Source: a virus
Length of the DNA stretch: 64,000 nucleotides
Reading direction: 5' to 3' (one strand)
Virus record (IMG/VR): IMGVR_UViG_3300027746_000016
Coordinates: 30,966-94,965 of that record
A program made the position numbers and the translations under genes. The notes beneath the pieces are model-generated. The model was not told where the DNA came from and did no database searches. It saw nothing but the letters and a program-made list of their open reading frames with translations. How positions within the stretch are numbered: the first letter of the stretch is position 1; every line of letters begins with the position of its first letter. Shown here piece after piece: positions 1 to 64,000 of the stretch.

Positions 1-1
1 A

Positions 2-40
2 ACTGGTTCAGTTGCTCCATCTACTGGTTACGCTGCATAA
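2..40 (+). CDS. C-terminal end of an upstream gene (partial)
   Basis: The window opens inside a reading frame that ends TGSVAPSTGYAA and a TAA stop. It is followed directly by a strong hairpin terminator, as expected for the last gene of a transcription unit. Nothing more can be said about its function from twelve residues. Its position before an internal-protein candidate and the tail tube suggests a virion gene, by inference only. Confidence 0.5.
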   Translation, partial: TGSVAPSTGYAA

Positions 41-68
41 TCTTAATTGATTAACTAATAACTAAAGT

Positions 69-101
69 AAGAGGCTTTCCAAAAGAGAGCCTCTTCTTTT
101 T
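69..101 (+). terminator. Rho-independent terminator
   Basis: AAGAGGCT pairs with AGCCTCTT across an 11-base loop and is followed by CTTTTTG. It ends the upstream partial gene and separates it from the late promoter at 118. Confidence 0.85.
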
Positions 102-117
102 GTGAAAAGACTCGCTA

Positions 118-130
118 ATAAATAACTTTA
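118..130 (+). promoter_or_regulatory. T4-like late promoter motif
   Basis: ATAAATAACTTTA starts 46 bases before the ATG of the 119-residue basic protein. The same extended motif (ATAAATAAC followed by TWTA) precedes the tail tube and, twice, the tail sheath. It resembles the T4 late -10 element TATAAATA that is read by gp55-RNA polymerase. Confidence 0.65.
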
Positions 131-163
131 GTAAATAATAAACTTAAAAATAATAAATTACAT

Positions 164-523
164 ATGAAATCAGTACTAAGCTATGAGCAATACCTGTTTG
201 AGAAAAAATCGCATAGCGATCTTGCAACCGGTACGCCTACAAAAGGTAAATCTGTTACTAAACAGGTAAATAACAATTTAACTGCAGGTACACCAAAAGG
301 AAAATCTGTTAAAAAATCAGTTAATTCAAGTACGTCAAGTTTACCAAAGGGTAGAGGATCTGTTCCTGGTAAATCAGTTAAGACCGGTACTTCAAGTTTA
401 CCAAAAGGTAAAGGCTCTGTTCCCGGTAAAAACGTTGACTCTAAATTTGCTAAGATAACAGTTAAAGGAAATTCAGTTAATAGGAAAGTTGATTCAGCAA
501 TGGCAAAGTTGCCAAGAAAATAA
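164..523 (+). CDS. Basic repetitive protein, candidate internal (packaged) head protein
   Basis: This 119-residue, strongly basic protein is built from degenerate repeats around the core LPKGKGSVPGKSV (about residues 30-115). Its N-terminus, MKSVLSYEQYLFEKK, matches the form of the T4 capsid-targeting sequence seen in internal proteins (MKTYQEFIAEA in T4 IPIII, from memory). That form is an aromatic residue, two polar residues, an aromatic residue, then I/L-x-E, which is also the prohead-protease cleavage motif. This suggests a protein packaged in the prohead, trimmed after LFE, and possibly DNA-binding or ejected with the DNA. It sits behind a late promoter and just after a terminator. A tail or structural linker protein is also possible. 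Role inferred, not recognised by homology. Confidence 0.7.
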   Translation: MKSVLSYEQYLFEKKSHSDLATGTPTKGKSVTKQVNNNLTAGTPKGKSVKKSVNSSTSSLPKGRGSVPGKSVKTGTSSLPKGKGSVPGKNVDSKFAKITVKGNSVNRKVDSAMAKLPRK

Positions 524-533
524 TTAATATTAT

Positions 534-1025
534 ATGAAATTTAGTGACGGTATGGAGTTTGATTTATCAGGCCCAATGCGAATTGAAGAACGTAGTGATG
601 GGTTATATGTAGTTGGCAATAATATGTTAATTCCAGTTAAGACAGTGGAAGATGGGTTATCAATAATAAAAAAAGAAGACCCAAATTATGAAATTGATGA
701 AGATTATACTGATTCTATGCATAGTTATGCTGAACCTACATTTGAATCATATAGTTATCGTATAATAGCTGAAGGTAATTCAATAAAAGACCTGGTTGGA
801 AAAGACGAGGAAGACGAATTAGACCTAGATGATGCCCGAGCAATTGGTCGTAAAATTTCTAAAATGAAAGGTGATGACCGTAAAAAATACGTAGGTATTG
901 TTAATTTTATGGGAGCATCTTGTAGAATTTATAATGAAATTTGGGCAAACTATAAACCAGTTGATCCATCTACTAAAAAATCAAATCGCGGAAAAGAATT
1001 CCAAGGCGATAAAAACATCGGTTAA
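534..1025 (+). CDS. Hypothetical late protein
   Basis: This 163-residue protein is not recognised. The first half is acidic (around residues 45-60 and 88-100). The second half has a basic helical stretch (RAIGRKISKMKGDDRKKYVG). A segment at about residues 70-83 (TFESYSYRIIAEGNS) contains IIAE, which has the I/L-x-E form of a T4 prohead-protease site; this may be chance. It starts 10 bases after the basic repeat protein and ends 9 bases before the next gene, so it is part of the same late operon. The leader is A/T-rich with no Shine-Dalgarno sequence. Confidence 0.75.
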   Translation: MKFSDGMEFDLSGPMRIEERSDGLYVVGNNMLIPVKTVEDGLSIIKKEDPNYEIDEDYTDSMHSYAEPTFESYSYRIIAEGNSIKDLVGKDEEDELDLDDARAIGRKISKMKGDDRKKYVGIVNFMGASCRIYNEIWANYKPVDPSTKKSNRGKEFQGDKNIG

Positions 1026-1034
1026 CCGTATAAA

Positions 1035-1931
1035 ATGATTGGAGAAGGAATAATTGTTGAGTCAATTGCCAGCTTTAAAATTACATGGAAAAATCCAGGT
1101 AATGGAATGCAGGCAGTATGGGATCAAGAAAATCAGGTTATTGAACTTCATGGAAGCGATGTTTATCCAGACTTAGAGTTTGTTAGTGCAATGGGTCTCT
1201 CTACCTATTTTACATATTCAACCGCTGATAAAATTATAGGCAAATTAAAAGAATTAAATACCGTTATTGATACTGAATTAACCGAATTATATAAGTCAAA
1301 GGATCAAGTAACTGAAGAAAATACGATAAATAATAAACCACTTAATACCGATAATATCCCTGAAATTAAGCCTGAGGAGATTGATACAAAGGATGAAGTT
1401 ACTAATACTGAAGAACCTAAAGATGCGCCTAAGGAACCTGAGTCACCCAGCAAAGGATTTTCATATACGGTAACGGTACACGGAGATAAATTAAGATTTA
1501 TTGATGCAAGTTCAGAAACCTACAGTTTAGTAGTTAAGCATAAATTATCTAATAATATGGGAGTTAAAAAAGAAACTGGCGAAACTTTAGACAATAGTTC
1601 AAGAATTTGGGCAACGGTACAGTTAAGTGGTTTATTTAGTGAAACTCATAGATTTAATTTTGAAAAATTTAATATATCAACTGACTCAATTTCTGAAAAT
1701 TTATTGGTACAGATAATTCCATCGATTCAGTTAACGTTTAAGGCTGGAGAAAATATGGCAACACCAGAGGCTGAAAAAGAAACATATGTTAGTAAAATTG
1801 CACTCACTAAGAATCAAGCTAAATTAAAAGACTTACAAAAAGAACTTGATTTTTATAAAAAGCACGTAAAAGACAAAGGCCTTGATGCCCCTAGTGACGC
1901 AGAGGTTGAATCATATAAAAAACTTAATTAA
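1035..1931 (+). CDS. Hypothetical late protein with acidic linker and C-terminal coiled coil
   Basis: This 298-residue protein has no family I recognise. Residues 1-85 look globular. Residues 95-140 are a Glu/Pro/Lys/Thr-rich low-complexity linker. A beta-rich domain follows (about 145-240). Residues 245-298 are predicted helical and charged (LTKNQAKLKDLQKELDFYKK), resembling a coiled coil. It lies in a late operon directly before the tail tube gene, so a tail or head role is plausible but unproven. The ATG follows an A-rich leader (CCGTATAAAATG). Confidence 0.75.
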   Translation: MIGEGIIVESIASFKITWKNPGNGMQAVWDQENQVIELHGSDVYPDLEFVSAMGLSTYFTYSTADKIIGKLKELNTVIDTELTELYKSKDQVTEENTINNKPLNTDNIPEIKPEEIDTKDEVTNTEEPKDAPKEPESPSKGFSYTVTVHGDKLRFIDASSETYSLVVKHKLSNNMGVKKETGETLDNSSRIWATVQLSGLFSETHRFNFEKFNISTDSISENLLVQIIPSIQLTFKAGENMATPEAEKETYVSKIALTKNQAKLKDLQKELDFYKKHVKDKGLDAPSDAEVESYKKLN

Positions 1932-1954
1932 TTAATAATTAGCAAAGTTCGTTA

Positions 1955-1968
1955 ATAAATAACTATAA
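1955..1968 (+). promoter_or_regulatory. T4-like late promoter motif
   Basis: ATAAATAACTATAA begins 27 bases before the tail tube ATG. It belongs to the same extended class as the motifs at 118, 15389 and 15452, all of which precede genes expected to be made in large amounts. Confidence 0.7.
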
Positions 1969-1981
1969 AAAATAAGACAAG

Positions 1982-2593
1982 ATGGCAGGTCTACCTCATT
2001 TTAAAAATTCAACCGCTGGCCCCGCAAGGTATGAGCCAGTTTACCTTAATCAATTTGAGGTAATTATAACTCCGCCGCCAGCAATTAAGGCTAAAGCAGG
2101 ATGGGCATCTAATTTAACATTAGAACATGTTAAAAAAGTTGGACCTCTTCCTGAACTTGCAGGTAACGCCGGTGGTGCAATTATTACGCAAAAATATAAA
2201 TTTGCAGAAAGAGCATATGCAGCAGCTAAACCAGCTTCAACTCTTCATAAATTTGTAATTGACTTTGAACTAAACTTAAATAATACAAATGATAATTATA
2301 TCTATAATGCATTTAGGGCATGGGCAGATTTAATCTATAATCCAATGACAGGTCAACAAGGTTTAAAAGTAGACTATGCAGGAACATCAGCTGATGCTGC
2401 TTCTGTACAGGTTACAATGTTTAACCGAACTGGTGCAATATTTAGAGAATTTGTATTTGCTCCAGTATTTTTAGATACAACTAAATTTAATGAACTAACT
2501 CTAGACTATTCAGCAGAGGCTACTACTGGTATTGCATCATTAGCTGTACCGTTTGTTGCAGACAGGTATGTTGAAACCCGAGTAGGTCAATAA
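1982..2593 (+). CDS. gp19: Tail tube protein, gp19-like
   Basis: This 203-residue protein is probably the tail tube subunit, which stacks as hexameric rings inside the contractile sheath and forms the DNA channel. The evidence is family-like form rather than a single motif. It has an early NQFEVIITPPP strand, a central TLHKFVIDFELNLNN segment, a helix with IYNAFRAWADLIYNP, and a late VTMFNRTGAIFREFVF / LDYSAEA pattern, similar in order to T4 gp19 (163 residues). It has its own strong late promoter, fitting an abundant virion protein. The sheath gene lies about 13 kb away rather than next to it as in T4. Confidence 0.75.
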   Translation: MAGLPHFKNSTAGPARYEPVYLNQFEVIITPPPAIKAKAGWASNLTLEHVKKVGPLPELAGNAGGAIITQKYKFAERAYAAAKPASTLHKFVIDFELNLNNTNDNYIYNAFRAWADLIYNPMTGQQGLKVDYAGTSADAASVQVTMFNRTGAIFREFVFAPVFLDTTKFNELTLDYSAEATTGIASLAVPFVADRYVETRVGQ

Positions 2594-2611
2594 AAAACAT
2601 TTATATAAAAA

Positions 2612-3298
2612 ATGGAAATGTTTAATGTAAAGCGCCGAGATAATCCATCCATGGATAATTGGTCAGATATAAAGAAACCTGCCTTTGGAGGACCCAAAGA
2701 AAAGGCTGATTTTGATAAAGCAAAGAAAACTAAATTAAAAGAATACCAACGAATTGTTGAGCGTAATCCTGATGCTGAAGGCGGACGTTTTAATCCAAAT
2801 TATGACTCTGCCTGGAAAGGATTTACGAGTGATATTATATATAGAACAGCAAAGAAAAAATCATATGAACCCATGTATTCAACACCAACAATTGCAGTAA
2901 TAAACGCAATAGAAGAAGGAAATATTATTAGATTCGAAGAATTTATTAATGAAAACTATGAATTTGATCCAAATGATCCGAATCCAGTTGAAGATCCAGA
3001 CGACCTAACAAAAAAAGACCTAGAAGACCAAGAAGGAATTATGGAAGAAGAAGATGAAGTTGATACATTTGATGAATTTGAAGAAGAAGAAGAATCAGTA
3101 GACTTAGGCTATGAAGTAGATGAAGAGCAATTAGATAAATTATTAGAAGAGTTCGGAGATGAACTTCAAACAATGATTACTAATATTTGTGAAACTATGG
3201 AAATGGAAAAATCTGAAGTTTGTGACTTATTATGTGCAGCAATTGAAAAGAAATGTACTGAAGAAGAAGATGGAGAAAATTTTAATGGCGAAGAATAA
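2612..3298 (+). CDS. Acidic-tailed late protein with internal prohead-cleavage-like motif
   Basis: This 228-residue protein has a basic N-terminal half (to about residue 85) and a very acidic C-terminal half rich in Glu and Asp (about 115-228). At residues 108-114 it carries FEEFINE, which matches the aromatic-polar-polar-aromatic-I-x-E form of T4 capsid-targeting and prohead-protease sites. Cleavage there would separate the basic and acidic halves. Acidic proteins cut by the prohead protease are typical of prohead core or scaffold, so that is one possibility. It follows the tail tube gene by 18 bases and ends before a shared terminator. Function not established. Confidence 0.7.
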   Translation: MEMFNVKRRDNPSMDNWSDIKKPAFGGPKEKADFDKAKKTKLKEYQRIVERNPDAEGGRFNPNYDSAWKGFTSDIIYRTAKKKSYEPMYSTPTIAVINAIEEGNIIRFEEFINENYEFDPNDPNPVEDPDDLTKKDLEDQEGIMEEEDEVDTFDEFEEEEESVDLGYEVDEEQLDKLLEEFGDELQTMITNICETMEMEKSEVCDLLCAAIEKKCTEEEDGENFNGEE

Positions 3299-3324
3299 TT
3301 TTAACTAAAAAATAGTTTTATATT

Positions 3325-3356
3325 AAAGCAGAGATATTATATTTCTGCTTTTTTTA
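3325..3356. terminator. Convergent hairpin terminator
   Basis: AAAGCAGA pairs with TCTGCTTT and is followed by TTTTTTATT on the plus strand. Read on the minus strand, the stem is followed by the weaker TTTAATAT. It lies between the plus-strand late genes and the end of the minus-strand replication operon and may stop transcription from both sides. Confidence 0.8.
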
Positions 3357-3363
3357 TTTAAAA

Positions 3364-3765
3364 TCATTGCCTTTTTTTAATAGTTTTAAGGTTTGGAATA
3401 TTCTCTAAATCTCCGTCTAAATCAATTAAACTTGGATCAAATACAACTTCTGGGTATGCCCCTATTAAAAAATCTAGAGTATTTAATATTGTATTTGGAG
3501 AAATATTTGAGTTAATATAAATTATCCTATTATATTTACGGTTTCTAACATTTACGGCTTTGTCTATTAATTTCTTAATTTCATAATTTATTAAAAAAGA
3601 TTGAATTTTATTTGGAACAACAATATCCTGCTCAAACTTTTCACGTATTATTTTAGTTACATTAAGAAGATAATCTGATTTTCCTTTTTTGTTTAGTGCA
3701 TGTACAAACTGTTTTAAATCCCTTACGAAAACTATTTCCAGTGATCTATCTGTGTTATCGATCAT
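3364..3765 (-). CDS. Hypothetical protein, last gene of replication operon
   Basis: This 133-residue protein is not recognised. It is mixed alpha/beta in character, with a basic stretch (NVRNRKYNRIIYINSN) near residues 73-88 and a basic C-terminus (KTIKKRQ). Its start overlaps the end of the dCMP deaminase gene by 11 bases, which suggests translational coupling. It is the last gene of the minus-strand operon before the terminator at 3325. A role in nucleotide metabolism or replication is suggested by location only. Confidence 0.65.
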   Translation of the reverse strand: MIDNTDRSLEIVFVRDLKQFVHALNKKGKSDYLLNVTKIIREKFEQDIVVPNKIQSFLINYEIKKLIDKAVNVRNRKYNRIIYINSNISPNTILNTLDFLIGAYPEVVFDPSLIDLDGDLENIPNLKTIKKRQ

Positions 3766-4228
3766 TTATGTCGATTTTTTTAACTTCAACTCCTGCTCTC
3801 CGCAAAAAGTCTAATCCGTTGGTATCACGGTATTCTTCTAAATATACAACTCTGGTAATTCCAGCCTGCATAATTAATTTACTACAGTCAGTACACGGAG
3901 AGTATGTTACATAGAGAGTAGAGCCATTACAACTTTGGGTTGATTTAGCAACTTTTAAAATTGCATTGGCCTCGGCATGTAAAACATACCATTTTGTTTT
4001 ATATTCTTTAAATGATCCATCTTCATTATTAATAGCCTCTTCACATTCATTTTCAAAACCAGCAGGCGTACCATTATATCCATCTGAAATAATTGAATTA
4101 TCTTTAACAATTAAGGCTCCAACTTTTTTACGGTTAGCATGTGATAATTGTGACCATGACTCTGCCATAGCGATATAAGTTTGGTCAAACCTGTGCTGTC
4201 TACTTGAGTACTTACGAGCAAGTATCAT
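3755..4228 (-). CDS. dCMP deaminase
   Basis: This 157-residue zinc enzyme of the cytidine deaminase fold is expected to convert dCMP to dUMP, feeding dTMP synthesis. The signature is complete: HAEANAI, with the zinc-binding His and catalytic Glu (about residues 84-90), and SPCTDC with the two zinc-binding Cys (about 109-114). The N-terminal region (SQLSHANRKKVGALIVKD) and GYNGTPAGF also fit phage and bacterial dCMP deaminases. It overlaps the upstream dCMP hydroxymethylase-like gene by 4 bases, so two enzymes that use dCMP are translationally coupled. Confidence 0.93.
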   Translation of the reverse strand: MILARKYSSRQHRFDQTYIAMAESWSQLSHANRKKVGALIVKDNSIISDGYNGTPAGFENECEEAINNEDGSFKEYKTKWYVLHAEANAILKVAKSTQSCNGSTLYVTYSPCTDCSKLIMQAGITRVVYLEEYRDTNGLDFLRRAGVEVKKIDINDR

Positions 4229-5112
4229 TTTTTAATTTTTGAAATATTTTTATAAATCCATTTAATTAAACTATTACCGTCTTGAAAAATCAGGTATTGT
4301 TTATCTTCACTACTTATTGACTCAAATAGGGTTATTAAATTTGAACTTGGGGTTCCATCTATCTCTATTAAATTAGTAATAGGTAACGGTAATGATTCTG
4401 GTTTAAATTCAAAACCTAACATTTTAGAAGAAATATCATAGTGCTTATCATAGATATGATATGAATTAGAGACATGAGTATATGAACCAAGTTTTAATTT
4501 TGGATAAAATTCCTTTAAGTGAATATACATCTGTAATTGTAATGAACAGAAAAAGGCAACATCAGTTGGAGTACCCCAAATTGCATCATTACTTCTCATA
4601 AATACTGACATATAAAATTTATTATTTCTTATATGACAATTTGCATACATTGTACATACAAAATCTTTATTATCAGAATACTGATGAATTGGCATGTTAA
4701 AGTGCATTACTGCCTGCCTAGTATTTGGGTCTTTTATTAAACTTTGAATTGCCCATTGATATTGTGAATAATTATCAGAATTTTTAAGTGTAAAAATTAA
4801 ATTACCATAGGCTGAGTTAACTGTTCCATCTGGATTTTGGATAGATTCCCAAAACTTGGCCCATTGTGAAATAAATTTAACATCATTACGACCTAAATAA
4901 TACCATAACAATTCAGCCGCAATATAGCCAGTTTGAGATCCGCGTGTGTCATTTGTATATAAACAACTGGTTGGATCCTCAATAACTAGTGCAACATCTA
5001 ATAATTCTTTACTAGTAGTTCCACGAGCACCATTTTCTTCACCATTAACCAATAGGTAAGAAATTGAGTCTTTATAACAAGCGGCAAATGATTGACCATT
5101 AAATACTAACAT
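4225..5112 (-). CDS. gp42: Thymidylate-synthase-fold enzyme, probable dCMP hydroxymethylase (gp42-like)
   Basis: This 295-residue member of the thymidylate synthase superfamily is expected to add a one-carbon unit from methylene-tetrahydrofolate to C5 of a pyrimidine nucleotide. The catalytic Cys is C153 in DFVCTMY, followed by MRSNDAIWGTPTD, with HIYDKHY later. The residue that selects the base is Asp184, exactly 31 residues after the Cys. Thymidylate synthases have Asn at this place (C146/N177 in E. coli), and T4 dCMP hydroxymethylase has Asp (C148/D179). VNSAYG, PNTRQAVM and MRSND also resemble T4 gp42. I therefore prefer dCMP hydroxymethylase, or dCMP methylase, over thymidylate synthase. 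Product unproven. An early-type promoter motif lies just upstream. Confidence 0.8.
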   Translation of the reverse strand: MLVFNGQSFAACYKDSISYLLVNGEENGARGTTSKELLDVALVIEDPTSCLYTNDTRGSQTGYIAAELLWYYLGRNDVKFISQWAKFWESIQNPDGTVNSAYGNLIFTLKNSDNYSQYQWAIQSLIKDPNTRQAVMHFNMPIHQYSDNKDFVCTMYANCHIRNNKFYMSVFMRSNDAIWGTPTDVAFFCSLQLQMYIHLKEFYPKLKLGSYTHVSNSYHIYDKHYDISSKMLGFEFKPESLPLPITNLIEIDGTPSSNLITLFESISSEDKQYLIFQDGNSLIKWIYKNISKIKK

Positions 5113-5115
5113 ATT

Positions 5116-5127
5116 TAAATTATACTA
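5116..5127 (-). promoter_or_regulatory. Early/middle promoter motif TAGTATAATTTA
   Basis: Read on the minus strand, TAGTATAATTTA ends 3 bases before the ATG of the gp42-like gene. The same 12 bases occur upstream of gp32 (22433) and of the plus-strand glycosyltransferase (62663). If TATAAT is the -10 element, transcription would begin at or next to the start codon, giving an almost leaderless message. Confidence 0.55.
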
Positions 5128-5144
5128 AAAAAACAGATAATGGT

Positions 5145-6809
5145 TTAGTCTGATTTGATATCAGAGAAATGATCAGAATTTTCAATTAATAACTTAATAT
5201 CAAAAAACTCTTCAGGTAAAGGATCATGTGAAATTACAAAAATAGTCATATTATATTTTTTAGAAAAGGTTTTTAATAGGTCTACGACTCTATAGATTGA
5301 ATCTACGTCTAATGATGAAAATACTTCATCTAAAAATAATAAATTAACTTTATGGTGTTTTAATTTTAATAATTCTAAAATACACAATAGAACAATTAGA
5401 TTCATTTTCTTCTGTTCGCCAGCAGATAATGAATCTGGTGATATTTGAATTCCTAAATGAGTAATAATTGGATTAAATTCCAAATCAAATTCAAATGCAA
5501 ACTTAAATTCTAATAATTTAGAGGTTTTTAAAATTTTACGGTTTAACATTGGAATTATTTGACTCATTAATAGTCGCTTCATTCCATTATCTGATAGGAT
5601 ATCTTCCATTTCTTGAGAAATGGCCAATTTAGCCGAATAACCAGCCTTATCAGTTGTTAAATTAGTAATTTCTGACTCAATTGTTGAAATTACTCCATTA
5701 ATATATTCGGTACCAGTCCTTTTAGAGTCAATTTGGTTTAACTCAGATAACTCACGGTTAAGTGGGGATAATAGTCCATCAATTTTATAGAATGAGTCCC
5801 TAGATTCAACTTGTTCTGCCTTTTTTGTATTTAAGTCAGAATTAATTAAGTTAATATTTTCAACCAGCCCAGGTAATAAGTCGGATTGAGTTTTCTTTTT
5901 ATTTAATAACTTGTCTTTTATTGTAATATGTGTTTCATCAGTTAAGTCAGAAAGACAGTGTGGACACTTATTTTTAGAATATAGATCTAATTTTTTCTGA
6001 ATCTCAGTAATTGTATATTGAGTTGAGGCTTTTAAATCACGAGCAACAGTAATACTCTTTTCAATAATTCCAACTTGTGAATTTAAGCTGGTATAAACAA
6101 GTCGCTTTTCTTCTTTTTGATTAGATAATTTAGTAATTTCAGCAGTAAGTTCAGAAATTCTAACTGCTTTAGCTGAATTTAAATCTAATTTTAAATTATC
6201 AAGTTGAGAAATTGAATTTTGTAAAATTGAATTATTATTTAATAAAGTAGAATCAATTGAGTGGATTGAAGTTCTTAAGTCTTTAACCTCTTCTTTAACT
6301 ACTTTAGACATATCATTAACTATATCTAATCCAAATATTTTATCAATGATTTGACGTTTATCGTGCGGACTTAATTTAACAAAGCTTTTAAAATCATTAA
6401 CTGATAGGCTAATTGTATTTGAAAATACGTTAAATGGAATCTTAGTTAATTCTTCTTCAATAAATTCATCAACTCTACGTTTATCAGGTAAATTATGTTC
6501 TGAATTATTAATTAATAACTTTGAAAAATTAGGCTCTAAGCCTCTTTCTATTTCAATTTTATCACCGTTGGCGGCAATAAATTCAATATGAGTATAGGCA
6601 TTTTTATTTATGCGGTTTGGAATCTCTTTGGTTTTACGAATAGATGATTTACCATATAAGGCAACAGTTAATGCATCAGAAATTGATGATTTACCACTTC
6701 CATTTTTACCTTGAACTAAAATAAGTTGAGGATCTTCTGAAAATTTAAAAGTTTGTAATTTGTTTCCGTATGAACAAATATTTTTAAAAGAGAATTGAGT
6801 TATCTTCAT
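5145..6809 (-). CDS. gp46: Recombination nuclease ATPase subunit, gp46/SbcC/Rad50-like
   Basis: This 554-residue SMC-type ATPase should pair with gp47 (7294-8409) to process DNA ends for recombination-dependent replication. Visible parts, in order: Walker A GKNGSGKSS (34-42), a long coiled coil, the zinc hook CPHC (about 281-284), a second coiled coil, the ABC signature SLSAGEQKK (about 456-465), Walker B LLFLDEVFSSLD (about 487-498) and the switch His in VISHDP. Its length matches T4 gp46 (about 560). It is separated from gp47 only by a small SET-like gene. Confidence 0.95.
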   Translation of the reverse strand: MKITQFSFKNICSYGNKLQTFKFSEDPQLILVQGKNGSGKSSISDALTVALYGKSSIRKTKEIPNRINKNAYTHIEFIAANGDKIEIERGLEPNFSKLLINNSEHNLPDKRRVDEFIEEELTKIPFNVFSNTISLSVNDFKSFVKLSPHDKRQIIDKIFGLDIVNDMSKVVKEEVKDLRTSIHSIDSTLLNNNSILQNSISQLDNLKLDLNSAKAVRISELTAEITKLSNQKEEKRLVYTSLNSQVGIIEKSITVARDLKASTQYTITEIQKKLDLYSKNKCPHCLSDLTDETHITIKDKLLNKKKTQSDLLPGLVENINLINSDLNTKKAEQVESRDSFYKIDGLLSPLNRELSELNQIDSKRTGTEYINGVISTIESEITNLTTDKAGYSAKLAISQEMEDILSDNGMKRLLMSQIIPMLNRKILKTSKLLEFKFAFEFDLEFNPIITHLGIQISPDSLSAGEQKKMNLIVLLCILELLKLKHHKVNLLFLDEVFSSLDVDSIYRVVDLLKTFSKKYNMTIFVISHDPLPEEFFDIKLLIENSDHFSDIKSD

Positions 6810-6812
6810 TTG

Positions 6813-7301
6813 TTAAACAAAATAGGTTAAAGTTTGGCCTTCTACTACATCTAGTACTGATTTAAATATGCAAAGTTTATTAGGTGTATCAAATTCTCTA
6901 ATCATATTTGGATAATCACTAATTCCATATATAAGTCCATAACCTAATGGAATATTATGTGATTTTAAATTACTTAATGAATTTACATTGATTTTTGATT
7001 TTAATATTTCTATGTAGTCCGCATTTGATAATTCACCTGAATCTAGTCTTTTTATTAACTCCATTTCACCAAGTTGGGTAAATACTTTCATTTCATTATC
7101 TATAACCTCTTGATTAAGTATTAATTTTTTACCAAATTCTGGATTTGATTTAGTTAATATTATTGAATCTTTATTTGTTATGGTAAATACTGGACATACT
7201 TCAATTATTGTATTTTGAGGTATGTATTGAGTAGCAACTGCTTTAACTGAGGTACTGGTTTTTATAATTCTAACATAACTACTAATAAATGGGCTAAGCA
7301 T
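6813..7301 (-). CDS. SET-domain-like protein
   Basis: This 162-residue protein has the layout of a compact SET domain, a lysine methyltransferase fold. The N-terminal part VKAVATQYIPQNTIIEVCPV resembles the 'gvfAtrdIpkGtlIEvcPv' entry of bacterial and phage SET proteins. Near the C-terminus, LGYGLIYGISDYPN occupies the place of the 'lGyGslyNHsdnPN' motif. The end, VVEGQTLTYF, sits where 'iaGEELtidY' is expected. The Asn-His pair that helps bind S-adenosylmethionine is replaced (GIS), so activity may be lost or altered. It overlaps the gp47 start side by 8 bases and ends 3 bases before gp46, so it is coupled to the nuclease pair. Assignment is from pattern only. Confidence 0.55.
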   Translation of the reverse strand: MLSPFISSYVRIIKTSTSVKAVATQYIPQNTIIEVCPVFTITNKDSIILTKSNPEFGKKLILNQEVIDNEMKVFTQLGEMELIKRLDSGELSNADYIEILKSKINVNSLSNLKSHNIPLGYGLIYGISDYPNMIREFDTPNKLCIFKSVLDVVEGQTLTYFV

Positions 7302-8409
7302 AGGTATTTTGGCTTTTTACAAATTGATGAATTTCTATAAATTTTTTAGCTAAATTCATTTTAATATCTTGAGAATATTCTTTTGATTTTAAATACATTT
7401 TAAAAATATCAGAAATATTAAATCCATCTTCTGGATTAAAGTCAGACTGCATTTCAGCATCAGCTTCAGTTTGATCAGTGTATGTAAAAAATTCTATTTT
7501 ACGGTGAGGTATATTAGAAATTTCTTCTAGAAATCGGGTAACTGATAATTTATTTGCAAAATTAATATTAATCATTATATCTATAAAATTATTACTAAAT
7601 TTTTTATAGATTTCAGAAATTGGTAACTCTAATATATTCATTATATCAAATTTAACAAAGGTTGGAGACTGTGTATTTTCAATAAATGTTTCAACTAAAA
7701 CTGGCGAATCTACCTCTAATTGATAGAATCCTTTAACATTACCAATATCTCCTCTATCCATTTGGTATGGAGTTCCAGTATATAAAATGTTATCACGCTC
7801 TTGTCTATGATGTATATGACCTCCATATACCCTTTTATAGGTATTTAGTGCATCAATTTCAATACCGTGCTCAACATGAGTCCATTTATTAAATTTTAAA
7901 CCTTTAATATCAGCATGACATATTATATATTGACATAAGTTTCTATAATCATTAACCTTATTTGATAAAACTGACATGTCTTCTATCCATGGTAACATTA
8001 AGAAATTATGAGAATGGTTAATTGTTAATATCTCTGGGCTCTCAAATACATGAATATTATCGGCTAAATAACTTAATGATTTTAGTGAATGAATTTCATT
8101 TTTATCTTTATAATAAACATCATGATTACCTATAATGATATAAATTCCTCTTTTAAATTTTTTAGATAGTTTTTTAAAAATATCAAAGGCCTCATTTTGT
8201 ATTCTGACATTAATAGATTCTCTAGAATGAAAAATATCTCCTTCTAAGATAAGTATATCCCGGTTTTCATCAAAATCTTCGTCTACTTTTGTTAGTAAAA
8301 AATCTAATAAAAAGTCTCGTTGAATATTCATCCATTCAACTGAATTATTTCGAATTCCTAAATGAAGATCTCCAACCAGTGTTATTTTTCTAATATTGGT
8401 TAAATTCAT
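7294..8409 (-). CDS. gp47: Recombination nuclease subunit, gp47/SbcD/Mre11-like
   Basis: This 371-residue metallophosphoesterase-family nuclease is the partner of gp46. Phosphoesterase motifs appear in order: VGDLHLG (about 12-18), ILEGDIFHSR (about 54-63), IIGNHDVYY (about 92-100), IICHAD (about 164-169) and YGGHIHHRQ (about 195-203). These supply the Asp, His and Asn ligands of the two-metal centre. In T4 the gp46/gp47 complex resects DNA ends to load UvsX and gp32, both of which are also in this window. The start codon is ATG, three bases after the previous gene's stop. Confidence 0.94.
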   Translation of the reverse strand: MNLTNIRKITLVGDLHLGIRNNSVEWMNIQRDFLLDFLLTKVDEDFDENRDILILEGDIFHSRESINVRIQNEAFDIFKKLSKKFKRGIYIIIGNHDVYYKDKNEIHSLKSLSYLADNIHVFESPEILTINHSHNFLMLPWIEDMSVLSNKVNDYRNLCQYIICHADIKGLKFNKWTHVEHGIEIDALNTYKRVYGGHIHHRQERDNILYTGTPYQMDRGDIGNVKGFYQLEVDSPVLVETFIENTQSPTFVKFDIMNILELPISEIYKKFSNNFIDIMININFANKLSVTRFLEEISNIPHRKIEFFTYTDQTEADAEMQSDFNPEDGFNISDIFKMYLKSKEYSQDIKMNLAKKFIEIHQFVKSQNTYA

Positions 8410-8411
8410 TA

Positions 8412-9068
8412 TTAAAACATTTTTAAGTTTTTAGATGATTTATCTAGAAATGAATATTTTTTATTTAATTCAATTAATAGGATTTCTTTATTATCATAAA
8501 TCAACATATCAAATAGCTTTTTATATTCCATGCAGGTTAATGCAGATATTGTATCTAATACATGAATTGAACTTACAAATACACTAGCAGATTCGCCTAC
8601 ACTAACACCATTTAATATTATTTTAAATAAATCATTAATTTCAGATTTTATAAATTTCTTCTTAGCCGGTTCAGGTCCCAATATTAAATTAACTTCATCT
8701 GATGTAGAAATAAATTTGTTTATATCAACTTGAGTTATTTTAAAATCAATACCATCAATATATTTTTCTTTATCATATAGATGATAGTCTGGAGAACTTG
8801 AATCTAATTTAATTTCATTATACGAATGAATTTCGTCTTCATCTTCAACCAGAGTAGAACCTGCATTATATGAATTATTAAATATTTTATCTGTTTTTTT
8901 AAGTTTAGCATAGTCAGCTTTACGTCTATCTAATTCAACTTGGTCTTCTGACTCTAAATCATCTTCAACTTGGTCAGATTCATCAGAATCTAATAACTCT
9001 AGAGTAGAATCATCCTGGTCTTCAAATCCTAAATCTTCAAATAGGTCATCATTTTTCTTTTTTGCCAT
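8412..9068 (-). CDS. Hypothetical acidic replication-operon protein
   Basis: This 218-residue protein is not recognised. The first 55 residues are very acidic and probably disordered (DDLFEDLGFEDQDD and further Asp/Glu/Ser runs). The C-terminal part (about 110-218) is predicted helical with a basic KKKFIKSEIND segment and ends in a hydrophobic KMF. It lies between the helicase and gp47 with only 2 and 16 bases of spacing. A protein-interaction role in replication, recombination or late transcription is possible, but no motif proves it. Confidence 0.7.
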   Translation of the reverse strand: MAKKKNDDLFEDLGFEDQDDSTLELLDSDESDQVEDDLESEDQVELDRRKADYAKLKKTDKIFNNSYNAGSTLVEDEDEIHSYNEIKLDSSSPDYHLYDKEKYIDGIDFKITQVDINKFISTSDEVNLILGPEPAKKKFIKSEINDLFKIILNGVSVGESASVFVSSIHVLDTISALTCMEYKKLFDMLIYDNKEILLIELNKKYSFLDKSSKNLKMF

Positions 9069-9084
9069 TATTTTAGTATTTTTT

Positions 9085-10602
9085 TTAATTAATTAAACTT
9101 AATATATCATCATGTGAAGTATTAAACGGTCGGGCTAGAGCCTCTGCCATTGGAATTAAATTAGGCGGCAGGGTTGTTTGAGTTGTCTGTGCACTATGAT
9201 ATTGATTTCTCATTTGATTTTCTAAGGATTGAGTATCATCATCATCTGAATAAAATTCTGAGGCTGGATCCGTCTCTTCAATTAATTTAGCAAATTCATA
9301 ACTCATACGATACATTTTAAAACTTTCGTTATATCCACCATCTCTATTTGCAATCAATTTAATCTTCATACGTTTTTCCATAGGGCCTCTCATTAAGCCA
9401 AATAGCGAATCTACTGTGTGTACTAAACCAAATGACTCGGCAATATCTGACATACTTAAGTCTTGATCATCTACTGCATCTCTTTTAATTTGAGTTGCGG
9501 TAATAATACACCATTCGTTTCTAATTGCAATTGCTCTTAACTCTTCAGATATAACTTTAATTTTTTCATATGTACTGCCCTGCTCTCGCATAGGTCTCAT
9601 TAAGTTAATATAGTCAACTACAATAATTGTAAATTTCTTTCCAGTATTTTGTTGAACTTTTAAAAAATAATTCTCTATATCAATTGCAGTAGCCGTACCG
9701 GTAGGAAATTCTTTAACTTGTAACTCGCCAAGAGTTGAAACCGTTTCTTTTAATGATTTCATCTTATGAGTAACTTCATTTACCTGACTTGGGTCTAACA
9801 TTGCATCATATTCTTTAAATGGAATACTTAAAACCATTGAGCCTAATCTTTTCATGTATTTACGATCAGATAATTCAAGAGTAGCAATTCCTACTTGACA
9901 ACCTGCAACAAAGGCTCGGCCTGCAATATTAGAAAGAACCATTGATTTTCCAACCTTTGGTCGGCCTTGAAAAACAACAAGCGTTTTTGGGTTCCAACCG
10001 CCACCTAATGTTTTATCAAAAAACTTAAAGCCGGTAGGATTTCCTATTTTTGATAACTGTACGTGATCTACTGGATTAAAAAAATCTAAGCCCGATTCGG
10101 CATTAGTAAATGAAACATTTAATTTATCATTAAATTTAGAACGAACTTCATTTGTAATAAGTTCTACATTCTCAGGATTAATATCAGTTGTTTTTAAATA
10201 GGATAAGACATCAATAACTGATTCATTTAAATTTTTATAAAAAATAAAGGCCTTTGTATATTTAAATAAAAAGTCATAATTATAACTGGTTAAGTCAACC
10301 GCAAACACCTTATTAAATTTATCTTCCGGCAAATCTAAATTTGCTAGATTTGCAAGTTCCCTAAGTTCGTTCTTAGTTGGGACTTTTTTGTATTCTAAAA
10401 AAAATTTCTTGGATTCTCTATATAACCTTTGTAGGGTATCATCATTAAAATAATTAGCCTTTATCATTGGTATGATTTCTCTTTTATCTAGAGAATCATA
10501 ATTTTTAGGTTTAATTACAGTATCATTATCATCTTCAGTTAAGACAAAATTGAAAATTATTCTTTCAAGTAATTCAATATTCTCTTTAAAATCAATCATC
10601 AT
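9085..10602 (-). CDS. gp41: Replicative DNA helicase, gp41/DnaB-like
   Basis: This 505-residue RecA-fold hexameric helicase is expected to unwind DNA ahead of the phage polymerase. The N-terminal 170 residues form the DnaB-like helical domain. The ATPase core has LGGGWNPKTLVVFQGRPKVGKS (Walker A from about 213), a LEL motif after ATLELSDRKYMKR, Walker B FTIIVVDYINLM (about 327), ITATQIKRDA (H3/Q motif) and an arginine-finger region near KLIANRDGG. The C-terminal tail (about 455-505) is low in complexity. It sits in the same order relative to UvsX as in T4 (uvsX-40-41), with a small unknown gene between. Confidence 0.92.
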   Translation of the reverse strand: MMIDFKENIELLERIIFNFVLTEDDNDTVIKPKNYDSLDKREIIPMIKANYFNDDTLQRLYRESKKFFLEYKKVPTKNELRELANLANLDLPEDKFNKVFAVDLTSYNYDFLFKYTKAFIFYKNLNESVIDVLSYLKTTDINPENVELITNEVRSKFNDKLNVSFTNAESGLDFFNPVDHVQLSKIGNPTGFKFFDKTLGGGWNPKTLVVFQGRPKVGKSMVLSNIAGRAFVAGCQVGIATLELSDRKYMKRLGSMVLSIPFKEYDAMLDPSQVNEVTHKMKSLKETVSTLGELQVKEFPTGTATAIDIENYFLKVQQNTGKKFTIIVVDYINLMRPMREQGSTYEKIKVISEELRAIAIRNEWCIITATQIKRDAVDDQDLSMSDIAESFGLVHTVDSLFGLMRGPMEKRMKIKLIANRDGGYNESFKMYRMSYEFAKLIEETDPASEFYSDDDDTQSLENQMRNQYHSAQTTQTTLPPNLIPMAEALARPFNTSHDDILSLIN

Positions 10603-10615
10603 AGGTTAAGTCGTA

Positions 10616-10963
10616 TTATGCTATTAAATAGTACTTTAAAAATTCAGATTCTGGCATAAATATAAATTCTCCTTTTTTAATTAATAATCCAGTATCTAAT
10701 AGGTCTTTAATTAAAATTTTTAATTTTGCTTTAAACGACTCATTTTTCATATGATCGCCAAATACATATTTTAAAGTTTTAGTTGAAAACTTAATATCAT
10801 TTGAGTCCCAGTCTTTCTCTTTTAATTCAGTTACTCTAACAATATGAGCCGCAACATCAAACATAAAATCTTGAGCGGATGGATAATTAGGCATTGCTGA
10901 ATGAACGCTTAATTTATATTTTATAGGTAATTCATCTTTTATCTTAAATATCATCTGAGTCAT
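10616..10963 (-). CDS. Hypothetical small protein between uvsX and helicase
   Basis: This 115-residue protein is not recognised from sequence. It appears mainly helical with a possible winged-helix-like end (LLDTGLLIKKGEFIFMPESEF). It occupies the place of T4 gene 40 (uvsX-40-41) and is of similar length, but I cannot confirm homology. It overlaps the end of uvsX by 20 bases. A role as helicase accessory or loader is a guess from position. Confidence 0.7.
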   Translation of the reverse strand: MTQMIFKIKDELPIKYKLSVHSAMPNYPSAQDFMFDVAAHIVRVTELKEKDWDSNDIKFSTKTLKYVFGDHMKNESFKAKLKILIKDLLDTGLLIKKGEFIFMPESEFLKYYLIA

Positions 10964-12134
10964 CAGTTAAGTCTTCTAATTCCGCAGTTTCTAATGTATC
11001 AATTCCATCTTGTGTTTCAGGAAATTTAAAAGTTGGTTTAATAACTTTTTCGTCTAATTCAGTTAATACTTCATGTGTAAATAGTCTAGCTGAGAAAAAT
11101 TCTTTAACTGGAACTGCATCACCATTATGACGAATAATATAAGTTTTACCTAATTTCTTTGGTAAAAAATAAAAAGTTTCACCAGCAACTTCAAATTTTG
11201 AACACAGTTCAGATTCGTCAGACTTAAGTTTAGAAAATTCTTTTTCAGTAAGTTTATTACCTCTACCAACTCCGCATGATTCCCAATTAACATACTGTTC
11301 AAGGCCAACATATTGATTCATGCCTTTATGAAAAGAAATATGAAATTCAATATCAATTGGTCTGGATAATCTATTCTTTTTTGTTTTAGAACGAACAATA
11401 ATTCCAGTTGTAGTTTTAGCCTCATCGCGAAGAGTTCCTTTACTTAACATCAAGATAATTGATGCAGAGAATTCTGGACCTCCACCACCAGACATACCCT
11501 TTGGTGTATATTGATCCATTGAGGCATATGTATGATTTGTAAAAATAAAAGGAACTTTATAATTTGAAAGATCCAATGTTAATGATTTAAATAGTGATCT
11601 CATTTCTTTTGCACGAAGTCCCATATCTGCAGCATTTTTACCTGCCTCCATATCGCGTTGACTCTTATCAGTATCTAACATGCCTACTGAGTCTACAAAT
11701 AGTGCAAGCTTAAGTCCTGGATTCTCCTTGAGCGTTTCAATTAGATCATGCACATAGAATTTAACTTCACTAATAAGCCCCATACGTAAATATTTTAATT
11801 TAGTTAGGTCTACTCCAAATTTAACATAGTCGCCTGAGTCAATTGCACCTTCAGTATCAATGTAAATTACCATATAGTCTTTTTTCTGCAATTCACGAAC
11901 TGCATTTAGACATAAAAATGTTTTACCTGAACCCGAGTCTCCAGCAATTCCAATACTACGAGTATTAGGATATCCGCCAAATAGTGAGCCTGACATTTGT
12001 GCACTTAATAAATAATTTCCAGTTGGAATGTATTCTTCAATATCAGAAAAACCTCTGATTTCGATTTTAGATTTTACCTTTTTCTCGAGCAAGTCGTTAA
12101 ACTTTGCGAAAGCATCCATTGTTGATTTTGCCAT
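10944..12134 (-). CDS. uvsX: Recombinase UvsX (RecA-like)
   Basis: This 396-residue strand-exchange ATPase coats ssDNA and drives recombination-dependent replication with gp32 and gp46/47. Walker A GDSGSGKT is at residues 65-72, Walker B LALFVDSVG at about 143-151. A loop region follows (NHTYASMDQYTPKGMSGGGG), the DNA-binding L2-like stretch of UvsX proteins. The C-terminus is acidic (ETAELEDLTDDSDD), as is common in RecA-type proteins. Length agrees with T4 UvsX (about 391). Upstream, on the minus strand, is a TAGAATATATCTTA sequence that weakly resembles the early motif. Confidence 0.95.
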   Translation of the reverse strand: MAKSTMDAFAKFNDLLEKKVKSKIEIRGFSDIEEYIPTGNYLLSAQMSGSLFGGYPNTRSIGIAGDSGSGKTFLCLNAVRELQKKDYMVIYIDTEGAIDSGDYVKFGVDLTKLKYLRMGLISEVKFYVHDLIETLKENPGLKLALFVDSVGMLDTDKSQRDMEAGKNAADMGLRAKEMRSLFKSLTLDLSNYKVPFIFTNHTYASMDQYTPKGMSGGGGPEFSASIILMLSKGTLRDEAKTTTGIIVRSKTKKNRLSRPIDIEFHISFHKGMNQYVGLEQYVNWESCGVGRGNKLTEKEFSKLKSDESELCSKFEVAGETFYFLPKKLGKTYIIRHNGDAVPVKEFFSARLFTHEVLTELDEKVIKPTFKFPETQDGIDTLETAELEDLTDDSDDI

Positions 12135-12185
12135 AGTGTTTTAGAGTTTAATTCAATATCTTGTACAATAAGATATATTCTAGTT

Positions 12186-12773
12186 TCAATTAAAATAAGA
12201 AACTAATAAAAAAGCACCAGATAGAATAGTTGAGTCAGAAAAGTCTCCATTTACAACTTGATGAAAGCCAAGTTTTACAATTTCAGAAGAGTCTTTATTA
12301 AATGGAGATTTAGCTAAAGTTCTAGTAAAATTAAATTGACTATCAGGTTTGCTAATATTAGTTAAGTCAATTGCATAACACTTAAATTTAGAAGAAATTG
12401 GTGTACTTGTTGAAATATTACCCAGATAAAAAATATCGTCTTCAGTAATTCCAAGCTCTTCAATATTTAAACCAGCTTCTTCTAATAATGAGCGGTATAT
12501 TGTATCAATTGGAGTTTGATCTTTAGATGGATCAACTGAATCTATAAGTAAAGTTGTATCAGTTTGACCAGTTGCATGATTTTCAAATTTTAATCCATAA
12601 ATAGATTTTATTGTATCATCTGCTGTTTTTTCAAATGGTAAAATTACAATATAATTGGTTTTACATGAAAGTACATTAGTCTTATCGGTATCTCTAGTAA
12701 GAGAGATTATTTCAATTTCACCATTTATATTTGGTAAATTCGATTTAGATATTTTAACTAATGGCTGTTGCAT
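12186..12773 (-). CDS. Nudix-like protein with degenerate Nudix box
   Basis: This 195-residue protein resembles a Nudix hydrolase. A hydrophobic strand YIVILPFEK leads to TPIDTIYRSLLEEAGLNIEE (about residues 88-107), which matches the C-terminal part of the Nudix box (RExLEExG) with Arg, Leu, Glu-Glu and Gly retained. The expected Glu after Arg is Ser, and the leading Gly and Glu of the box are missing. It may therefore bind a nucleotide or have changed chemistry rather than hydrolyse nucleoside diphosphates. Its start overlaps the upstream gene by 20 bases. Family call is tentative. Confidence 0.5.
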   Translation of the reverse strand: MQQPLVKISKSNLPNINGEIEIISLTRDTDKTNVLSCKTNYIVILPFEKTADDTIKSIYGLKFENHATGQTDTTLLIDSVDPSKDQTPIDTIYRSLLEEAGLNIEELGITEDDIFYLGNISTSTPISSKFKCYAIDLTNISKPDSQFNFTRTLAKSPFNKDSSEIVKLGFHQVVNGDFSDSTILSGAFLLVSYFN

Positions 12774-13392
12774 TTATTTTCTTCTTTTTATCTTGACCAA
12801 ATGACTTTACTAAAGAGTCTTTGATTGAATTTGTTGTTACACTATTATTTATATACATAGATAACCGGTTTAAAAATTGTTCTTTATCCTGAGAATTTGT
12901 ATACATCATCTTGAGTAGATTCTTGCTGGGTAATTTAATTGAAACGGTTAATGCTAATTCGGTATCTTCAAGTGCAAACATTCCAAATAAATCGCCGGCA
13001 TCAACTAGAGTAGTTGGAATATGTGCTGGAATAGTCGTTGGAACGGGTGGTTTCTCTTTAGCTGCATTAATTAAGTCATTTTTAAATTCTTCTGGAATTC
13101 CTGGAGCAATGTCATTAGAGTCACTTAGACTTGGAATATAATTAATTGATTGTATTTCAGCCATACTTAGTGCAGGCTGATCGTCCATTAACATCATTAA
13201 GTCACTACTTAATCGGTCAGTATCAATTCGACTACCGTCTGATAATTGGGCAATATATTTGCCGCGATTGCCTGGTTCAATCTCTACTACACTTACAATT
13301 TTACCCATTTTTGAACGGTCTTGAGTTTTAATCCATTGAAGTTTATTTCCTTGGAAAGTATTTTTAATTGCCATCAATTCTTCTATATCCAT
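12754..13392 (-). CDS. Hypothetical protein downstream of truncated polymerase
   Basis: I choose the ATG at 13392 (212 residues, starting MDIEELMAIKN) because an A-rich leader precedes it. An upstream GTG at 13434 in the same frame would add 14 basic residues and overlap the polymerase end by 26 bases. The protein has a beta-rich segment with GKIVSVVEIEPGNRGKYIAQ, a proline-rich linker (EKPPVPTTIPAHIPTTL) and a helical, basic C-terminus. It contains no polymerase motif B or C, so it is not the missing half of the DNA polymerase. Function unknown. Confidence 0.65.
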   Translation of the reverse strand: MDIEELMAIKNTFQGNKLQWIKTQDRSKMGKIVSVVEIEPGNRGKYIAQLSDGSRIDTDRLSSDLMMLMDDQPALSMAEIQSINYIPSLSDSNDIAPGIPEEFKNDLINAAKEKPPVPTTIPAHIPTTLVDAGDLFGMFALEDTELALTVSIKLPSKNLLKMMYTNSQDKEQFLNRLSMYINNSVTTNSIKDSLVKSFGQDKKKKINATAIS

Positions 13393-13408
13393 ACCAGTTA
13401 TTATTTTT

Positions 13409-14800
13409 TTAAGTTTTTTTAGTAGATTTTTCACTGTCTAATTGCTCTTCTAATTTTTTCATTTCATTTTTTGTATCAACTCTACCATTATACAGTTTGG
13501 TTAAAATAGTTCGAGCAGCTGAGTCAAATTTATTTGTAAATATCGTACAATTCTTTGTTAAAATAGTTTCAGGATTTATTACAGTATCCGATTTAGATTT
13601 ACCAACATATGAGTCTGGCGAAATATTAAACTGTATTTGAATGTTTGGATACATTGATGCAAAGTCAAAACATGAAACATACTTATAGAATCCTGGTTCT
13701 GGTTTTGCAACATAGGCACCATCATAAGTTGCTTCATTTTCAACATCGCGTTTATCATTTGCCATATAGCGGCCACGTGCTAAAAATTCACGACACATTA
13801 AGGTTTCAGTAATGAATACTGCACTAAATACTTTTGATACGTCAACTTTTGCAAATTTAGATATTGCAAAAGCTACATCAAGTAATCCTAATTTATCTTC
13901 AATTAATTTAACTAGGATTGTATCAATTATATTGTATTTTACGAAATTTTCAATATCTTGTTGAGCTTCCATCATTGTTGCATAGGCACTATGTAATTTA
14001 GTAGTTCCCAATACAAGATTTGCAATATAGTCTAATTTATAATTCTCAACCACTTTATATGGTTTAGTGTTCATAAATACTTCCATGTAATCTAATAAGC
14101 CTAAATGGATTGGCATTTTATTTTTACCTATTAATTTAGCACATGGCATTTTTTCCATAGGATCAATACCTAACCGCTTACACCGGTTAATTAAATAAAG
14201 CCAGTCAAAGCCAATAACATTCCAACCAGTTAAAAATGGAATTTTAGGAAGAGCTTTATGAAAAAACATATTTAACATATCTTCTTCTTTTTCAAAATAG
14301 ACATATTTAATTGAAAAGATTTGACTGTGGGCTTTAAAATAGTCATTTACTTCATCTTGCATGGTAGAAACAGTTTTATTTGATAAGTCTTTCATGGTTG
14401 AAAGTACAAAACAAACGTTATCTTCATTTACAAATGTAATTAAATTAACTGGCATTAGAGCCTTTGCTGGATCAGGAAAATCTTGAGATGTTAATTGAAT
14501 CTCAATATCTAAATAATATTTTTTAGGGCTAAGATCTGAATATACTTTAACTAATTCATCTGGTGTTAATCTGGTTTGGGTTAATTCTTCTAGTCTAAAT
14601 CGATTAAGCCACTTATTTTGGGCTTTTTTTAAATATCGGTTATCCCAATTACGAAATTCAGTTGGGTTAGGCGTAAGCATCCAATTAAATAAGTCAGCTG
14701 ACTGAATTGGCTTTTTGATAAAAGCAATATTACCAGTTTCATCATAATATGAAATCATTAAGGTTGAGTCATCACTATTAAATTCAGTACTAATTATCAT
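13409..14800 (-). CDS. gp43: Family B DNA polymerase, N-terminal exonuclease half only (split gp43)
   Basis: This 463-residue protein matches the first half of T4-like DNA polymerase. 3'-5' exonuclease motifs are intact: YLDIEI (Exo I), GWNVIGFDWLYL (Exo II) and YNIIDTILV (Exo III, Tyr and Asp). Polymerase motif A follows as DFASMYPN (379-386), then QFNISPDSYVG. The protein ends 77 residues later in the fingers region. Motif B (KxxxNSxYG) and motif C (YGDTDS) are absent here and anywhere else in the window. T4 gp43 is 898 residues. The other half must be encoded elsewhere if the enzyme works. Split gp43 genes are known, from memory, in Rhodothermus phage RM378 and some Aeromonas phages. Confidence 0.9.
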   Translation of the reverse strand: MIISTEFNSDDSTLMISYYDETGNIAFIKKPIQSADLFNWMLTPNPTEFRNWDNRYLKKAQNKWLNRFRLEELTQTRLTPDELVKVYSDLSPKKYYLDIEIQLTSQDFPDPAKALMPVNLITFVNEDNVCFVLSTMKDLSNKTVSTMQDEVNDYFKAHSQIFSIKYVYFEKEEDMLNMFFHKALPKIPFLTGWNVIGFDWLYLINRCKRLGIDPMEKMPCAKLIGKNKMPIHLGLLDYMEVFMNTKPYKVVENYKLDYIANLVLGTTKLHSAYATMMEAQQDIENFVKYNIIDTILVKLIEDKLGLLDVAFAISKFAKVDVSKVFSAVFITETLMCREFLARGRYMANDKRDVENEATYDGAYVAKPEPGFYKYVSCFDFASMYPNIQIQFNISPDSYVGKSKSDTVINPETILTKNCTIFTNKFDSAARTILTKLYNGRVDTKNEMKKLEEQLDSEKSTKKT

Positions 14801-14830
14801 TTATTAAAAATTAAGTGAATATTATATAGT

Positions 14831-14840
14831 TAATATACTA
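14831..14840 (-). promoter_or_regulatory. Possible early promoter motif upstream of polymerase
   Basis: On the minus strand TAGTATATTA begins 40 bases before the polymerase ATG, in the 42-base gap after the dUTPase gene. It matches the TAGTATAWTTTA class at most positions. Confidence 0.35.
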
Positions 14841-14842
14841 AA

Positions 14843-15295
14843 CTATGAACCGGTTGAGCCAAATCCACCAGCTCCACGAGCAGTTGTCTCTGAATAAACT
14901 TCAGATTCAGTTAAGCACTCAAGTATAGTAGGTTTTATAATTGGAGTTAATATAAACTGTACAAGTTTATCACCAGGGTTAATAGTAGCTGGAATCCAAG
15001 GTGATGTATTATATACATGTAGATGAATTTCACCTTGATAATCACAATCTACTACACATGCTCCAACTTGAAGTCGCTTTTTTGTAGCAACTCCACTTTT
15101 ATTATAGGCAATAAGTGCTGTGTCTATTGGAATATTAACTCTTATCCCACTTGGAATAAGTATTGATTCCCCAGGTGCTAAAACAATTTGAGTTTCACTG
15201 TTTGGTACAAAAAAATCTAGCCCAGCTGAGCCAACTGATCCATACTCTGGAGTTTTTACGTCTTTTGTTTTAATAAATTTAATAATAGATTGCAT
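14843..15295 (-). CDS. dut: dUTP diphosphatase (dUTPase)
   Basis: This 150-residue trimeric dUTPase hydrolyses dUTP to dUMP, keeping uracil out of DNA and supplying dTMP synthesis. All five motifs are visible: GSAGLDFF (motif I, about 22-29), NKSGVATKK (II, about 66-74), VVDCDYQGEI (III, about 81-90), NPGDKLVQFIL (IV) and ARGAGGFGSTGS at the C-terminus (V, the flexible phosphate lid). Motif II has Asn-Lys-Ser-Gly in place of the usual Arg-Ser-Ser/Gly. It is the first gene of the minus-strand replication operon. Confidence 0.95.
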   Translation of the reverse strand: MQSIIKFIKTKDVKTPEYGSVGSAGLDFFVPNSETQIVLAPGESILIPSGIRVNIPIDTALIAYNKSGVATKKRLQVGACVVDCDYQGEIHLHVYNTSPWIPATINPGDKLVQFILTPIIKPTILECLTESEVYSETTARGAGGFGSTGS

Positions 15296-15313
15296 ACACG
15301 TATATATGATTTT

Positions 15314-15328
15314 GTTAAAATATAGTAT
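15314..15328 (-). promoter_or_regulatory. Possible early promoter for the replication operon
   Basis: ATACTATATTTTAAC on the minus strand ends 19 bases before the dUTPase start. It is a weak relative of TAGTATATTTTTA upstream of the exonuclease gene. A similar ATACTATATTAAT lies before the histone-like gene. Assigned by position and resemblance only. Confidence 0.3.
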
Positions 15329-15388
15329 TATATTGACTCTTTTATCATAAAAGTGAAAAAGGTTTAACTTTTATTGAGTAAATCTTTT

Positions 15389-15402
15389 ATAAATAACTTT
15401 AA
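15389..15402 (+). promoter_or_regulatory. Late promoter motif, distal copy before tail sheath
   Basis: ATAAATAACTTTAA, the first of two nearly identical late elements before the sheath gene, 63 bases upstream of the second. Tandem promoters fit the high amount of sheath needed per virion. Confidence 0.6.
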
Positions 15403-15451
15403 TAGCAAAGTCCAAACATTAAAATCTTTAAAATTGGGAGTTGACTGATAA

Positions 15452-15465
15452 ATAAATAACTTTAA
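15452..15465 (+). promoter_or_regulatory. Late promoter motif, proximal copy before tail sheath
   Basis: ATAAATAACTTTAA beginning 32 bases before the sheath ATG, identical over 14 bases to the distal copy at 15389. Confidence 0.7.
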
Positions 15466-15483
15466 AAATAATAATAGATCGAA

Positions 15484-18400
15484 ATGGCACAAAAATTAAA
15501 TTTGAATAATTATAAAGCTAGTGGTGTTTACACAGTTGAGATTGATGAAAGCTCAAATCTTAGCTTACCGTTATCTACTGGTAAATTAGTAATAGGTTCA
15601 AGTAAAAAAGGACCAATTAACTCAGTTGTATTGGTTAATGATACTCGTACATTAACTGCAGTATATGGAGAAATTGATAATAAATTAGAAAAAAACGGTA
15701 GTTTCTTTCATAGAACAATTGATGTTGCTTTAAGACAAGGACCAGTATATGCATTAAATGTATTACCAGTTAGTGCAACAGATAAAGCCTTTTTTAGAAC
15801 ATTTAATACTGAATCTGCTTCAAATAACTCAACTTTTAGTGAAAGTACAAATGACAGCGCAATGTCAAATTTTTATAATAGTCAAAAATTATGGTTTGCA
15901 GACACAGATGCAGTTAATAAGTATAAAAATATTGAATTAGGTGATGATTATATTGCTAGTCCAACTACATATGGTACAGCTGATCGCGATGCAAATAAAA
16001 TTTTAACAATGGTAAATCTTTCAAAGAAAGATATTACAACATGGATTAGAATCGCAGATACTACCGGTTATGATATATCAGTTAAAGATTATTATAAATT
16101 ATTAGGAGATACTGCTGAAGTTCCAGAATTTTTAAGCCCTGATGATATTATTGCTGACTTTTTTGTTGAAGTAATTGTGGTTGAAGGAGACTGGACTGAT
16201 AATTTAAAATTAGCAAATGACCCAGTTTATAGTCAATATTTTACAACAACTGGTATAATTGATGCTAAAATTGGAGATTTTGTTTCAATTAAAGAGGTTA
16301 CACTGGTTGCAAAAGTTCAAGGAAGTATAATTCCTGAATTTAAAGACCTAACTGGCACAACCGTTTCTATTGATGCACTATTTAATCGTAGATTTGCTCA
16401 AAGTGGAATATATTTAGCAATTGACTATAAGAAAATTGATTTAATGGATTTAACTAATGGTAGTTTTTCAAGTGGTTCAAGTACTGAGCCAATTTCAGAA
16501 CAACGCCTTGACTTAATTGGATCTGGAGTTGATGAATTAAATTCAGGTACAACTGATTTAAATGTAATTACTGAAACTAATTTATACACAGTAGATGATG
16601 ATACTAATGTTCATCAAGCTGTAAATTTAATTGATGTCTTAAGTTATAAAAAACCAGTATCTTCAGAGTTTTATTTTGAATTAGATAGTATTACAGCAAC
16701 GGCAGCAACTACCTATGCACAAGGTGACGTTTATATTTTTGTAACTGATACAGATACAATTGTTGCAACCGAAGGAAGTAAGTTATATAGTGCATGGGCA
16801 AATGGTTTTGTTAAAAACGGAGACTATTTAAAATATAGTTCAACTATTCTATATTTAGCAACTACTGGAGAAATTAAAACTAAAAATTCAGTTAAGTATG
16901 TTGTATTTGAAACATACAGTGATGTAACTAGAACAGTTCAAGTTAATGCACAAAAAACAACAGTAAATGGAGTTAATTTCTTATGGATTCAACAAGCAGC
17001 AGATGAAGATTTTTTAATGGACTTTGACTTAACTGACTCTGACTATTTTGTTTCATATTCGTATTTAGCTCCAAATAAATTAATTTTTACAGTTGATCCT
17101 ACCCTTTATGGTAACACAGCAAAGGGCGAATCAATTATAACAAATGCAGCACAAGGAATTGTATATGATGCAACTAAAAGATTACTAGTTGATTCATATA
17201 TGAAAGTTGGTCAATATATCAAAGCTAAAATTAAAACTGATGCAAATGGAGATCCTCTTTCTAGAAATAGAATGTTACAGATTAAATCAGTATACGCACA
17301 AAAGGTATTAAATATAACTGGCGGACCCTCAAGTGTACCAGGTTTAATAAGTTTAAAGTATACAATTACCTTATCTTCACCAAGTGATCCAAATATATTA
17401 GGTATTAATTTTGAAAGTGATACAACAATTAGAGCATATAAAGGAATAAAGAAATATATTACAAGTTTAGCCGGTGCAAAAATACCAGCAATGAATTTAT
17501 CTGAAGTTGATCTTTATCCAAATGGAACAGCTGCTCGTCAAAATGATATTTTAGATTTCTTATTTGACAGTAGTAATTTAGCAACTACTCTTGCTGATAA
17601 TGAGACTGTTGATTTTCGTTATATTATTGACTCGTTTGAAGGTCAAATCCAGTCTGGTTCAAAACAGCAATTGGCACAGTTAGCTGCAAATCATGGAAAA
17701 GCCCTGGCAATTTGTAATGCACCTTCATTTGCACAATACGAACGATCAGTAGATCCTAGCTTTATTGATTTTACAACTAGATTAGTTTCAACCGAAGCAA
17801 TTTCAACCGGTGGAGACCTAACATCAAATCCTTCATTTACATTTGGATTTGCAACTGGAGATAAAGGAGGTATTGCGGTTTCGACCTATTCTGCCTATTT
17901 TATGCCAAATGTAGTTATTTTTGAAAATGGTAAGAATAAATCTATTCCACCAGCAATGTATGTTGCAAATACCTTTATGAGAAAATATTCAAGCGGTAAT
18001 ACATTCTCAATTGTAGCAGGTAAAAATGGTATTTTAGCTGAACCAGAAATTAGTGGATTAGAATATGACTTAACTAATGATGATCGTGCCTATTTAGAGC
18101 CAGCCGGATTTAACTTAATTGTTAGACGTAGAGGTTTTGGAATAATGATATTCTCTAATAATACAGGTTTTCAAAGAGTAAGAAGTGCCCTAAATAATAT
18201 ACACGTTAGAGAAGCCTTAGTTACAATTGAAAGAGATGTTGAGAGAATTTTACTTAATTTCTTATTTGAATTTAATGATGCAACTACCAGAATGAGAGTT
18301 AAAACCTTAGTTAAAAACTACCTATCTGCCGTTCAAGAAGCTCGAGGTATTGCAACTGCTGAAGTTATATTTGATGATTCAAATAATGGAGTTGAAGTGC

Positions 18401-18537
18401 TTGAAAATAATGCTGGAATAATTGATATTATTGTAGATTTCCCAAGAGGAATACACAAATTTATCAACCGTATTACAATCACAAGAGCTGGAGGCCAATT
18501 AGCTTCAAGTTCTTCAGGATTTACACCTTCATTCTAA
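15484..18537 (+). CDS. gp18: Contractile tail sheath protein, gp18-like
   Basis: This 1017-residue protein is the sheath subunit whose contraction drives the tube into the host. The N-terminus (GVYTVEID, then STGKLVIGSSKKGPINSVVLV) and the C-terminal domain are typical of sheath proteins. The latter shows YLEPAGFNLIVRRRGFGIMI, ALNNIHVREALVTIERDVER and a final VDFPRGIHKFINRITI strand, used for subunit-subunit linking. T4 gp18 is 659 residues. The extra length lies in the middle (about 130-650), probably surface-exposed inserted domains. A peptide GPSSVP (about residue 615) recurs in other tail proteins here. Two late promoters precede it and a terminator follows. Confidence 0.9.
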   Translation: MAQKLNLNNYKASGVYTVEIDESSNLSLPLSTGKLVIGSSKKGPINSVVLVNDTRTLTAVYGEIDNKLEKNGSFFHRTIDVALRQGPVYALNVLPVSATDKAFFRTFNTESASNNSTFSESTNDSAMSNFYNSQKLWFADTDAVNKYKNIELGDDYIASPTTYGTADRDANKILTMVNLSKKDITTWIRIADTTGYDISVKDYYKLLGDTAEVPEFLSPDDIIADFFVEVIVVEGDWTDNLKLANDPVYSQYFTTTGIIDAKIGDFVSIKEVTLVAKVQGSIIPEFKDLTGTTVSIDALFNRRFAQSGIYLAIDYKKIDLMDLTNGSFSSGSSTEPISEQRLDLIGSGVDELNSGTTDLNVITETNLYTVDDDTNVHQAVNLIDVLSYKKPVSSEFYFELDSITATAATTYAQGDVYIFVTDTDTIVATEGSKLYSAWANGFVKNGDYLKYSSTILYLATTGEIKTKNSVKYVVFETYSDVTRTVQVNAQKTTVNGVNFLWIQQAADEDFLMDFDLTDSDYFVSYSYLAPNKLIFTVDPTLYGNTAKGESIITNAAQGIVYDATKRLLVDSYMKVGQYIKAKIKTDANGDPLSRNRMLQIKSVYAQKVLNITGGPSSVPGLISLKYTITLSSPSDPNILGINFESDTTIRAYKGIKKYITSLAGAKIPAMNLSEVDLYPNGTAARQNDILDFLFDSSNLATTLADNETVDFRYIIDSFEGQIQSGSKQQLAQLAANHGKALAICNAPSFAQYERSVDPSFIDFTTRLVSTEAISTGGDLTSNPSFTFGFATGDKGGIAVSTYSAYFMPNVVIFENGKNKSIPPAMYVANTFMRKYSSGNTFSIVAGKNGILAEPEISGLEYDLTNDDRAYLEPAGFNLIVRRRGFGIMIFSNNTGFQRVRSALNNIHVREALVTIERDVERILLNFLFEFNDATTRMRVKTLVKNYLSAVQEARGIATAEVIFDDSNNGVEVLENNAGIIDIIVDFPRGIHKFINRITITRAGGQLASSSSGFTPSF

Positions 18538-18558
18538 TTAAAAAAGTTTAATACAAAT

Positions 18559-18590
18559 AAAAAAGGACCTCAATTTGAAGTCCTTTTTTT
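18559..18590. terminator. Terminator after tail sheath
   Basis: AAAAAAGGAC pairs with GTCCTTTTTT across an 11-base loop. The symmetrical A and T runs let it act in both directions, ending the sheath message and possibly minus-strand transcripts leaving the gene at 18681. Confidence 0.88.
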
Positions 18591-18680
18591 ATTTAGGTCA
18601 AGCCAGTTAAGCCGTATCCACCAATCGGTTTAGAGGTCCGATAACCTTATTTAAAATAATAACCAAGCCGGCAGGTTAAT

Positions 18681-18968
18681 TTAATCTTTAATTAATTGTT
18701 TTTTTGCTTCGCACTTATCAATACGTGAATCAACGTAAGAGTGAAGCTGATCTATTCTTTGACCTGTTTGCTTATGCAAGTCATCGACTAAACGATGTGT
18801 ATCTTGGAAGTTTTTATCCAATCTATTTTCTGCATGGTGCATGTGATCTTCTATACTTTGTATTTGGTTTTGCTGTTTTAATACCTTCACAATACCCATA
18901 ACAATAACTGTTAATATAATAACAGCTACTACAGAGAGTACTCCAAAAGTAAATGATAGTGTTTCCAT
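18681..18968 (-). CDS. Small membrane protein with coiled coil
   Basis: This 95-residue protein has one strong N-terminal membrane segment (about residues 6-30, VLSVVAVIILTVIVMGIVKV). A charged heptad-like helix follows (about 33-85, EDHMHHAENRLDKNF and LHKQTGQRIDQLHSYV). Orientation, with a short N-terminus outside and a long C-terminal coil inside, is not certain. It could act in lysis, superinfection exclusion or membrane anchoring, but no family is recognised. It lies after GroES and HAD-type genes and before the sheath terminator. Confidence 0.7.
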   Translation of the reverse strand: METLSFTFGVLSVVAVIILTVIVMGIVKVLKQQNQIQSIEDHMHHAENRLDKNFQDTHRLVDDLHKQTGQRIDQLHSYVDSRIDKCEAKKQLIKD

Positions 18969-19008
18969 ATGTTTATTTTGTTTTTTTAGTTGCCGGCAAG
19001 GCTACTAT

Positions 19009-19584
19009 TTAATCTTTTAAATTGGTAAAGATCTCTTCCAATACTCTAATTGTATCAGTTGAGTCATTATGAAAAACCGAGGTTCCACCGGCTGCTGCCC
19101 AATCCTCTAATTTTTTATGATTATCATCAATTAATATATCATTAGCTGACTTTGCAAATAGATATTTGTCTTTTGCAATAATAAGATGAGTTGTATCAGT
19201 TAACCCGTCAGGTTTTAATACGGGCTTTTCATTAATATTTAAATTACGTTTTACCCATTCAGTTTTACCAGAGACTGAGTGTTCTCCACGACTTGGAGAA
19301 GTTAAAATAGTTGGATTATATCGGCTAAGATAGTCCCATAATTCGCGGCCGTCTTTTGTCCATGGCAGTTTTTCCCAAAATGCAGAGCCACGGTCATCAA
19401 TTAGTTTCCAAATTGAGTTTTTTCCGTGTTTCTTATCGTATTCATTAGGTGTTAAATGATCTGGATTTGACTTAAGTCGCTTGAAACCTCGTTTAAAGTC
19501 TACTAAAACTCCATCAAGGTCGCAAAATACACGTTTATCGTCTATTTTTTCCTCGGTTATGAACTGTTTAAATTTTTTAAGCAT
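19009..19584 (-). CDS. HAD-family 5'(3')-deoxyribonucleotidase-like phosphatase with capsid-targeting-like N-terminus
   Basis: I choose the ATG at 19584 (191 residues), which overlaps the groES end by 8 bases; an upstream TTG at 19599 is possible. HAD motif I is clear as VFCDLDGVLVDF (about 19-30), followed by a cap region and motif II in TILTSPSR. The acidic ILIDDNHKKLEDW is motif IV. This fits the NT5C-like deoxyribonucleotidase group that removes phosphate from deoxynucleoside monophosphates. The first residues, MLKKFKQFITEEK, match the T4 capsid-targeting and prohead-cleavage form (aromatic-polar-polar-aromatic-I-x-E). If real, the enzyme might be packaged. Substrate unproven. Confidence 0.8.
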   Translation of the reverse strand: MLKKFKQFITEEKIDDKRVFCDLDGVLVDFKRGFKRLKSNPDHLTPNEYDKKHGKNSIWKLIDDRGSAFWEKLPWTKDGRELWDYLSRYNPTILTSPSRGEHSVSGKTEWVKRNLNINEKPVLKPDGLTDTTHLIIAKDKYLFAKSANDILIDDNHKKLEDWAAAGGTSVFHNDSTDTIRVLEEIFTNLKD

Positions 19585-19909
19585 GGTCGCTGATTTCAAA
19601 TGTTGTGTCTATATCTTTATTTAACACCGCAACTAGATCATTTGCCATAACTACATGAAAATCTTCACCAGCCCATTTAACATTTAGGCCAGAGTATCTT
19701 TGGTATAGGACATAATCACCTTCTTTTATTGGACACTCAGAATTTTTTGAAACCATATGGCCTACTGCAATAACAGTACCTGTATTTGGACGCTTTCGAG
19801 CCTCAACTGGTAAAATAATACCAGTCTCTGTCTTTTTTTCAACTGAATCTGGCTTAATTAGAATTCTTTCAAACAATGGCTTAAAGCCGGTTTTTGCATC
19901 TGTACTCAT
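19577..19909 (-). CDS. groES: Co-chaperonin GroES
   Basis: This 110-residue GroES-type co-chaperonin caps the GroEL ring during folding. Visible features are FKPLFERILIKPD at the N-terminus, a mobile loop around TETGIILPVEARKRP, GTVIAVGH, then EGDYVLYQRYSGLNVKWAGEDFHVV and a final DLVAVL. This is much closer to bacterial GroES than T4 gp31 is. It forms a tight operon with rnh (1-base overlap) upstream and the HAD gene downstream. The phage GroEL gene lies about 12 kb away on the same strand. Confidence 0.93.
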   Translation of the reverse strand: MSTDAKTGFKPLFERILIKPDSVEKKTETGIILPVEARKRPNTGTVIAVGHMVSKNSECPIKEGDYVLYQRYSGLNVKWAGEDFHVVMANDLVAVLNKDIDTTFEISDHA

Positions 19910-21018
19910 TAGTTTTTATAATTTTTTTTAAATTTAAAATAGTTAAATCGCTTTCTATCATTTAACTTAACTGAATTTGCGATAGCCTCAGTTATCTCGG
20001 TTGGAAACATTGCGGTATGTAATCTGATAATAGAACGATTACGTAATAGGTTATTCTGGATCGCTAGAGTTTCGCTAGGCTCATCTATTTTTAAGACTTC
20101 ACATGTAATATTATTAAGTTTAGGCATAAATGCTGAGTCACCCGAATCAATTAGACTCTTAATTGTAGTCCAGTCAAATGATTCCTTAACGAGTTCAATT
20201 ACTCTAGCTGTTTTGGCTGGAGTTAATTTTGGATGAACTCTTGGAATATTATCAGATTTATCACCAGATAAAACTTTTGTTAAAATATCAAGAGCTGGAT
20301 CAATTATAAAGTGTTTATAGTCTTTTTTAGTAAGATTCTCTAATACATTTACCACAGTTGAATTATCTAATGAATCTATTTCAAAATTAAATAGGTCTAC
20401 ATCAGTATTTACAGAATCATTGATATCTGCAGTGGTATAGATTTTCTTAAATTTAGTCATCATTTTTGGCATTATCATAATTACTTTACGAGATCCACCT
20501 TCTAATAATTGAGTTAAGTCAGTATCAACTGACCAAATACAGATATCTTCATTTAAATTTTCGCAAATGTATGCAATTAAGTCATCGCCTTCAGCTCCAG
20601 TAACCCGATTTGATAAGATTCCATATTCCTCGGTTAGAGTAGGTAAAACTTCAGTTTGAAAGTAGTCAAAAAATAGATAAATTTTGTCATCATATTTGCG
20701 GTTACCTTTATATGAAAAGTCGCCAGCTCCATGATCTTCAAACTGCTCTTTTATAAATTTCTTTCTCCAACTCTTTGAGTCAAATACAAAAAATACCGAA
20801 GAGATATTTTCTTTAAAAGGAGCAAAGATACTACCTAAATAATTTAATGAAAACGATTTAAATGCATCTTTGCTAGCCTGTTTTAACATAAATTTATCAG
20901 TTGACCATAAATCTGAAACATAATATTTTTCGCCAATGCTTTTATTTGTAGATAGAATATTTTTTACAATACTTACTGCCACATTCAAAAATGCATTACC
21001 GTCTATTACTATGTTCAT
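19909..21018 (-). CDS. rnh: RNase H / 5'-3' exonuclease (T4 rnh, FEN-1 family)
   Basis: This 369-residue flap-type nuclease removes RNA primers from lagging-strand fragments. Acidic metal-binding motifs appear in order: IDGNAF at the N-terminus, FVFDSKSWRKKF (about 73-84), GAEGDDLIAY (about 138-147), SVDTDLTQLL (about 160-169) and LSGDKSDNIPRV (about 248-259). The last two are the helix-hairpin and K+/metal sites of the family. It is longer than T4 RNase H (305). It lies next to genes for gp32 and GroES; T4 rnh likewise acts with gp32. Confidence 0.92.
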   Translation of the reverse strand: MNIVIDGNAFLNVAVSIVKNILSTNKSIGEKYYVSDLWSTDKFMLKQASKDAFKSFSLNYLGSIFAPFKENISSVFFVFDSKSWRKKFIKEQFEDHGAGDFSYKGNRKYDDKIYLFFDYFQTEVLPTLTEEYGILSNRVTGAEGDDLIAYICENLNEDICIWSVDTDLTQLLEGGSRKVIMIMPKMMTKFKKIYTTADINDSVNTDVDLFNFEIDSLDNSTVVNVLENLTKKDYKHFIIDPALDILTKVLSGDKSDNIPRVHPKLTPAKTARVIELVKESFDWTTIKSLIDSGDSAFMPKLNNITCEVLKIDEPSETLAIQNNLLRNRSIIRLHTAMFPTEITEAIANSVKLNDRKRFNYFKFKKNYKN

Positions 21019-21021
21019 AAT

Positions 21022-21342
21022 TTAGTTTTTATCAATTGAATTAACTTCTGGTTTTACACTTAATTTAGTAATTGATTTAGCAATTAATTCAGCTTCCTCA
21101 ATTGTATATGCGCCTTTTCCTTGAGCATGAGTGGCGGCTGCAATTAAAACAATTACAGCATGTTCAAGAGTTAAATTGTTTAAAAACTTATTGTAATCTT
21201 CTAGACTTTCATAGCTAATGCTAGATAGCAAAGTAGCTAATGGCTTCTTAGGATTAGTTTCAGAATTTTCAGTTTCAGTCTTGATTTCTTCAACTTCAGG
21301 TTTAGCTGGAGCAGCGGTTGTCATGTATGTAGAGTCTTTCAT
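21022..21342 (-). CDS. Hypothetical protein sharing an N-terminal segment with gp32's tail
   Basis: This 106-residue protein is not recognised. Its N-terminus, TTAAPAKPEVEEI, nearly copies TAAPAKPEVDEL from the C-terminal tail of the neighbouring gp32, because the two genes share an exact 30-base repeat (21291-21320 and 21389-21418). The central part is helical (LTLEHAVIVLIAAATHAQGK). In gp32 the acidic tail is the docking site for partner proteins, so a copied tail may let this protein mimic it; that is speculation. A second in-frame ATG at 21324 is possible. Confidence 0.7.
   Translation of the reverse strand: MKDSTYMTTAAPAKPEVEEIKTETENSETNPKKPLATLLSSISYESLEDYNKFLNNLTLEHAVIVLIAAATHAQGKGAYTIEEAELIAKSITKLSVKPEVNSIDKN
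21291..21320. repeat. 30-base direct repeat, copy A
   Basis: CAACTTCAGGTTTAGCTGGA plus ten more bases, identical to 21389-21418. It encodes AAPAKPEV near the N-terminus of the 106-residue protein. Confidence 0.9.
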
Positions 21343-21356
21343 TTTAATATAATTTT

Positions 21357-22400
21357 TTAAAGATCATTAAATATTGAATCTAATTCATCAACTTCAGGTT
21401 TAGCTGGAGCAGCGGTTGGTTTAGATGCAGTAGAGCCTAACATATCAGAGTCAATATCAATTGAGATAGAGGTACCCTTTGTTTGAGGAGCGGCTGGCGT
21501 AAATTCTAATGATTCTCCAGCTGGAGCAACAGTTCTTGAAATTGATTTTGTATTTGTAAAATGCTTCTTCATACGTTCATCCTTTAATCCACCTACTAAA
21601 TTATCAATAATTTGTTTATATGGAACAATTGCTTTGATATATTCTGCAACTTTTTCATATTCATAATCAGTCCAATCTTTATAGAAATATTGAGTTAAGT
21701 CAGGAGAATTTTCTTTAAAGTATTTAGAGACAAATTGCATTACCTTTGGATCATTAGAGGTTGGAATTTCCTTGCCTTGAGTTGTAATAATTAATGGGCT
21801 AACTTCGCTCATAAATTTACTTGAACTAAAATCTCTCCATGCTTTGGTTTTACGTTTAATAACTAGCACAAAATCTTTTCCAGCAGTTAATGAAAATGGA
21901 TTAACTTTTTGAATAGTCATTAACTCAGATTCTGGATTAATTTCCTGTTGAATTAAATTATCAATAGTATATCCATATGAATATATTTTAATTTTACCTT
22001 CCATGTTTGGATATTGTGGATCCTTTTTAATGTAAATACATGAATAGAAATTATAGTATCGGTTATAATACTTTTTAATTTCTTCTACAATTGAAGGCTC
22101 GTCTGTTGCTAATTTCTTTAATTCCATATCAAGAGACCATAAGATTGATGGACTTCCATTGGTAGAAGGACAATCAACGAGTAGGCGCTCATTGGTTAAA
22201 GGGTTAATTAATTTAGCAGCATACTTTTTGTATTTGCTCTTTGATGGATCTCCAACCCAAGGAATAAATCGAATAATCGATTTGTAAATTCCATTTTGTC
22301 CTTGATCTGGACCTGGATTGTAAATGTTGTCATCGGTTTTGCGTTGACTTGCGGCCTTGCCGGTAAAGTCGTCTGTGTTTAGATTGAATAGATCTTCCAT
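21357..22400 (-). CDS. gp32: Single-stranded DNA-binding protein, gp32-like
   Basis: This 347-residue protein has the layout of T4 gp32: a short basic N-terminus for cooperativity (about 1-40), a core OB-fold and an acidic, low-complexity tail ending DELDSIFNDL. Matches to the core include LLVDCPST, KKDPQYPNMEGKIKIYSYG and FVLVIKRKTKAWRDFSSSKF. The His/Cys zinc-binding set of T4 gp32 (H64, C77, C87, C90) is not visible; only isolated Cys residues remain, so the zinc site is probably lost. The tail contains TAAPAKPEVDE, which is duplicated in the next gene. An exact early motif precedes it. Confidence 0.88.
   Translation of the reverse strand: MEDLFNLNTDDFTGKAASQRKTDDNIYNPGPDQGQNGIYKSIIRFIPWVGDPSKSKYKKYAAKLINPLTNERLLVDCPSTNGSPSILWSLDMELKKLATDEPSIVEEIKKYYNRYYNFYSCIYIKKDPQYPNMEGKIKIYSYGYTIDNLIQQEINPESELMTIQKVNPFSLTAGKDFVLVIKRKTKAWRDFSSSKFMSEVSPLIITTQGKEIPTSNDPKVMQFVSKYFKENSPDLTQYFYKDWTDYEYEKVAEYIKAIVPYKQIIDNLVGGLKDERMKKHFTNTKSISRTVAPAGESLEFTPAAPQTKGTSISIDIDSDMLGSTASKPTAAPAKPEVDELDSIFNDL
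21389..21418. repeat. 30-base direct repeat, copy B
   Basis: Exact copy of 21291-21320, here encoding part of the C-terminal tail of gp32. The two copies start 98 bases apart. Confidence 0.9.
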
Positions 22401-22432
22401 TTTTCTTTTTATTGATTTTTATATTACTTATA

Positions 22433-22444
22433 TAAATTATACTA
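22433..22444 (-). promoter_or_regulatory. Early/middle promoter motif TAGTATAATTTA
   Basis: An exact copy of the 12-base motif, read on the minus strand, 33 bases before the gp32 ATG. TTGAAAC lies about 20 bases further upstream and could serve as a -35 element; TTGAAACTAGAAT also occurs upstream of uvsX. Confidence 0.55.
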
Positions 22445-22465
22445 TATAATTTAATTCTGGTTTCA

Positions 22466-22498
22466 ATAAAAAAGGGCATAGTGATTAGCTTGCCCTTA
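22466..22498 (-). terminator. Terminator after histone H1-like gene
   Basis: On the minus strand AAGGGCA pairs with TGCCCTT, followed by TTTTATTG. It separates the histone-like gene from the gp32 promoter. Confidence 0.8.
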
Positions 22499-22519
22499 AT
22501 TTAATAATAAGTAATTAGA

Positions 22520-22711
22520 TTATGCTTTAGGAGCAGTAGTCTTTGTTGCTTGAATGTGGGTACGACCTTCTTGACATGAAGCTTTAATTTCTTGTAAAAG
22601 GGCACGAGAACGAGTTCCAGCTGTTTTATTACCTTTTTCGTAAAATTTAGTAGTTTCAGTTTCTAATTGACTGATTGAGTTTTTAAGGGTTTCTAACCAT
22701 GTTGGTGTCAT
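22520..22711 (-). CDS. Histone H1-like (Hc1-type) DNA-binding protein of Bacteroidota type
   Basis: This 63-residue protein contains FYEKGNKTAGTRSR (about 23-36), the hallmark of the small 'histone H1' proteins common in Bacteroidota (FYxKGNxAAGTRxR, then QxxKxxxQ). ALLQEIKASCQEGRTHIQ and an Ala/Lys/Thr-rich end (TKTTAPKA) complete the pattern. These proteins are thought to bind or condense DNA. In a phage, it could shape phage or host nucleoid DNA or affect host transcription. It has its own short transcription unit between gp32 and a virion-type gene, with terminators on both sides. Family recognised from memory of the pattern. Confidence 0.8.
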   Translation of the reverse strand: MTPTWLETLKNSISQLETETTKFYEKGNKTAGTRSRALLQEIKASCQEGRTHIQATKTTAPKA

Positions 22712-22771
22712 ATTAATATAGTATTTTTAGAGTATTATATTAAGAAATATCACCCGGTTTTAAGTATATTA

Positions 22772-22806
22772 AAAAACATCACTAATTTTAACCTTTAGCT
22801 AGTGAT
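22772..22806 (-). terminator. Terminator after proline-rich gene
   Basis: On the minus strand ATCACTA pairs with TAGTGAT around a 15-base loop and is followed by GTTTTTTAA. The stem begins in the stop codon of the gene at 22806. Confidence 0.7.
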
Positions 22807-23357
22807 TACTTTGATCTTAAAAATACTACTTCTAAATTGTCACTAGTTGGATTTTTAAAATTGTCATCTGAATCAAATGTAACATCAACTGTACCTTTAT
22901 CTACTCCAAGTAAACCATCGGTTACTTCTTCTTTAAACTCCGAGTAAATATTTGCAGGAAAGTCTCTTCTTCCAGCAAGGGCAGCCATTACTAAATCTTT
23001 ATCTGATTCCATTTTATGAACCTCTAACCACTTAGTAAGAGCCTCTGGCTCTATTTCATATTGAGTAAATCTCTTAACACCACCTTGGCCATCGTGTGCA
23101 CCGAACCATTTTTTATTCTCTGCATCCTGAATAAAAATAATTTTTGGAGAAGTAGTAGCCGCTGGAGTAACCGGCGGAGCATTCGGATCAGGCGGAAGGC
23201 CGGCTCCCATATCTGGAGGAGGTGGCATTGCCATATCTGGAGCAGGAGGCGGTGGCGGCGGCGGTGGCGGTGGTATTGCAGCATCTGGCGCAGGAGGTGC
23301 TGCAGGCTCATCCTCTAATAATAAATTCTTAAATTCTTTAAATTCTAATATTCTCAT
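22806..23357 (-). CDS. Proline-rich virion candidate with capsid-targeting-like N-terminus
   Basis: This 183-residue protein begins MRILEFKEFKNLLLEDEP, a variant of the T4 capsid-targeting signal (aromatic-polar-polar-aromatic, then L-L-E before an acidic run). Residues 18-65 are a Pro/Ala/Met-rich segment with a run of ten prolines. The C-terminal domain (about 70-183) looks globular, with KIIFIQDAENKKWFGAHDG and a final LEVVFLRS strand. A perfect late-type TATAAATA element on this strand supports a virion role, unlike its early-type neighbours. If cleaved at LLE, the proline-rich region would become the new N-terminus. Function unknown. Confidence 0.72.
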   Translation of the reverse strand: MRILEFKEFKNLLLEDEPAAPPAPDAAIPPPPPPPPPPAPDMAMPPPPDMGAGLPPDPNAPPVTPAATTSPKIIFIQDAENKKWFGAHDGQGGVKRFTQYEIEPEALTKWLEVHKMESDKDLVMAALAGRRDFPANIYSEFKEEVTDGLLGVDKGTVDVTFDSDDNFKNPTSDNLEVVFLRSK

Positions 23358-23384
23358 AGGTATTAATTATATTTTTACTAGTTT

Positions 23385-23392
23385 ATTTATAC
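23385..23392 (-). promoter_or_regulatory. T4-like late promoter TATAAATA
   Basis: A perfect TATAAATA on the minus strand, about 30 bases before the ATG at 23357. It is one of the few late elements on this strand. Confidence 0.65.
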
Positions 23393-23420
23393 AAAAAAAG
23401 CGGGAAATTAATTTCCCGCC
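23393..23420 (-). terminator. Perfect-palindrome terminator
   Basis: The 20-base perfect palindrome GCGGGAAATTAATTTCCCGC (23400-23419) is followed on the minus strand by seven T residues. It ends the ribonucleotide reductase/DUF5522 operon just before the late promoter of the next gene. Confidence 0.9.
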
Positions 23421-23436
23421 TAAATTAGGTTATAGA

Positions 23437-23646
23437 TTAGTGAAGCCTTAAAGTTGAACCGGCTTGATGGATTGGATCATATGGGCAGTGTTTACAACCA
23501 TTTCCGCAACATGAACCTCGCTTTGTATGATATTGTTTGGTCATTATTAGATTACCGTTTTTGTAATAATAGTCGGCATTTTTATAACTACTAATATATT
23601 CAACATATAACTGATAAATCCAGTCATATTTAGCTGGAATTATCAT
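23437..23646 (-). CDS. DUF5522-like cysteine-rich protein
   Basis: This 69-residue protein has the pattern DYYYKNGNLIMTKQYHTKRG followed by SCCGNGCKHCPY. It matches small DUF5522-type proteins common in Bacteroidota (YxxNxxGxxVFTxxYHxxRGxCCxxGCRHCPY). The four closely spaced cysteines suggest metal binding or redox activity. It overlaps the end of the ribonucleotide reductase gene by 4 bases, so the two are translationally coupled. A role as a partner or reductant of the reductase is an attractive guess without proof. Confidence 0.8.
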   Translation of the reverse strand: MIIPAKYDWIYQLYVEYISSYKNADYYYKNGNLIMTKQYHTKRGSCCGNGCKHCPYDPIHQAGSTLRLH

Positions 23647-25499
23647 TGTATTTCACAAGCTCCTCCAGCACAGGCTAATTCGCCAGATAGGTCAGTATTA
23701 TCAACCATTTCAATAACTTTAGATAAGTCAATTCCAGTTAATGATTTTAACATTTCTTCGTATTTTTCTTCAGAGCAGTCCTCAAATGGAGCTTGAATAT
23801 AGGTTCCACCGTTATATGGTAAAACCGATAAGCCATTATAGAATGATTTATTATCCCACATCCATTCACCAACAGTTTCCCATTCGTCTGGTTTAATTGA
23901 AACTGTTGCAGAAATATTATGAGTATTTTGACCGGTACGATGACCAGTTTTTACCCAATTTGAATAAAAAGATTTTACTCTTTCTAGTAATTCAATTGCA
24001 GATTCATTTCTAAATATTGAACCGGCTGGTGCTTTTTGTGGAACTGAAATTACAGCAGTATCATGCGGACGGAAGTACTCATCTTCAAGTAGTTCAGGAT
24101 GATAAATTGCAAGATAAGAATAAATTGCCTCATTTTTTCCAACTCTAATTCTACGAATATAGTGATCATTATGCCATGCATGAATTCCAGAAGAAGTTCC
24201 CAATACCAATGATGAAGTTCCTGATGGTTTAATTGTAGTACATCTGGCTGATGCATTTATCTTAATTTGTTTTGCAACAATTACATTGGTTTCTTTTACT
24301 AGGTCAGCAGCCTGTTTAAGATCAAATTTTTGGGCTGATCCTGAGCCTATACCAGTCATACCAACACCAATTAAAGCATCCTTTTCAGTAGTACGTTGCC
24401 ATATTGGACGTAAATAATGAAAATTAGTATAGCCAGCTTGCAGAGTTCCAATAAATGAAGCAGCTTTAACTCTTTCATTTAAATCTTCTTGTGTAGTAAT
24501 ATCAGAGACATTAACTTCACATAAGTTACAAAATTGAAATGGACGTAGAGCAATTTCACAGCATGGATTAGTACCCCAATCTTTATCGTTTGACAAATAA
24601 ATTCCAGGTTCTCCAGTTCCACTTGCTTCAATTTTTTTCCATAAGTCCATAAAGAAGCTCTTAGTTATCTTATTTCTTAATAAGACCGCTGAGTTATTTG
24701 CTCGGCCCCTTTGTGGATTAAGTTCCCACCATGATCCACTCTTTGAAGAAATCATATTTTCATCATCTGCACTAAATAAAGAAATTAATGCAGCTCGACG
24801 AATACCTCCAGCCAATACCGCATCGGCAATATGACAAACAATATCGTGTACTTCAATACAAGATAATTTATCATTATCAACCTTAGAGTCAAGAATTCCC
24901 TGTATTTTAATTAAACACTCTTTTAAGGGTTGAGGGCCTGGTGCTTTACCACCTGACGTAACTAATAGTGCACCTTTTTGGCGAATATCAGAAAAGTCAA
25001 AATTAATAGTAGAACCACCTTCAAAATAAGACTTCATTAATAATTTAACCGCATCTGCCCAGCCTTCAATTGAGTCTCCAATTAAATATCTACGAGATTT
25101 AGTAGTATTAGGTTTTCTAATTTCTGGAAGTTCGTCAACATGGTGTTTCTGTACTGAATAGCCTACACCAGTTCCGCCTAATAATAAAAACATAATTTCG
25201 CCAAATGCACGCCAATCATCGATCGGTAAATATGCACAATTGTAGATACGATTTGGAGAAATTTCAATTGGTTTACCACCAAACTGTAAACTACGCATTG
25301 ATGGTAGAATTTTTTTATCATACACAAATTTATAAGTCTCATTAATCTCAGCAGTTAACTGTGGATATTTCTTTATGTGCATTTCTTTATTTCGAGTTAC
25401 AAGTTCTTCCCATGTTTCTCTTCTCTGTACATCATTACGAAACCTGGCGTATTTCATATAAACCGTTACGTCTGATAAAATTTCACTTGCTAAATTCAT
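23643..25499 (-). CDS. Class II (adenosylcobalamin-dependent) ribonucleotide reductase
   Basis: This 618-residue protein resembles monomeric B12-dependent ribonucleoside-triphosphate reductases (RTPR/NrdJ type), which make deoxyribonucleotides by thiyl-radical chemistry. Visible parts are LPSMRSLQFGG, NRIYNCAYLP with the first active-site Cys, GGTGVGYSVQKH, NPCCEIALRPFQFCNLCEVN with the radical Cys, IKPSGTSSLVLGTSSGIH and the C-terminal redox pair in CAGGACEIQ. No separate radical-generating small subunit is needed, and none is seen. Activity would depend on host or environmental corrinoid. An early-type promoter motif lies upstream. Confidence 0.93.
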   Translation of the reverse strand: MNLASEILSDVTVYMKYARFRNDVQRRETWEELVTRNKEMHIKKYPQLTAEINETYKFVYDKKILPSMRSLQFGGKPIEISPNRIYNCAYLPIDDWRAFGEIMFLLLGGTGVGYSVQKHHVDELPEIRKPNTTKSRRYLIGDSIEGWADAVKLLMKSYFEGGSTINFDFSDIRQKGALLVTSGGKAPGPQPLKECLIKIQGILDSKVDNDKLSCIEVHDIVCHIADAVLAGGIRRAALISLFSADDENMISSKSGSWWELNPQRGRANNSAVLLRNKITKSFFMDLWKKIEASGTGEPGIYLSNDKDWGTNPCCEIALRPFQFCNLCEVNVSDITTQEDLNERVKAASFIGTLQAGYTNFHYLRPIWQRTTEKDALIGVGMTGIGSGSAQKFDLKQAADLVKETNVIVAKQIKINASARCTTIKPSGTSSLVLGTSSGIHAWHNDHYIRRIRVGKNEAIYSYLAIYHPELLEDEYFRPHDTAVISVPQKAPAGSIFRNESAIELLERVKSFYSNWVKTGHRTGQNTHNISATVSIKPDEWETVGEWMWDNKSFYNGLSVLPYNGGTYIQAPFEDCSEEKYEEMLKSLTGIDLSKVIEMVDNTDLSGELACAGGACEIQ

Positions 25500-25529
25500 T
25501 TTCTTTTTTATTTTTTTAATGTTTCTAAT

Positions 25530-25540
25530 TAAATATACTA
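25530..25540 (-). promoter_or_regulatory. Early promoter motif upstream of ribonucleotide reductase
   Basis: TAGTATATTTA on the minus strand, 30 bases before the reductase ATG, matches the TAGTATAWTTTA class. Confidence 0.5.
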
Positions 25541-25606
25541 AATTACCTGGCCTGTAGAGATAACTTTTTAATTATGACCTACTGGTAAGTTCATTACTTA
25601 ATTTAA

Positions 25607-25732
25607 TTAATGTTTTGTTAATTTACTTGATGCATTTTGAGTACTTAGCCGAATTTTATAATTAGTTTGTTTGTTAATAATTTGACTAATTTTATAAAAA
25701 TTCAACTTCTTAATTAAACTTGACTCTTGCAT
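25607..25732 (-). CDS. Possible 41-residue protein in intergenic region
   Basis: A short frame (starting MQESSLIKKLNFYKISQII) in the 267-base gap between the S1-domain gene and the reductase. A late-like ATAATAAATAAC lies only about 5 bases before the ATG, closer than for other genes. The peptide is basic and has no recognised motif. It may be chance; listed because nothing else explains this gap. Confidence 0.25.
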   Translation of the reverse strand: MQESSLIKKLNFYKISQIINKQTNYKIRLSTQNASSKLTKH

Positions 25733-25766
25733 CTAGGTTATTTATTATACCAATAACTGCTAAATA

Positions 25767-26951
25767 TTACGCGTTTATAAAATCTAATTTTAAAGTTTTA
25801 CGAATAGTATCAACTTTAAGAATTTTAACTTCTCCATCGTTAGGTATTCGGAATTTACCCTTAAGGTGATTTACATCATTTTTGAAAATTTCATTAGTTT
25901 CAGGAATCGTGATTTCAATGAAAAAATTATCTTTATTTAGGACAAAATTTAAGGTACGTCCTTCTATTTCAGTTTTTATTTTTTGCCAAGTAATTTTTTC
26001 TTGATCAACTTTAGCTAAATCATTTGTTAAAATAATTCTAGGTTCACCTTTTTTAACAATAATGTCCTTAATATAGAAATCTAATACATCACCTGATTTA
26101 AAAGTACTTGTGTCTTCAATATAATTAGCAAATTCAGATTTATGAAGTAATCCTGTATAATAATTTTGAAATTCAATAAATATTCCAAATTCATATGGTT
26201 TATTTGTTAAAATTCCAGTATATTTTTTACCAAATTCTAAATCATATACTTTTTGAGGAAGTGTATGTTTGATATATTTCTTGTATGAAATAATATATAA
26301 ATCATTAACGGAATCATAATTTTCTATCATTACTGGAATTTCAGTATTTAAGTAGTCATTAAAATCACGAATTACATTGGCAGCAGCATGAGATCCTGGT
26401 AAGAAACATTTAACGGTTCCTTTGTATAGCGCTAAATATCCACCTTTTACCAAGCTAATAACTTTAACATAAAACCATTTATCAGTTTTTAAGAAGTCGT
26501 TTAGCGTATCTCTATATGAAATTGCAGCACACTGTTTTTCAGATGCATAAAATTCTCCACTGTCAACTTTTGTAATAATGGCTTTAAATTCTCTAGGATA
26601 GTCTCCATTAACTAATAACGAAGGCTCTTCTGAAAAGTCTCTAAATGGAATAAATATTGAAGACTTTGAGTGTTTTTCATAAGTAACAATTAGCTTATTA
26701 TCAAAATCAATACTCTTTGCAATCACTGTACATAATTGGCCTTCACTAAAGTCTTTTATACTGATCATTGAATGAGAGCTATGACTTGAATACATTTCGT
26801 ATAGGTCTTGAGCATAGTTTTCTTTACAATAAATTTTCATACCAGCCGCTGAGTCTGACTCAGTTAATTTTATTGAGGTATTAAATTTTGAATTTGTTTG
26901 ACCGTATACTAGATCAAAATCTGGAGAATTTGGAATATGGGTAGTTTGCAT
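25767..26951 (-). CDS. S1-domain RNA-binding protein, ribosomal protein S1-like
   Basis: This 394-residue protein appears to hold about three S1-type OB-fold repeats. One lies at about 48-125 (EGQLCTVIAKSIDFDNKLIV). A second lies at about 150-215 (VKVISLVKGGYLALYKGTVK, then CFLPGSHAA). The clearest is at about 240-310 (GKKYTGILTNKPYEFGIFIE, then YTGLLHKSEF). Ribosomal S1 and its relatives bind mRNA and help start translation without a Shine-Dalgarno sequence. Given the A-rich leaders in this phage, the protein might steer ribosomes to phage messages; this is inference. It has an early-type promoter motif. Confidence 0.78.
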   Translation of the reverse strand: MQTTHIPNSPDFDLVYGQTNSKFNTSIKLTESDSAAGMKIYCKENYAQDLYEMYSSHSSHSMISIKDFSEGQLCTVIAKSIDFDNKLIVTYEKHSKSSIFIPFRDFSEEPSLLVNGDYPREFKAIITKVDSGEFYASEKQCAAISYRDTLNDFLKTDKWFYVKVISLVKGGYLALYKGTVKCFLPGSHAAANVIRDFNDYLNTEIPVMIENYDSVNDLYIISYKKYIKHTLPQKVYDLEFGKKYTGILTNKPYEFGIFIEFQNYYTGLLHKSEFANYIEDTSTFKSGDVLDFYIKDIIVKKGEPRIILTNDLAKVDQEKITWQKIKTEIEGRTLNFVLNKDNFFIEITIPETNEIFKNDVNHLKGKFRIPNDGEVKILKVDTIRKTLKLDFINA

Positions 26952-26965
26952 AGATTATTTGTATA

Positions 26966-26978
26966 TAAAATTATACAG
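26966..26978 (-). promoter_or_regulatory. Early promoter motif upstream of S1-domain gene
   Basis: CTGTATAATTTTA on the minus strand, 14 bases before the ATG, a one-base expansion of the TAGTATAATTTA class. Confidence 0.45.
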
Positions 26979-27015
26979 AAAATTAACTATTGGTTTTAAT
27001 TAAACCATATATAAA

Positions 27016-30000
27016 TTAAAGAATATGAGGATACGAAGCCAGATTAATAGGTGGAATTCCTGGAAATATACCTGGAGACTTTGAACTGAATATTAAAGAT
27101 CCAGTAGAGTTCATTGAAAATTTCCAAGCCAATTCATCAAGAAAAATAGTAAATAATGGATTTTTATGAGTAAGTCTTTCCCATGGAGGAAGATCATCAC
27201 TATTAAGGATTGGGTGAAATAGTCTAGCGGTCGCAACTGAAGTAAATGTAATAGGCGGAGCCAGTGCACATAGACTAAGCGATGCAATCCAGGCAACTGG
27301 AGATAATGTCGGCTCTATCTCTTCCAGTGCAAGTAGAGCACCAAGTTTAATAATATTAGTTAAAAGTGGATTTGCAATCATTAGTTTAAGACCTGGTGGA
27401 ATTTCAGAGTCAATTTTCATTATTGCAAGTTTTATTAAGTTAATTTGAAGAATAGCAGCCTCTACTATATTATATGAAAATGTTTTTAATGCCTTTGCAA
27501 TTGCAGCAATTGCGTCAACGATTGTTGCAATTGGAATAAGAATATCTTCAAATACCAAAGTAATAAGTTCCCTAACTACTTCAATTAGGTCAGCCGCGGT
27601 TAATAGGTATAAGTATTGAGAAATATCTATTGGAAATAATGGTAATTTAGGTAAACTAAACTTCTTACCAGTTTTTGAAATTACAGTTATAACGACAGTT
27701 TTAAGTATTGGATTTCCATTTGTATCTACTGCAATCGTAGAATTTGAACCAGCTTCTCCAACTATTTCAAGAGAAACCGTTAAATCTTTTCCGCAGGCAG
27801 TAGTAAGAACCTTAGTTATTAATTTTTTATCTACACTAGTGGTTGCAGTAATGGTTTGGGTTGAATTTGAACCTCCGCCTACCGTAAATGTATTAGCGGT
27901 TAAAGTAAGGGAACCTGATTCATTAGCATGTAATAATAATTTTAAAATTGCTTCAATTAGAGCAGCCAATCCTAGTCCAATTAAAGCTTTTATTAATGGG
28001 TCTAATGGAATAACAATTGGAACAAGCGGAGGATGTAATGGATTTACTGATTTTAAAACAGACAATGATGTTACCATTGGTATTACTGATTGTGTAATAT
28101 ATTGTATAAAACCGGCAATATTAGGTAAAGGAATTGGCGGAATCATTAATATTAACTGCTCAATTATAATTGGAATAAGTGTACTAGCTAAATCATTTGG
28201 AATTTGAGAAAGTCCCAATAATTCCATAATACTTTCAGCCGTTAATGAATTTATTAATGCATTAAAAAGTTCGTAAATAAGAGCAAGAGCAATTGCTAAG
28301 TCTGGAGAAACACCTGGAAATAATTCAACCGGTTTAACTTCACAGCACTTTTTATTTAGGTCAAATATATTTATTGCAGGTATACTAAGTAGAGCAACCG
28401 CCGTTGCTGATAATATTTTTTTAATTGTTTCTTGTCTAGCGGCTTTAGCTCTAAGTATTTCAGCCTTTTCAGCTTCACTGACGTCCTCATCAGTATCATG
28501 GCCGACATTTTCTCCCTTTATATAGTCTAATATACTTTTAAAAAAATCCTTTAATAAATCTTTAAAGTCTTTAATGCCTTGCTCAGTATTAAGATTAAAT
28601 GATGGATATTTTTTTAATAACTCTTTTACTTTTTTTGTTTCTAAAATTATTGCAATTAATGTAATAATTTGTTCTTGTAGGGTTGATACCAGCGGTATAG
28701 CTGAACCCAATGCAATTAATTCAATAATATCTTCAACACACTTAAGTACCTCAGGAAGACCTGGATTATGTTTAGATGCATCTTTTGGAAATTGTAAAAT
28801 TCCAAATTTCATTTTTTTATCGTAAAAGCTGGTAAAATCCTCAATAGTTGCATCAATTTGTTCTGGAATAGTTAGTGGATTTGCATCACGAGCAGCCTTT
28901 CTATCTTTTCTCTTTTTTGCTAGGTCCGTTTCGTTAGAGGCATCATCTTCTTGCTCTGCCCTATTTTTCCTAACTTTATCTTTAAGCGCAGAAATTGCAT
29001 TAATTGGTATATCACCAATTTTATTAAGTTGTTTATTAATATTACTTTGAATCTTAACAATATCGTTAGTAAATTCGCCTCCGCCAGCTCCAAGTAGCAT
29101 GGCTAACATCATTTCGGCTTCACTTAATTTATCTAAAAATGGAATTTTACCAGCGGCGATATCCTCAGCAATTTTGGCTAATCTAGCAGCCTTTTCAGCA
29201 GCGGCAACAACACTTAAAGGAGACATTAATGCGCCCTTTATTGGCTGACCTTTATATGGATTCTTTATATTTATTCCCAATGGGTTTTTGGAGTCTGGAC
29301 CATTATCTAATTCATATCCAAGAACAAGTGGTTTATTAGTGGCTGGGTCACTGTACAACCAGGTTGGATTGGTTGATACTGCTAAATATTTACGTCCATC
29401 TGGTCCAAAATACAAAACATATAAAGACGGTAAAGGAATTGGAAATGGAATTATTCTAATTTCATCATTGTTTATATCAAGTGTTACTGGATTTCCATTT
29501 ATTACGGCAGTTATTGCATCTACTACTACTTTTTTGCAAGTAATTGGTAATCCTAGTATTATTACAATTGTACCTAATGGCGTAGGTATTGAAATTAATG
29601 GTTTATAGAATTGAGGTAATGGTAGTGTAAGTATACCTACTCCAGGAATAGGTACAAATGTATTAATTGGATAATATCTAAATCCCGAATTTGCTGGAGG
29701 AGGTCCAGTTGTGTCTGGAAATGGAAGTATTGATACTTTATTTAAACTTCTTGTAAATTCTTTCCAATAACATTGTGATGTAAAATCTGGAAGGCCTGAG
29801 TCATTTCCATCAACTGTTCTAATAATAAATGGATCCTTTCCTAATTTAAGTCTAGCAGCTACTTCACAATCGTCAGCCGGTTTTTCAATAGAAGCGGCTG
29901 CCTCTTTAAAACATGGAATTTCTAAAATTTTAGCAGTTAAAATGGTTGGGTCTAGAGAATTTTCCTTGATTATTAGCTGTAAATTTTCTAATTCAGTTGT

Positions 30001-31980
30001 GCAGTCGGTTAGTCTATTAGTAATTAATAAATTTGATTGTAGATAGGCTTGATACACAGTAGACAGTGTAGGATCTGGATTATATGTAAATGTATTTTGT
30101 AAATTCTGTAAGTTATTATTTACAGAATAGGTAACTGGCTTTGAAAATTTTATATACGAGTTAACTATTTTATTAAATAAAGTAGCAACTTCTCTGCGTG
30201 CAACAAGTTTAATATCATTAACTATATCATTAATTACTGAAGGATATATTTCAGTACGCTCTGTATTAATTTTATCTGTAATATTTTTACCTAAGTCTTC
30301 ATAAAATTTAGAATAGGTTTCTATATTTGAAATATAATATGTTCTTTTATTTGATTCACTGTCATCATCAAGAGTATTATCAATTTTTTCAGTAATAATA
30401 GCAGCATCAGGTGTATCTTTTAAACTTGGATCAATCAGAAAACGACTAAGACTAAGGCCTCTTTCCGCAAGGGTAAAGAAGTTATTAATTGGATTTGATA
30501 ATTTATTATAGAGTCCACTATATGGATATGGGAAATATCCATTATATAATAAACCAGGTATCTTAGAATAGTCAGCTCGACTTCTTCTACGTGGAAGATT
30601 ATTGTAGTCGAAAAATGAGTCAAGATCTTCAGGCTCAGTTATCTCGGAGTCCTCTTCATCTTTACCAAATTTAGTAATTGTATAAACATCATCAAATATA
30701 TTAGTAGTTAAATACGGGCTGTTTTTAATAGGAATAATAGTGTCTGGAGTTATATCTATTACTGGATTGGTTAACTTACCTTCTGAGTCTTTCACATTTA
30801 TATAGCCAACTGATCCATCTTCTAACTCAACTGGCAGTTTAATTCTTACAAAGTTACCATCAATAATTCTAGGAACTAATTTTAAATTAAGTATTGTAAT
30901 ATCACTAGGATTACTTGGAATAATTTGAGTTTTTAAGCCCACTGAAATTTGGCCAGATAGTTTTGAAAATAATTCAGAAATGTCATATGCAAGAGTCGAT
31001 ACGTTAGCAGCTTCGGTATTAAGCAAATCAATCCCGTTTAAAATTTGAGACTGGGCTACCAGTGCTTCATTTTGAAAATTTAGTTTTTCTTTATGTGCAT
31101 GTGCTAAGTTTTTAAGTAGTGTAATCCATGTATTTAGCTCAGGCAATTCATCTCTAATATAGTTTACGTATTCAAAAGATTGAGTAAATATACGAGCTGC
31201 GTTAGTTATATTTAAATTTAATACAGTAGAATCAGCATTGGCATTTATATTATCTATGGTATCAAATAAGTTAAGAGTTGGTGAGTTTGCGTTTACTGGA
31301 TCTAATTTACTAATTGCTAAATTAATATTAGCTTCAGTATTATTTTTAATAATTCGATAGGTATTAATAGCAGTAGCGTAAACAATAGTTGAGGGATATA
31401 AATTAGAAAACTGGGCAATTTTAGTAATAATAGCGGAAATAAAACCGTCTTGGTATCCTTTTGCCGCGTCGGTTGCTTGCTCCGCAACAGAATACAGTAA
31501 ATAGGTATCTTTGCTACTTGGAATTTTTCCGGCAATTGTGAGAGTAATTTGGTCAATTTCGGTTGACAGCCTATCAACTTCGTCTTCCCAATACCTATAT
31601 TGAGAGGCAAGAGGTTCCGTTATATCAACTATTGAATTAAAAAAATCAACCCTTTCTTGACTGTATATTTTAATAATATCAAGGTTATCAATAAGCTCTT
31701 CAACTTTAATCTTAACGATTGAGGCTTTTATACTGGTTGGAACTTTTGCAGTTTCAATTGCAATTATCTCTTTGATTTTTTCAGTAGCTTCTGGAATACA
31801 GCCAGTTTTAGAAAGTGTATCTTCAATTGTAACGGTTGGGTTAGTAATTAAAATATCAGGATCAGCAACCGTTTTGATACAGGCTTTTGCCTTGGCTAAA
31901 TCAGCCTCAGTAAATATAATATTTGGGATAGCCTCACATTTAACCTGATTAATTATGTCCTTAAATGTTAATTCTGACAT
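27016..31980 (-). CDS. Very large hypothetical protein, probable virion component
   Basis: This 1654-residue protein is not recognised. Residues 1-480 are helical and rich in Ile, Asn and Asp. About 490-560 has aromatic, proline-rich segments (LPRRRSRADY, YNGYFPYPYSG). About 790-900 is proline/hydrophobic (LPLPQFYKPLISIPTPLG). About 1010-1040 is charged. The last third has many hydrophobic helices (DLAIALALIYELFNALINSL; STLIPIIIEQLILMIPPIPL), as seen in tape measure or ejected proteins. A late-type ATAAATGACTATAG lies 42 bases upstream, unlike neighbouring early genes. A tail tape measure, ejection or baseplate role is possible but unproven. Confidence 0.8.
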   Translation of the reverse strand: MSELTFKDIINQVKCEAIPNIIFTEADLAKAKACIKTVADPDILITNPTVTIEDTLSKTGCIPEATEKIKEIIAIETAKVPTSIKASIVKIKVEELIDNLDIIKIYSQERVDFFNSIVDITEPLASQYRYWEDEVDRLSTEIDQITLTIAGKIPSSKDTYLLYSVAEQATDAAKGYQDGFISAIITKIAQFSNLYPSTIVYATAINTYRIIKNNTEANINLAISKLDPVNANSPTLNLFDTIDNINANADSTVLNLNITNAARIFTQSFEYVNYIRDELPELNTWITLLKNLAHAHKEKLNFQNEALVAQSQILNGIDLLNTEAANVSTLAYDISELFSKLSGQISVGLKTQIIPSNPSDITILNLKLVPRIIDGNFVRIKLPVELEDGSVGYINVKDSEGKLTNPVIDITPDTIIPIKNSPYLTTNIFDDVYTITKFGKDEEDSEITEPEDLDSFFDYNNLPRRRSRADYSKIPGLLYNGYFPYPYSGLYNKLSNPINNFFTLAERGLSLSRFLIDPSLKDTPDAAIITEKIDNTLDDDSESNKRTYYISNIETYSKFYEDLGKNITDKINTERTEIYPSVINDIVNDIKLVARREVATLFNKIVNSYIKFSKPVTYSVNNNLQNLQNTFTYNPDPTLSTVYQAYLQSNLLITNRLTDCTTELENLQLIIKENSLDPTILTAKILEIPCFKEAAASIEKPADDCEVAARLKLGKDPFIIRTVDGNDSGLPDFTSQCYWKEFTRSLNKVSILPFPDTTGPPPANSGFRYYPINTFVPIPGVGILTLPLPQFYKPLISIPTPLGTIVIILGLPITCKKVVVDAITAVINGNPVTLDINNDEIRIIPFPIPLPSLYVLYFGPDGRKYLAVSTNPTWLYSDPATNKPLVLGYELDNGPDSKNPLGINIKNPYKGQPIKGALMSPLSVVAAAEKAARLAKIAEDIAAGKIPFLDKLSEAEMMLAMLLGAGGGEFTNDIVKIQSNINKQLNKIGDIPINAISALKDKVRKNRAEQEDDASNETDLAKKRKDRKAARDANPLTIPEQIDATIEDFTSFYDKKMKFGILQFPKDASKHNPGLPEVLKCVEDIIELIALGSAIPLVSTLQEQIITLIAIILETKKVKELLKKYPSFNLNTEQGIKDFKDLLKDFFKSILDYIKGENVGHDTDEDVSEAEKAEILRAKAARQETIKKILSATAVALLSIPAINIFDLNKKCCEVKPVELFPGVSPDLAIALALIYELFNALINSLTAESIMELLGLSQIPNDLASTLIPIIIEQLILMIPPIPLPNIAGFIQYITQSVIPMVTSLSVLKSVNPLHPPLVPIVIPLDPLIKALIGLGLAALIEAILKLLLHANESGSLTLTANTFTVGGGSNSTQTITATTSVDKKLITKVLTTACGKDLTVSLEIVGEAGSNSTIAVDTNGNPILKTVVITVISKTGKKFSLPKLPLFPIDISQYLYLLTAADLIEVVRELITLVFEDILIPIATIVDAIAAIAKALKTFSYNIVEAAILQINLIKLAIMKIDSEIPPGLKLMIANPLLTNIIKLGALLALEEIEPTLSPVAWIASLSLCALAPPITFTSVATARLFHPILNSDDLPPWERLTHKNPLFTIFLDELAWKFSMNSTGSLIFSSKSPGIFPGIPPINLASYPHIL

Positions 31981-32008
31981 TAACTATGAATAGTTATTTT
32001 ATTTTATC

Positions 32009-32022
32009 TATAGTCATTTATT
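32009..32022 (-). promoter_or_regulatory. Late promoter motif for the 1654-residue gene
   Basis: ATAAATGACTATAG on the minus strand differs by two bases from ATAAATAACTATAA before the tail tube and starts 42 bases before the ATG. Confidence 0.5.
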
Positions 32023-32027
32023 AAAAA

Positions 32028-32060
32028 GTAAATGCCTGAACAGATTACTCCGGTCAGGCA
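32028..32060 (-). terminator. Terminator after groEL
   Basis: On the minus strand TGCCTGA pairs with TCAGGCA around a 14-base loop and is followed by TTTACTTTTTAA. It separates groEL from the late promoter of the next gene. Confidence 0.75.
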
Positions 32061-32092
32061 AGACTCGTCGATGGCTATGGACTATTATATAA

Positions 32093-34427
<2,335 letters not shown>

Positions 34428-34455
34428 ATTTTTAATTTAAAATTAGATTAATTAA

Positions 34456-34468
34456 TAAAAATATACTA
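34456..34468 (-). promoter_or_regulatory. Early promoter motif upstream of exonuclease-groEL operon
   Basis: TAGTATATTTTTA on the minus strand, 28 bases before the exonuclease ATG, matches the TAGTATAWTTTA class with one extra T. Confidence 0.5.
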
Positions 34469-34682
34469 AGATTTTCAGAAATAGGCCTCTAAGGTACCTA
34501 GGAAGCTAAGAAACTAATTATCTTTATAATTATAATTAAAAAGAATAAGTAGACTAAGAATCTAAGGCTCTATACCCACCCAACACCCTTTTTTTACAGT
34601 AACTATTTAAATAGTTTTAATTATTTTTCTGAAAACTCTATTTTTTTTACTAGTAGAATATGTAAAATGACTCGTATGAATC
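34469..34682. other. AT-rich divergent intergenic region
   Basis: The gap between the minus-strand exonuclease operon and the plus-strand resolvase-sigma operon. It contains poly-T tracts and TAGTAGAATATGTA (34651-34664), a weak relative of the early motif, on the plus strand before the resolvase. No gene, hairpin array or clear origin repeat is visible. Confidence 0.4.
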
Positions 34683-35351
34683 TTGTTAGTAATAGGAATA
34701 GACTTTTCAATACAATTTCCAGCAGTTTGCATCAGTAGAGACTTCAAAAGTTTCAACTGGATTGCCTGCGTCAATACTAAAACCACTAAAGTTCATAAAA
34801 AGTTTCTAGACGATATTGAGTTAGAGTATAAATCTATTAAATTTATTCATTTGCCAAGTAGAGAAAAGAACCATGCTACTTATTCTGCAATTGAAAGGTC
34901 AAAATTATCAAATTATTCAACCCTAGTAGACAGTCTTGTGACAGAAATACTAGCCCAAGTGAAAACTGACGATAGAGTAATAGTTTCTATTGAAGGAATT
35001 GCATATGGGGCGCAAGGCAATGCCCTTATCGATATTGCCCAGTCTACGGGTATGTTAAGAAAGTCAATTTTAGATAGATTATTAACTGGTCATGCTGAAA
35101 AACTGTTTATATTTTCACCTGGAGAACTTAAAAATGCAATTGGTGCAAAAGGTAATGCCTGTAAATTTGATATTTATGAAATTTTTAAAAATTCACCTAA
35201 ATTAGCAATAGGCAGCGATCTACATAATTCAATAAATAAATATAATGACCAAATACTTAAAGGCCAAGACGTTAAATCTCCATTTATGGATATGATTGAC
35301 TCGTATTTAGCTGTACTTAAAATATACGAATCACTAAAAGAACCCAACTAA
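34683..35351 (+). CDS. RuvC-like Holliday junction resolvase / RNase H-fold nuclease
   Basis: This 222-residue protein has the four acidic positions of the RuvC fold. IGIDFSIQFP holds the first Asp (residue 7), VSIEGIAYGAQGNALIDIAQ the Glu (about 101), then FSPGELKNAIGAKGNACKFD, like the PxxxKxxxxGxGxAxK segment of RuvC. The last Asp lies in PFMDMIDSYLAV. It should cut branched DNA before packaging, the job done by endonuclease VII (gp49) in T4. The start must be TTG at 34683 because a stop codon lies two codons upstream. It is followed after one base by the sigma factor gene. Confidence 0.8.
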   Translation: MLVIGIDFSIQFPAVCISRDFKSFNWIACVNTKTTKVHKKFLDDIELEYKSIKFIHLPSREKNHATYSAIERSKLSNYSTLVDSLVTEILAQVKTDDRVIVSIEGIAYGAQGNALIDIAQSTGMLRKSILDRLLTGHAEKLFIFSPGELKNAIGAKGNACKFDIYEIFKNSPKLAIGSDLHNSINKYNDQILKGQDVKSPFMDMIDSYLAVLKIYESLKEPN

Positions 35352-35352
35352 T

Positions 35353-35796
35353 ATGGCTGAAGAACCTATTAAACCCAAGAGTAAAGCAAAACAGAGTAAA
35401 TACTATATTAATAATAGAGACTTTACCAATGAAATTATTAGGTGCAAACACGGCAGACTAAATGCAGAAACAGGTTATCAGCACACAGCTGGAGAACTTT
35501 CACCAATTGCAATTAACTACTTTATACTACTTGCAAACCGGGCTATTTTAAAATTAACATTTTCAAATCCATTAGATCGCGAGGACTGTATTCAGTCAGC
35601 TCTGCTTGACCTTTTAAGATATTGGAGAAATTTTAATGAAGAAAAATCAAATAATGCATTTGCCTATTTTACACAAATTGCAAAAAATGGATATGCTAAA
35701 GAATATAAAAAGATTCATAAACATATAGGTAAAGGCGAAAAGGTTGAATTTGTATCTTTAAGTTTTAGCGGAGACTCTGAAATTTATACAATTTAA
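35353..35796 (+). CDS. gp55: Late transcription sigma factor, gp55-like
   Basis: This 147-residue protein resembles T4 gp55, the minimal sigma factor that directs RNA polymerase to TATAAATA late promoters. YYINNRDFTNEIIRCK near the N-terminus matches the gp55 entry (YNYVNNKELLQAII). Residues about 70-120 (NPLDREDCIQSALLDLLRYW, then NFNEEKSNNAFAYFTQIAKN) match the sigma-2-like helices of gp55. T4 gp55 is 185 residues and ends in a sliding-clamp-binding tail. This protein stops earlier (SFSGDSEIYTI), so clamp contact may be weak, absent or made by another protein. The many ATAAATAAC motifs in the window are its likely targets. Confidence 0.75.
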   Translation: MAEEPIKPKSKAKQSKYYINNRDFTNEIIRCKHGRLNAETGYQHTAGELSPIAINYFILLANRAILKLTFSNPLDREDCIQSALLDLLRYWRNFNEEKSNNAFAYFTQIAKNGYAKEYKKIHKHIGKGEKVEFVSLSFSGDSEIYTI

Positions 35797-35810
35797 TCAT
35801 TTATTACCGG

Positions 35811-35841
35811 CAGTCAATAACTCCTATTACTGGCGCTTTTA
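35811..35841 (+). terminator. Weak hairpin after sigma factor gene
   Basis: CAGTCAATA and TATTACTG form an eight-pair stem with one bulged base, followed after GCGC by TTTT. It may end the resolvase-sigma message before the late promoter at 35866. Confidence 0.35.
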
Positions 35842-35865
35842 AATCTAATCGGCATAAATGTTTTG

Positions 35866-35874
35866 ATAAATAAC
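35866..35874 (+). promoter_or_regulatory. Late promoter motif before tail module
   Basis: ATAAATAAC beginning 31 bases before the ATG of the first large tail gene. Confidence 0.6.
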
Positions 35875-35896
35875 CCAAAGTACTCTAATAATAAAA

Positions 35897-38800
35897 ATGA
35901 ATATTGATAATCTAGTATTTTTTGATAAAAATGGTGAATCTTATAACTTCGGCCAAACCAGTTCTGGAAACTGGGAAGGCGCCGACTATTTTTTACCAAT
36001 ATCACTGGAACTATACGATTGCTCCAATATTTTTATTTTAGAAAATACCAATGGAGTGTATACCTTTCCTAAAATGGAATCAGGTTCAAGCTTTGAGGTA
36101 AAATGGAAAACTGCAAATAATAAAACTAATTTATTTTTATTTAATGTATTAGTCCAAGGAACTGGTTCTGCTGCCTATAACTATCTTGATAAACAGGAGT
36201 ACCTTACAATTAACCATAGTGATTTTGGACAGACTGGAACCCTTGCTTTAACCTATCCATTACAGTTAAATATTGCATTTACTCCATCTGATGAAATTGC
36301 ATATGCTAGAGTTTTACAAATTTATTATAAAACAACAACTACCTCAACCCTAGTATTAGAGCTCACGTTTTATGGAGAAGGAGAGGGCGAAGATGAGAGA
36401 CTTCGGATATGGTTAGCTAACTTTGGAATTAAATTTAATAGACAAGATGCTCTACTATTAAAAGATTATGATTTAAAAGAAGGATTAGTTGATTATAAAG
36501 AGCTTAATGCAATTAGAAAATTAATACTTGTAAACCGCGATCAAATCTATCCGTATATTGGAACCTATAAGGGTTTATTAAATATACTTAGCTTAATGGG
36601 TTATCGTGACGTATTAAGAGTAAAGGAGTATTGGAAAGATATTGATACACGATCTCCTTATTATACTAAATTTGCAATGGTTGATATTACTGATTTATTA
36701 AATATCACCGAGGACGATACTCTTGATTTAGTTGATACCAATAATCAAATAAAAACTGGCAGTAAATTTGAAAAAACAGAATTTCTTGCTTTAGCCTATC
36801 AATTTTCAAAAGCTGGAGATACATATGACGACGATGGCTTACCTAATGTTATTACAACTACGGATTTTACAGTAAATGAAATATTTTTTAAATTATATGG
36901 GGTTGTTGTAAAATTAAAAGATGAAATTATACCAATCAATGTTGTAATTAAAGATATTATAGGAGAATTTATCTATTTTGAAAAATTTAATATTCGATAT
37001 TGGATAGACGAAACCACAATTGAATCATTTAGTCTTAGCGATGAATACCAAATTAATATAATTGAACCGCCTGACTATGTTTCAAGCTTTAACCATACAA
37101 TTAGTGCAAATAATTTAATATCGTTTAATGGTGCGTTTGTACCTAGTAATAATACAGTAGATACAATTCAAAATGCAAATTCTAACTATTTAAAAATTAG
37201 AGACATTAAATCCCTGTATCGTAAGGCTAATGGAATTTCAATATTTCCAGAAACATCATTTAATTTAGGACTAACTGATCCGTACGATGAAAGCCAATAT
37301 TATTCGGTTGATAAAAAGGATACCTTAATCCAAGCAATATCAGACTACTATTCAACAATTAAATCATTTATTTTTGAATATCCAAATAGTGTAAGCCCAT
37401 TAGATCAGGGCGATGATACTTCAGATAAAATAGGGTGCCCAATTGTATTAGAGGCATATGTTCCAGATTTAACACTACAACAGTTAGATGGAATACAATT
37501 TATTGATTTTATAACAGTAGCCGCAACCACTTCATCGAGTACAAATACAATCGGTACCGGCCTTAAATATTTTAGTTGTGCAACCATACAGCCGTTTGCA
37601 GTAGGCGACTATATTAAAGTATATCAATCAGCTAATTATACTAATTATATGATAGGCCGAATTACTGAAATAAACCCGCCTAGCATGTCGGGTAATACAA
37701 TAATAATTGATGTATATTCTTATAATGGAGAAGGTACACTCACCGGCTGGACCGTACAATTAATTGATAGACACTTTACAATCGGTAATCTTAAATATAA
37801 AAATGTTTATGAAATTGAATGGATTATAACAGGTCCTCAAAATTATAGATTTGAATGGAGAACCAGTACTATTGGTACTAATAAAATTCCTCACATATTA
37901 CCACATACTGGAGAATATACAATTGAGGTTAGAGCTCATGACATGTCAGGGGCAGTCTCTATTAAATTTAAAAAACTTACAGTTTCTCCAGACCAACCTC
38001 TTATCCAAGTTTTTACTAAAATACCTGATAAATTTAGATATGATTTTAAGAATTTACATAATATAACAATTGGAGACTTGGCAGATAGCCCATTATATTA
38101 TCCATATGCAAATGTAATAAACGCCGGCCTATCTTCAATTTCAAATCACTATTTAGATTGGAATACCTACTCTAATTATTATGGAGTAGGCTCAAACCAT
38201 AATGATATTAAACTTTCAAATACAAAAAATTCATTAATTCCATATTCTCAATCAACTGACACAATTAAAAATAATTGGGGAACAGGTTCAGCTAATGGAC
38301 AGGCCACTATTTCTAATTATTTAACTGTTAGCCTTGGAGATCTATACCATGTTAACTTTAGTAATTTTGGATTGACTGCCGATCAATTAGATGGATTCTA
38401 TATTACGCTAAGAGGCGAAGATTATCAATATAATTTAAACTCAAATTTAGTAGCAATTAAATTTGGTGGATTTGATGAAATTAATTTAACTACACTCGCT
38501 AATCCAACAATTGAAGAGCTATTAAACTATTTACAAAATACTTCTGAAGCTGGCTTATCTAATTATTCATATAAAATAATTGAAACAATAGTAGGGCCTA
38601 GCGCACTTCCTCTTAGCCGAATAAAAGCAACCGCTAACTATCAGGATCCGCAAAATCATTCAATTATTAAATTAATATCTATTGTAACTGGATTAGATTC
38701 AAGCCTAAATAAATGGACTCCAAGTTCTGCTAATTTAACAATATCATCAACTGATCCATTAGTATACGGCCCATCTAGTTTACCCCAAACGGTATACGGC

Positions 38801-39676
38801 CCATCTAGTGTACCTGTACCGGCAATAACCGATGGAGAATATACCTTAACCGACTTTGGCGGTTCTGAGACTCTATATGGCAATACCTATTTAGCAGTAG
38901 GGGACCGATTAAGAATTCAAAATGACAATGGCGACTATATAGAAGGAACTATTACTCAAATGACAGTTGGCCAAACGGTTATTATAATTGATGAAGCTCA
39001 CGGAGCAGGCATCCTATCTGATTTTAACCTATTTTTAATTGATACAGTATACACATTTAATAAACCAGCCTCAGTATTTAACCAAACTGAACTTAATAAA
39101 ATTCAACAGAATTTATCACAAGTAAAGTTACGAATTGATGAAGACTTGCTATTTTTAGACTGCCCGTTTGCCGATTGTCTGCAGACCTTAAACCCATATA
39201 CTCCAGCGGCTGCATCCAATATTAATTATTGGATTGATAAAGACTTTGTTAAATATGATAATTCAGAAACTAGCCCATCGTCTATTCCAGCAAGTCAAAC
39301 AGGTTATTTACCATCAAACTATGATGAAAATTCATTTAATTTAAGTAATATTAAATTAACATACGGTTCATTAATTGTTCCATTACATCATCCTATTTTT
39401 ATTACTATTGCGAACTTAGTTTCAAATATTGAAACTGTATGGACTTTAAACTTAAATGGCCAACTTATTGTAAAAGTTATTTCAACTTCATATTTTATAT
39501 GGAGATTTACTAAACCTGGTACTTATACGCTTGATATTGACTCAGTTGACACTAGAGGAAATCACTCAATTTCAACTTCTAGTATTATAGTATCAACCCT
39601 AGTTACCCCAAGTGAGTATAAAAACTATATTGAAAAACAATTAAACATTAGAAAGTATAAAATAGAGCATAGTTAA
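35897..39676 (+). CDS. Large tail/baseplate protein with PKD-like domains
   Basis: This 1259-residue protein is not assigned to a T4 gene. About 1-170 is beta-rich. About 185-260 holds a helical segment (LNAIRKLILVNRDQIYPYIG, then LLNILSLMGYRDVLR) that looks like a baseplate-type folded core. Two PKD/Ig-like domains can be seen: one near 640-700 (THTGEYTIEVRAHDMSGAVS is approximated by HTGEYTIEVRAHD) and one at the C-terminus (KPGTYTLDIDSVDTRGNHS). The peptide YGPSSLP/YGPSSVP occurs twice in tandem near residue 960. It opens the late plus-strand tail module. Baseplate or fibre-attachment role inferred. Confidence 0.75.
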   Translation: MNIDNLVFFDKNGESYNFGQTSSGNWEGADYFLPISLELYDCSNIFILENTNGVYTFPKMESGSSFEVKWKTANNKTNLFLFNVLVQGTGSAAYNYLDKQEYLTINHSDFGQTGTLALTYPLQLNIAFTPSDEIAYARVLQIYYKTTTTSTLVLELTFYGEGEGEDERLRIWLANFGIKFNRQDALLLKDYDLKEGLVDYKELNAIRKLILVNRDQIYPYIGTYKGLLNILSLMGYRDVLRVKEYWKDIDTRSPYYTKFAMVDITDLLNITEDDTLDLVDTNNQIKTGSKFEKTEFLALAYQFSKAGDTYDDDGLPNVITTTDFTVNEIFFKLYGVVVKLKDEIIPINVVIKDIIGEFIYFEKFNIRYWIDETTIESFSLSDEYQINIIEPPDYVSSFNHTISANNLISFNGAFVPSNNTVDTIQNANSNYLKIRDIKSLYRKANGISIFPETSFNLGLTDPYDESQYYSVDKKDTLIQAISDYYSTIKSFIFEYPNSVSPLDQGDDTSDKIGCPIVLEAYVPDLTLQQLDGIQFIDFITVAATTSSSTNTIGTGLKYFSCATIQPFAVGDYIKVYQSANYTNYMIGRITEINPPSMSGNTIIIDVYSYNGEGTLTGWTVQLIDRHFTIGNLKYKNVYEIEWIITGPQNYRFEWRTSTIGTNKIPHILPHTGEYTIEVRAHDMSGAVSIKFKKLTVSPDQPLIQVFTKIPDKFRYDFKNLHNITIGDLADSPLYYPYANVINAGLSSISNHYLDWNTYSNYYGVGSNHNDIKLSNTKNSLIPYSQSTDTIKNNWGTGSANGQATISNYLTVSLGDLYHVNFSNFGLTADQLDGFYITLRGEDYQYNLNSNLVAIKFGGFDEINLTTLANPTIEELLNYLQNTSEAGLSNYSYKIIETIVGPSALPLSRIKATANYQDPQNHSIIKLISIVTGLDSSLNKWTPSSANLTISSTDPLVYGPSSLPQTVYGPSSVPVPAITDGEYTLTDFGGSETLYGNTYLAVGDRLRIQNDNGDYIEGTITQMTVGQTVIIIDEAHGAGILSDFNLFLIDTVYTFNKPASVFNQTELNKIQQNLSQVKLRIDEDLLFLDCPFADCLQTLNPYTPAAASNINYWIDKDFVKYDNSETSPSSIPASQTGYLPSNYDENSFNLSNIKLTYGSLIVPLHHPIFITIANLVSNIETVWTLNLNGQLIVKVISTSYFIWRFTKPGTYTLDIDSVDTRGNHSISTSSIIVSTLVTPSEYKNYIEKQLNIRKYKIEHS
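38762..38814 (+). repeat. Tandem repeat encoding YGPSSLP/YGPSSVP
   Basis: GTATACGGCCCATCTAGT plus TTACC or GTACC occurs at 38762-38784 and 38792-38814, 30 bases apart. Related peptides occur in the sheath (about 17321) and the 2047-residue protein (about 50540). Confidence 0.7.
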
Positions 39677-39686
39677 TATATGCTTA

Positions 39687-39694
39687 ATAAATAA
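39687..39694 (+). promoter_or_regulatory. Late promoter motif
   Basis: ATAAATAA beginning 29 bases before the ATG of the 388-residue gene; a second AATAAATAA lies closer to the start. Confidence 0.5.
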
Positions 39695-39715
39695 TAAAGA
39701 AAAAATAAATAAAAA

Positions 39716-40882
39716 ATGGCATTTACCGAAACAACCCTAAACACATCTTCATTATTGGAGACAACTTTTATCTCAGATATGAGATTAATAGTTAATGCAA
39801 ATAATATAATTGTTAAATCCAAAGTAGAAGATATTATTAATACTCTTCAAATTGATTTAGTAAATAAATATATTGGTGTTGATATTCCAATTCAACAATT
39901 ATATACCAATGATGCAGTTATTTCAAATCAATTATTATTTAAAAGCGGTACTTCTGGTACTTCTGGTACAATTGCAAGTTTAACTCAGACGGCTGGAACC
40001 TCAGCATTCTTAGCGGATAATATAAACTTTACCAAAACCTTAACCTCATTAGCGGCTGGTTCTAAAGTATTAACACCATCAGTTGTTATTGGAACGACTG
40101 TAGGAAACGCAGCAGTTAGCTTTCCAACATCTGGCGGATCTGGTATTGTAGATAGAGGTTTACACGTAGGCGATGCAACTACACCGATTAGTGCAAATTT
40201 TTATGGAGAAGTTAATATTAAAAAACAGGCAGCGGTTCAAAGTTATAATACTGACTTTGATACAGTAGGTACCGTTAGACTGCTCGAGTTAACATCAGCC
40301 ATTACAACTCCAACTTCTAGTAGTGCACTATACGCAAATTTAACACTTTCAAAAACAGATCCTCAGTTTATATATATTAATTTAAAAACTCCGGCTGCAT
40401 TTACCCTAGCTGCAACCAATCCAATTTATTTACTATTACATGAAGATTTTACATCAACTACAAGTAGACCAGTTGCAGGTCAAACCTTTACTATTATTTT
40501 AAATAACTTACTTAATAATAGTAATGTTGAAATAAGCACATCAACTTGGCCTCAAGCCCAAGTTGCATCAGGTACCGCTGCAGCTATTAATATTATATCA
40601 GGTTTTACACAAACTGCCAGCGCAGGAGCTTCAGCCTTAAAATCTGGTTATATAAATGGTGCACTATGGCCATCTCTTCCAACCACAGTGACCGGTGCAA
40701 TTACTGCACTAACTGCTACATCACCATATCTACAATACGTTCGGCTTTATAATAGGAATGTTCAAGCCGCGGCTATACCTAAACCTAGAGCAACAAGTGT
40801 AAGTTTTACAAAAACTGAACACTCAACTAATTTTTCATATTACACAGTTACAAATAGTAATAATATTGCTATTATAAACTAA
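39716..40882 (+). CDS. Virion structural protein, fibre-like
   Basis: This 388-residue Thr/Ser/Ala-rich protein is not recognised. The N-terminus (about 1-75) is helical and may anchor it. A short SGTSGTSGT run (about 77-85) is like the Gly-x-y repeats in the fibre genes at 52920 and 63690. The rest is beta-rich with many TT and SS pairs, as in phage fibres. It has its own late promoter and starts a run of closely spaced genes. Likely a tail or fibre component, by location and composition. Confidence 0.72.
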   Translation: MAFTETTLNTSSLLETTFISDMRLIVNANNIIVKSKVEDIINTLQIDLVNKYIGVDIPIQQLYTNDAVISNQLLFKSGTSGTSGTIASLTQTAGTSAFLADNINFTKTLTSLAAGSKVLTPSVVIGTTVGNAAVSFPTSGGSGIVDRGLHVGDATTPISANFYGEVNIKKQAAVQSYNTDFDTVGTVRLLELTSAITTPTSSSALYANLTLSKTDPQFIYINLKTPAAFTLAATNPIYLLLHEDFTSTTSRPVAGQTFTIILNNLLNNSNVEISTSTWPQAQVASGTAAAINIISGFTQTASAGASALKSGYINGALWPSLPTTVTGAITALTATSPYLQYVRLYNRNVQAAAIPKPRATSVSFTKTEHSTNFSYYTVTNSNNIAIIN

Positions 40883-40902
40883 TAAAACTAATCTAACTAT
40901 AA

Positions 40903-43119
40903 ATGGCAGTTGCTCCACTAATAAAACCAATTCAGACACAAAAAGGAATGTTTTATACATTTCAAAGTTCGCTTGAGGATTTAACCTTAACTTTTAATAA
41001 TACTAATAAGTTTAAATTTTCTAAATTTGCACTTTTACGTATTCCTGAAATTGGAATACCTACCACATTGGCTACTGATAATAATGTTCAGTTTTTAGCT
41101 CTTGGCGAGTCTCCATTATTAGAAGGATTAAGTGCAAATCAAAATATAAATTTAGCCCTTAGTTTTCAAAATTATGCTCTTAACTTTGAGAGTTTATTAA
41201 TTTCACAAGCTGCATATAAAAGAGAAGAGAAGTTAAACGTATCGGAAAGAGTTTTTTTTAAATGGTTAAAGGAGTTAGGCGCAATTAGATGGAGAGACGC
41301 TGCTGTTGGCGAAGCAATTTCAGGGTTGCGTTCAGGGTTGTCAGCTAGCGAAGCCCGGTGGGCTGAGGATTGGGGAGATGCTGGTAGCACAACCTATAAC
41401 CGAGTAGTTAAATATATTGCAGATATTGATGTAATTAATTCAGTTCGTAATAAAGATAATTCATATAGTGAAATTTATATTCATGTACCAACAACAGTAG
41501 GTACTACTCCAACTATTTTATTTAATTCAATCGCGGATCATAACTATCATCCGGATATGCTTATTATGAATTCTCCCGGTGATCCATTAGATGTAGAATA
41601 TTTAAATGGCCGACACTATAACGATACTCATCCATATTCTGGAATGCATTTACGCGCATATTATGATCTAGATTCAGATTTAGTTAATCATGGAATATCT
41701 GACGTAGTTAATACCAATATTGCGTGGAATACCGAAATTCCTGACTGGTTAGATTCTGCTAATAATTATATTTTAAATACTAACCCTACTGGAATAGGTT
41801 ATTGGTGGGGATCAAACCAATTATTAAATGGTTATCATACAGATAAGGCTGCATATTATGGTGCCAAAATAGGAAAAGGAACATACAATGGGGTATCCGC
41901 ATCATCACAATTTAAAACTCAAAAAATTTATAAGGAATATCCCTCTACTAACCTAGATGTTGAATATTTAAGATCAACCCTAGATGGAGTAGTTATTGAT
42001 TTTAAATTATCAAATTATCAAGTAGCCGCGGCTAATCCAGATATTAAAAGTTTTGCTCAATTAGCAGACTCAGTTTCAAATGCAGATTTTGAATTTAATG
42101 CAATTCTTGTTTATTATGATGTATACGATCCTATTGATCCATCAATTAGTGAAACTAACTTATATGGTGTCTATTTTTTAAACAAGATAGAACAAACTGG
42201 TATTAATTTTATTATTCCAACAATAACTAAAGAAAAGCCAAATGTAATTAACCGAACTAACGGTAATGCTTTTGCCTATAAAATAAATCTTAAATTTGAT
42301 ACATCAATTGAAGATGTTGCAGTTGAAAGATCGATAAATGACTTTACCACATTTGGATTAGATATGTTTCTTGATGTATTAACTGAATTTAGTAAATTAA
42401 AAACTAAATTTAATGATAAATTAGTAGAACTTTCTAATTTAAAAATTGATTTAGAAGCAGCTACTGCTGCTATATTAAATACAAATGGATTAACTGAATT
42501 AAGCACTAGACTAAGCAGATTAGAACAAACAGTGTCTGCCTCAACCTCTGCTTTTGAAAACTCATCATCAATTACTAATTTAATTACAAGTCTAAATCTT
42601 AGATTAAATAATTTTATTACTGGCAAAAGCTCTTTATCTACCAGTTATGATCTAGAACCATTTAAACCAGGTCAAGGTATTGAATTGGATAAAACAGTTC
42701 CACAGCGATTAACAATTTCGTCAACTGTACAAGCCTATTCAAAAATAGTTGACATTAATTTAGCATCAAGCACTTCAAATATATTTACTGAATCATTAGG
42801 TACCTCAAATACCTATATAAAACATAGTAGTGGATTAGTATTTAGCCTATCTTCAGATTTTGAGATTAGAATAAATAATTCACTAAATTTTTGGAAAAAT
42901 GGTCAAGTTTTAAAAATTGTATTTGATTCTCAAATAATACCAACTAACTATAATATTAAAATAAAAACAGATGTTAAGAGTAATTACGGTGTAACCATTG
43001 CTACATTAACCGCATCTGATTTTCCAATATCATATGGTAGAACTGGAAGACCTATTGTTGAGATTACGTGTATTAATTCACAAAACTTAACATTTCAAGT
43101 TGATAAAATAATAAGATAA
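40903..43119 (+). CDS. Large tail module protein with coiled coil
   Basis: This 738-residue protein is not recognised. The N-terminus is beta-rich (MFYTFQSSLEDLTLTFNN). About 110-165 is charged and helical (EKLNVSERVFFKWLKELGAI). About 490-560 forms a likely trimeric coiled coil (LSRLEQTVSASTSAFENSSS), followed by a beta-rich C-terminal domain from about 595. That layout suits an elongated, trimeric baseplate or fibre protein. It is followed after 5 bases by the next gene. Confidence 0.72.
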   Translation: MAVAPLIKPIQTQKGMFYTFQSSLEDLTLTFNNTNKFKFSKFALLRIPEIGIPTTLATDNNVQFLALGESPLLEGLSANQNINLALSFQNYALNFESLLISQAAYKREEKLNVSERVFFKWLKELGAIRWRDAAVGEAISGLRSGLSASEARWAEDWGDAGSTTYNRVVKYIADIDVINSVRNKDNSYSEIYIHVPTTVGTTPTILFNSIADHNYHPDMLIMNSPGDPLDVEYLNGRHYNDTHPYSGMHLRAYYDLDSDLVNHGISDVVNTNIAWNTEIPDWLDSANNYILNTNPTGIGYWWGSNQLLNGYHTDKAAYYGAKIGKGTYNGVSASSQFKTQKIYKEYPSTNLDVEYLRSTLDGVVIDFKLSNYQVAAANPDIKSFAQLADSVSNADFEFNAILVYYDVYDPIDPSISETNLYGVYFLNKIEQTGINFIIPTITKEKPNVINRTNGNAFAYKINLKFDTSIEDVAVERSINDFTTFGLDMFLDVLTEFSKLKTKFNDKLVELSNLKIDLEAATAAILNTNGLTELSTRLSRLEQTVSASTSAFENSSSITNLITSLNLRLNNFITGKSSLSTSYDLEPFKPGQGIELDKTVPQRLTISSTVQAYSKIVDINLASSTSNIFTESLGTSNTYIKHSSGLVFSLSSDFEIRINNSLNFWKNGQVLKIVFDSQIIPTNYNIKIKTDVKSNYGVTIATLTASDFPISYGRTGRPIVEITCINSQNLTFQVDKIIR

Positions 43120-43124
43120 TTTAA

Positions 43125-46100
43125 ATGGCTGATAACACAACCCTATCCGACTTTTTAGCTGAACTCGGAGTTGATATTAATAATATGCAAGAGTTTTTAA
43201 TTAAACTCAATGAAATGTTAACAACACCGAATCCTACTGTAACATTTACTCAAACATTAGCAAACGGAACAACCAGTGCACCTATTCAGGTTGCATCCCA
43301 TGCAGGCTTAATAAGAAAAGTAAATGATATTGATAGTAAATTTAATTCTCTACTAGGTGCAAATGGTAATAGAATCACAGTTACCTCTAATGGAGTAACT
43401 AAAAGTTTTGAACTACAAGACATAGCCTCTGTTATAAAAGATTTAAATGCAGTTTCATCAAAGTCTCTTGTAAAGCCAGAATATTTTAATGTAAAAACAA
43501 ATTGGTTTTTTGAATCATTTTTAAGTCCATTAATTTATATTGACTTAGATGTTAGTAATATTATAACATCTGATGTTGATAAATTTGAAATAACTCGAGT
43601 TATTATACTAAATACATTAGATAATTTTGCTTATTTTGATACTGTATATAAAGGTCAAACTAATATACTATATACTACTGCACTTGCTGATTTAACAGCC
43701 AATTCAATTGGATACACAATTGATGTAAACGAACAAAGTCTACCGCCAGCTCGTAGTAGAAACTCTGGGAATTTTCAAATTATTGGAATAAACACAGCTC
43801 GTGTTTCTACAACTGACATCATTGCATCTTCTATTATTACAACAAATAGTTATACATTAGATACTATTCGATATTCTAAATATATAGATGGCTTAGATAA
43901 CCCTATGCAAGAAACCTTAGCTATTAATGATATATTAATAACTAGCGATAATTCGGAATATAAAATTAACTCAATAAATCCTACCACAAATTCAGTAATA
44001 TTAACTAAAATATATGGCAATCAGGCAATTACAACTGAAGGTGTTGGCTCAACTCTTTCAATAAAACCTGATCTTTTAATTAGTAATAACCTTCAAGTAA
44101 ATGTTGGATTTAATGAACGTCAAATAATTTTCTTTAGACCAATTAGTACAAGATTAAAACAAACAACTTCACAATATTCTCAAGGAATTGGCCTATACAC
44201 AAATGAATTAACAATAGCCCAAGCCACTGGACCCAATATTACCTTATCTAAATATTACCAAAGCTTTATATCAGATTTTAGTTTATTATTTACTGAATAT
44301 TCAAAAGAAAAGAAAATACCAGCATCAATTGGAGTTACACCAATTGCACCAACACTAGTTAATACTAACTTTGTGGTGGTTCAAGATAATGATCATATTA
44401 AACAGGATGATGACGTTAATAGTGTAAAAGCAAGTATTTCATCACTAGAGACAGTTAAAACACAAATTAGAGAAAAGGATTCTCAAATTAATAGCTTACG
44501 AAATGAAATAAATACAAATTCTCAATTAACGGCTGCGGCTAAAGCCCAAAAAACTTTAGAATTAACAACACTAACTGCGCAAAGAGCTACGTTAAGTACT
44601 CAATATTCAAGTACAATTTCAACAATTACTACTGCAATTTCAACCGTACCGACTCTAATTAAACCTCCAGCTTATTCAGTTAAAGGAATGTGGTCAATTC
44701 CAGCAGCCACCGAATCGCCTGATGGATATGGTTTTCAAGAAATTGTTCAATTTAAAGTTAGATATAAAATATTGAATCGGTCAGGTCAATCTGCTGCTAC
44801 TACTCCAACCCGTGTGGCCAGTACAACTGGATCAAATGCAATTGGCGTAATTTCTGCATATAAAGAATTTCTAACTAAAGCTAGGTCTAAAGAGTATAAT
44901 CCAGTTACTGGTTTTTATCAATGGGCCGTTGAAGATATCGTAAATCCAGATATTGTAAATAGTAATCAATTAGAAATACCAATAGGCAAAGGCGAAATAA
45001 TTGAAATACAGATAAAAAGTTTATCTGAAGCAGGTTGGCCGGATTCTCCAATTGAATCAGCCTGGTCTAATATTATTCAAATTTCATTTCCAGAAAATCT
45101 TACAGTTATTGAAGATGCCAGCGTAGTTTCGCAAAGAATATTTGCAGAGGAAGCTAAAATTAATTTTAAAACGGAATTAGGCGCGCAAGGATTAGACCTA
45201 CACTTAGGTACTGCATTTAGTAGTGCAGATAAGTATTATGCGCATAGAGCAGAAGACATTGCTAGCGGGTTCTTTTCAACAGGCGGAGGAATTATAAATC
45301 TTTTTTCAAAATTACAAACAATATCCAATACACTTGAGTCTATTCAAGCAACGTTAGCTAGCGGAACTGGCACATTGAAGGTAAGTATAATAGACGGAGC
45401 CAATAATCAAATTACTGTAACTAATGGTCAAACTATTGAACTTAATGCAGGTAATTATAAAGATCAAATTCAAAATGGTGGTATCTATGAACACGGCAAA
45501 GTAATCACAAGACAGTATACCATTCAATTAGAAAATACTTCACAAACCGCACTTCAATTGATATCAGCATTGACTGGCGCACTTGGTCAAATTGCAACAC
45601 TATCAAACCCAATAAATTCACCATCTGAACCATACCATACCTCATTAAGATATGATCTTGCTCCTCTTGTAATTAATTCAGCGGTAATTGGAACAATTGG
45701 AGGTTTTACAAACACCAATGGCTATCAGTCTTCTCAAGTAAAAGGCCAAATAATTTATAATAGAGCACAATCAGTAGATCTAAGTAATAATTTAATAGAA
45801 GGTGATAGACTTGCAATAACTGCCCAAGATCCAAATAATATTTCGTATAATACTACTGATACTGGGTACATTAACTATGACTATCGAGGAAACACAATAA
45901 ATGGAACAACTGTTCCATATGCACTAGGCCACTATCTTCCATTTGATCCAACCTTATCTAGCTTCACTATTCAAAAAAATACCACAAGCTATCAATTATC
46001 AACAAATTCAAATGTTTGGAATGGAACACTAGACGTGAGTGGAGCGCCAGTCGGTGGAGGACTATTATCGGAATTTTGTATATCAACCGATCACCCAGAC

Positions 46101-46760
46101 ATTAAATTAAATGGAGCATTCAATAACAATTGGAACCAAATTTATAGACCTACTAGCCTGTCAACTGTAACAAGTCAAAAAACTTTACCGTTTAGCCATG
46201 CAGTTCATTTTGAAACAAGCGAAAATGAAATATTGAATGCATTAGGCGCAAGATATTTTCAACAATCTGCATATAGATTACCAGTAGCACCTTCTATTTC
46301 TGGACAAACTCGAACGTTTAAAGAAATTAACTGCCCTATAAAAACTTCATTTATTGATAATGACAAATATTTAATAGGCAAATATACCTGCGGTGCATAT
46401 CTATTCATTTCACCAGGTTCATATCAAGCAATTGGATCAAATGCAGTTAGCCCAACTATAACAAAGAGGACTGTTGAATTTGGCTCAGCTAATTCTATTC
46501 AAATACCATTAAAATTTCAATATCGAGTTTCTGACTATTTAGCAAATGTTGGTGGAAATAGACCAGAAATAAGCTTAACAAATATTAAATATTCTAAAAA
46601 GTTAGGATTAGATATTTATTTAAAAGATGAAACCTTTTCTTTTGACATTTTAGCAACAGTAAAGTATCAAAGTGAAACTGCATCAGTTACTCCACTTTCT
46701 CAAATTGCACAATCTGGCGCAATTAGTCAAAGTGATTTAGTCGCAGTAGTTGGAGGATAA
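43125..46760 (+). CDS. Large tail module protein with coiled coil and FN3-like domain
   Basis: This 1211-residue protein is not recognised. The N-terminal 60 residues are helical (DFLAELGVDINNMQEFLIKL). About 435-500 is a coiled coil (TVKTQIREKDSQINSLRNEI). About 520-660 looks like a fibronectin type III or related beta-sandwich (FQEIVQFKVRYKILNRSGQS and WPDSPIESAWSNIIQISFPE). The C-terminal part is beta-rich. It is co-transcribed with its neighbours. A baseplate wedge or long structural role is probable but not proven. Confidence 0.72.
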   Translation: MADNTTLSDFLAELGVDINNMQEFLIKLNEMLTTPNPTVTFTQTLANGTTSAPIQVASHAGLIRKVNDIDSKFNSLLGANGNRITVTSNGVTKSFELQDIASVIKDLNAVSSKSLVKPEYFNVKTNWFFESFLSPLIYIDLDVSNIITSDVDKFEITRVIILNTLDNFAYFDTVYKGQTNILYTTALADLTANSIGYTIDVNEQSLPPARSRNSGNFQIIGINTARVSTTDIIASSIITTNSYTLDTIRYSKYIDGLDNPMQETLAINDILITSDNSEYKINSINPTTNSVILTKIYGNQAITTEGVGSTLSIKPDLLISNNLQVNVGFNERQIIFFRPISTRLKQTTSQYSQGIGLYTNELTIAQATGPNITLSKYYQSFISDFSLLFTEYSKEKKIPASIGVTPIAPTLVNTNFVVVQDNDHIKQDDDVNSVKASISSLETVKTQIREKDSQINSLRNEINTNSQLTAAAKAQKTLELTTLTAQRATLSTQYSSTISTITTAISTVPTLIKPPAYSVKGMWSIPAATESPDGYGFQEIVQFKVRYKILNRSGQSAATTPTRVASTTGSNAIGVISAYKEFLTKARSKEYNPVTGFYQWAVEDIVNPDIVNSNQLEIPIGKGEIIEIQIKSLSEAGWPDSPIESAWSNIIQISFPENLTVIEDASVVSQRIFAEEAKINFKTELGAQGLDLHLGTAFSSADKYYAHRAEDIASGFFSTGGGIINLFSKLQTISNTLESIQATLASGTGTLKVSIIDGANNQITVTNGQTIELNAGNYKDQIQNGGIYEHGKVITRQYTIQLENTSQTALQLISALTGALGQIATLSNPINSPSEPYHTSLRYDLAPLVINSAVIGTIGGFTNTNGYQSSQVKGQIIYNRAQSVDLSNNLIEGDRLAITAQDPNNISYNTTDTGYINYDYRGNTINGTTVPYALGHYLPFDPTLSSFTIQKNTTSYQLSTNSNVWNGTLDVSGAPVGGGLLSEFCISTDHPDIKLNGAFNNNWNQIYRPTSLSTVTSQKTLPFSHAVHFETSENEILNALGARYFQQSAYRLPVAPSISGQTRTFKEINCPIKTSFIDNDKYLIGKYTCGAYLFISPGSYQAIGSNAVSPTITKRTVEFGSANSIQIPLKFQYRVSDYLANVGGNRPEISLTNIKYSKKLGLDIYLKDETFSFDILATVKYQSETASVTPLSQIAQSGAISQSDLVAVVGG

Positions 46761-46776
46761 AATAATTAATTAAAGA

Positions 46777-49700
46777 TTGTCTACGAATATTTCATATACT
46801 AAATTAGCGGACCGTAATGTAAGCTTTGGATTAATTAGAACTAACCCTAAATTAACTTCAAACGTTAAACTTACCGTTGACTCAGCTGGTGATCTTTGGT
46901 TAAATTCAATCGATGCAACTAATGAATTGGCTAATCGAAAATACAAAAAGTTTAGAGTAAATCCAAACTCAAATCACCCAGTTAATATATATAAGTTTTA
47001 TGATTATGGAAATACTCCATCAAATATTTCATTTGCACTAGGGTCAACAATTAACACTGATTCGGTTGCAAGCAATTTAAAAGATCAATATGATTTTGAT
47101 TTATATTCTAGTGGTGCAAAGTATTTAACCTCAAGATTATATGATGAAAAATTTAGTTATTTTGCACCATTATATTTAGATAAAGTTTTACCTGAATATT
47201 TTGTTATTTTTAAAATACCTGGAGCATCAAACTATACAGTAGGCGAATGGAAATCTAAACTTGCAGATCCTAATTTCAGTAAATCAGATTTTGCACTTGA
47301 TCTTTTTAAAAATGCAAAAGCGGTTGAGACTATTTTAATAGATGAAACTACTAATATTGGAAAATATATTAGAAGAATTCAACTTGATAAACAGTATAAC
47401 AAAAACCCATTATATATTAATTTTAAAAACGATGCAAATTCAACATATCGAGGTCTTTCAATTACGTCTGGTACATATACTGAAATACCGCTTTTGTTAA
47501 ATTTAAATAGATCAATTCCTCAATTAAGACTTGAAAAAAATATAATTAGTGGTTTTGAAAATAATAATTTAATTTATCCAAGAATATTAAATTTAGAATT
47601 TTTATTTAACGATTTAATATCTCCAGAATATGAAATTAATAGATATTTTGGAATATACTGTAATTCAATTGATCTTGAAGAATTTGATATTGATATTCCA
47701 GCAATGTATAATGCAACTGAGGATAATTTAAATTCGCTAATGACTATCTACAAACAGTCTGATACAATTTCATATAATTTAACTAATCAGAATGGAGTTG
47801 TACTTAGAGGAACTAATGTAGAGTCTGATTTAAGTTATTTAAACTCAGCCCTATCAAATAAAGACCTATTATATTTTCCATATTTAAAAACAAAAGACCG
47901 AGAATTACACTTATTAAATATAAAAGCTCCAAATTATTCAATACCTACCTTTAGCCAAACGGGTCAAACCGTAATATTTTCAGTAGATGATACCTCATTT
48001 GATATAGGCAAAACGTTTGGCGCAGGGGACTTATTTTCTCAAGAACCGGCAGTTAAGTATTCATTAGATACACGAGCAGCAGTTTCAATAACAATTAATA
48101 GCATACCAGCCCACTTAGATGTATTAAGAATATATCATCCAGCTGGTTCAATATTTAATAATAGTGAATCACATAGTAAATACGATGATATTGTATTTGT
48201 AAATAACTATTTTACAAGTGTAGATACTAAATATTCTTTAGAGTATCCAACCATCTCAATTGTTAATTTTAATACATCTGATCCAAATAGTGGATCACCA
48301 ACATTTAGCCCAAATACATCAGAATTAATTGGTACTCAGTATAAATCAAGTATAAATGGATCTAAATGGATATGGAATGGAAATTCATATATACCAGGAG
48401 TATTAGGTTCTAGAATATATGTAAATATTAATAATGCTGAAATTAATTCAGTAGGGTTTACGGATTTAACGCAATTAGCCCAAACCATTGCAACAATTGT
48501 AAACAACTTTACTAATACAACTCTATTAGGTTCAAGTATTACAAACAGTGTTTTTATACAAGTCTCTGAGCCAGGTCATAGTTATCCAGACTTAGCAATT
48601 AAATATATATCACCAACCTCACGCATCTATATAAATGGAAAAAATACTGCAGATATTGTATATGCGGATGGAGGATTTGCAAAGATGAACCAGCCAGTAA
48701 TATCATTTGCTAATATTGAAAATATAAAAGCTGAATTACCTAATATAATTGTTAAAACCGCAACTGACTGGTCTAAAATTAATAGAATATGTAATTCTAC
48801 GTCCATACTTAATTCTAAATTAACTGAGTCAACTCTTTCTAATTATTTAAATACCGCAACGTTAATACTAGAAGATAACGAAGAAGTTCAAATCACCTAT
48901 AATTCAATTGAACTTAGAAAAATTGTAAAACCTAAGTTAGGTATTTTATCAATGTTTGAAATTAAGGATTTTAATTTTGAATATCATTCAACTCAATATT
49001 CTAAAATACCAGAAATTGATTTATATCAATATTATTATATACCTAAAGATATTGCTATTTTAGATTTTACTAAATATGTATATAGAGCAATTGGTTCAGG
49101 TATAATTTTAGTAAACGAAACTCAATATACTATATCCGTAGGTTCAACACAATATATTTCACAAAGCCTATTGGGTTTACATAAATATTCTGTACTTTCT
49201 GGAAATGTAATATTAATTCAAACCAATTTAATTCCTCAAAACCAGGCAGCTCAACGTCTTGATATTGCAATACTAGATCAGGATCAAAACTTTCAAAATT
49301 TTACTGGATTTTTTGGATTTGGAGCAGACCATAGTGCGCCGGACCCAAATTCAACAACCTATCAATATAAAGAAAAATTTAAAACTAACAATTTAATTAG
49401 TGAATATGCTGCATACTTAGAGAATTATTCAACTGAATTTGCAAATGATAGTAAAATTATTCCGTATATTTCAAAATGGGGAATCATTGACTCAACCGAT
49501 GCTAGAGGCAATCCGTACCGATTAAATTCTGATATTTTATTTGGAAAAGATAATTTTGGACCATCACATAGAGAAAAGTCACCAAATGCTGAAAAGCTAA
49601 CACATGAATGGTTTTATATTGAATCTGATTTTAACTATTCAAGTAATATTGACCTACTTAAAGAAAATTATTACTATTTTAATTCTCCATTAGATATTAA

Positions 49701-52700
49701 TTTATTAATTAGTGAGGCTTCTTATTTTGAAAAATATTTTACATACGTTCCAACTCTTGATAATATTGAATTAGATTTTCCACAGTTTAGATATTCTAAA
49801 TTAATGAATAATTCATTTAGCCGTCAATATAATACACTATTTAATGGAATACAATTTAAATTTTCAGAATTAGATAAGGAAGGTTTAGTTTTACCTGGAA
49901 CTACCCGATTTGAAGACTATAATTTTAGTATTTTATTAAAACCTGTACCTGAGGATTTAATAAATCCACAATCTCCAATTAAATATAGGGTTATTGAAAA
50001 TATTAATGCAAAGTCAATATTAATATTGATTGAAGTTGCGCTTGGTGATATTTCAAAAATTAGTAACGAATTATTGTCTATTCCAACTGACTCTGACTTT
50101 GCTAGGGATAATCGAGTTGACCAAAGTAATATATTAACGGGTAATGGTCTCATCACTGAGGATCAAATTAGTAGTTTTCAAATTGACACAATCGTTGATG
50201 TAACTTCACCAGATCCAGTTAAAAAATTATATACCAATAATTACTATTTAGATTTAATAGAGGCATTTACTGGGGCAACGGTTACTGATGCAATAACTGG
50301 AGAGTCGATCGTTAATGATAGAGTTAATGGAGTATATGTACCAAAGGCTGGCGAAACCGCGTTAGTTAAATATACAGACACACATAGCATTATTCTTGCA
50401 TTTTCTGAAAGTAAATTATTTAATGAAATAGAGTCAGGTAATATTACAAACGGCTCAGTCAATAATAAAAATCTTGATCAAAAATTTGACACAAGTAAAA
50501 TATTGCCAGCATACATATCTACTGCAATTAGTCCAGGTATATATGGACCATCTAATTTACCGTTACCTGAACCAAAGTCTGTAATTTATTTAGTTAAAGT
50601 GGTTGACTATCGATCAATTGGATTTCCTCCAACCTTAACTGGATTAAGCAAATTAAACCTAAATATAGTTAAGCCGGCTCTATTATCAATATTTGGAGAT
50701 TATAGAATTTCATTTAATTCAAATGGTGTCTCTAATTTAACCTATGCCTTTTTATATGCAGCCACCGATAAAAAATATAATACAACAGCCTCTGCCTTTT
50801 CAACGGTTAAGCTTGCAGTTGGGGTTGATTTAAGCCCAGGTTCAATGAAGTTAACTGAGAATGGCTATTTTATACCTGGTGCAAATCTTAAAAATCTTCC
50901 CAAAAACTATTTTAAATTAGAGGAATTTATTAATCCAAGTAGTGCAAGTCATTCAACTCTAACTACTCCAACTAATGGAGATATTGCACCGCTACCTGCG
51001 TTTTCTCCATTAATGTTTATTAACTCAATTGGTGAAATTTCAATATTATTAAAAACCAGCGCAGAATTTAATAATAATTTAACAAATACCTCATTAGATA
51101 TTAGTCGATCTGGGGCAACTACCCATGCACTTAAAACTGTAAATAACAATTTATTAATAATCGATTCACCTACTGTTATTTATGATATACTAAGTGAAGT
51201 TATTCCATCTATTACCTCTGGTACTACAACTACTACCACGCTAGCCGGTGGTGTAACTACTACTACCACTACCGTTATTAGTCAATTAAATTTAGCGATT
51301 AACTATGTTGGACAAAGCGTAATAACTAAATCATTTACTCTTCCGTCTAAATTTAAAATTGGAGATATTGTTAAAATATATGCTATTGCTCAACCAACGG
51401 TTCATTATTTAATTGGTGCGGTTACTTCGGTAACTGAGACTGTATCTAATAGTGGAAATTTTTATAAACTTACCGTATCCGTGCGTAGCCAAACCACTGC
51501 AAACACATCACATGTTCCAGATTGGGGTATTACCTGTACACAAAATATTATTGTATTAAAGCCTGCGGTAGTTACCAATGCTTCTACTGGAGTTAACCAG
51601 ATTACATTAAATAAATCAAATTTTCCAAGTGGATCATCCCCTGAGTGGTTATTAAATACTCAACAATTTCAACTATTTGGTGGTAAAAATTACTTCTTAA
51701 ATTTATTTAAGAATCTATCCTTTGCTAATTTTAGTGAATTATTATTAAATAATTCCGATTTAATTTCCTTTGAATCATATATGGATGGAAAACTTTTACC
51801 TGGTAAACAAATACAAATATCAATTGAGCAAGCTGATCAAGTTAATAAAACTACAATTATTTCAACTGGTCCAGAGTTTGTTCAAACTGCAAGTCAACAA
51901 TTAATGGGCGGAGTAATTCATAAAGAATCGGTTTCTATTCCATACGAGATTTTTAGATATTCTGGAGAATATGATATTGTGTATAAACCGGTTTCTGGTT
52001 TTAAATTTAATTCTAAATTAGGCTCAACTGATTTATCTGCAGCCAATGTATTTTTTAATACTGAGATTAAAAATTTCTTTACTATACCTGAATTTTATTT
52101 AGTTAAATATGCTGAATCTAAAATTTTAGATTTTGAAGATTCTGACACTTATTTACCAGTATATCCATTAATTAATGAGTCACCTATTGATAAAACAAGT
52201 TATAATACCCTATCTAGTAGTTGGGATTTTAATTATCATAGGTTATATACTACTAAAACTGACTATACTCTAATACCTGGAAGTAGAAGAATTACCGAAG
52301 ACTATTCGTTTGTTTCAAAGCTTATTAATTTACCAATGAGCCTTACGGCTGAGTCATTTAATGCAGTTCAAGTAACTACTACTAATTTTGAAATAACTGA
52401 TGCTCAGTTTAAACAATTAACGGTAAATGGACAAGCCGTTGATATTATATATGCAACATTCCAAAATGAAATTAGACTTAAAATAAACTTAGAGCTTATA
52501 ATTTCAAAGGCCCTAATTACAAATGGATTAAGGTTCCAGTTTAATAAATTTTTTAGAAAGGATGGAAATAGCATATTAACTACTGATCCTCTAGTCTTTG
52601 GAACTTTAACCCAAGAACAATATCTTTTAAATTATTGTAAAGATAATTTATCTAAATTATATACTCTAGACCTTGCTGAATTTTATATAAAAGGAATCAA

Positions 52701-52920
52701 TTCTCCAATTATAAATGATACCTTTGTTAATACTAAGTTTATTAATTTTTCTCAGGTGTCATATGATAATTTAGTAAGTAACGGATATGCACTAGACTCA
52801 AATTTTATTCAAATAAATAACACAGGTTCCGCAATATTAACTGGCTCAATACCAACTGGCTTAATACCAAATGGCTCAGGATTTAGCGTAGTTCCAAAAT
52901 TAAAAATTAACTATATTTAA
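46777..52920 (+). CDS. Giant tail module protein (2047 residues)
   Basis: This is the largest gene in the window. It starts with TTG at 46777; no ATG exists for hundreds of codons downstream in frame. The N-terminus (NVSFGLIRTNPKLTSNVKLT) and repeated aromatic/Asn-rich beta segments run throughout. A threonine-rich linker (SGTTTTTTLAGGVTTTTTTV) lies near residue 1485, similar to linkers in the 986-residue adhesin. A YGPSNLP peptide occurs near residue 1255. The last codon overlaps the next ATG (TAATG). No enzyme motif is seen. It is probably a baseplate-associated or fibre-scaffold protein. Confidence 0.75.
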   Translation: MSTNISYTKLADRNVSFGLIRTNPKLTSNVKLTVDSAGDLWLNSIDATNELANRKYKKFRVNPNSNHPVNIYKFYDYGNTPSNISFALGSTINTDSVASNLKDQYDFDLYSSGAKYLTSRLYDEKFSYFAPLYLDKVLPEYFVIFKIPGASNYTVGEWKSKLADPNFSKSDFALDLFKNAKAVETILIDETTNIGKYIRRIQLDKQYNKNPLYINFKNDANSTYRGLSITSGTYTEIPLLLNLNRSIPQLRLEKNIISGFENNNLIYPRILNLEFLFNDLISPEYEINRYFGIYCNSIDLEEFDIDIPAMYNATEDNLNSLMTIYKQSDTISYNLTNQNGVVLRGTNVESDLSYLNSALSNKDLLYFPYLKTKDRELHLLNIKAPNYSIPTFSQTGQTVIFSVDDTSFDIGKTFGAGDLFSQEPAVKYSLDTRAAVSITINSIPAHLDVLRIYHPAGSIFNNSESHSKYDDIVFVNNYFTSVDTKYSLEYPTISIVNFNTSDPNSGSPTFSPNTSELIGTQYKSSINGSKWIWNGNSYIPGVLGSRIYVNINNAEINSVGFTDLTQLAQTIATIVNNFTNTTLLGSSITNSVFIQVSEPGHSYPDLAIKYISPTSRIYINGKNTADIVYADGGFAKMNQPVISFANIENIKAELPNIIVKTATDWSKINRICNSTSILNSKLTESTLSNYLNTATLILEDNEEVQITYNSIELRKIVKPKLGILSMFEIKDFNFEYHSTQYSKIPEIDLYQYYYIPKDIAILDFTKYVYRAIGSGIILVNETQYTISVGSTQYISQSLLGLHKYSVLSGNVILIQTNLIPQNQAAQRLDIAILDQDQNFQNFTGFFGFGADHSAPDPNSTTYQYKEKFKTNNLISEYAAYLENYSTEFANDSKIIPYISKWGIIDSTDARGNPYRLNSDILFGKDNFGPSHREKSPNAEKLTHEWFYIESDFNYSSNIDLLKENYYYFNSPLDINLLISEASYFEKYFTYVPTLDNIELDFPQFRYSKLMNNSFSRQYNTLFNGIQFKFSELDKEGLVLPGTTRFEDYNFSILLKPVPEDLINPQSPIKYRVIENINAKSILILIEVALGDISKISNELLSIPTDSDFARDNRVDQSNILTGNGLITEDQISSFQIDTIVDVTSPDPVKKLYTNNYYLDLIEAFTGATVTDAITGESIVNDRVNGVYVPKAGETALVKYTDTHSIILAFSESKLFNEIESGNITNGSVNNKNLDQKFDTSKILPAYISTAISPGIYGPSNLPLPEPKSVIYLVKVVDYRSIGFPPTLTGLSKLNLNIVKPALLSIFGDYRISFNSNGVSNLTYAFLYAATDKKYNTTASAFSTVKLAVGVDLSPGSMKLTENGYFIPGANLKNLPKNYFKLEEFINPSSASHSTLTTPTNGDIAPLPAFSPLMFINSIGEISILLKTSAEFNNNLTNTSLDISRSGATTHALKTVNNNLLIIDSPTVIYDILSEVIPSITSGTTTTTTLAGGVTTTTTTVISQLNLAINYVGQSVITKSFTLPSKFKIGDIVKIYAIAQPTVHYLIGAVTSVTETVSNSGNFYKLTVSVRSQTTANTSHVPDWGITCTQNIIVLKPAVVTNASTGVNQITLNKSNFPSGSSPEWLLNTQQFQLFGGKNYFLNLFKNLSFANFSELLLNNSDLISFESYMDGKLLPGKQIQISIEQADQVNKTTIISTGPEFVQTASQQLMGGVIHKESVSIPYEIFRYSGEYDIVYKPVSGFKFNSKLGSTDLSAANVFFNTEIKNFFTIPEFYLVKYAESKILDFEDSDTYLPVYPLINESPIDKTSYNTLSSSWDFNYHRLYTTKTDYTLIPGSRRITEDYSFVSKLINLPMSLTAESFNAVQVTTTNFEITDAQFKQLTVNGQAVDIIYATFQNEIRLKINLELIISKALITNGLRFQFNKFFRKDGNSILTTDPLVFGTLTQEQYLLNYCKDNLSKLYTLDLAEFYIKGINSPIINDTFVNTKFINFSQVSYDNLVSNGYALDSNFIQINNTGSAILTGSIPTGLIPNGSGFSVVPKLKINYI

Positions 52921-55319
52921 TGGCAATAAACATCAACCTAAAAGAAGTATTTTCAAACGATAGTGCTGGAGACATTTCATCTAAATTAAATTTTAATTTT
53001 AATCAGCTGCTTGCACTAGGTGTAGGCCAAGGCGGTCTACCTGGAGAAACTGGATCAAGCGGTTCAGCTGGACCAATTGGACCAACTGGCCTGCCTGGAA
53101 CAAATGGTCCAGTGATTTGGTCATCTACTAGTGGATCAACCTCAGCGCTAGGAGCAAGCTCGCCTGCAAATTCAGTAGTTGGCGACTATTACATTAGCGA
53201 TACTGCGATTTATAAAAAAAATGAAGCTGGTACAAATTGGGAAGTTATTACAAATTTTAGTAATATATTTAATGCAGTTTCGGTAGCCGGCACAGTCTCA
53301 TGGCAAACTGGCATAAACAGTTCTGCTATTTCTAGACTTATTGTAAATACTAGAAATTCAAATGGCATTGACCGAATTACTACTCTTGGAACCAGCGGAA
53401 ACTATACTACAAATTTTCCAAATTGGAAAGCCTCAGACGCTACTTCTCAAAATTCACAAGCTACACTTTTTAATTTTGATGCAAATACCGTAAAATATTA
53501 TATTGCAGGTAGTGCTGATACTAATGGATATACGGTTACGCCGACTACCCTTAGGGCAGGTAATGCATTAACCGATGAGGTTTTTCCGTATACTTCACTA
53601 CTTTCTCTATATTCATTTTTTAATAGCGCAGATGCACCAACCGAATCAAGTCAATATTCTGGAAATATTGGATATAGACATCAACTTGAATTAGGGTCAG
53701 TTGACGAATTGACTGAGGGTTTACATGGAACTGCTGGTACAAGTTCAACCTATGTAGTAAGTCCAACCTATCAAAATTTAAGAATTAGAAAATATAGAAT
53801 GGCAGATACTAGTGGAAGTTTTGGTGGAAATAGTGTTATTCTAACTGATTTTAATCTACATGCAGCGGATGGAATAACTACACCAGCCCTAACCTCAAAA
53901 ATGAAATGGAGAGTTAATAAAAAAACCTCTGCAACTAATAGTACAGGTTCAGTAATTACCATGACGTTAAATCCTGGAATAACTGAGGCTAGTGCAAGCG
54001 ATAGCATTAAAACAAGTTCAATTTCTGGAGTTGATGGTATTCATTTAGTATCTAGCGAAGGCCCATTTAAATTAGCAATAGGGTTTGACTCAACTAATAT
54101 TGCTAATAGTACAAAAAAGGCTATAATTAGTTCAGACGGTACAGACACCTTAACTTCAATTACATTTGCTAAATTACCAATTACTGTAACCAATTCATCT
54201 GCTAATATTACATTGGCGACTACTGGAATTACCTCAAATTCAGCTATTACAATTTCATCAACTGCTACCCCAGGTGCAGGCACTGATAGTATAGTACTAA
54301 GCACAAATAGTGGCGGCGATATAGGTTTATATTCTGGGACAAGCGGTAACTCTATTAGAATTGGAGGAACTAAGGCCAATCCAGCAATTACTATTTTAAA
54401 TACCAGATTAGCAAGTGCCATTCCATTTGCAACCTCTACTGGTACAGTTCCTACCTATTCAAGCAGTGATGCAAATACTCTCGACGAATATCAGGAAGGT
54501 ACATTTGTGCCAACAATTAGCTATTTATACAATGGCAGCCCTAAGGCTCTAAGAACAAGCGGCTCTGGTGTATTAAGTGCAAATTCTCCAACTATTAGTC
54601 AAAACTATGGAATTTATACAAAAATTGGAAAATTAATTCAATTTACACTTAAATTTTCAATATCAAATTGGTACATCAATAATACTTCATCTTTAGCCCC
54701 GAGCGATGACAATCCAGCCGGTGGTGCACAGGCTCCGCTTAATGCATTTACCTCATATGATAATATTGATGCATTAGATGTTGGAAATATTGCGAATGAT
54801 ACACCATCTGGTACTTGGCATCACTATTACGGTCGAGAACAATATCAACTTGCAATATCTGGAATACCAAATCATTTTCCTGATCTTAACGGAACTGGCC
54901 AAAGCGGCTATGGAACAGCAGATATGCAATTTAAGGTTTCATTAAATCCAAGAAATACTTCAAATACAGCCGCGTGTATTAGAACCTTCCCAATGGACTA
55001 TTCTTTTGGAGGAACGGGCGGAGTTGGAACAAGTGGCAAGTCAACTCATCCATTTGAAGCGATTGATCCATCTTCTATTTATGCAAAAATTGTTAGAACT
55101 GATCAGGGAACTCAAAATGTTTATCCTGAACTTAGACTATATGGTAATCGTAAAAGTTATTCTGCAAATCCTACCCTTTTAAATAACGTAAGTGGAATAC
55201 GCTCAAACGTATCAATTTATGATTTTTTAACCATTAATAATCAATCAGAAGCCAACGGTAATACAATTGATGTTGTTATAAGCGGTAGTTATTTAACTGG
55301 GCATACGCAAGCCGTTTAA
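52920..55319 (+). CDS. Tail fibre protein with collagen-like N-terminal segment
   Basis: This 799-residue protein has a short Gly-x-y, collagen-like run at about 36-62 (GLPGETGSSGSAGPIGPTGL). Beta-rich, Ser/Thr-rich repeats follow, typical of trimeric fibres. The C-terminal region (about 560-799) is more globular and aromatic and could be the host-contact domain. It overlaps the previous gene by one base and the convergent gene at 55316 by four bases. T4 short or long fibre homology is not recognisable. Confidence 0.78.
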   Translation: MAININLKEVFSNDSAGDISSKLNFNFNQLLALGVGQGGLPGETGSSGSAGPIGPTGLPGTNGPVIWSSTSGSTSALGASSPANSVVGDYYISDTAIYKKNEAGTNWEVITNFSNIFNAVSVAGTVSWQTGINSSAISRLIVNTRNSNGIDRITTLGTSGNYTTNFPNWKASDATSQNSQATLFNFDANTVKYYIAGSADTNGYTVTPTTLRAGNALTDEVFPYTSLLSLYSFFNSADAPTESSQYSGNIGYRHQLELGSVDELTEGLHGTAGTSSTYVVSPTYQNLRIRKYRMADTSGSFGGNSVILTDFNLHAADGITTPALTSKMKWRVNKKTSATNSTGSVITMTLNPGITEASASDSIKTSSISGVDGIHLVSSEGPFKLAIGFDSTNIANSTKKAIISSDGTDTLTSITFAKLPITVTNSSANITLATTGITSNSAITISSTATPGAGTDSIVLSTNSGGDIGLYSGTSGNSIRIGGTKANPAITILNTRLASAIPFATSTGTVPTYSSSDANTLDEYQEGTFVPTISYLYNGSPKALRTSGSGVLSANSPTISQNYGIYTKIGKLIQFTLKFSISNWYINNTSSLAPSDDNPAGGAQAPLNAFTSYDNIDALDVGNIANDTPSGTWHHYYGREQYQLAISGIPNHFPDLNGTGQSGYGTADMQFKVSLNPRNTSNTAACIRTFPMDYSFGGTGGVGTSGKSTHPFEAIDPSSIYAKIVRTDQGTQNVYPELRLYGNRKSYSANPTLLNNVSGIRSNVSIYDFLTINNQSEANGNTIDVVISGSYLTGHTQAV

Positions 55320-56110
55320 ACCTTTAATTTAAATGGAATGCTCTTTTGCTTTTCCAATAGTCTATGGAAATCTAACAGAGCATTTGCATCAAAGCCATGC
55401 AACTGATTCATAATTCGATTTAATAAAATTGTATCTTTTGCTAAATAAATTCGGTTTATTGGATCTATATTAAGTCCGCCGCCAATTACCATTACATTTT
55501 TATCAGGATCAAAATCGTTAAGTAGTGGCATCTCTTTTAATAGTCGGTCTTTAAATTTATTTTCTTTTAAATTAGGTAATTTAATAGTTTTCATTACTGA
55601 TACCGAATATCCAAGATTTCTAGTACTTTTTAAATTTAACTTAATAATTTCATAGTGATCTGGCTCAAGCGTTTTACACACTAAATAAACCCGGTCTTGA
55701 TTATGAATCCAGGAATTATTAAAATAAAAATGTATTTTTTCTAAACTTAATATCTGTTTCTCTAAATATTCAGTCATTGTCTCTGCTAAAATTAACGAAG
55801 TTTCTTTGATAATTTCTTTACCTAGACTATCTGTCTTTTGAGAAAGCTGGGAAATAACTGATAATAAATTAATATTTGTATTAACCACATTAAGACCAGA
55901 ATCATATAATTTACCATCTGATATAATTGTATTAATGTTTAAATAGTGAAAAACAATTTCATAAAAATTATCAAATTTTCCAAGTTCTAGATTTTTAAGA
56001 TATGCCTGTTTTGCCCCAAGAAGAAGATATGTATAATATTCAAGGTCGACTTTATATGCTTGACAGATCCAGGTAGGGTCAAGTATTTGTTTAGGGTTTA
56101 GAGATTTCAT
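55316..56110 (-). CDS. Hypothetical protein on opposite strand within tail module
   Basis: I choose ATG at 56110 (264 residues, MKSLNPKQILDPTWICQ). A longer frame reaches a TTG at 56194, but that would overlap the divergent gene start and a late-type promoter. A minus-strand AATAAATAA lies 20-28 bases upstream of the chosen start. The protein is helical, with SLILAETMTEYLEKQILSLE, then a beta segment with NQDRVYLVCKTLEPDHYEII and VMVIGGGLNIDP. It is not recognised. Its lone minus-strand position among fibre genes suggests a fibre chaperone, assembly or modifying role, or an inserted gene; undecided. Confidence 0.7.
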   Translation of the reverse strand: MKSLNPKQILDPTWICQAYKVDLEYYTYLLLGAKQAYLKNLELGKFDNFYEIVFHYLNINTIISDGKLYDSGLNVVNTNINLLSVISQLSQKTDSLGKEIIKETSLILAETMTEYLEKQILSLEKIHFYFNNSWIHNQDRVYLVCKTLEPDHYEIIKLNLKSTRNLGYSVSVMKTIKLPNLKENKFKDRLLKEMPLLNDFDPDKNVMVIGGGLNIDPINRIYLAKDTILLNRIMNQLHGFDANALLDFHRLLEKQKSIPFKLKV

Positions 56111-56129
56111 AAAGTAACCCAGTTTATTA

Positions 56130-56138
56130 TTATTTATT
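56130..56138 (-). promoter_or_regulatory. Late promoter motif, minus strand
   Basis: AATAAATAA on the minus strand starts 28 bases before the ATG at 56110. Together with the plus-strand motif at 56165 it forms a divergent late promoter pair. Confidence 0.5.
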
Positions 56139-56164
56139 TGAGAGGTATTTCCGGTAACACTGGG

Positions 56165-56173
56165 ATAAATAAC
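56165..56173 (+). promoter_or_regulatory. Late promoter motif
   Basis: ATAAATAAC beginning 24 bases before the ATG of the 689-residue gene. Confidence 0.6.
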
Positions 56174-56188
56174 AAAAAGATGGTTTAA

Positions 56189-58258
56189 ATGCAAATTGTA
56201 GCTTATAAAATAATACCAGACGTATCTAAAAATTCAATTAGTTTCAGTAAAAATTACAGGATTTTTTCAACCGGAGAACCATTAGAGCAGGCAATTCAAA
56301 TAACTGGGTTTGTTGATGATATTGACTTGGGTTCAGCCAATTCAACCTACCTTATTAGAAAATTAAGATATTCAACAGATAAGGCCAACTGGTCGCTATG
56401 GTATTCATTTACTGAAGACAATTTAACTAATTTAACAGATTTAGCATTCTCAGAATCTAATATTTTCTTTGAGGTTAAATATGAATATGACGACTCTACG
56501 TATAGTGCAATCACAACCCCATTAGCTGTAAATGAAATAAAAATTAGAGTTAAGAGTTCTAAAATACAGGCTGATTTATTTACACCAACCACATATTGTT
56601 CATCAGAACAGTGTCCGGCCCTAATTGCCGAACGTGAAGCAAGCTTTAAACCATATGAAATTAATACAGCAATCGGAATTGCTCATGAATTAAGCTTTCA
56701 AACCAATAAATTATTTGGGCATGAGGTTATCTATTTTAAAACTGAGCCAGATAGAGAAGGAACTGATTTTATATTTAAAGAATATACCTTATTTAAAACA
56801 ACAGACCGCCAGTGTATTAAAATACTGGTACCTGACAATAAATTCCCAGATAATAAGCCGAACTTTACTGATTTTGGAGTTGATTTTGCAATGGATGTAC
56901 CATTTGAAATTCATATTGATAATACCTATTTTCAAATGATTTTTGGAAAAAAGTCTCAGCCTAGAAAACGCGACTACATATTTATTCCATTGGTAAATAG
57001 AATGTACGAAATACAGGGTTCATATCTATATAGAGGATTTGGACTAGAGCCAATCTATTGGAAAATCCAACTGGTTAAATTTAATCCAAATATTGATATG
57101 TTTATGAAAGCCGCAGATCGAACGTTTTTAGATAATATTATTGTATCGACTGAGCAATTATTTGGAGCAGAGGCTGAAGTTCAGAAAAAAGATGCACTTA
57201 ACAAACAGCAATTTTCTACTATTTCTACCAAGTTTGATGAATCCAGACAAAGATTACACCCAGACATAAAAAATAAAATTTTAGATATTACTTTTAACTA
57301 TTCTCCACTAATTGAATATTATTATGACCTGAGCGGAGTATTGCCTGCACTCGTTAATTATACATTAACCGAATCTGCATCGTCCTCTGCTCAAATATTG
57401 ACAACAACCTCTCCATATGAAGTTTATGCATATGAATCCAGTAATATTTTTAGTAATTGGCTATCAAACAATTTGGTTACTGGTGATGCTGCTGTAATTA
57501 ATGCAACCCAAAATGCGGTAATTAAAATGAATGGCCCAAAAGATTCATTTACTGCTTCTGGTAAATATGTAGTGGTTGAGGGTTATAAAAACCTTGGCCT
57601 AAAATCAACTGAGCGTAGAAATTTAGTAGCCACGGCTAATGTAATTCAACTTAAGCAGGCTGAGCATGCAATTGTCTATAAAAAGCCAGCCTCAACTACT
57701 GATACTCCAAATATGACATTTAGCGCAATTGTTAACTTTAATAGGGTTGCCCAGAATGTGATATTTTTTAGAGGATATGATGATTATACACAAAAAGGAT
57801 TAGTCATCTCAGGCACAATTGTAGATAACTCAGGTGTACCTAATCTAACCATTTATGTCAAAATAAATGAAACTCAATATTCATTTCCAGTAGGTAATAT
57901 TGAATATTTAAAATGGTATCCACTAATTGTTCCAATTTCATCTGAATTTAATCAACTTGAGGTTAATATGTACTCCCTAAGACAGGACCCTGCGAATATT
58001 AAAAACTTTAATAAAATTCTTCCAGTGTATTCACATTATGTAAAAACTCAAGCCTTTGCTTTTAATACAACTTCATCTTGGTCAATTCCTAGTGCTAATT
58101 ATTCAATTGCAAATATTAGACTATTTAATACAATGATCCAGACTGAAGATCATGAATTTATTGTAAGTCAACTGTTTATTAGGGATGAATCTGTTCTTTC
58201 AATAATTGATAATGCCCGACCTAGATTAAATATTCCATTTATTGGAATTAATAGATAA
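56189..58258 (+). CDS. Virion structural protein, tail module
   Basis: This 689-residue beta-rich protein is not recognised. The N-terminal domain (about 1-130) has a beta-sandwich look (LRYSTDKANWSLWYSFTEDN). The middle (about 200-330) has aromatic/charged segments (KKSQPRKRDYIFIPLVNRMY) reminiscent of baseplate hub or wedge folds. The C-terminal part resembles a concanavalin-like sandwich (TFSAIVNFNRVAQNVIFFRG). It has its own late promoter divergent to the gene at 55316. Probably a structural tail component. Confidence 0.72.
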   Translation: MQIVAYKIIPDVSKNSISFSKNYRIFSTGEPLEQAIQITGFVDDIDLGSANSTYLIRKLRYSTDKANWSLWYSFTEDNLTNLTDLAFSESNIFFEVKYEYDDSTYSAITTPLAVNEIKIRVKSSKIQADLFTPTTYCSSEQCPALIAEREASFKPYEINTAIGIAHELSFQTNKLFGHEVIYFKTEPDREGTDFIFKEYTLFKTTDRQCIKILVPDNKFPDNKPNFTDFGVDFAMDVPFEIHIDNTYFQMIFGKKSQPRKRDYIFIPLVNRMYEIQGSYLYRGFGLEPIYWKIQLVKFNPNIDMFMKAADRTFLDNIIVSTEQLFGAEAEVQKKDALNKQQFSTISTKFDESRQRLHPDIKNKILDITFNYSPLIEYYYDLSGVLPALVNYTLTESASSSAQILTTTSPYEVYAYESSNIFSNWLSNNLVTGDAAVINATQNAVIKMNGPKDSFTASGKYVVVEGYKNLGLKSTERRNLVATANVIQLKQAEHAIVYKKPASTTDTPNMTFSAIVNFNRVAQNVIFFRGYDDYTQKGLVISGTIVDNSGVPNLTIYVKINETQYSFPVGNIEYLKWYPLIVPISSEFNQLEVNMYSLRQDPANIKNFNKILPVYSHYVKTQAFAFNTTSSWSIPSANYSIANIRLFNTMIQTEDHEFIVSQLFIRDESVLSIIDNARPRLNIPFIGINR

Positions 58259-58267
58259 ATACTATAA
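58255..58267 (+). promoter_or_regulatory. Late promoter motif before amidoligase-like gene
   Basis: ATAAATACTATAA overlaps the stop of the previous gene and starts only 16 bases before the ATG at 58271. The short distance makes it weaker evidence than the other late motifs. Confidence 0.4.
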
Positions 58268-58270
58268 GAT

Positions 58271-59623
58271 ATGTATACTGATATAAACAAGCGAAACCTA
58301 TTTGAAAATGTAAATCTTGGATTTGAATTCGAGTTTTTTTCACCAACTAGTAGAAAAGAACTTTCTGAAAAATTAACTAAATATCTTGGTAAAAAGGTAG
58401 AATGGTCTGAATCATATCATTCACGTCAACCGGTATCTCAAAACGTATTTAAAATTGAACCTGATTTTTCAGGCGGATTTAAAATGAATGAGCTTATTAC
58501 TGGAGTAATGCCGTATAATGAAGCAATTCATGTAATGTTTAAGGTTTTTAATTTTATTGCAGAACATGGATTTACCAGTGAAAGAACAGGAATTCATATT
58601 AATATTTCATTAAATGAGGATGCTTTAGAGCTAAAAAGTAAATTACAGACCCTAAATGTATTTAAATATATTTTAAATTTAGATGAGGCTAAAATATTTG
58701 AAATGTGGCCATCTGCGAAATCTAGGACCCAAAGAATTTATAAAAACTCAGTATTAAATATTTATCCAAAAACTAAATTTATTGCTGAAAAAAGTTTGCT
58801 ATATTCTGGTCCAGCAAATCCCAGTAATTTTAACCTACCACATTCTAAATATTTTGGTCTAAATTTTACAAAGTTATCAAATAATTATCTTGAAGTTAGA
58901 TATGCAGGCGGTGAAGGTTATCAAAATAAACGAAAAGAGTCAGTTGACCTAATTAACTATATAGCAGAGAGTCTCTATTCAGTTTTACAAACCAATAATG
59001 AATACTCAGTAAATGAAACCCGAAAAATAAATGATATATTAAAGGTTCATACTGATTTAATAAATTCAGTTAAAACATTTGAAGGATTTAAGAGATCATA
59101 TCCTGAACTTGAACTATATATTGACTTAAGAGATGATCCTCGAATTGTTGAAGCTAACTATGCCAATGTTAAAGAAAAAATATTTGAGTTAATTACAACT
59201 GGTAATCTCCGAAAAGGCTTAATTAATTATGATACTTCGGCCCAACGCCTTCAATTAAAGGACTCAAAACTAAAAGAGGGATTTTCAATTAATAATATTG
59301 ATTTTATAAATTGTTCAATTGAAGGAGAAATCACAAATTGTAACCTATTTGGTAGTAAAGTAAGATCATCACATATTAGAGAGTGTAAGATTATAACCGG
59401 TAATGATATACGATATTGTTATATTAAAAATTGTCAATTTGAAAGAGATGGAGTTAACCGAATTGACCTTACCTATATTAAAAGTAAACCTGAATATCCT
59501 ATTTATGCTGATTTAAATGAGTGTATTATTAGATCAGGCACGCTTGGTTTAAACTGTAAAGTTGATTCAAAAACAGAATTTATAAAAGCATATACACCAT
59601 CCAATAATTCAGATAAGTTATAA
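58271..59623 (+). CDS. Amidoligase-like enzyme fused to beta-helix-like repeats
   Basis: This 450-residue protein has the pattern of the Amidoligase_2 (glutamine-synthetase-like COOH-NH2 ligase) family, which joins amines to carboxylates using ATP. Visible matches are GFEFEF with two Glu (E19, E21), EPDFSGGFKMNELITG (D65, E74), ERTGIHINIS (H109), SKYFGLNFTKL and LEVRYAGG (E208, R210). Residues about 335-420 contain pentapeptide-like strands (FINCSIEGEITNCNLFGSKV; IRYCYIKNCQFERDG), a likely beta-helix tail. It sits among virion genes under late control. It may modify a virion or cell-envelope molecule, or be carried on the tail. Substrate unknown. Confidence 0.7.
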   Translation: MYTDINKRNLFENVNLGFEFEFFSPTSRKELSEKLTKYLGKKVEWSESYHSRQPVSQNVFKIEPDFSGGFKMNELITGVMPYNEAIHVMFKVFNFIAEHGFTSERTGIHINISLNEDALELKSKLQTLNVFKYILNLDEAKIFEMWPSAKSRTQRIYKNSVLNIYPKTKFIAEKSLLYSGPANPSNFNLPHSKYFGLNFTKLSNNYLEVRYAGGEGYQNKRKESVDLINYIAESLYSVLQTNNEYSVNETRKINDILKVHTDLINSVKTFEGFKRSYPELELYIDLRDDPRIVEANYANVKEKIFELITTGNLRKGLINYDTSAQRLQLKDSKLKEGFSINNIDFINCSIEGEITNCNLFGSKVRSSHIRECKIITGNDIRYCYIKNCQFERDGVNRIDLTYIKSKPEYPIYADLNECIIRSGTLGLNCKVDSKTEFIKAYTPSNNSDKL

Positions 59624-59637
59624 TACGATTAGCAATA

Positions 59638-59647
59638 ATAAATAAAG
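59638..59647 (+). promoter_or_regulatory. Late promoter motif before adhesin gene
   Basis: ATAAATAAAG begins 32 bases before the GTG start at 59670. Confidence 0.5.
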
Positions 59648-59669
59648 AAAAAGATACCAATTAATAAAC

Positions 59670-62630
59670 GTGGCAGTTCAAGTTAAACTTACCTCAGTTA
59701 AAAAATTAAGTTCAGTTAGTACAGCGTCAATGGTTGAACTATCTAACTTTAATTTTACAGCAATTGCATCTGCCGTTAGAGAATTTTTAGTATCTATTAA
59801 TTATCAACAAGGAGTTGATGCAGTATCAGTTGATATTAATACAATTTCAGCCGATACTTTAAATATTAGAAATGGACTTTCGGTATATGGTGCTCAATTA
59901 GAAAGCGGTAATTATCCAAAAGTTATTGAATTAGACCCAAGCGGCTCAATTATTTCTAAAAATATTATATTAGAGGATGTAGTTGATGCAAAACGAGTTA
60001 GATTAAGAGTTTTTGGACTTTTACCAAGTGTAGGTATTCCTGGTGAACTCGTATATATCGGTACTCAACTTTCTAAATCTGAAGGAATTTATGTTTGGTT
60101 AAATTCAACCGGCTGGACCCTAGTTGCTGGAACAAATGGAGTTGCTAAGTGTATGCAGGAGGTTTCAATGACAGCCACTGCTAATGTTATTAGTGCAGAT
60201 AATTCGGTTGTTTCTCCTCAAGGTTTATTTCTATTTCCAGCCCCGCTTGCTGCAACTGGTTTTTTATTATTTGTTAATGGCCATCAAATTACAGTAGGAA
60301 ATTCGGACTTAACTGCCCCGGCCTATTTAAGTAAAGATTCAGGAGTCACAGCCTCTTCTTTTAATGAAGTTGATGTGACTGACCAACTATGTTGGAATCC
60401 ATCGGTTGCTGGATTTAATTTAGATACTTCTGATACAATTACACTAAGGTATTTTACAGAAGATCCATATTGTTCACAAACTGGCTATACTTGCATAACC
60501 GGAATTGCAAGTTCTTCTACTACTACCTGGAATCAATTTACTATTCAAATAATTGGAACCCCAACTGAGCCTGGCCCAATTACTATTTGTAAAATACCTA
60601 ATTTAACCGCCGGCTCTGCCACTTTACCTACCGGTTATTCATTAAGTAATACAATATTATCATATACAATATCCGATCCAACTGGAATCTATCCAACTGG
60701 AGCAATTGTTAAATTTAAAGTACCTCAATCACTAAGTGAAGCCGAGTTTAATTTAATTAAAATATTTCATGAGGTTGATTCAGTTCTAGTTGATGAAACC
60801 GTTAAGGTTGGAGATATTGCAGGAGATTTATATATTCCAAACTATGCAAGCCGATTAATTTATGCACAGGTAGATTCATTTAGTCCATTTTATTTAATTC
60901 AAGGCCAGAGTATCACAACTACGACTAGTTCAACAAGTACAACAACTACGCTTAACTTAACTACAACTACTACATGTGCGCCTAATTTAATAAATTATTT
61001 AATACCTAGTGTATTAGCACCAACTCAAATTACTTTTTATGGAACTCCAGCTGGGCCATTTAATGTCGTATTTACCGATTCATTAGGAGGAGTACACGAC
61101 TTAACCGGAATAATTGGATCAATGATTAGCTTAGGTTGGAATTTTAACTTATCTAATCCAAACTATTCAGGTATTCCATCTACTGTTGGAACATATGTAT
61201 TTACAAATTCATCAAACTGTTCGTATACAATTTCCGTACCGGTACCTGAGCTTAATACAACCACGACAACTACTCAAGCCTATGCTGGTGGAATTACATC
61301 TACCTCTACCACATCTACAACAACAGCGTCATGCGCAAACTCATTAACTGCAACCCCTAATCCATTTAATAATCCAACCACTATAACTTTTATAGGCTCG
61401 CCAATCGGCCCATATTCAGTTATGTTTACTGAATTAGACAGTGGAATTCAATACTATTTAGGTGCAGGAATTAAAACACCATGGGTATTTGATAGAAAAA
61501 ATTACTATTTGGGAGCAATTAATAGTTCATATGGAACTTATAAATTTATTTCACCTACTTGTACTATTAATATACCAGTAATTCGAGTAACAACCTCAAC
61601 CAGTACTACCAGTACATCAACGAGTACTACCAGTACCTCAACTAGTACTACCAGTACATCAACGAGTACTACCAGTACCTCAACTAGTACTACCAGTACA
61701 ACTACTGCAGCCCCAACTACTACCAGTACATCAACCAGTACTACAAGTACAACAACAGCTGCACCGACTACTACAAGCACATCAACTAGTACTACCAGTA
61801 CAACTACTGCAGCCCCAACTACTACGAGTACATCAACCAGTACTACCAGTACAACAACTGCTGCTCCAACCAGTACAACAAGTACCTCAACTAGTACTAC
61901 TAGTACGACCACGGTTGCTCCATCATTCCAAACACTAACCGGCTATTCTAATAGTAATTCAACTAAATTCTGTGCAGCTAATGCAAATGCAGCATTTACT
62001 GTCTATACTGCAACTGACTCAACCCTAGCCTCTGCGTATGCTAATGGTGCTCAGATTTTCTCAGACACTGCATTAAGTAGCCTAGCTGCTGCTGCCATTT
62101 ATGGTAATTCAGATGGAGGTGGCGGAACCATTTGGTATACTTGGGACGGTAATACATTTACCACTACTGGTACTTGTGCAGGCGGTTCAACTACTACAAG
62201 TACAACAACTGCTGCTCCAACCAGTACAAGTACAACAACTGCTGCACCGACTACTACCAGTACCTCAACGAGTACTACGAGTACAACCACAGCTGCGCCA
62301 ACGAGTACAACAAGTACCACAACTGCTGGCCCAACCAGCACTACGAGTACAACAACAGCGGCTCCGCCTGCATACCAAACACTAACCGGATATTCCAACG
62401 CTAATTATCCTAAGTTCTGTTCAGCCAATGCAAATGCCGCATTTACGGTCTATACTGCAACTGATTCAACACTAGCCTCTGCGTATGCTAATGGTGCTTC
62501 TATTTACTCAGATACTGCATTAACAACCCTAGCGACGGCTGGCGTTTATGGTAATTTAGATGGAGGAAGCGGGGTAAATTGGTATACTTGGGATGGTACT
62601 ATGTTTACCACTACCGGTTCTTGTGCATAG
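59670..62630 (+). CDS. Large fibre/adhesin with Thr/Ser-rich mucin-like linkers and duplicated domain
   Basis: This 986-residue protein starts with GTG. The N-terminal 260 residues are fibre-like. Beta-sandwich-like units follow, alternating with threonine-rich linkers. The main linkers (about 641-750 and 840-900) are built from TSTSTTSTTTAAPT units. A domain of about 85 residues beginning QTLTGYSN and ending with TWDG and TTGTCA (or TTGSCA) occurs twice (about 753-838 and 902-986), with paired Cys. The layout suggests a receptor-binding fibre with flexible, possibly glycosylated stalks. The repeats invite length change by recombination. The next gene is a glycosyltransferase. Confidence 0.8.
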   Translation: MAVQVKLTSVKKLSSVSTASMVELSNFNFTAIASAVREFLVSINYQQGVDAVSVDINTISADTLNIRNGLSVYGAQLESGNYPKVIELDPSGSIISKNIILEDVVDAKRVRLRVFGLLPSVGIPGELVYIGTQLSKSEGIYVWLNSTGWTLVAGTNGVAKCMQEVSMTATANVISADNSVVSPQGLFLFPAPLAATGFLLFVNGHQITVGNSDLTAPAYLSKDSGVTASSFNEVDVTDQLCWNPSVAGFNLDTSDTITLRYFTEDPYCSQTGYTCITGIASSSTTTWNQFTIQIIGTPTEPGPITICKIPNLTAGSATLPTGYSLSNTILSYTISDPTGIYPTGAIVKFKVPQSLSEAEFNLIKIFHEVDSVLVDETVKVGDIAGDLYIPNYASRLIYAQVDSFSPFYLIQGQSITTTTSSTSTTTTLNLTTTTTCAPNLINYLIPSVLAPTQITFYGTPAGPFNVVFTDSLGGVHDLTGIIGSMISLGWNFNLSNPNYSGIPSTVGTYVFTNSSNCSYTISVPVPELNTTTTTTQAYAGGITSTSTTSTTTASCANSLTATPNPFNNPTTITFIGSPIGPYSVMFTELDSGIQYYLGAGIKTPWVFDRKNYYLGAINSSYGTYKFISPTCTINIPVIRVTTSTSTTSTSTSTTSTSTSTTSTSTSTTSTSTSTTSTTTAAPTTTSTSTSTTSTTTAAPTTTSTSTSTTSTTTAAPTTTSTSTSTTSTTTAAPTSTTSTSTSTTSTTTVAPSFQTLTGYSNSNSTKFCAANANAAFTVYTATDSTLASAYANGAQIFSDTALSSLAAAAIYGNSDGGGGTIWYTWDGNTFTTTGTCAGGSTTTSTTTAAPTSTSTTTAAPTTTSTSTSTTSTTTAAPTSTTSTTTAGPTSTTSTTTAAPPAYQTLTGYSNANYPKFCSANANAAFTVYTATDSTLASAYANGASIYSDTALTTLATAGVYGNLDGGSGVNWYTWDGTMFTTTGSCA
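61590..61918 (+). repeat. Long Thr/Ser-coding tandem repeat array
   Basis: Units near 24 bases (ACCAGTACATCAACGAGTAC and variants), mixed with ACAACTGCAGCCCCAACTAC units, encode TSTSTTS and TTAAPTT peptides. Silent changes between units show the peptide, not only the DNA, is kept. Confidence 0.9.
61927..62180 (+). repeat. Duplicated C-terminal domain, copy 1
   Basis: Codes for the QTLTGYSN...TTGTCA domain. Copy 2 is at 62373-62628. The two copies share long identical peptides such as NANAAFTVYTATDSTLASAY, a sign of recent duplication or gene conversion. Confidence 0.85.
62189..62366 (+). repeat. Second Thr/Ser-coding repeat array
   Basis: A shorter array of the same TTAAPTS/TSTSTTS codon units between the two copies of the duplicated domain. 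Confidence 0.85.
62373..62628 (+). repeat. Duplicated C-terminal domain, copy 2
   Basis: Second copy of the domain at 61927-62180, ending at the protein C-terminus (TTGSCA). Confidence 0.85.
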
Positions 62631-62662
62631 CACACACTTAACTAAATCCATAACTAATTTTT

Positions 62663-62674
62663 TAGTATAATTTA
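62663..62674 (+). promoter_or_regulatory. Early/middle promoter motif TAGTATAATTTA in the late region
   Basis: An exact match to the 12-base motif found before the gp42-like and gp32 genes, here on the plus strand and ending 2 bases before the glycosyltransferase ATG. No late motif lies in this 46-base gap. Confidence 0.55.
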
Positions 62675-62676
62675 GT

Positions 62677-63633
62677 ATGTTAACAAAGAAAATCATATTT
62701 TTATCAGCTCAACCAGATGTGCCGTATTTTCATTGGCAAGTTGAGGTAATGATTCATAATTTTATTAAACACGGAATTAATCCAAATTGGATTGAAATTC
62801 TATGGGCCTATGATAATGAACCTTCCGTAGAACTATTATCATTAAGCGCAAAGTATCCATATGTTAGATTTTTTAGCTATAAAAAAACCCCTATTGATAA
62901 TTTTGGATATATTCCAATTCTAAGACCTGATATTATTGAACAGCATTTTATTAAGTATCCAGAACTTAGAGGTGAAACTATTTTATATCATGATTCAGAT
63001 ATTATTTTTAGAGAATTACCAAATTTTGATGAAATGCACGGGGATCTTTATTGGTATTTAAGTGATACAATTTCGTATATTGGTGCTGAATATATTAGAT
63101 CAAAATCAAATGATCTATTTGTTGATATGTGTAATATTGTTGGAATTTTACCAGAGGTGGTTGATCAAAATCAAAAAAATTCAGGTGGAGCCCAATATTT
63201 AATGAAAGGTGTAACCGCTAATTATTGGAAAGGTGTAAAAGATGATTCACTAGCTCTTTACAAATATATGGTAGATCGAGAAAATTTAGAAAGAACTACC
63301 TTAACTCCAGAAGAATTACAGGTGTATAATCCAGTTCAAAAATGGTGTGCTGATATGTGGGCAGTTCTTTGGGGAGCTTGGAAATTAGGTGCACAAACTG
63401 TAATTGAGCCAGGCCTTTCATTTAGTTGGGGTAGTTCTAATTTAGCTGAATATTTAAATAATAATATAATGCACAATGCTGGAATTACCTCAAATCAAGA
63501 AGGCAAGGTTTTTTATAAAGGCGAATTTATTAATAGAAATCCATTTGAATTTGATTTTTCCAATATAGATCAGGATACTGCATCTGCTAAATACGTAGAT
63601 GCAATTATTTATGCAAAAGAAATGAGGTCCTAA
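62677..63633 (+). CDS. GT-A-fold glycosyltransferase
   Basis: This 318-residue protein looks like a nucleotide-sugar-dependent transferase. The N-terminus is a Rossmann-like strand with LTKKIIFLSAQPDVPYFHWQ. The metal-binding DxD motif is HDSDIIF (about residues 109-115). NSGGAQYLMKG (about 168-178) fits the acceptor side, and a C-terminal NIMHNAGI has a late His. It carries an exact early-type promoter motif, unlike all its neighbours. Two roles are plausible: adding sugar to hydroxymethylcytosine in phage DNA (a gp42-like enzyme is present), or to the Thr/Ser-rich adhesin just upstream. Neither is shown by sequence. Confidence 0.75.
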   Translation: MLTKKIIFLSAQPDVPYFHWQVEVMIHNFIKHGINPNWIEILWAYDNEPSVELLSLSAKYPYVRFFSYKKTPIDNFGYIPILRPDIIEQHFIKYPELRGETILYHDSDIIFRELPNFDEMHGDLYWYLSDTISYIGAEYIRSKSNDLFVDMCNIVGILPEVVDQNQKNSGGAQYLMKGVTANYWKGVKDDSLALYKYMVDRENLERTTLTPEELQVYNPVQKWCADMWAVLWGAWKLGAQTVIEPGLSFSWGSSNLAEYLNNNIMHNAGITSNQEGKVFYKGEFINRNPFEFDFSNIDQDTASAKYVDAIIYAKEMRS

Positions 63634-63643
63634 TTTATTATCT

Positions 63644-63681
63644 AGGTTTTTGCTGATAAATAATATCAGAAGAAAAAACCT
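63644..63681. repeat. Inverted repeat around a late promoter motif
   Basis: AGGTTTTT (63644-63651) pairs with AAAAACCT (63674-63681), and CTGAT pairs with ATCAG inside, leaving a loop that contains ATAAATAAT. No other late motif here lies within such a structure. Confidence 0.6.
63656..63664 (+). promoter_or_regulatory. Late promoter motif before collagen-like fibre gene
   Basis: ATAAATAAT begins 34 bases before the ATG at 63690, the normal distance for this class. Confidence 0.55.
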
Positions 63682-63689
63682 TTACCTAG

Positions 63690-64000
63690 ATGTCGAATAA
63701 GATTAAAATTAAACAAATTGACCTTGCCGGGGTTTCTCAAGATAATACTAAAACTAGATTTCTAGCAATAAATGATACTGGAACAGTAGTATATTGGAAT
63801 GATTCTCCACAGGCTGGAACAAGCGGAACCGGTGGATCAGGCTCTAGTGGAACTTCAGGTACATCAGGTATAAGTGGAACTTCAGGTACATCAGGCATAA
63901 GTGGTTCTTCTGGAACTTCCGGCATAAGCGGTTCAAGTGGTTCTTCTGGAACTTCCGGCATAAGCGGTTCAAGTGGTTCTTCTGGAACTTCCGGCATAAG
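63690..64000 (+). CDS. Collagen-like tail fibre protein (partial, runs off window)
   Basis: The frame opens with ATG at 63690 (MSNKIKIKQIDLAGVSQDN) and stays open to the end of the window, giving about 103 residues. A short N-terminal domain (about 1-42, ending VVYWNDSPQ) is followed by Gly-x-y repeats made of GTSGTSGISGSS units, which continue past the edge. This layout fits a trimeric fibre with a collagen-like stalk. DNA repeats of 12-24 bases (TCTGGAACTTCCGGCATAAG) are almost identical, so assembly errors or natural length change are possible here. Confidence 0.8.
   Translation, partial: MSNKIKIKQIDLAGVSQDNTKTRFLAINDTGTVVYWNDSPQAGTSGTGGSGSSGTSGTSGISGTSGTSGISGSSGTSGISGSSGSSGTSGISGSSGSSGTSGI

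Follow-up and report, generated by a model that had tools for sequence, protein, structure and literature searches.

A gene labelled thymidylate synthase very probably encodes a T4-type dCMP hydroxymethylase in a jumbo-phage lineage

In this study, we analysed a stretch of viral DNA of 64,000 nucleotides (the window), corresponding to bases 30966-94965 of the 94,965-base virus record IMGVR_UViG_3300027746_000016. The other 31 kb of the record were also read. A gene for a protein of 295 amino acids is found on the minus strand at positions 4225-5112; the plus strand of this region is closed by many stops. We propose, with a probability of roughly 0.8, that the gene product is a dCMP 5-hydroxymethylase belonging to the thymidylate synthase superfamily and that 5-hydroxymethylcytosine, as such or decorated, is probably a constituent of the virion DNA. 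Judged by residues and matches, the enzyme behind the thymidylate synthase label is very probably of the T4 type, and the DNA of this phage family is probably shielded from bacterial defences by modified cytosine. The type of modification is not new. Specialised enzymes of the thymidylate synthase family for 5-hydroxymethylcytosine have already been noted for jumbo phages (PMC7824862), and Asp at the base-selecting position has been linked with modified cytosine in phage DNA from metagenomes (PMC8670742). The element least expected is the exchange of dCTPase and dUTPase beside a hydroxymethylase that is kept. Behind the automatic name, a DNA modification that probably spans the genome goes unnoticed in a jumbo-phage lineage without a cultured member among the relatives found. 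Modified cytosine would bear on restriction, on CRISPR targeting and on how well such phages are recovered by sequencing.

The record itself is a 95-kb fragment, and long relatives of 207-271 kb are present in IMG/VR. It holds a T4-like replication and structural cluster including gp46/gp47, a helicase, UvsX, a family B DNA polymerase and the tail sheath. According to the capsid protein and the recombinase, the nearest public relatives are LR756500.1, a 462-kb uncultured phage, and the Prevotella Lak phages; searches of bacterial and archaeal genomes gave no relative. The DNA polymerase is split. Window positions 13409-14800 encode the exonuclease together with the beginning of the polymerase domain. 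In three relatives (G006, G007, G011) the C-terminal half is encoded approximately 40-45 kb away, and the polymerase of LR756500.1 is likewise split.

Concerning family membership, the 295-amino-acid protein matches Pfam PF00303 (1.6e-19), and Pfam, PHROGs and NCBIfam all name it thymidylate synthase. The preliminary description had warned that this label would miss the dCMP-specific enzyme. The protein scores far under the cut-offs of the NCBIfam ThyA models. In a single-sequence search of solved chains, T4 dCMP hydroxymethylase (3.4e-17) and the CMP hydroxymethylase MilA (5.4e-17) were matched ahead of the top thymidylate synthase (1.4e-11). The lead of both grew with a profile of five sequences, which gave 6e-29 for MilA, 2e-24 for T4 gp42 and 5e-14 for the top thymidylate synthase. 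A fold search with the predicted structure, itself of modest confidence (mean pLDDT 63.5, pTM 0.70), likewise ranked MilA first. MilA, the CMP 5-hydroxymethylase of the mildiomycin pathway, is thus the top fold and profile match, and it shares the selector Asp and the Asp three residues before the catalytic Cys (Cys-3). T4 gp42 has the same fold at 26% identity and lacks the C-terminal extension of approximately 60 residues found in the window protein. The homologue in LR756500.1 is 48% identical to the window protein and carries an identical signature.

The active site supports this assignment. In an alignment with T4 gp42, SPO1 gp29, ThyA and Xp12 relatives, Cys153 (codon at 4654-4656, minus strand) falls on T4 Cys148, the catalytic nucleophile, and Asp184 (4561-4563, minus) on T4 Asp179 and E. 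coli ThyA Asn177, the base selector, as had been proposed from residue spacing. The motifs VNSAYG (98-103), PNTRQAVM (129-136) and MRSND (172-176), pointed out at the same time, are present. Glu67 aligns with T4 Glu60, so that the equivalents of the catalytic Cys, of Glu60 and of the phosphate-binding Arg are all there (Cys153, Glu67, Arg132). At all eleven positions compared (E67, S100, Y102, R132, D150, C153, T154, S174, D184, H219 and Y221) the window protein is identical to T4 gp42, and all eleven residues are conserved in 85 of the 87 related loci, some of which overlap on one contig. The aligned Asp184, together with hydroxymethylase matches ahead of thymidylate synthases, strongly supports the initial reading of the enzyme as dCMP-specific. 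Enzymes that prefer deoxyribonucleotides have Arg and Ser where MilA, with its preference for ribose, has Lys133 and Ala176 (PMC5175136); the window protein has the deoxyribonucleotide-type residues Arg132 and Ser174.

Whether the product is methylated or hydroxymethylated had been left open, and the choice can now be narrowed. The ternary complex of T4 dCMP hydroxymethylase defines a hydroxymethylation signature, Asp (or Glu) at Cys-3 together with Ser/Thr-x-Tyr, and the T4 mutant D145N makes no 5-hydroxymethyl-dCMP (PMC6400193). The window protein has this signature: Asp150 (codon at 4663-4665, minus) corresponds to T4 Asp145, which activates the hydroxylating water, and Ser100-Ala101-Tyr102 (4807-4815, minus) to T4 Ser94-x-Tyr96. 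T4 gp42 and the window protein combine Asp at Cys-3, an Asp selector and Thr after the Cys. Other members of the superfamily differ: the ThyA reference has Leu at Cys-3 and an Asn selector, and SPO1 gp29, which serves 5-hydroxymethyl-dU, has Asp at Cys-3 and an Asn selector. By these residues, and by those of the Xp12 relatives and RB69 considered below, a hydroxymethyl product is favoured over a methyl or a hydroxy product.

An enzyme like that of Xp12, a phage with 5-methylcytosine, would likewise act on dCMP but let a folate hydride complete the methyl group, leading to 5-methylcytosine DNA. The selector Asp is common to Xp12 relatives, and ThyA becomes a dCMP methylase when its Asn is mutated to Asp (PMC8670742). 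However, the three Xp12 relatives compared in place of Xp12 itself (AXL1, DoCa10 and A1432) have Asn at Cys-3, the very residue that abolishes hydroxymethylation in T4 D145N, as well as Pro at Cys+1; at these two positions the window protein, like T4, carries Asp and Thr. In the tree they cluster with ThyA and apart from the window protein. Moreover, AXL1 has a dihydrofolate reductase gene two genes downstream, whereas the window record and five relatives yielded none. We consider a methylase very improbable.

The flavin-type branch of Mosigviruses and phage HY126 (AfhB), a homologous group that also uses dCMP (PMC13390438; PDB 9iqu, 9iqc), deserves attention too, as the window record contains several glycosyltransferase-like genes. 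A 5-hydroxy-dCMP synthase of this kind would yield 5-hydroxycytosine with a sugar directly attached. RB69 belongs to the Mosigviruses with 5-hydroxycytosine (PMC13390438), and its ORF048c, the single RB69-type sequence compared, shares the selector Asp but departs from the window protein by Glu at Cys-3, Thr instead of Ser, RSQN instead of RSND (Gln for Asn) and Phe for the last Tyr. The window profile matched AfhB with just 2.5e-9 as against 2e-24 for T4 gp42. In the tree RB69 is placed elsewhere than the window protein, though on a very long branch; long branches make the positions of T4, RB69, Xp15 and SPO1 unsure. Such a synthase appears very improbable.

For a hydroxymethylase, the reaction would proceed as follows. 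Cys153 would attack C6 of dCMP, Asp184 would recognise and protonate N3 of the cytosine, and one carbon would be transferred to C5 from methylene-tetrahydrofolate. The exocyclic methylene would then take up a water molecule held by Asp150, yielding 5-hydroxymethyl-dCMP; once phosphorylated to the triphosphate, this nucleotide would be incorporated into the DNA of the phage. We infer this activity, the phosphorylation steps, the incorporation into DNA and a resulting protection from host nucleases.

The gene neighbourhood is in line with nucleotide metabolism of the T4 kind. Directly downstream, and overlooked in the preliminary description, lies a dCMP deaminase gene (3755-4228, minus, 157 amino acids; match to T4 cd, phmmer 3e-26); its start and the hydroxymethylase stop overlap by 4 bases. 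The deaminase gene is found directly downstream in 84 of the 85 related loci with room for it; near the homologue in LR756500.1 no dCMP deaminase match was found. Metagenomic contigs of phages with modified cytosine likewise combine Asp at E. coli position 177 with dCMP deaminase neighbours (PMC8670742). Third in the operon is a gene of unknown function (3364-3765, minus, 133 amino acids), present in 85 of 85 loci. It has no Pfam or PHROG match, a profile search was also empty, and a single-sequence structure prediction reached a pLDDT of 45. The T4 genome encodes a dCMP deaminase as well, but an operon of the hydroxymethylase with the deaminase and the 133-amino-acid gene distinguishes the window from T4. 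The overlap and constant company of the two enzyme genes would also suit a route in which 5-hydroxymethyl-dCMP is made and much of it is deaminated by the adjoining enzyme to 5-hydroxymethyl-dUMP, leading to 5-hydroxymethyluracil DNA. T4 possesses the same enzyme pair and yet has hydroxymethylcytosine in its DNA (T4 annotation), and the deaminase sequence gives no pointer to an altered substrate, which makes this route highly improbable.

A source of thymidylate apart from the hydroxymethylase gene is visible in the relatives. Searches of the window record yielded neither a second thymidylate synthase nor ThyX. Each of the eight relatives of 207-271 kb, however, encodes a further thymidylate synthase (E below 1e-63); in the three that were examined, the diagnostic positions carry the canonical residues Leu, His and Asn. 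The 462-kb LR756500.1 has ThyX instead of a second ThyA. The hydroxymethylase gene is therefore not the dTMP source in the long relatives. The arrangement recalls T4, where td stands beside gene 42 and thymidylate comes from another gene. That the gene at 4225-5112 encodes a normal phage thymidylate synthase using dUMP supplied by the adjoining dCMP deaminase, as its Pfam and PHROG names and the dUMP-forming deaminase could suggest, is scarcely credible in view of Asp184 for Asn, Asp150 for Leu and Thr154 for His, the low ThyA model scores and the separate ThyA or ThyX of the relatives.

The preliminary description had found no recognisable dCTPase or hydroxymethyl-dCMP kinase in the window, which holds for enzymes of the T4 type, and had left the rest of the pathway open. 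This rest is now partly visible in the deaminase, in the second thymidylate synthase and in a gp56-type dCTPase; a gp1-type kinase or a proven decorating transferase was not found. A search for homologues of T4 gp56 and gp1, suggested at the outset, returned a gp56-type dCTPase in 11 relatives, with 34% identity to T4 gp56 (phmmer 4e-24 to 3e-22); these counts are non-independent, several such records being near-copies. The sister phages resemble T4 in having this enzyme together with ThyA. The window record, a 95-kb fragment, yielded no gp56-type dCTPase. It encodes a trimeric dUTPase (14843-15295, minus; PF00692, 2.9e-16), which is also present in five other records, G002 among them, and no record has both types.

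Both types occupy the same slot, between the N-terminal half of the DNA polymerase and the tail sheath, in the seven records whose flanks were checked; in G003, G006 and G007 the slot of the window dUTPase holds the gp56-type dCTPase/dUTPase, and that of G011 is likewise occupied by one of the two types. In this respect the window differs from T4, with a dUTPase in the place of the dCTPase. A tree of ten concatenated proteins from seven records implies at least three switches between dCTPase and dUTPase (branch supports 99 or more). T4 gp56 removes both dCTP and dUTP (T4 annotation), and the swap may therefore keep the removal of dUTP only. Where a dCTPase is lacking, cytosine may be only partly replaced. 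Tentatively, we suggest that the T4-type dCTPase has repeatedly been swapped for a trimeric dUTPase while the hydroxymethylase was kept, and that either the trimeric enzyme hydrolyses dCTP, which would constitute a new cytosine purge, or the genome is a mixture of cytosine and hydroxymethylcytosine, unlike the full replacement in T4; we regard this as possible but somewhat doubtful. The alternation at one locus offers a natural comparison of how strictly dCTP must be removed for hydroxymethylcytosine DNA.

Phosphorylation of the product would require a kinase. No convincing match to phrog_139 or T4 gp1 was obtained, the 462-kb relative giving weak P-loop hits only, an apparent further difference from T4. 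Record bases 371-979 encode a P-loop protein of approximately 200 amino acids with an FDRA motif resembling that of nucleoside kinases. It is kept in all relatives covering the region; its top matches are generic AAA models, and its match to deoxynucleoside kinases is non-significant. At most, it may be considered a candidate for the missing hydroxymethyl-dCMP kinase.

Regarding decoration, homologues of T4 beta-glucosyltransferase, EndoII and Alc were not found. Contigs of the kind reported in PMC8670742 often carry a carbamoyltransferase and a PRA-PH (PF01503) pyrophosphohydrolase, whereas searches of the window record and five relatives yielded neither. Upstream of the window, record bases 18203-26242 contain about nine minus-strand genes that are glycosyltransferase-, acetyltransferase- and methyltransferase-like and lie among structural genes. 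The content of this cluster varies by relative, and it is missing at that position in G003, G004 and G011. Its products could decorate hydroxymethylcytosine, a part of the virion or a host glycan. Palindromic 4-mers containing C showed an observed/expected ratio of about 1.0 in the lineage and of 0.8 in parts of T4 and SPO1, a test that was uninformative.

Two further genes of the window were noted. Positions 23643-25499 encode a B12-dependent (class II) ribonucleotide reductase, which among the relatives examined is found only in the near-copy G001. A putative amidoligase-like protein (58271-59623; PF12224, 1.5e-05) is encoded among the tail genes.

Follow-up and report, generated by a model that had tools for sequence, protein, structure and literature searches.

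What would a putative ATP-dependent ligase do among the genes for the neck and tail of a phage? The question is raised by a gene at positions 58271–59623 (+) of the window, the stretch of 64,000 nucleotides analysed here, which represents positions 30966–94965 of a 94,965-base virus record and ends where the record ends. The gene is an open reading frame of 450 amino acids with an ATG start, supported by an Amidoligase_2 match above the cut-off and by relatives of constant length. An initial annotation had read it as an amidoligase-like protein joined to pentapeptide-like repeats, citing the motifs GFEFEF, HINIS and LEVRYAGG, and all three are present in the open reading frame, at residues 17–22, 109–113 and 207–214 respectively.

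Residues 13–132 of the window protein matched the Pfam model Amidoligase_2 (PF12224) at E 1.5e-5, the score of 25.5 bits exceeding the cut-off of 22. NCBIfam gave no match to this protein, PHROGs no convincing family (best E 0.29), and a PDB sequence search with the single protein no match. PF12224 recognised only 26 of 82 relatives at E ≤0.01, and the Pfam model had no match in any of five huge-phage records.

Relatives were sought in phage, metagenomic virus and cellular collections. A tblastn search of 50,697 phage records yielded six matches, LR756500–LR756504 and LR745206, at 26–36% identity; all six are uncultured phages of 462–735 kb, and the same six records were found with two other family members as queries. 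Searching the phage collection at the DNA level with window positions 40000–63900 gave no match. Two scans of IMG/VR confirmed at least 592 of 598 and at least 513 of 598 candidate stretches as relatives, a count of stretches rather than of distinct phages, and the best 80 of each scan were taken further. Only three loci, all in metagenome bins, were found among 84,980 species genomes. Set against the phage and IMG/VR matches, this makes the amidoligase-solenoid family almost wholly viral. One relative, 64% identical to the window protein, is on a contig of 254 kb that had been assigned to the bin of a Bacteroidetes genome (CAIWBA010000291.1); the contig is perhaps from a phage, and would then hint at the host phylum.

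The resulting set comprised 181 records (180 loci and the window), which do not equal 181 phages as some contigs are in twice; in seven the best open reading frame was incomplete. The 131 unique complete reading frames of the family were 433–483 amino acids long in the relatives, with the sole exception of a 311-amino acid frame at locus L061, where the gene is split. There, the amidoligase gene occupies two reading frames between positions 4409 and 5792, through a frame break or an assembly error. Removal of this frame and clustering at 85% identity left 87 representatives. For structure prediction 82 of the 87 rows were aligned, the five GenBank huge-phage rows being left out.

Invariant in all 87 representatives were G17, E19, E21, D65, S67, E74, T77, S113, E139, K193, Y194, G196, N198, E208, R210, Y211, G213 and N319. 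E19 and E21 belong to the GFEFEF motif (58319–58336), D65, S67 and E74 to the motif DFSGGFKMNE, which runs from D65 to E74 (58463–58492), S113 to HINIS (58595–58609), and E208 and R210 to an ExR motif (58892–58900). The pattern ExE, D..E, H, ExR presumably corresponds to the residues with which glutamine synthetase binds metal and substrate. Within HINIS, position 109 is H in 77 of 87 and Q in 10 of 87, and position 111 is N in 79 of 87 and S in 8 of 87. The ten relatives with Q (L071, L072, L073, L074, L083, L092, L096, L098, L149 and L179) include eight in which N111S accompanies H109Q, so that two predicted active-site residues change together. The catalytic domain had a mean pairwise identity of 45.5% over the 87 rows, compared with 32.8% for the C-terminal domain and 30.8% for the helical linker between them. 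Of the residues that the initial annotation had singled out, E19, E21, D65, E208 and R210 are thus invariant and H109 nearly so; a loss of the acidic residues in relatives, which would have spoken against its reading, was looked for and did not occur.

An AlphaFold2 model of the window protein, built with the 82 aligned sequences, had a pLDDT of 90.0 and a pTM of 0.86. Residues ~10–245 (58298–59005) form a predicted glutamine synthetase-like catalytic domain. Maize glutamine synthetase (2d3a_A) ranked first in VIA-align, with Z 12.6 and an rmsd of 3.2 over 178 residues; all 50 entries listed were glutamine synthetases or close kin with Z of at least 11.2, and their alignments spanned approximately residues 1–260 of the model. 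A structural search of a viral library ranked a family member first, and phage amidoligases made up many of the named matches. When the whole two-domain model was searched with Foldseek, the top rows reached TM-scores of only 0.19–0.30; as evidence for the predicted fold, the VIA-align domain alignment outweighs these whole-model rows. The amidoligase fold claimed at the outset is thus borne out by the prediction, and an unrelated fold did not emerge. Chance occurrence of the short motifs was also considered, and was ruled out by family-wide conservation together with the fold.

The likeness to glutamine synthetase is one of catalytic-domain fold, with 9–13% sequence identity over most of the listed alignments, and neither Pfam nor profile sequence searches gave a glutamine synthetase match to the window family. 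Glutamine synthetase proper has an N-terminal beta-grasp domain and forms a ring oligomer. The possibility that the gene is simply a glutamine synthetase serving nitrogen metabolism was considered and set aside. Glutamine synthetase has been reported in nine moraphage genomes in the accessible text of PMC12619734, and part of the window family may have appeared there earlier under that name.

The catalytic domain is followed by a helical linker (residues ~246–312; 59006–59206), assigned from the secondary structure of the model, and by a pentapeptide-type solenoid (residues ~313–440; 59207–59590). No Pfam pentapeptide model matched the window protein alone. At the family level Pentapeptide_4 matched 39 of 82 members, the family profile matched PDB pentapeptide proteins over residues ~320–390 (best E 7e-5), and the model showed regular short strands from residue 326 onward; the pentapeptide-like repeats that had been noticed in the sequence are therefore real as a property of the family. 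All 87 rows contain the C-terminal domain. The repeat type is that of AlbG/McbG-like proteins (2xt4), MfpA and Qnr, from which the window family differs in that its pentapeptide solenoid is the C-terminal domain of a ligase.

We then compared the family with amidoligases of known phages, the founding amidoligase paper being reportedly that of Iyer et al. 2009. PF12224 matched a protein in each of phiEco32, LUZ24, CW02, phi14:2 and Atu_ph07. In four of these five the gene of a partner glutamine amidotransferase, GATase_6, lies 0.8–3.0 kb from the PF12224 gene, the exception being Atu_ph07, which has none. GATase_6 was likewise absent from all six records searched, the window's own 94,965-base fragment and five whole huge-phage records of 462–735 kb, while 14 of 14 controls were positive. 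COOH-NH2_lig (PF14395), which with GATase_6 belongs to phage cassettes for peptidoglycan modification as a second ligase, matched none of the six records, nor the control genomes. Genes of the GGACT (gamma-glutamylcyclotransferase) family were present in three of the six, none of them near the amidoligase, and neither an ATP-grasp nor a cyclotransferase gene was a recurrent neighbour in the neighbourhoods examined. Each of six records carried a single full copy of the amidoligase. The proteins of phiEco32, LUZ24, CW02 and phi14:2 share the Pfam family and the predicted glutamine synthetase-like fold with the window family, but they lie in metabolic cassettes with GATase_6 and were not found by the window-family profile; the window family has its own solenoid and neck or baseplate neighbours, and no GATase_6. 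According to the accessible parts of the literature, phage amidoligases sit in metabolic, early or accessory gene sets (PMC5498523, PMC10580990, PMC11318856, PMC3890496, PMC3517423, PMC5513430), and cell-surface modification against superinfection has been raised as their role (PMC5498523, PMC10580990, PMC11318856).

Only the Atu_ph07 protein, AUZ94978.1, was found by the family profile (E 1.6e-21, positions 27–257). It keeps E19, E21, D65, E74, H109, N111, E139, R152, K193, N198, E208 and R210, and lacks the conserved G196, Y211, S113 and T77; its ExE and D..E motifs are separated by a long insert. As the profile match ends at 257, the C-terminal solenoid was not found in this protein. Its gene and the portal gene, two genes apart, are on opposite strands. 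Atu_ph07 is a cultured jumbo phage of Agrobacterium with 131 virion-associated proteins, most of them encoded in three clusters of which one is CDS 170–215 (PMC6102473, accessible part). Counting from portal gp198 and prohead core gp204 as anchors, AUZ94978.1 would probably be gp196, inside this cluster.

In the window, the amidoligase gene is separated from its neighbours by 12 bases upstream and 46 bases downstream. The upstream gene (56189–58258, +) encodes a protein of 689 amino acids with a gp14-like head closure (Hc2) core and extra beta domains; phrog_679 (head closure Hc2) matched 10 of 12 members of this neighbour family (best E 5.3e-8), and the model is poor in the gp14-like middle. 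The C-terminal half of this protein resembled lectin, carbohydrate-binding and other beta-sandwich folds in Foldseek with low TM-scores; lectin-like folds would be odd for a neck protein. Downstream lies a gene for a 986-amino acid protein (59670–62630, +), which is the direct downstream neighbour in 15 of 87 loci and has a conserved N-terminal part in an alignment of nine sequences. Between its conserved parts are long, mucin-like Thr/Ser-rich linkers of very variable length; one idea is that they are glycosylated. The second downstream gene (62677–63633, +; 318 amino acids) matched phrog_4417 (E 4.8e-63).

Other lineages showed a different arrangement. The L177 lineage has on one strand genes for a gp5-like hub, an S1-domain protein, the amidoligase, a gp13-like adaptor, a gp25-like wedge and a gp6-like wedge, with the gp13-like assignment found in 16 of 17 members and the S1 assignment in 14 of 14. 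The Hc2 and Ad2 families are, we take it, the T4 gp14 and gp13 types. A neck gene is therefore the direct neighbour in two lineages, gp14-like and upstream in the window clade, gp13-like and downstream in L177. With different direct neighbours in different lineages, none of these proteins is marked out as the substrate. The gp13 neck protein is common in moraphages, according to the accessible text of PMC12619734. In a megaphage lineage (LR745206, LR756502) the amidoligase lies near opposite-strand tail genes and a DHH phosphoesterase. In 26 of 87 loci (L021, L022, L134 and relatives) the first or second gene downstream of the amidoligase encodes a DHH-family phosphoesterase, an assignment that 14 of 18 members share.

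At least one of five neck, baseplate and tail families was present within 10 kb in 40 of the 44 loci with at least 8 kb of flank on both sides, taken as a raw count; the other 43 of the 87 loci, the window among them, have shorter flanks and were left out. On a rough estimate for a 500-kb genome, the background chance of such a neighbour from five single-copy families would be at most about one in five. Four loci lacked the five families within 10 kb: L030, L020 (the 735-kb phage), L130 and L064. L030 nonetheless has a gp14-like gene at 347 bases. Comparison of 21 neighbour clusters with hhalign united only clusters 10 and 16. Because the gp13-like link was found in both deep halves of a tree of 88 rows, the association of the amidoligase with neck and baseplate genes looks old. 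The flanking virion genes noted at first are thus genuine and conserved in relatives, though neck/baseplate describes them better than tail. Their company had been called unexpected for such a ligase; it is so by comparison with the cassettes of the four known phages, but it is not unique, as the Atu_ph07 relative lies near a portal gene.

The initial annotation had also proposed a late promoter. A possible element of this kind, GATAAATA, is present at 58254–58261 (+), where it overlaps the stop codon of the upstream gene, its end falling 9 bases short of the ATG; as a promoter it has weak support. Of seven copies in the window, counting both strands, four fall in the 60-base stretches that precede the 45 listed genes, where 0.15 would be expected under a uniform spread that ignores the AT-richness of upstream stretches. 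Co-transcription of the amidoligase with the neck gene would be a simpler reading, given the close gene spacing. A late sigma factor gene is encoded at 35353–35796 (+; phrog_234, E 4.7e-18). The shorter sequence ATAAATA recurs upstream of genes (for example 164, 1982, 15484, 35897, 39716 and 56189), with 11 of its 43 window copies in upstream stretches against 0.91 expected under uniform spread, and is possibly the late-promoter core of this phage.

The enzymes of the glutamine synthetase superfamily use ATP to phosphorylate a carboxylate, and an amine then displaces the phosphate. To judge from the retained catalytic residues, the window protein is very probably an active enzyme of the Amidoligase_2 kind. 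Our best explanation, which we put forward tentatively, is that it is a ligase of glutamine synthetase fold, made late and acting on a neck or tail protein; it is the position of the gene that points to a virion protein as substrate. A virion protein is one of the two targets to which the initial annotation had supposed that a peptide or amine may be attached, the other being a cell-wall component. The enzyme would be produced together with the neck and baseplate proteins of very large contractile-tailed phages, a late timing suggested by gene position, and would act during assembly, creating an amide or isopeptide bond on one of the neck or tail proteins, with the pentapeptide-type solenoid docking either the substrate or the enzyme. 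In favour of this explanation are the Amidoligase_2 score, the glutamine synthetase-like model, seven invariant charged residues (E19, E21, D65, E74, E139, E208 and R210), neck-gene neighbours in two lineages, the 40 of 44 loci, the lack of GATase_6 and the single copy per record. Against it are the four of 44 loci without the five families, the S1 RNA-binding and DHH phosphoesterase neighbours, which are not virion proteins, the tail genes on the other strand in the megaphage lineage, and the Q in place of H109 in 10 of 87. The more specific proposal, that in the neck and baseplate gene block of the largest phages there is a dedicated single-copy ligase, steered by the pentapeptide solenoid, whose amide bonds modify neck or tail proteins covalently or cross-link them, is possible but doubtful.

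If the virion genes around the ligase set only its timing, its target could instead be the host envelope, with peptidoglycan peptides or a receptor modified late in infection. This has been proposed for cassettes of the phiEco32 and RIO-1 type in the accessible parts of PMC5498523, PMC10580990 and PMC11318856, and would fit the GGACT-family genes in three of six records. We consider it unlikely, as the same records are devoid of GATase_6, ATP-grasp and cyclotransferase genes do not recur in the neighbourhoods examined, and the neck and baseplate link appears old. The virion module is equally where a virion-associated enzyme would be encoded, one that is in the particle or enters the cell and acts at infection rather than at assembly. 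Many of the 131 virion-associated proteins of Atu_ph07 are without known function, and by our numbering the CDS 170–215 cluster should include its relative (PMC6102473, accessible part). A soluble ATP-dependent enzyme would presumably need ATP inside the host, however, and we regard action at infection as quite unlikely.

RimK, an amidoligase of another fold, modifies ribosomal protein S6, and by analogy the substrate might be a protein involved in translation or RNA metabolism, from either phage or host. In 19 of 87 loci, which belong to lineages other than that of the window, the gene directly upstream encodes an S1-domain protein, a DHH phosphoesterase gene is found at most two genes from the amidoligase in 26 of 87, and the window itself has a ribosomal protein S1-like gene at 25767–26951 (−), whose product contains S1 domains and has 30S S1 models as its best NCBIfam matches, below their cut-offs. 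This gene, however, is on the strand opposite to the amidoligase at a distance of 31 kb, and only some lineages show the S1 link, which makes a RimK-like role improbable. The domain might also have been retained without catalysis, as a structural or chaperone part of neck and tail assembly; the virion gene context, the solenoid as a structural kind of domain, and the change of H109 to Q in one set of relatives, mostly with N111 to S, would all suit this. A scaffold would have no need of seven predicted active-site residues that are charged and invariant in 87 of 87, and we disfavour this possibility as highly improbable.

The window protein belongs to a distinct branch of the Amidoligase_2 kind, with a solenoid domain of its own and an apparently old link to neck and baseplate genes. 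The branch is conserved, is unannotated in the records examined, and is tied to particle-assembly genes in phages that are for the most part uncultured and reach 735 kb. If virion proteins are modified, the neck and tail assembly of very large phages would include an enzyme-made covalent step, and the cultured relative in Atu_ph07 makes a virion substrate testable. Within the glutamine synthetase superfamily PafA is a protein-modifying enzyme; by contrast with PafA/Dop, no small Pup-like gene lies between the window amidoligase and its neighbours.

In the open-licence literature, no paper was found that connects amidoligases either to pentapeptide repeats or to a function in the virion. In the accessible part of a jumbo-phage paper (PMC7824862) 'amidoligase' occurs only in the reference list, PMC7162821 has neither 'amidoligase' nor 'glutamine synthetase' in its text, the text of PMC9723777, on megaphages, has no 'ligase' and that of PMC11242549 no 'amidoligase', and the accessible parts of PMC5705681 and PMC8976061 contain nothing bearing on the placement of phage amidoligases.

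Two other genes of the window were recorded in passing. A GroEL chaperonin is encoded at 32093–33664 (−; phrog_5725, E 1.2e-160), and the product of 52920–55319 (+), a probable tail fibre with weak PHROG tail-fibre matches, has a collagen-like Gly-x-y stretch near its N-terminus.
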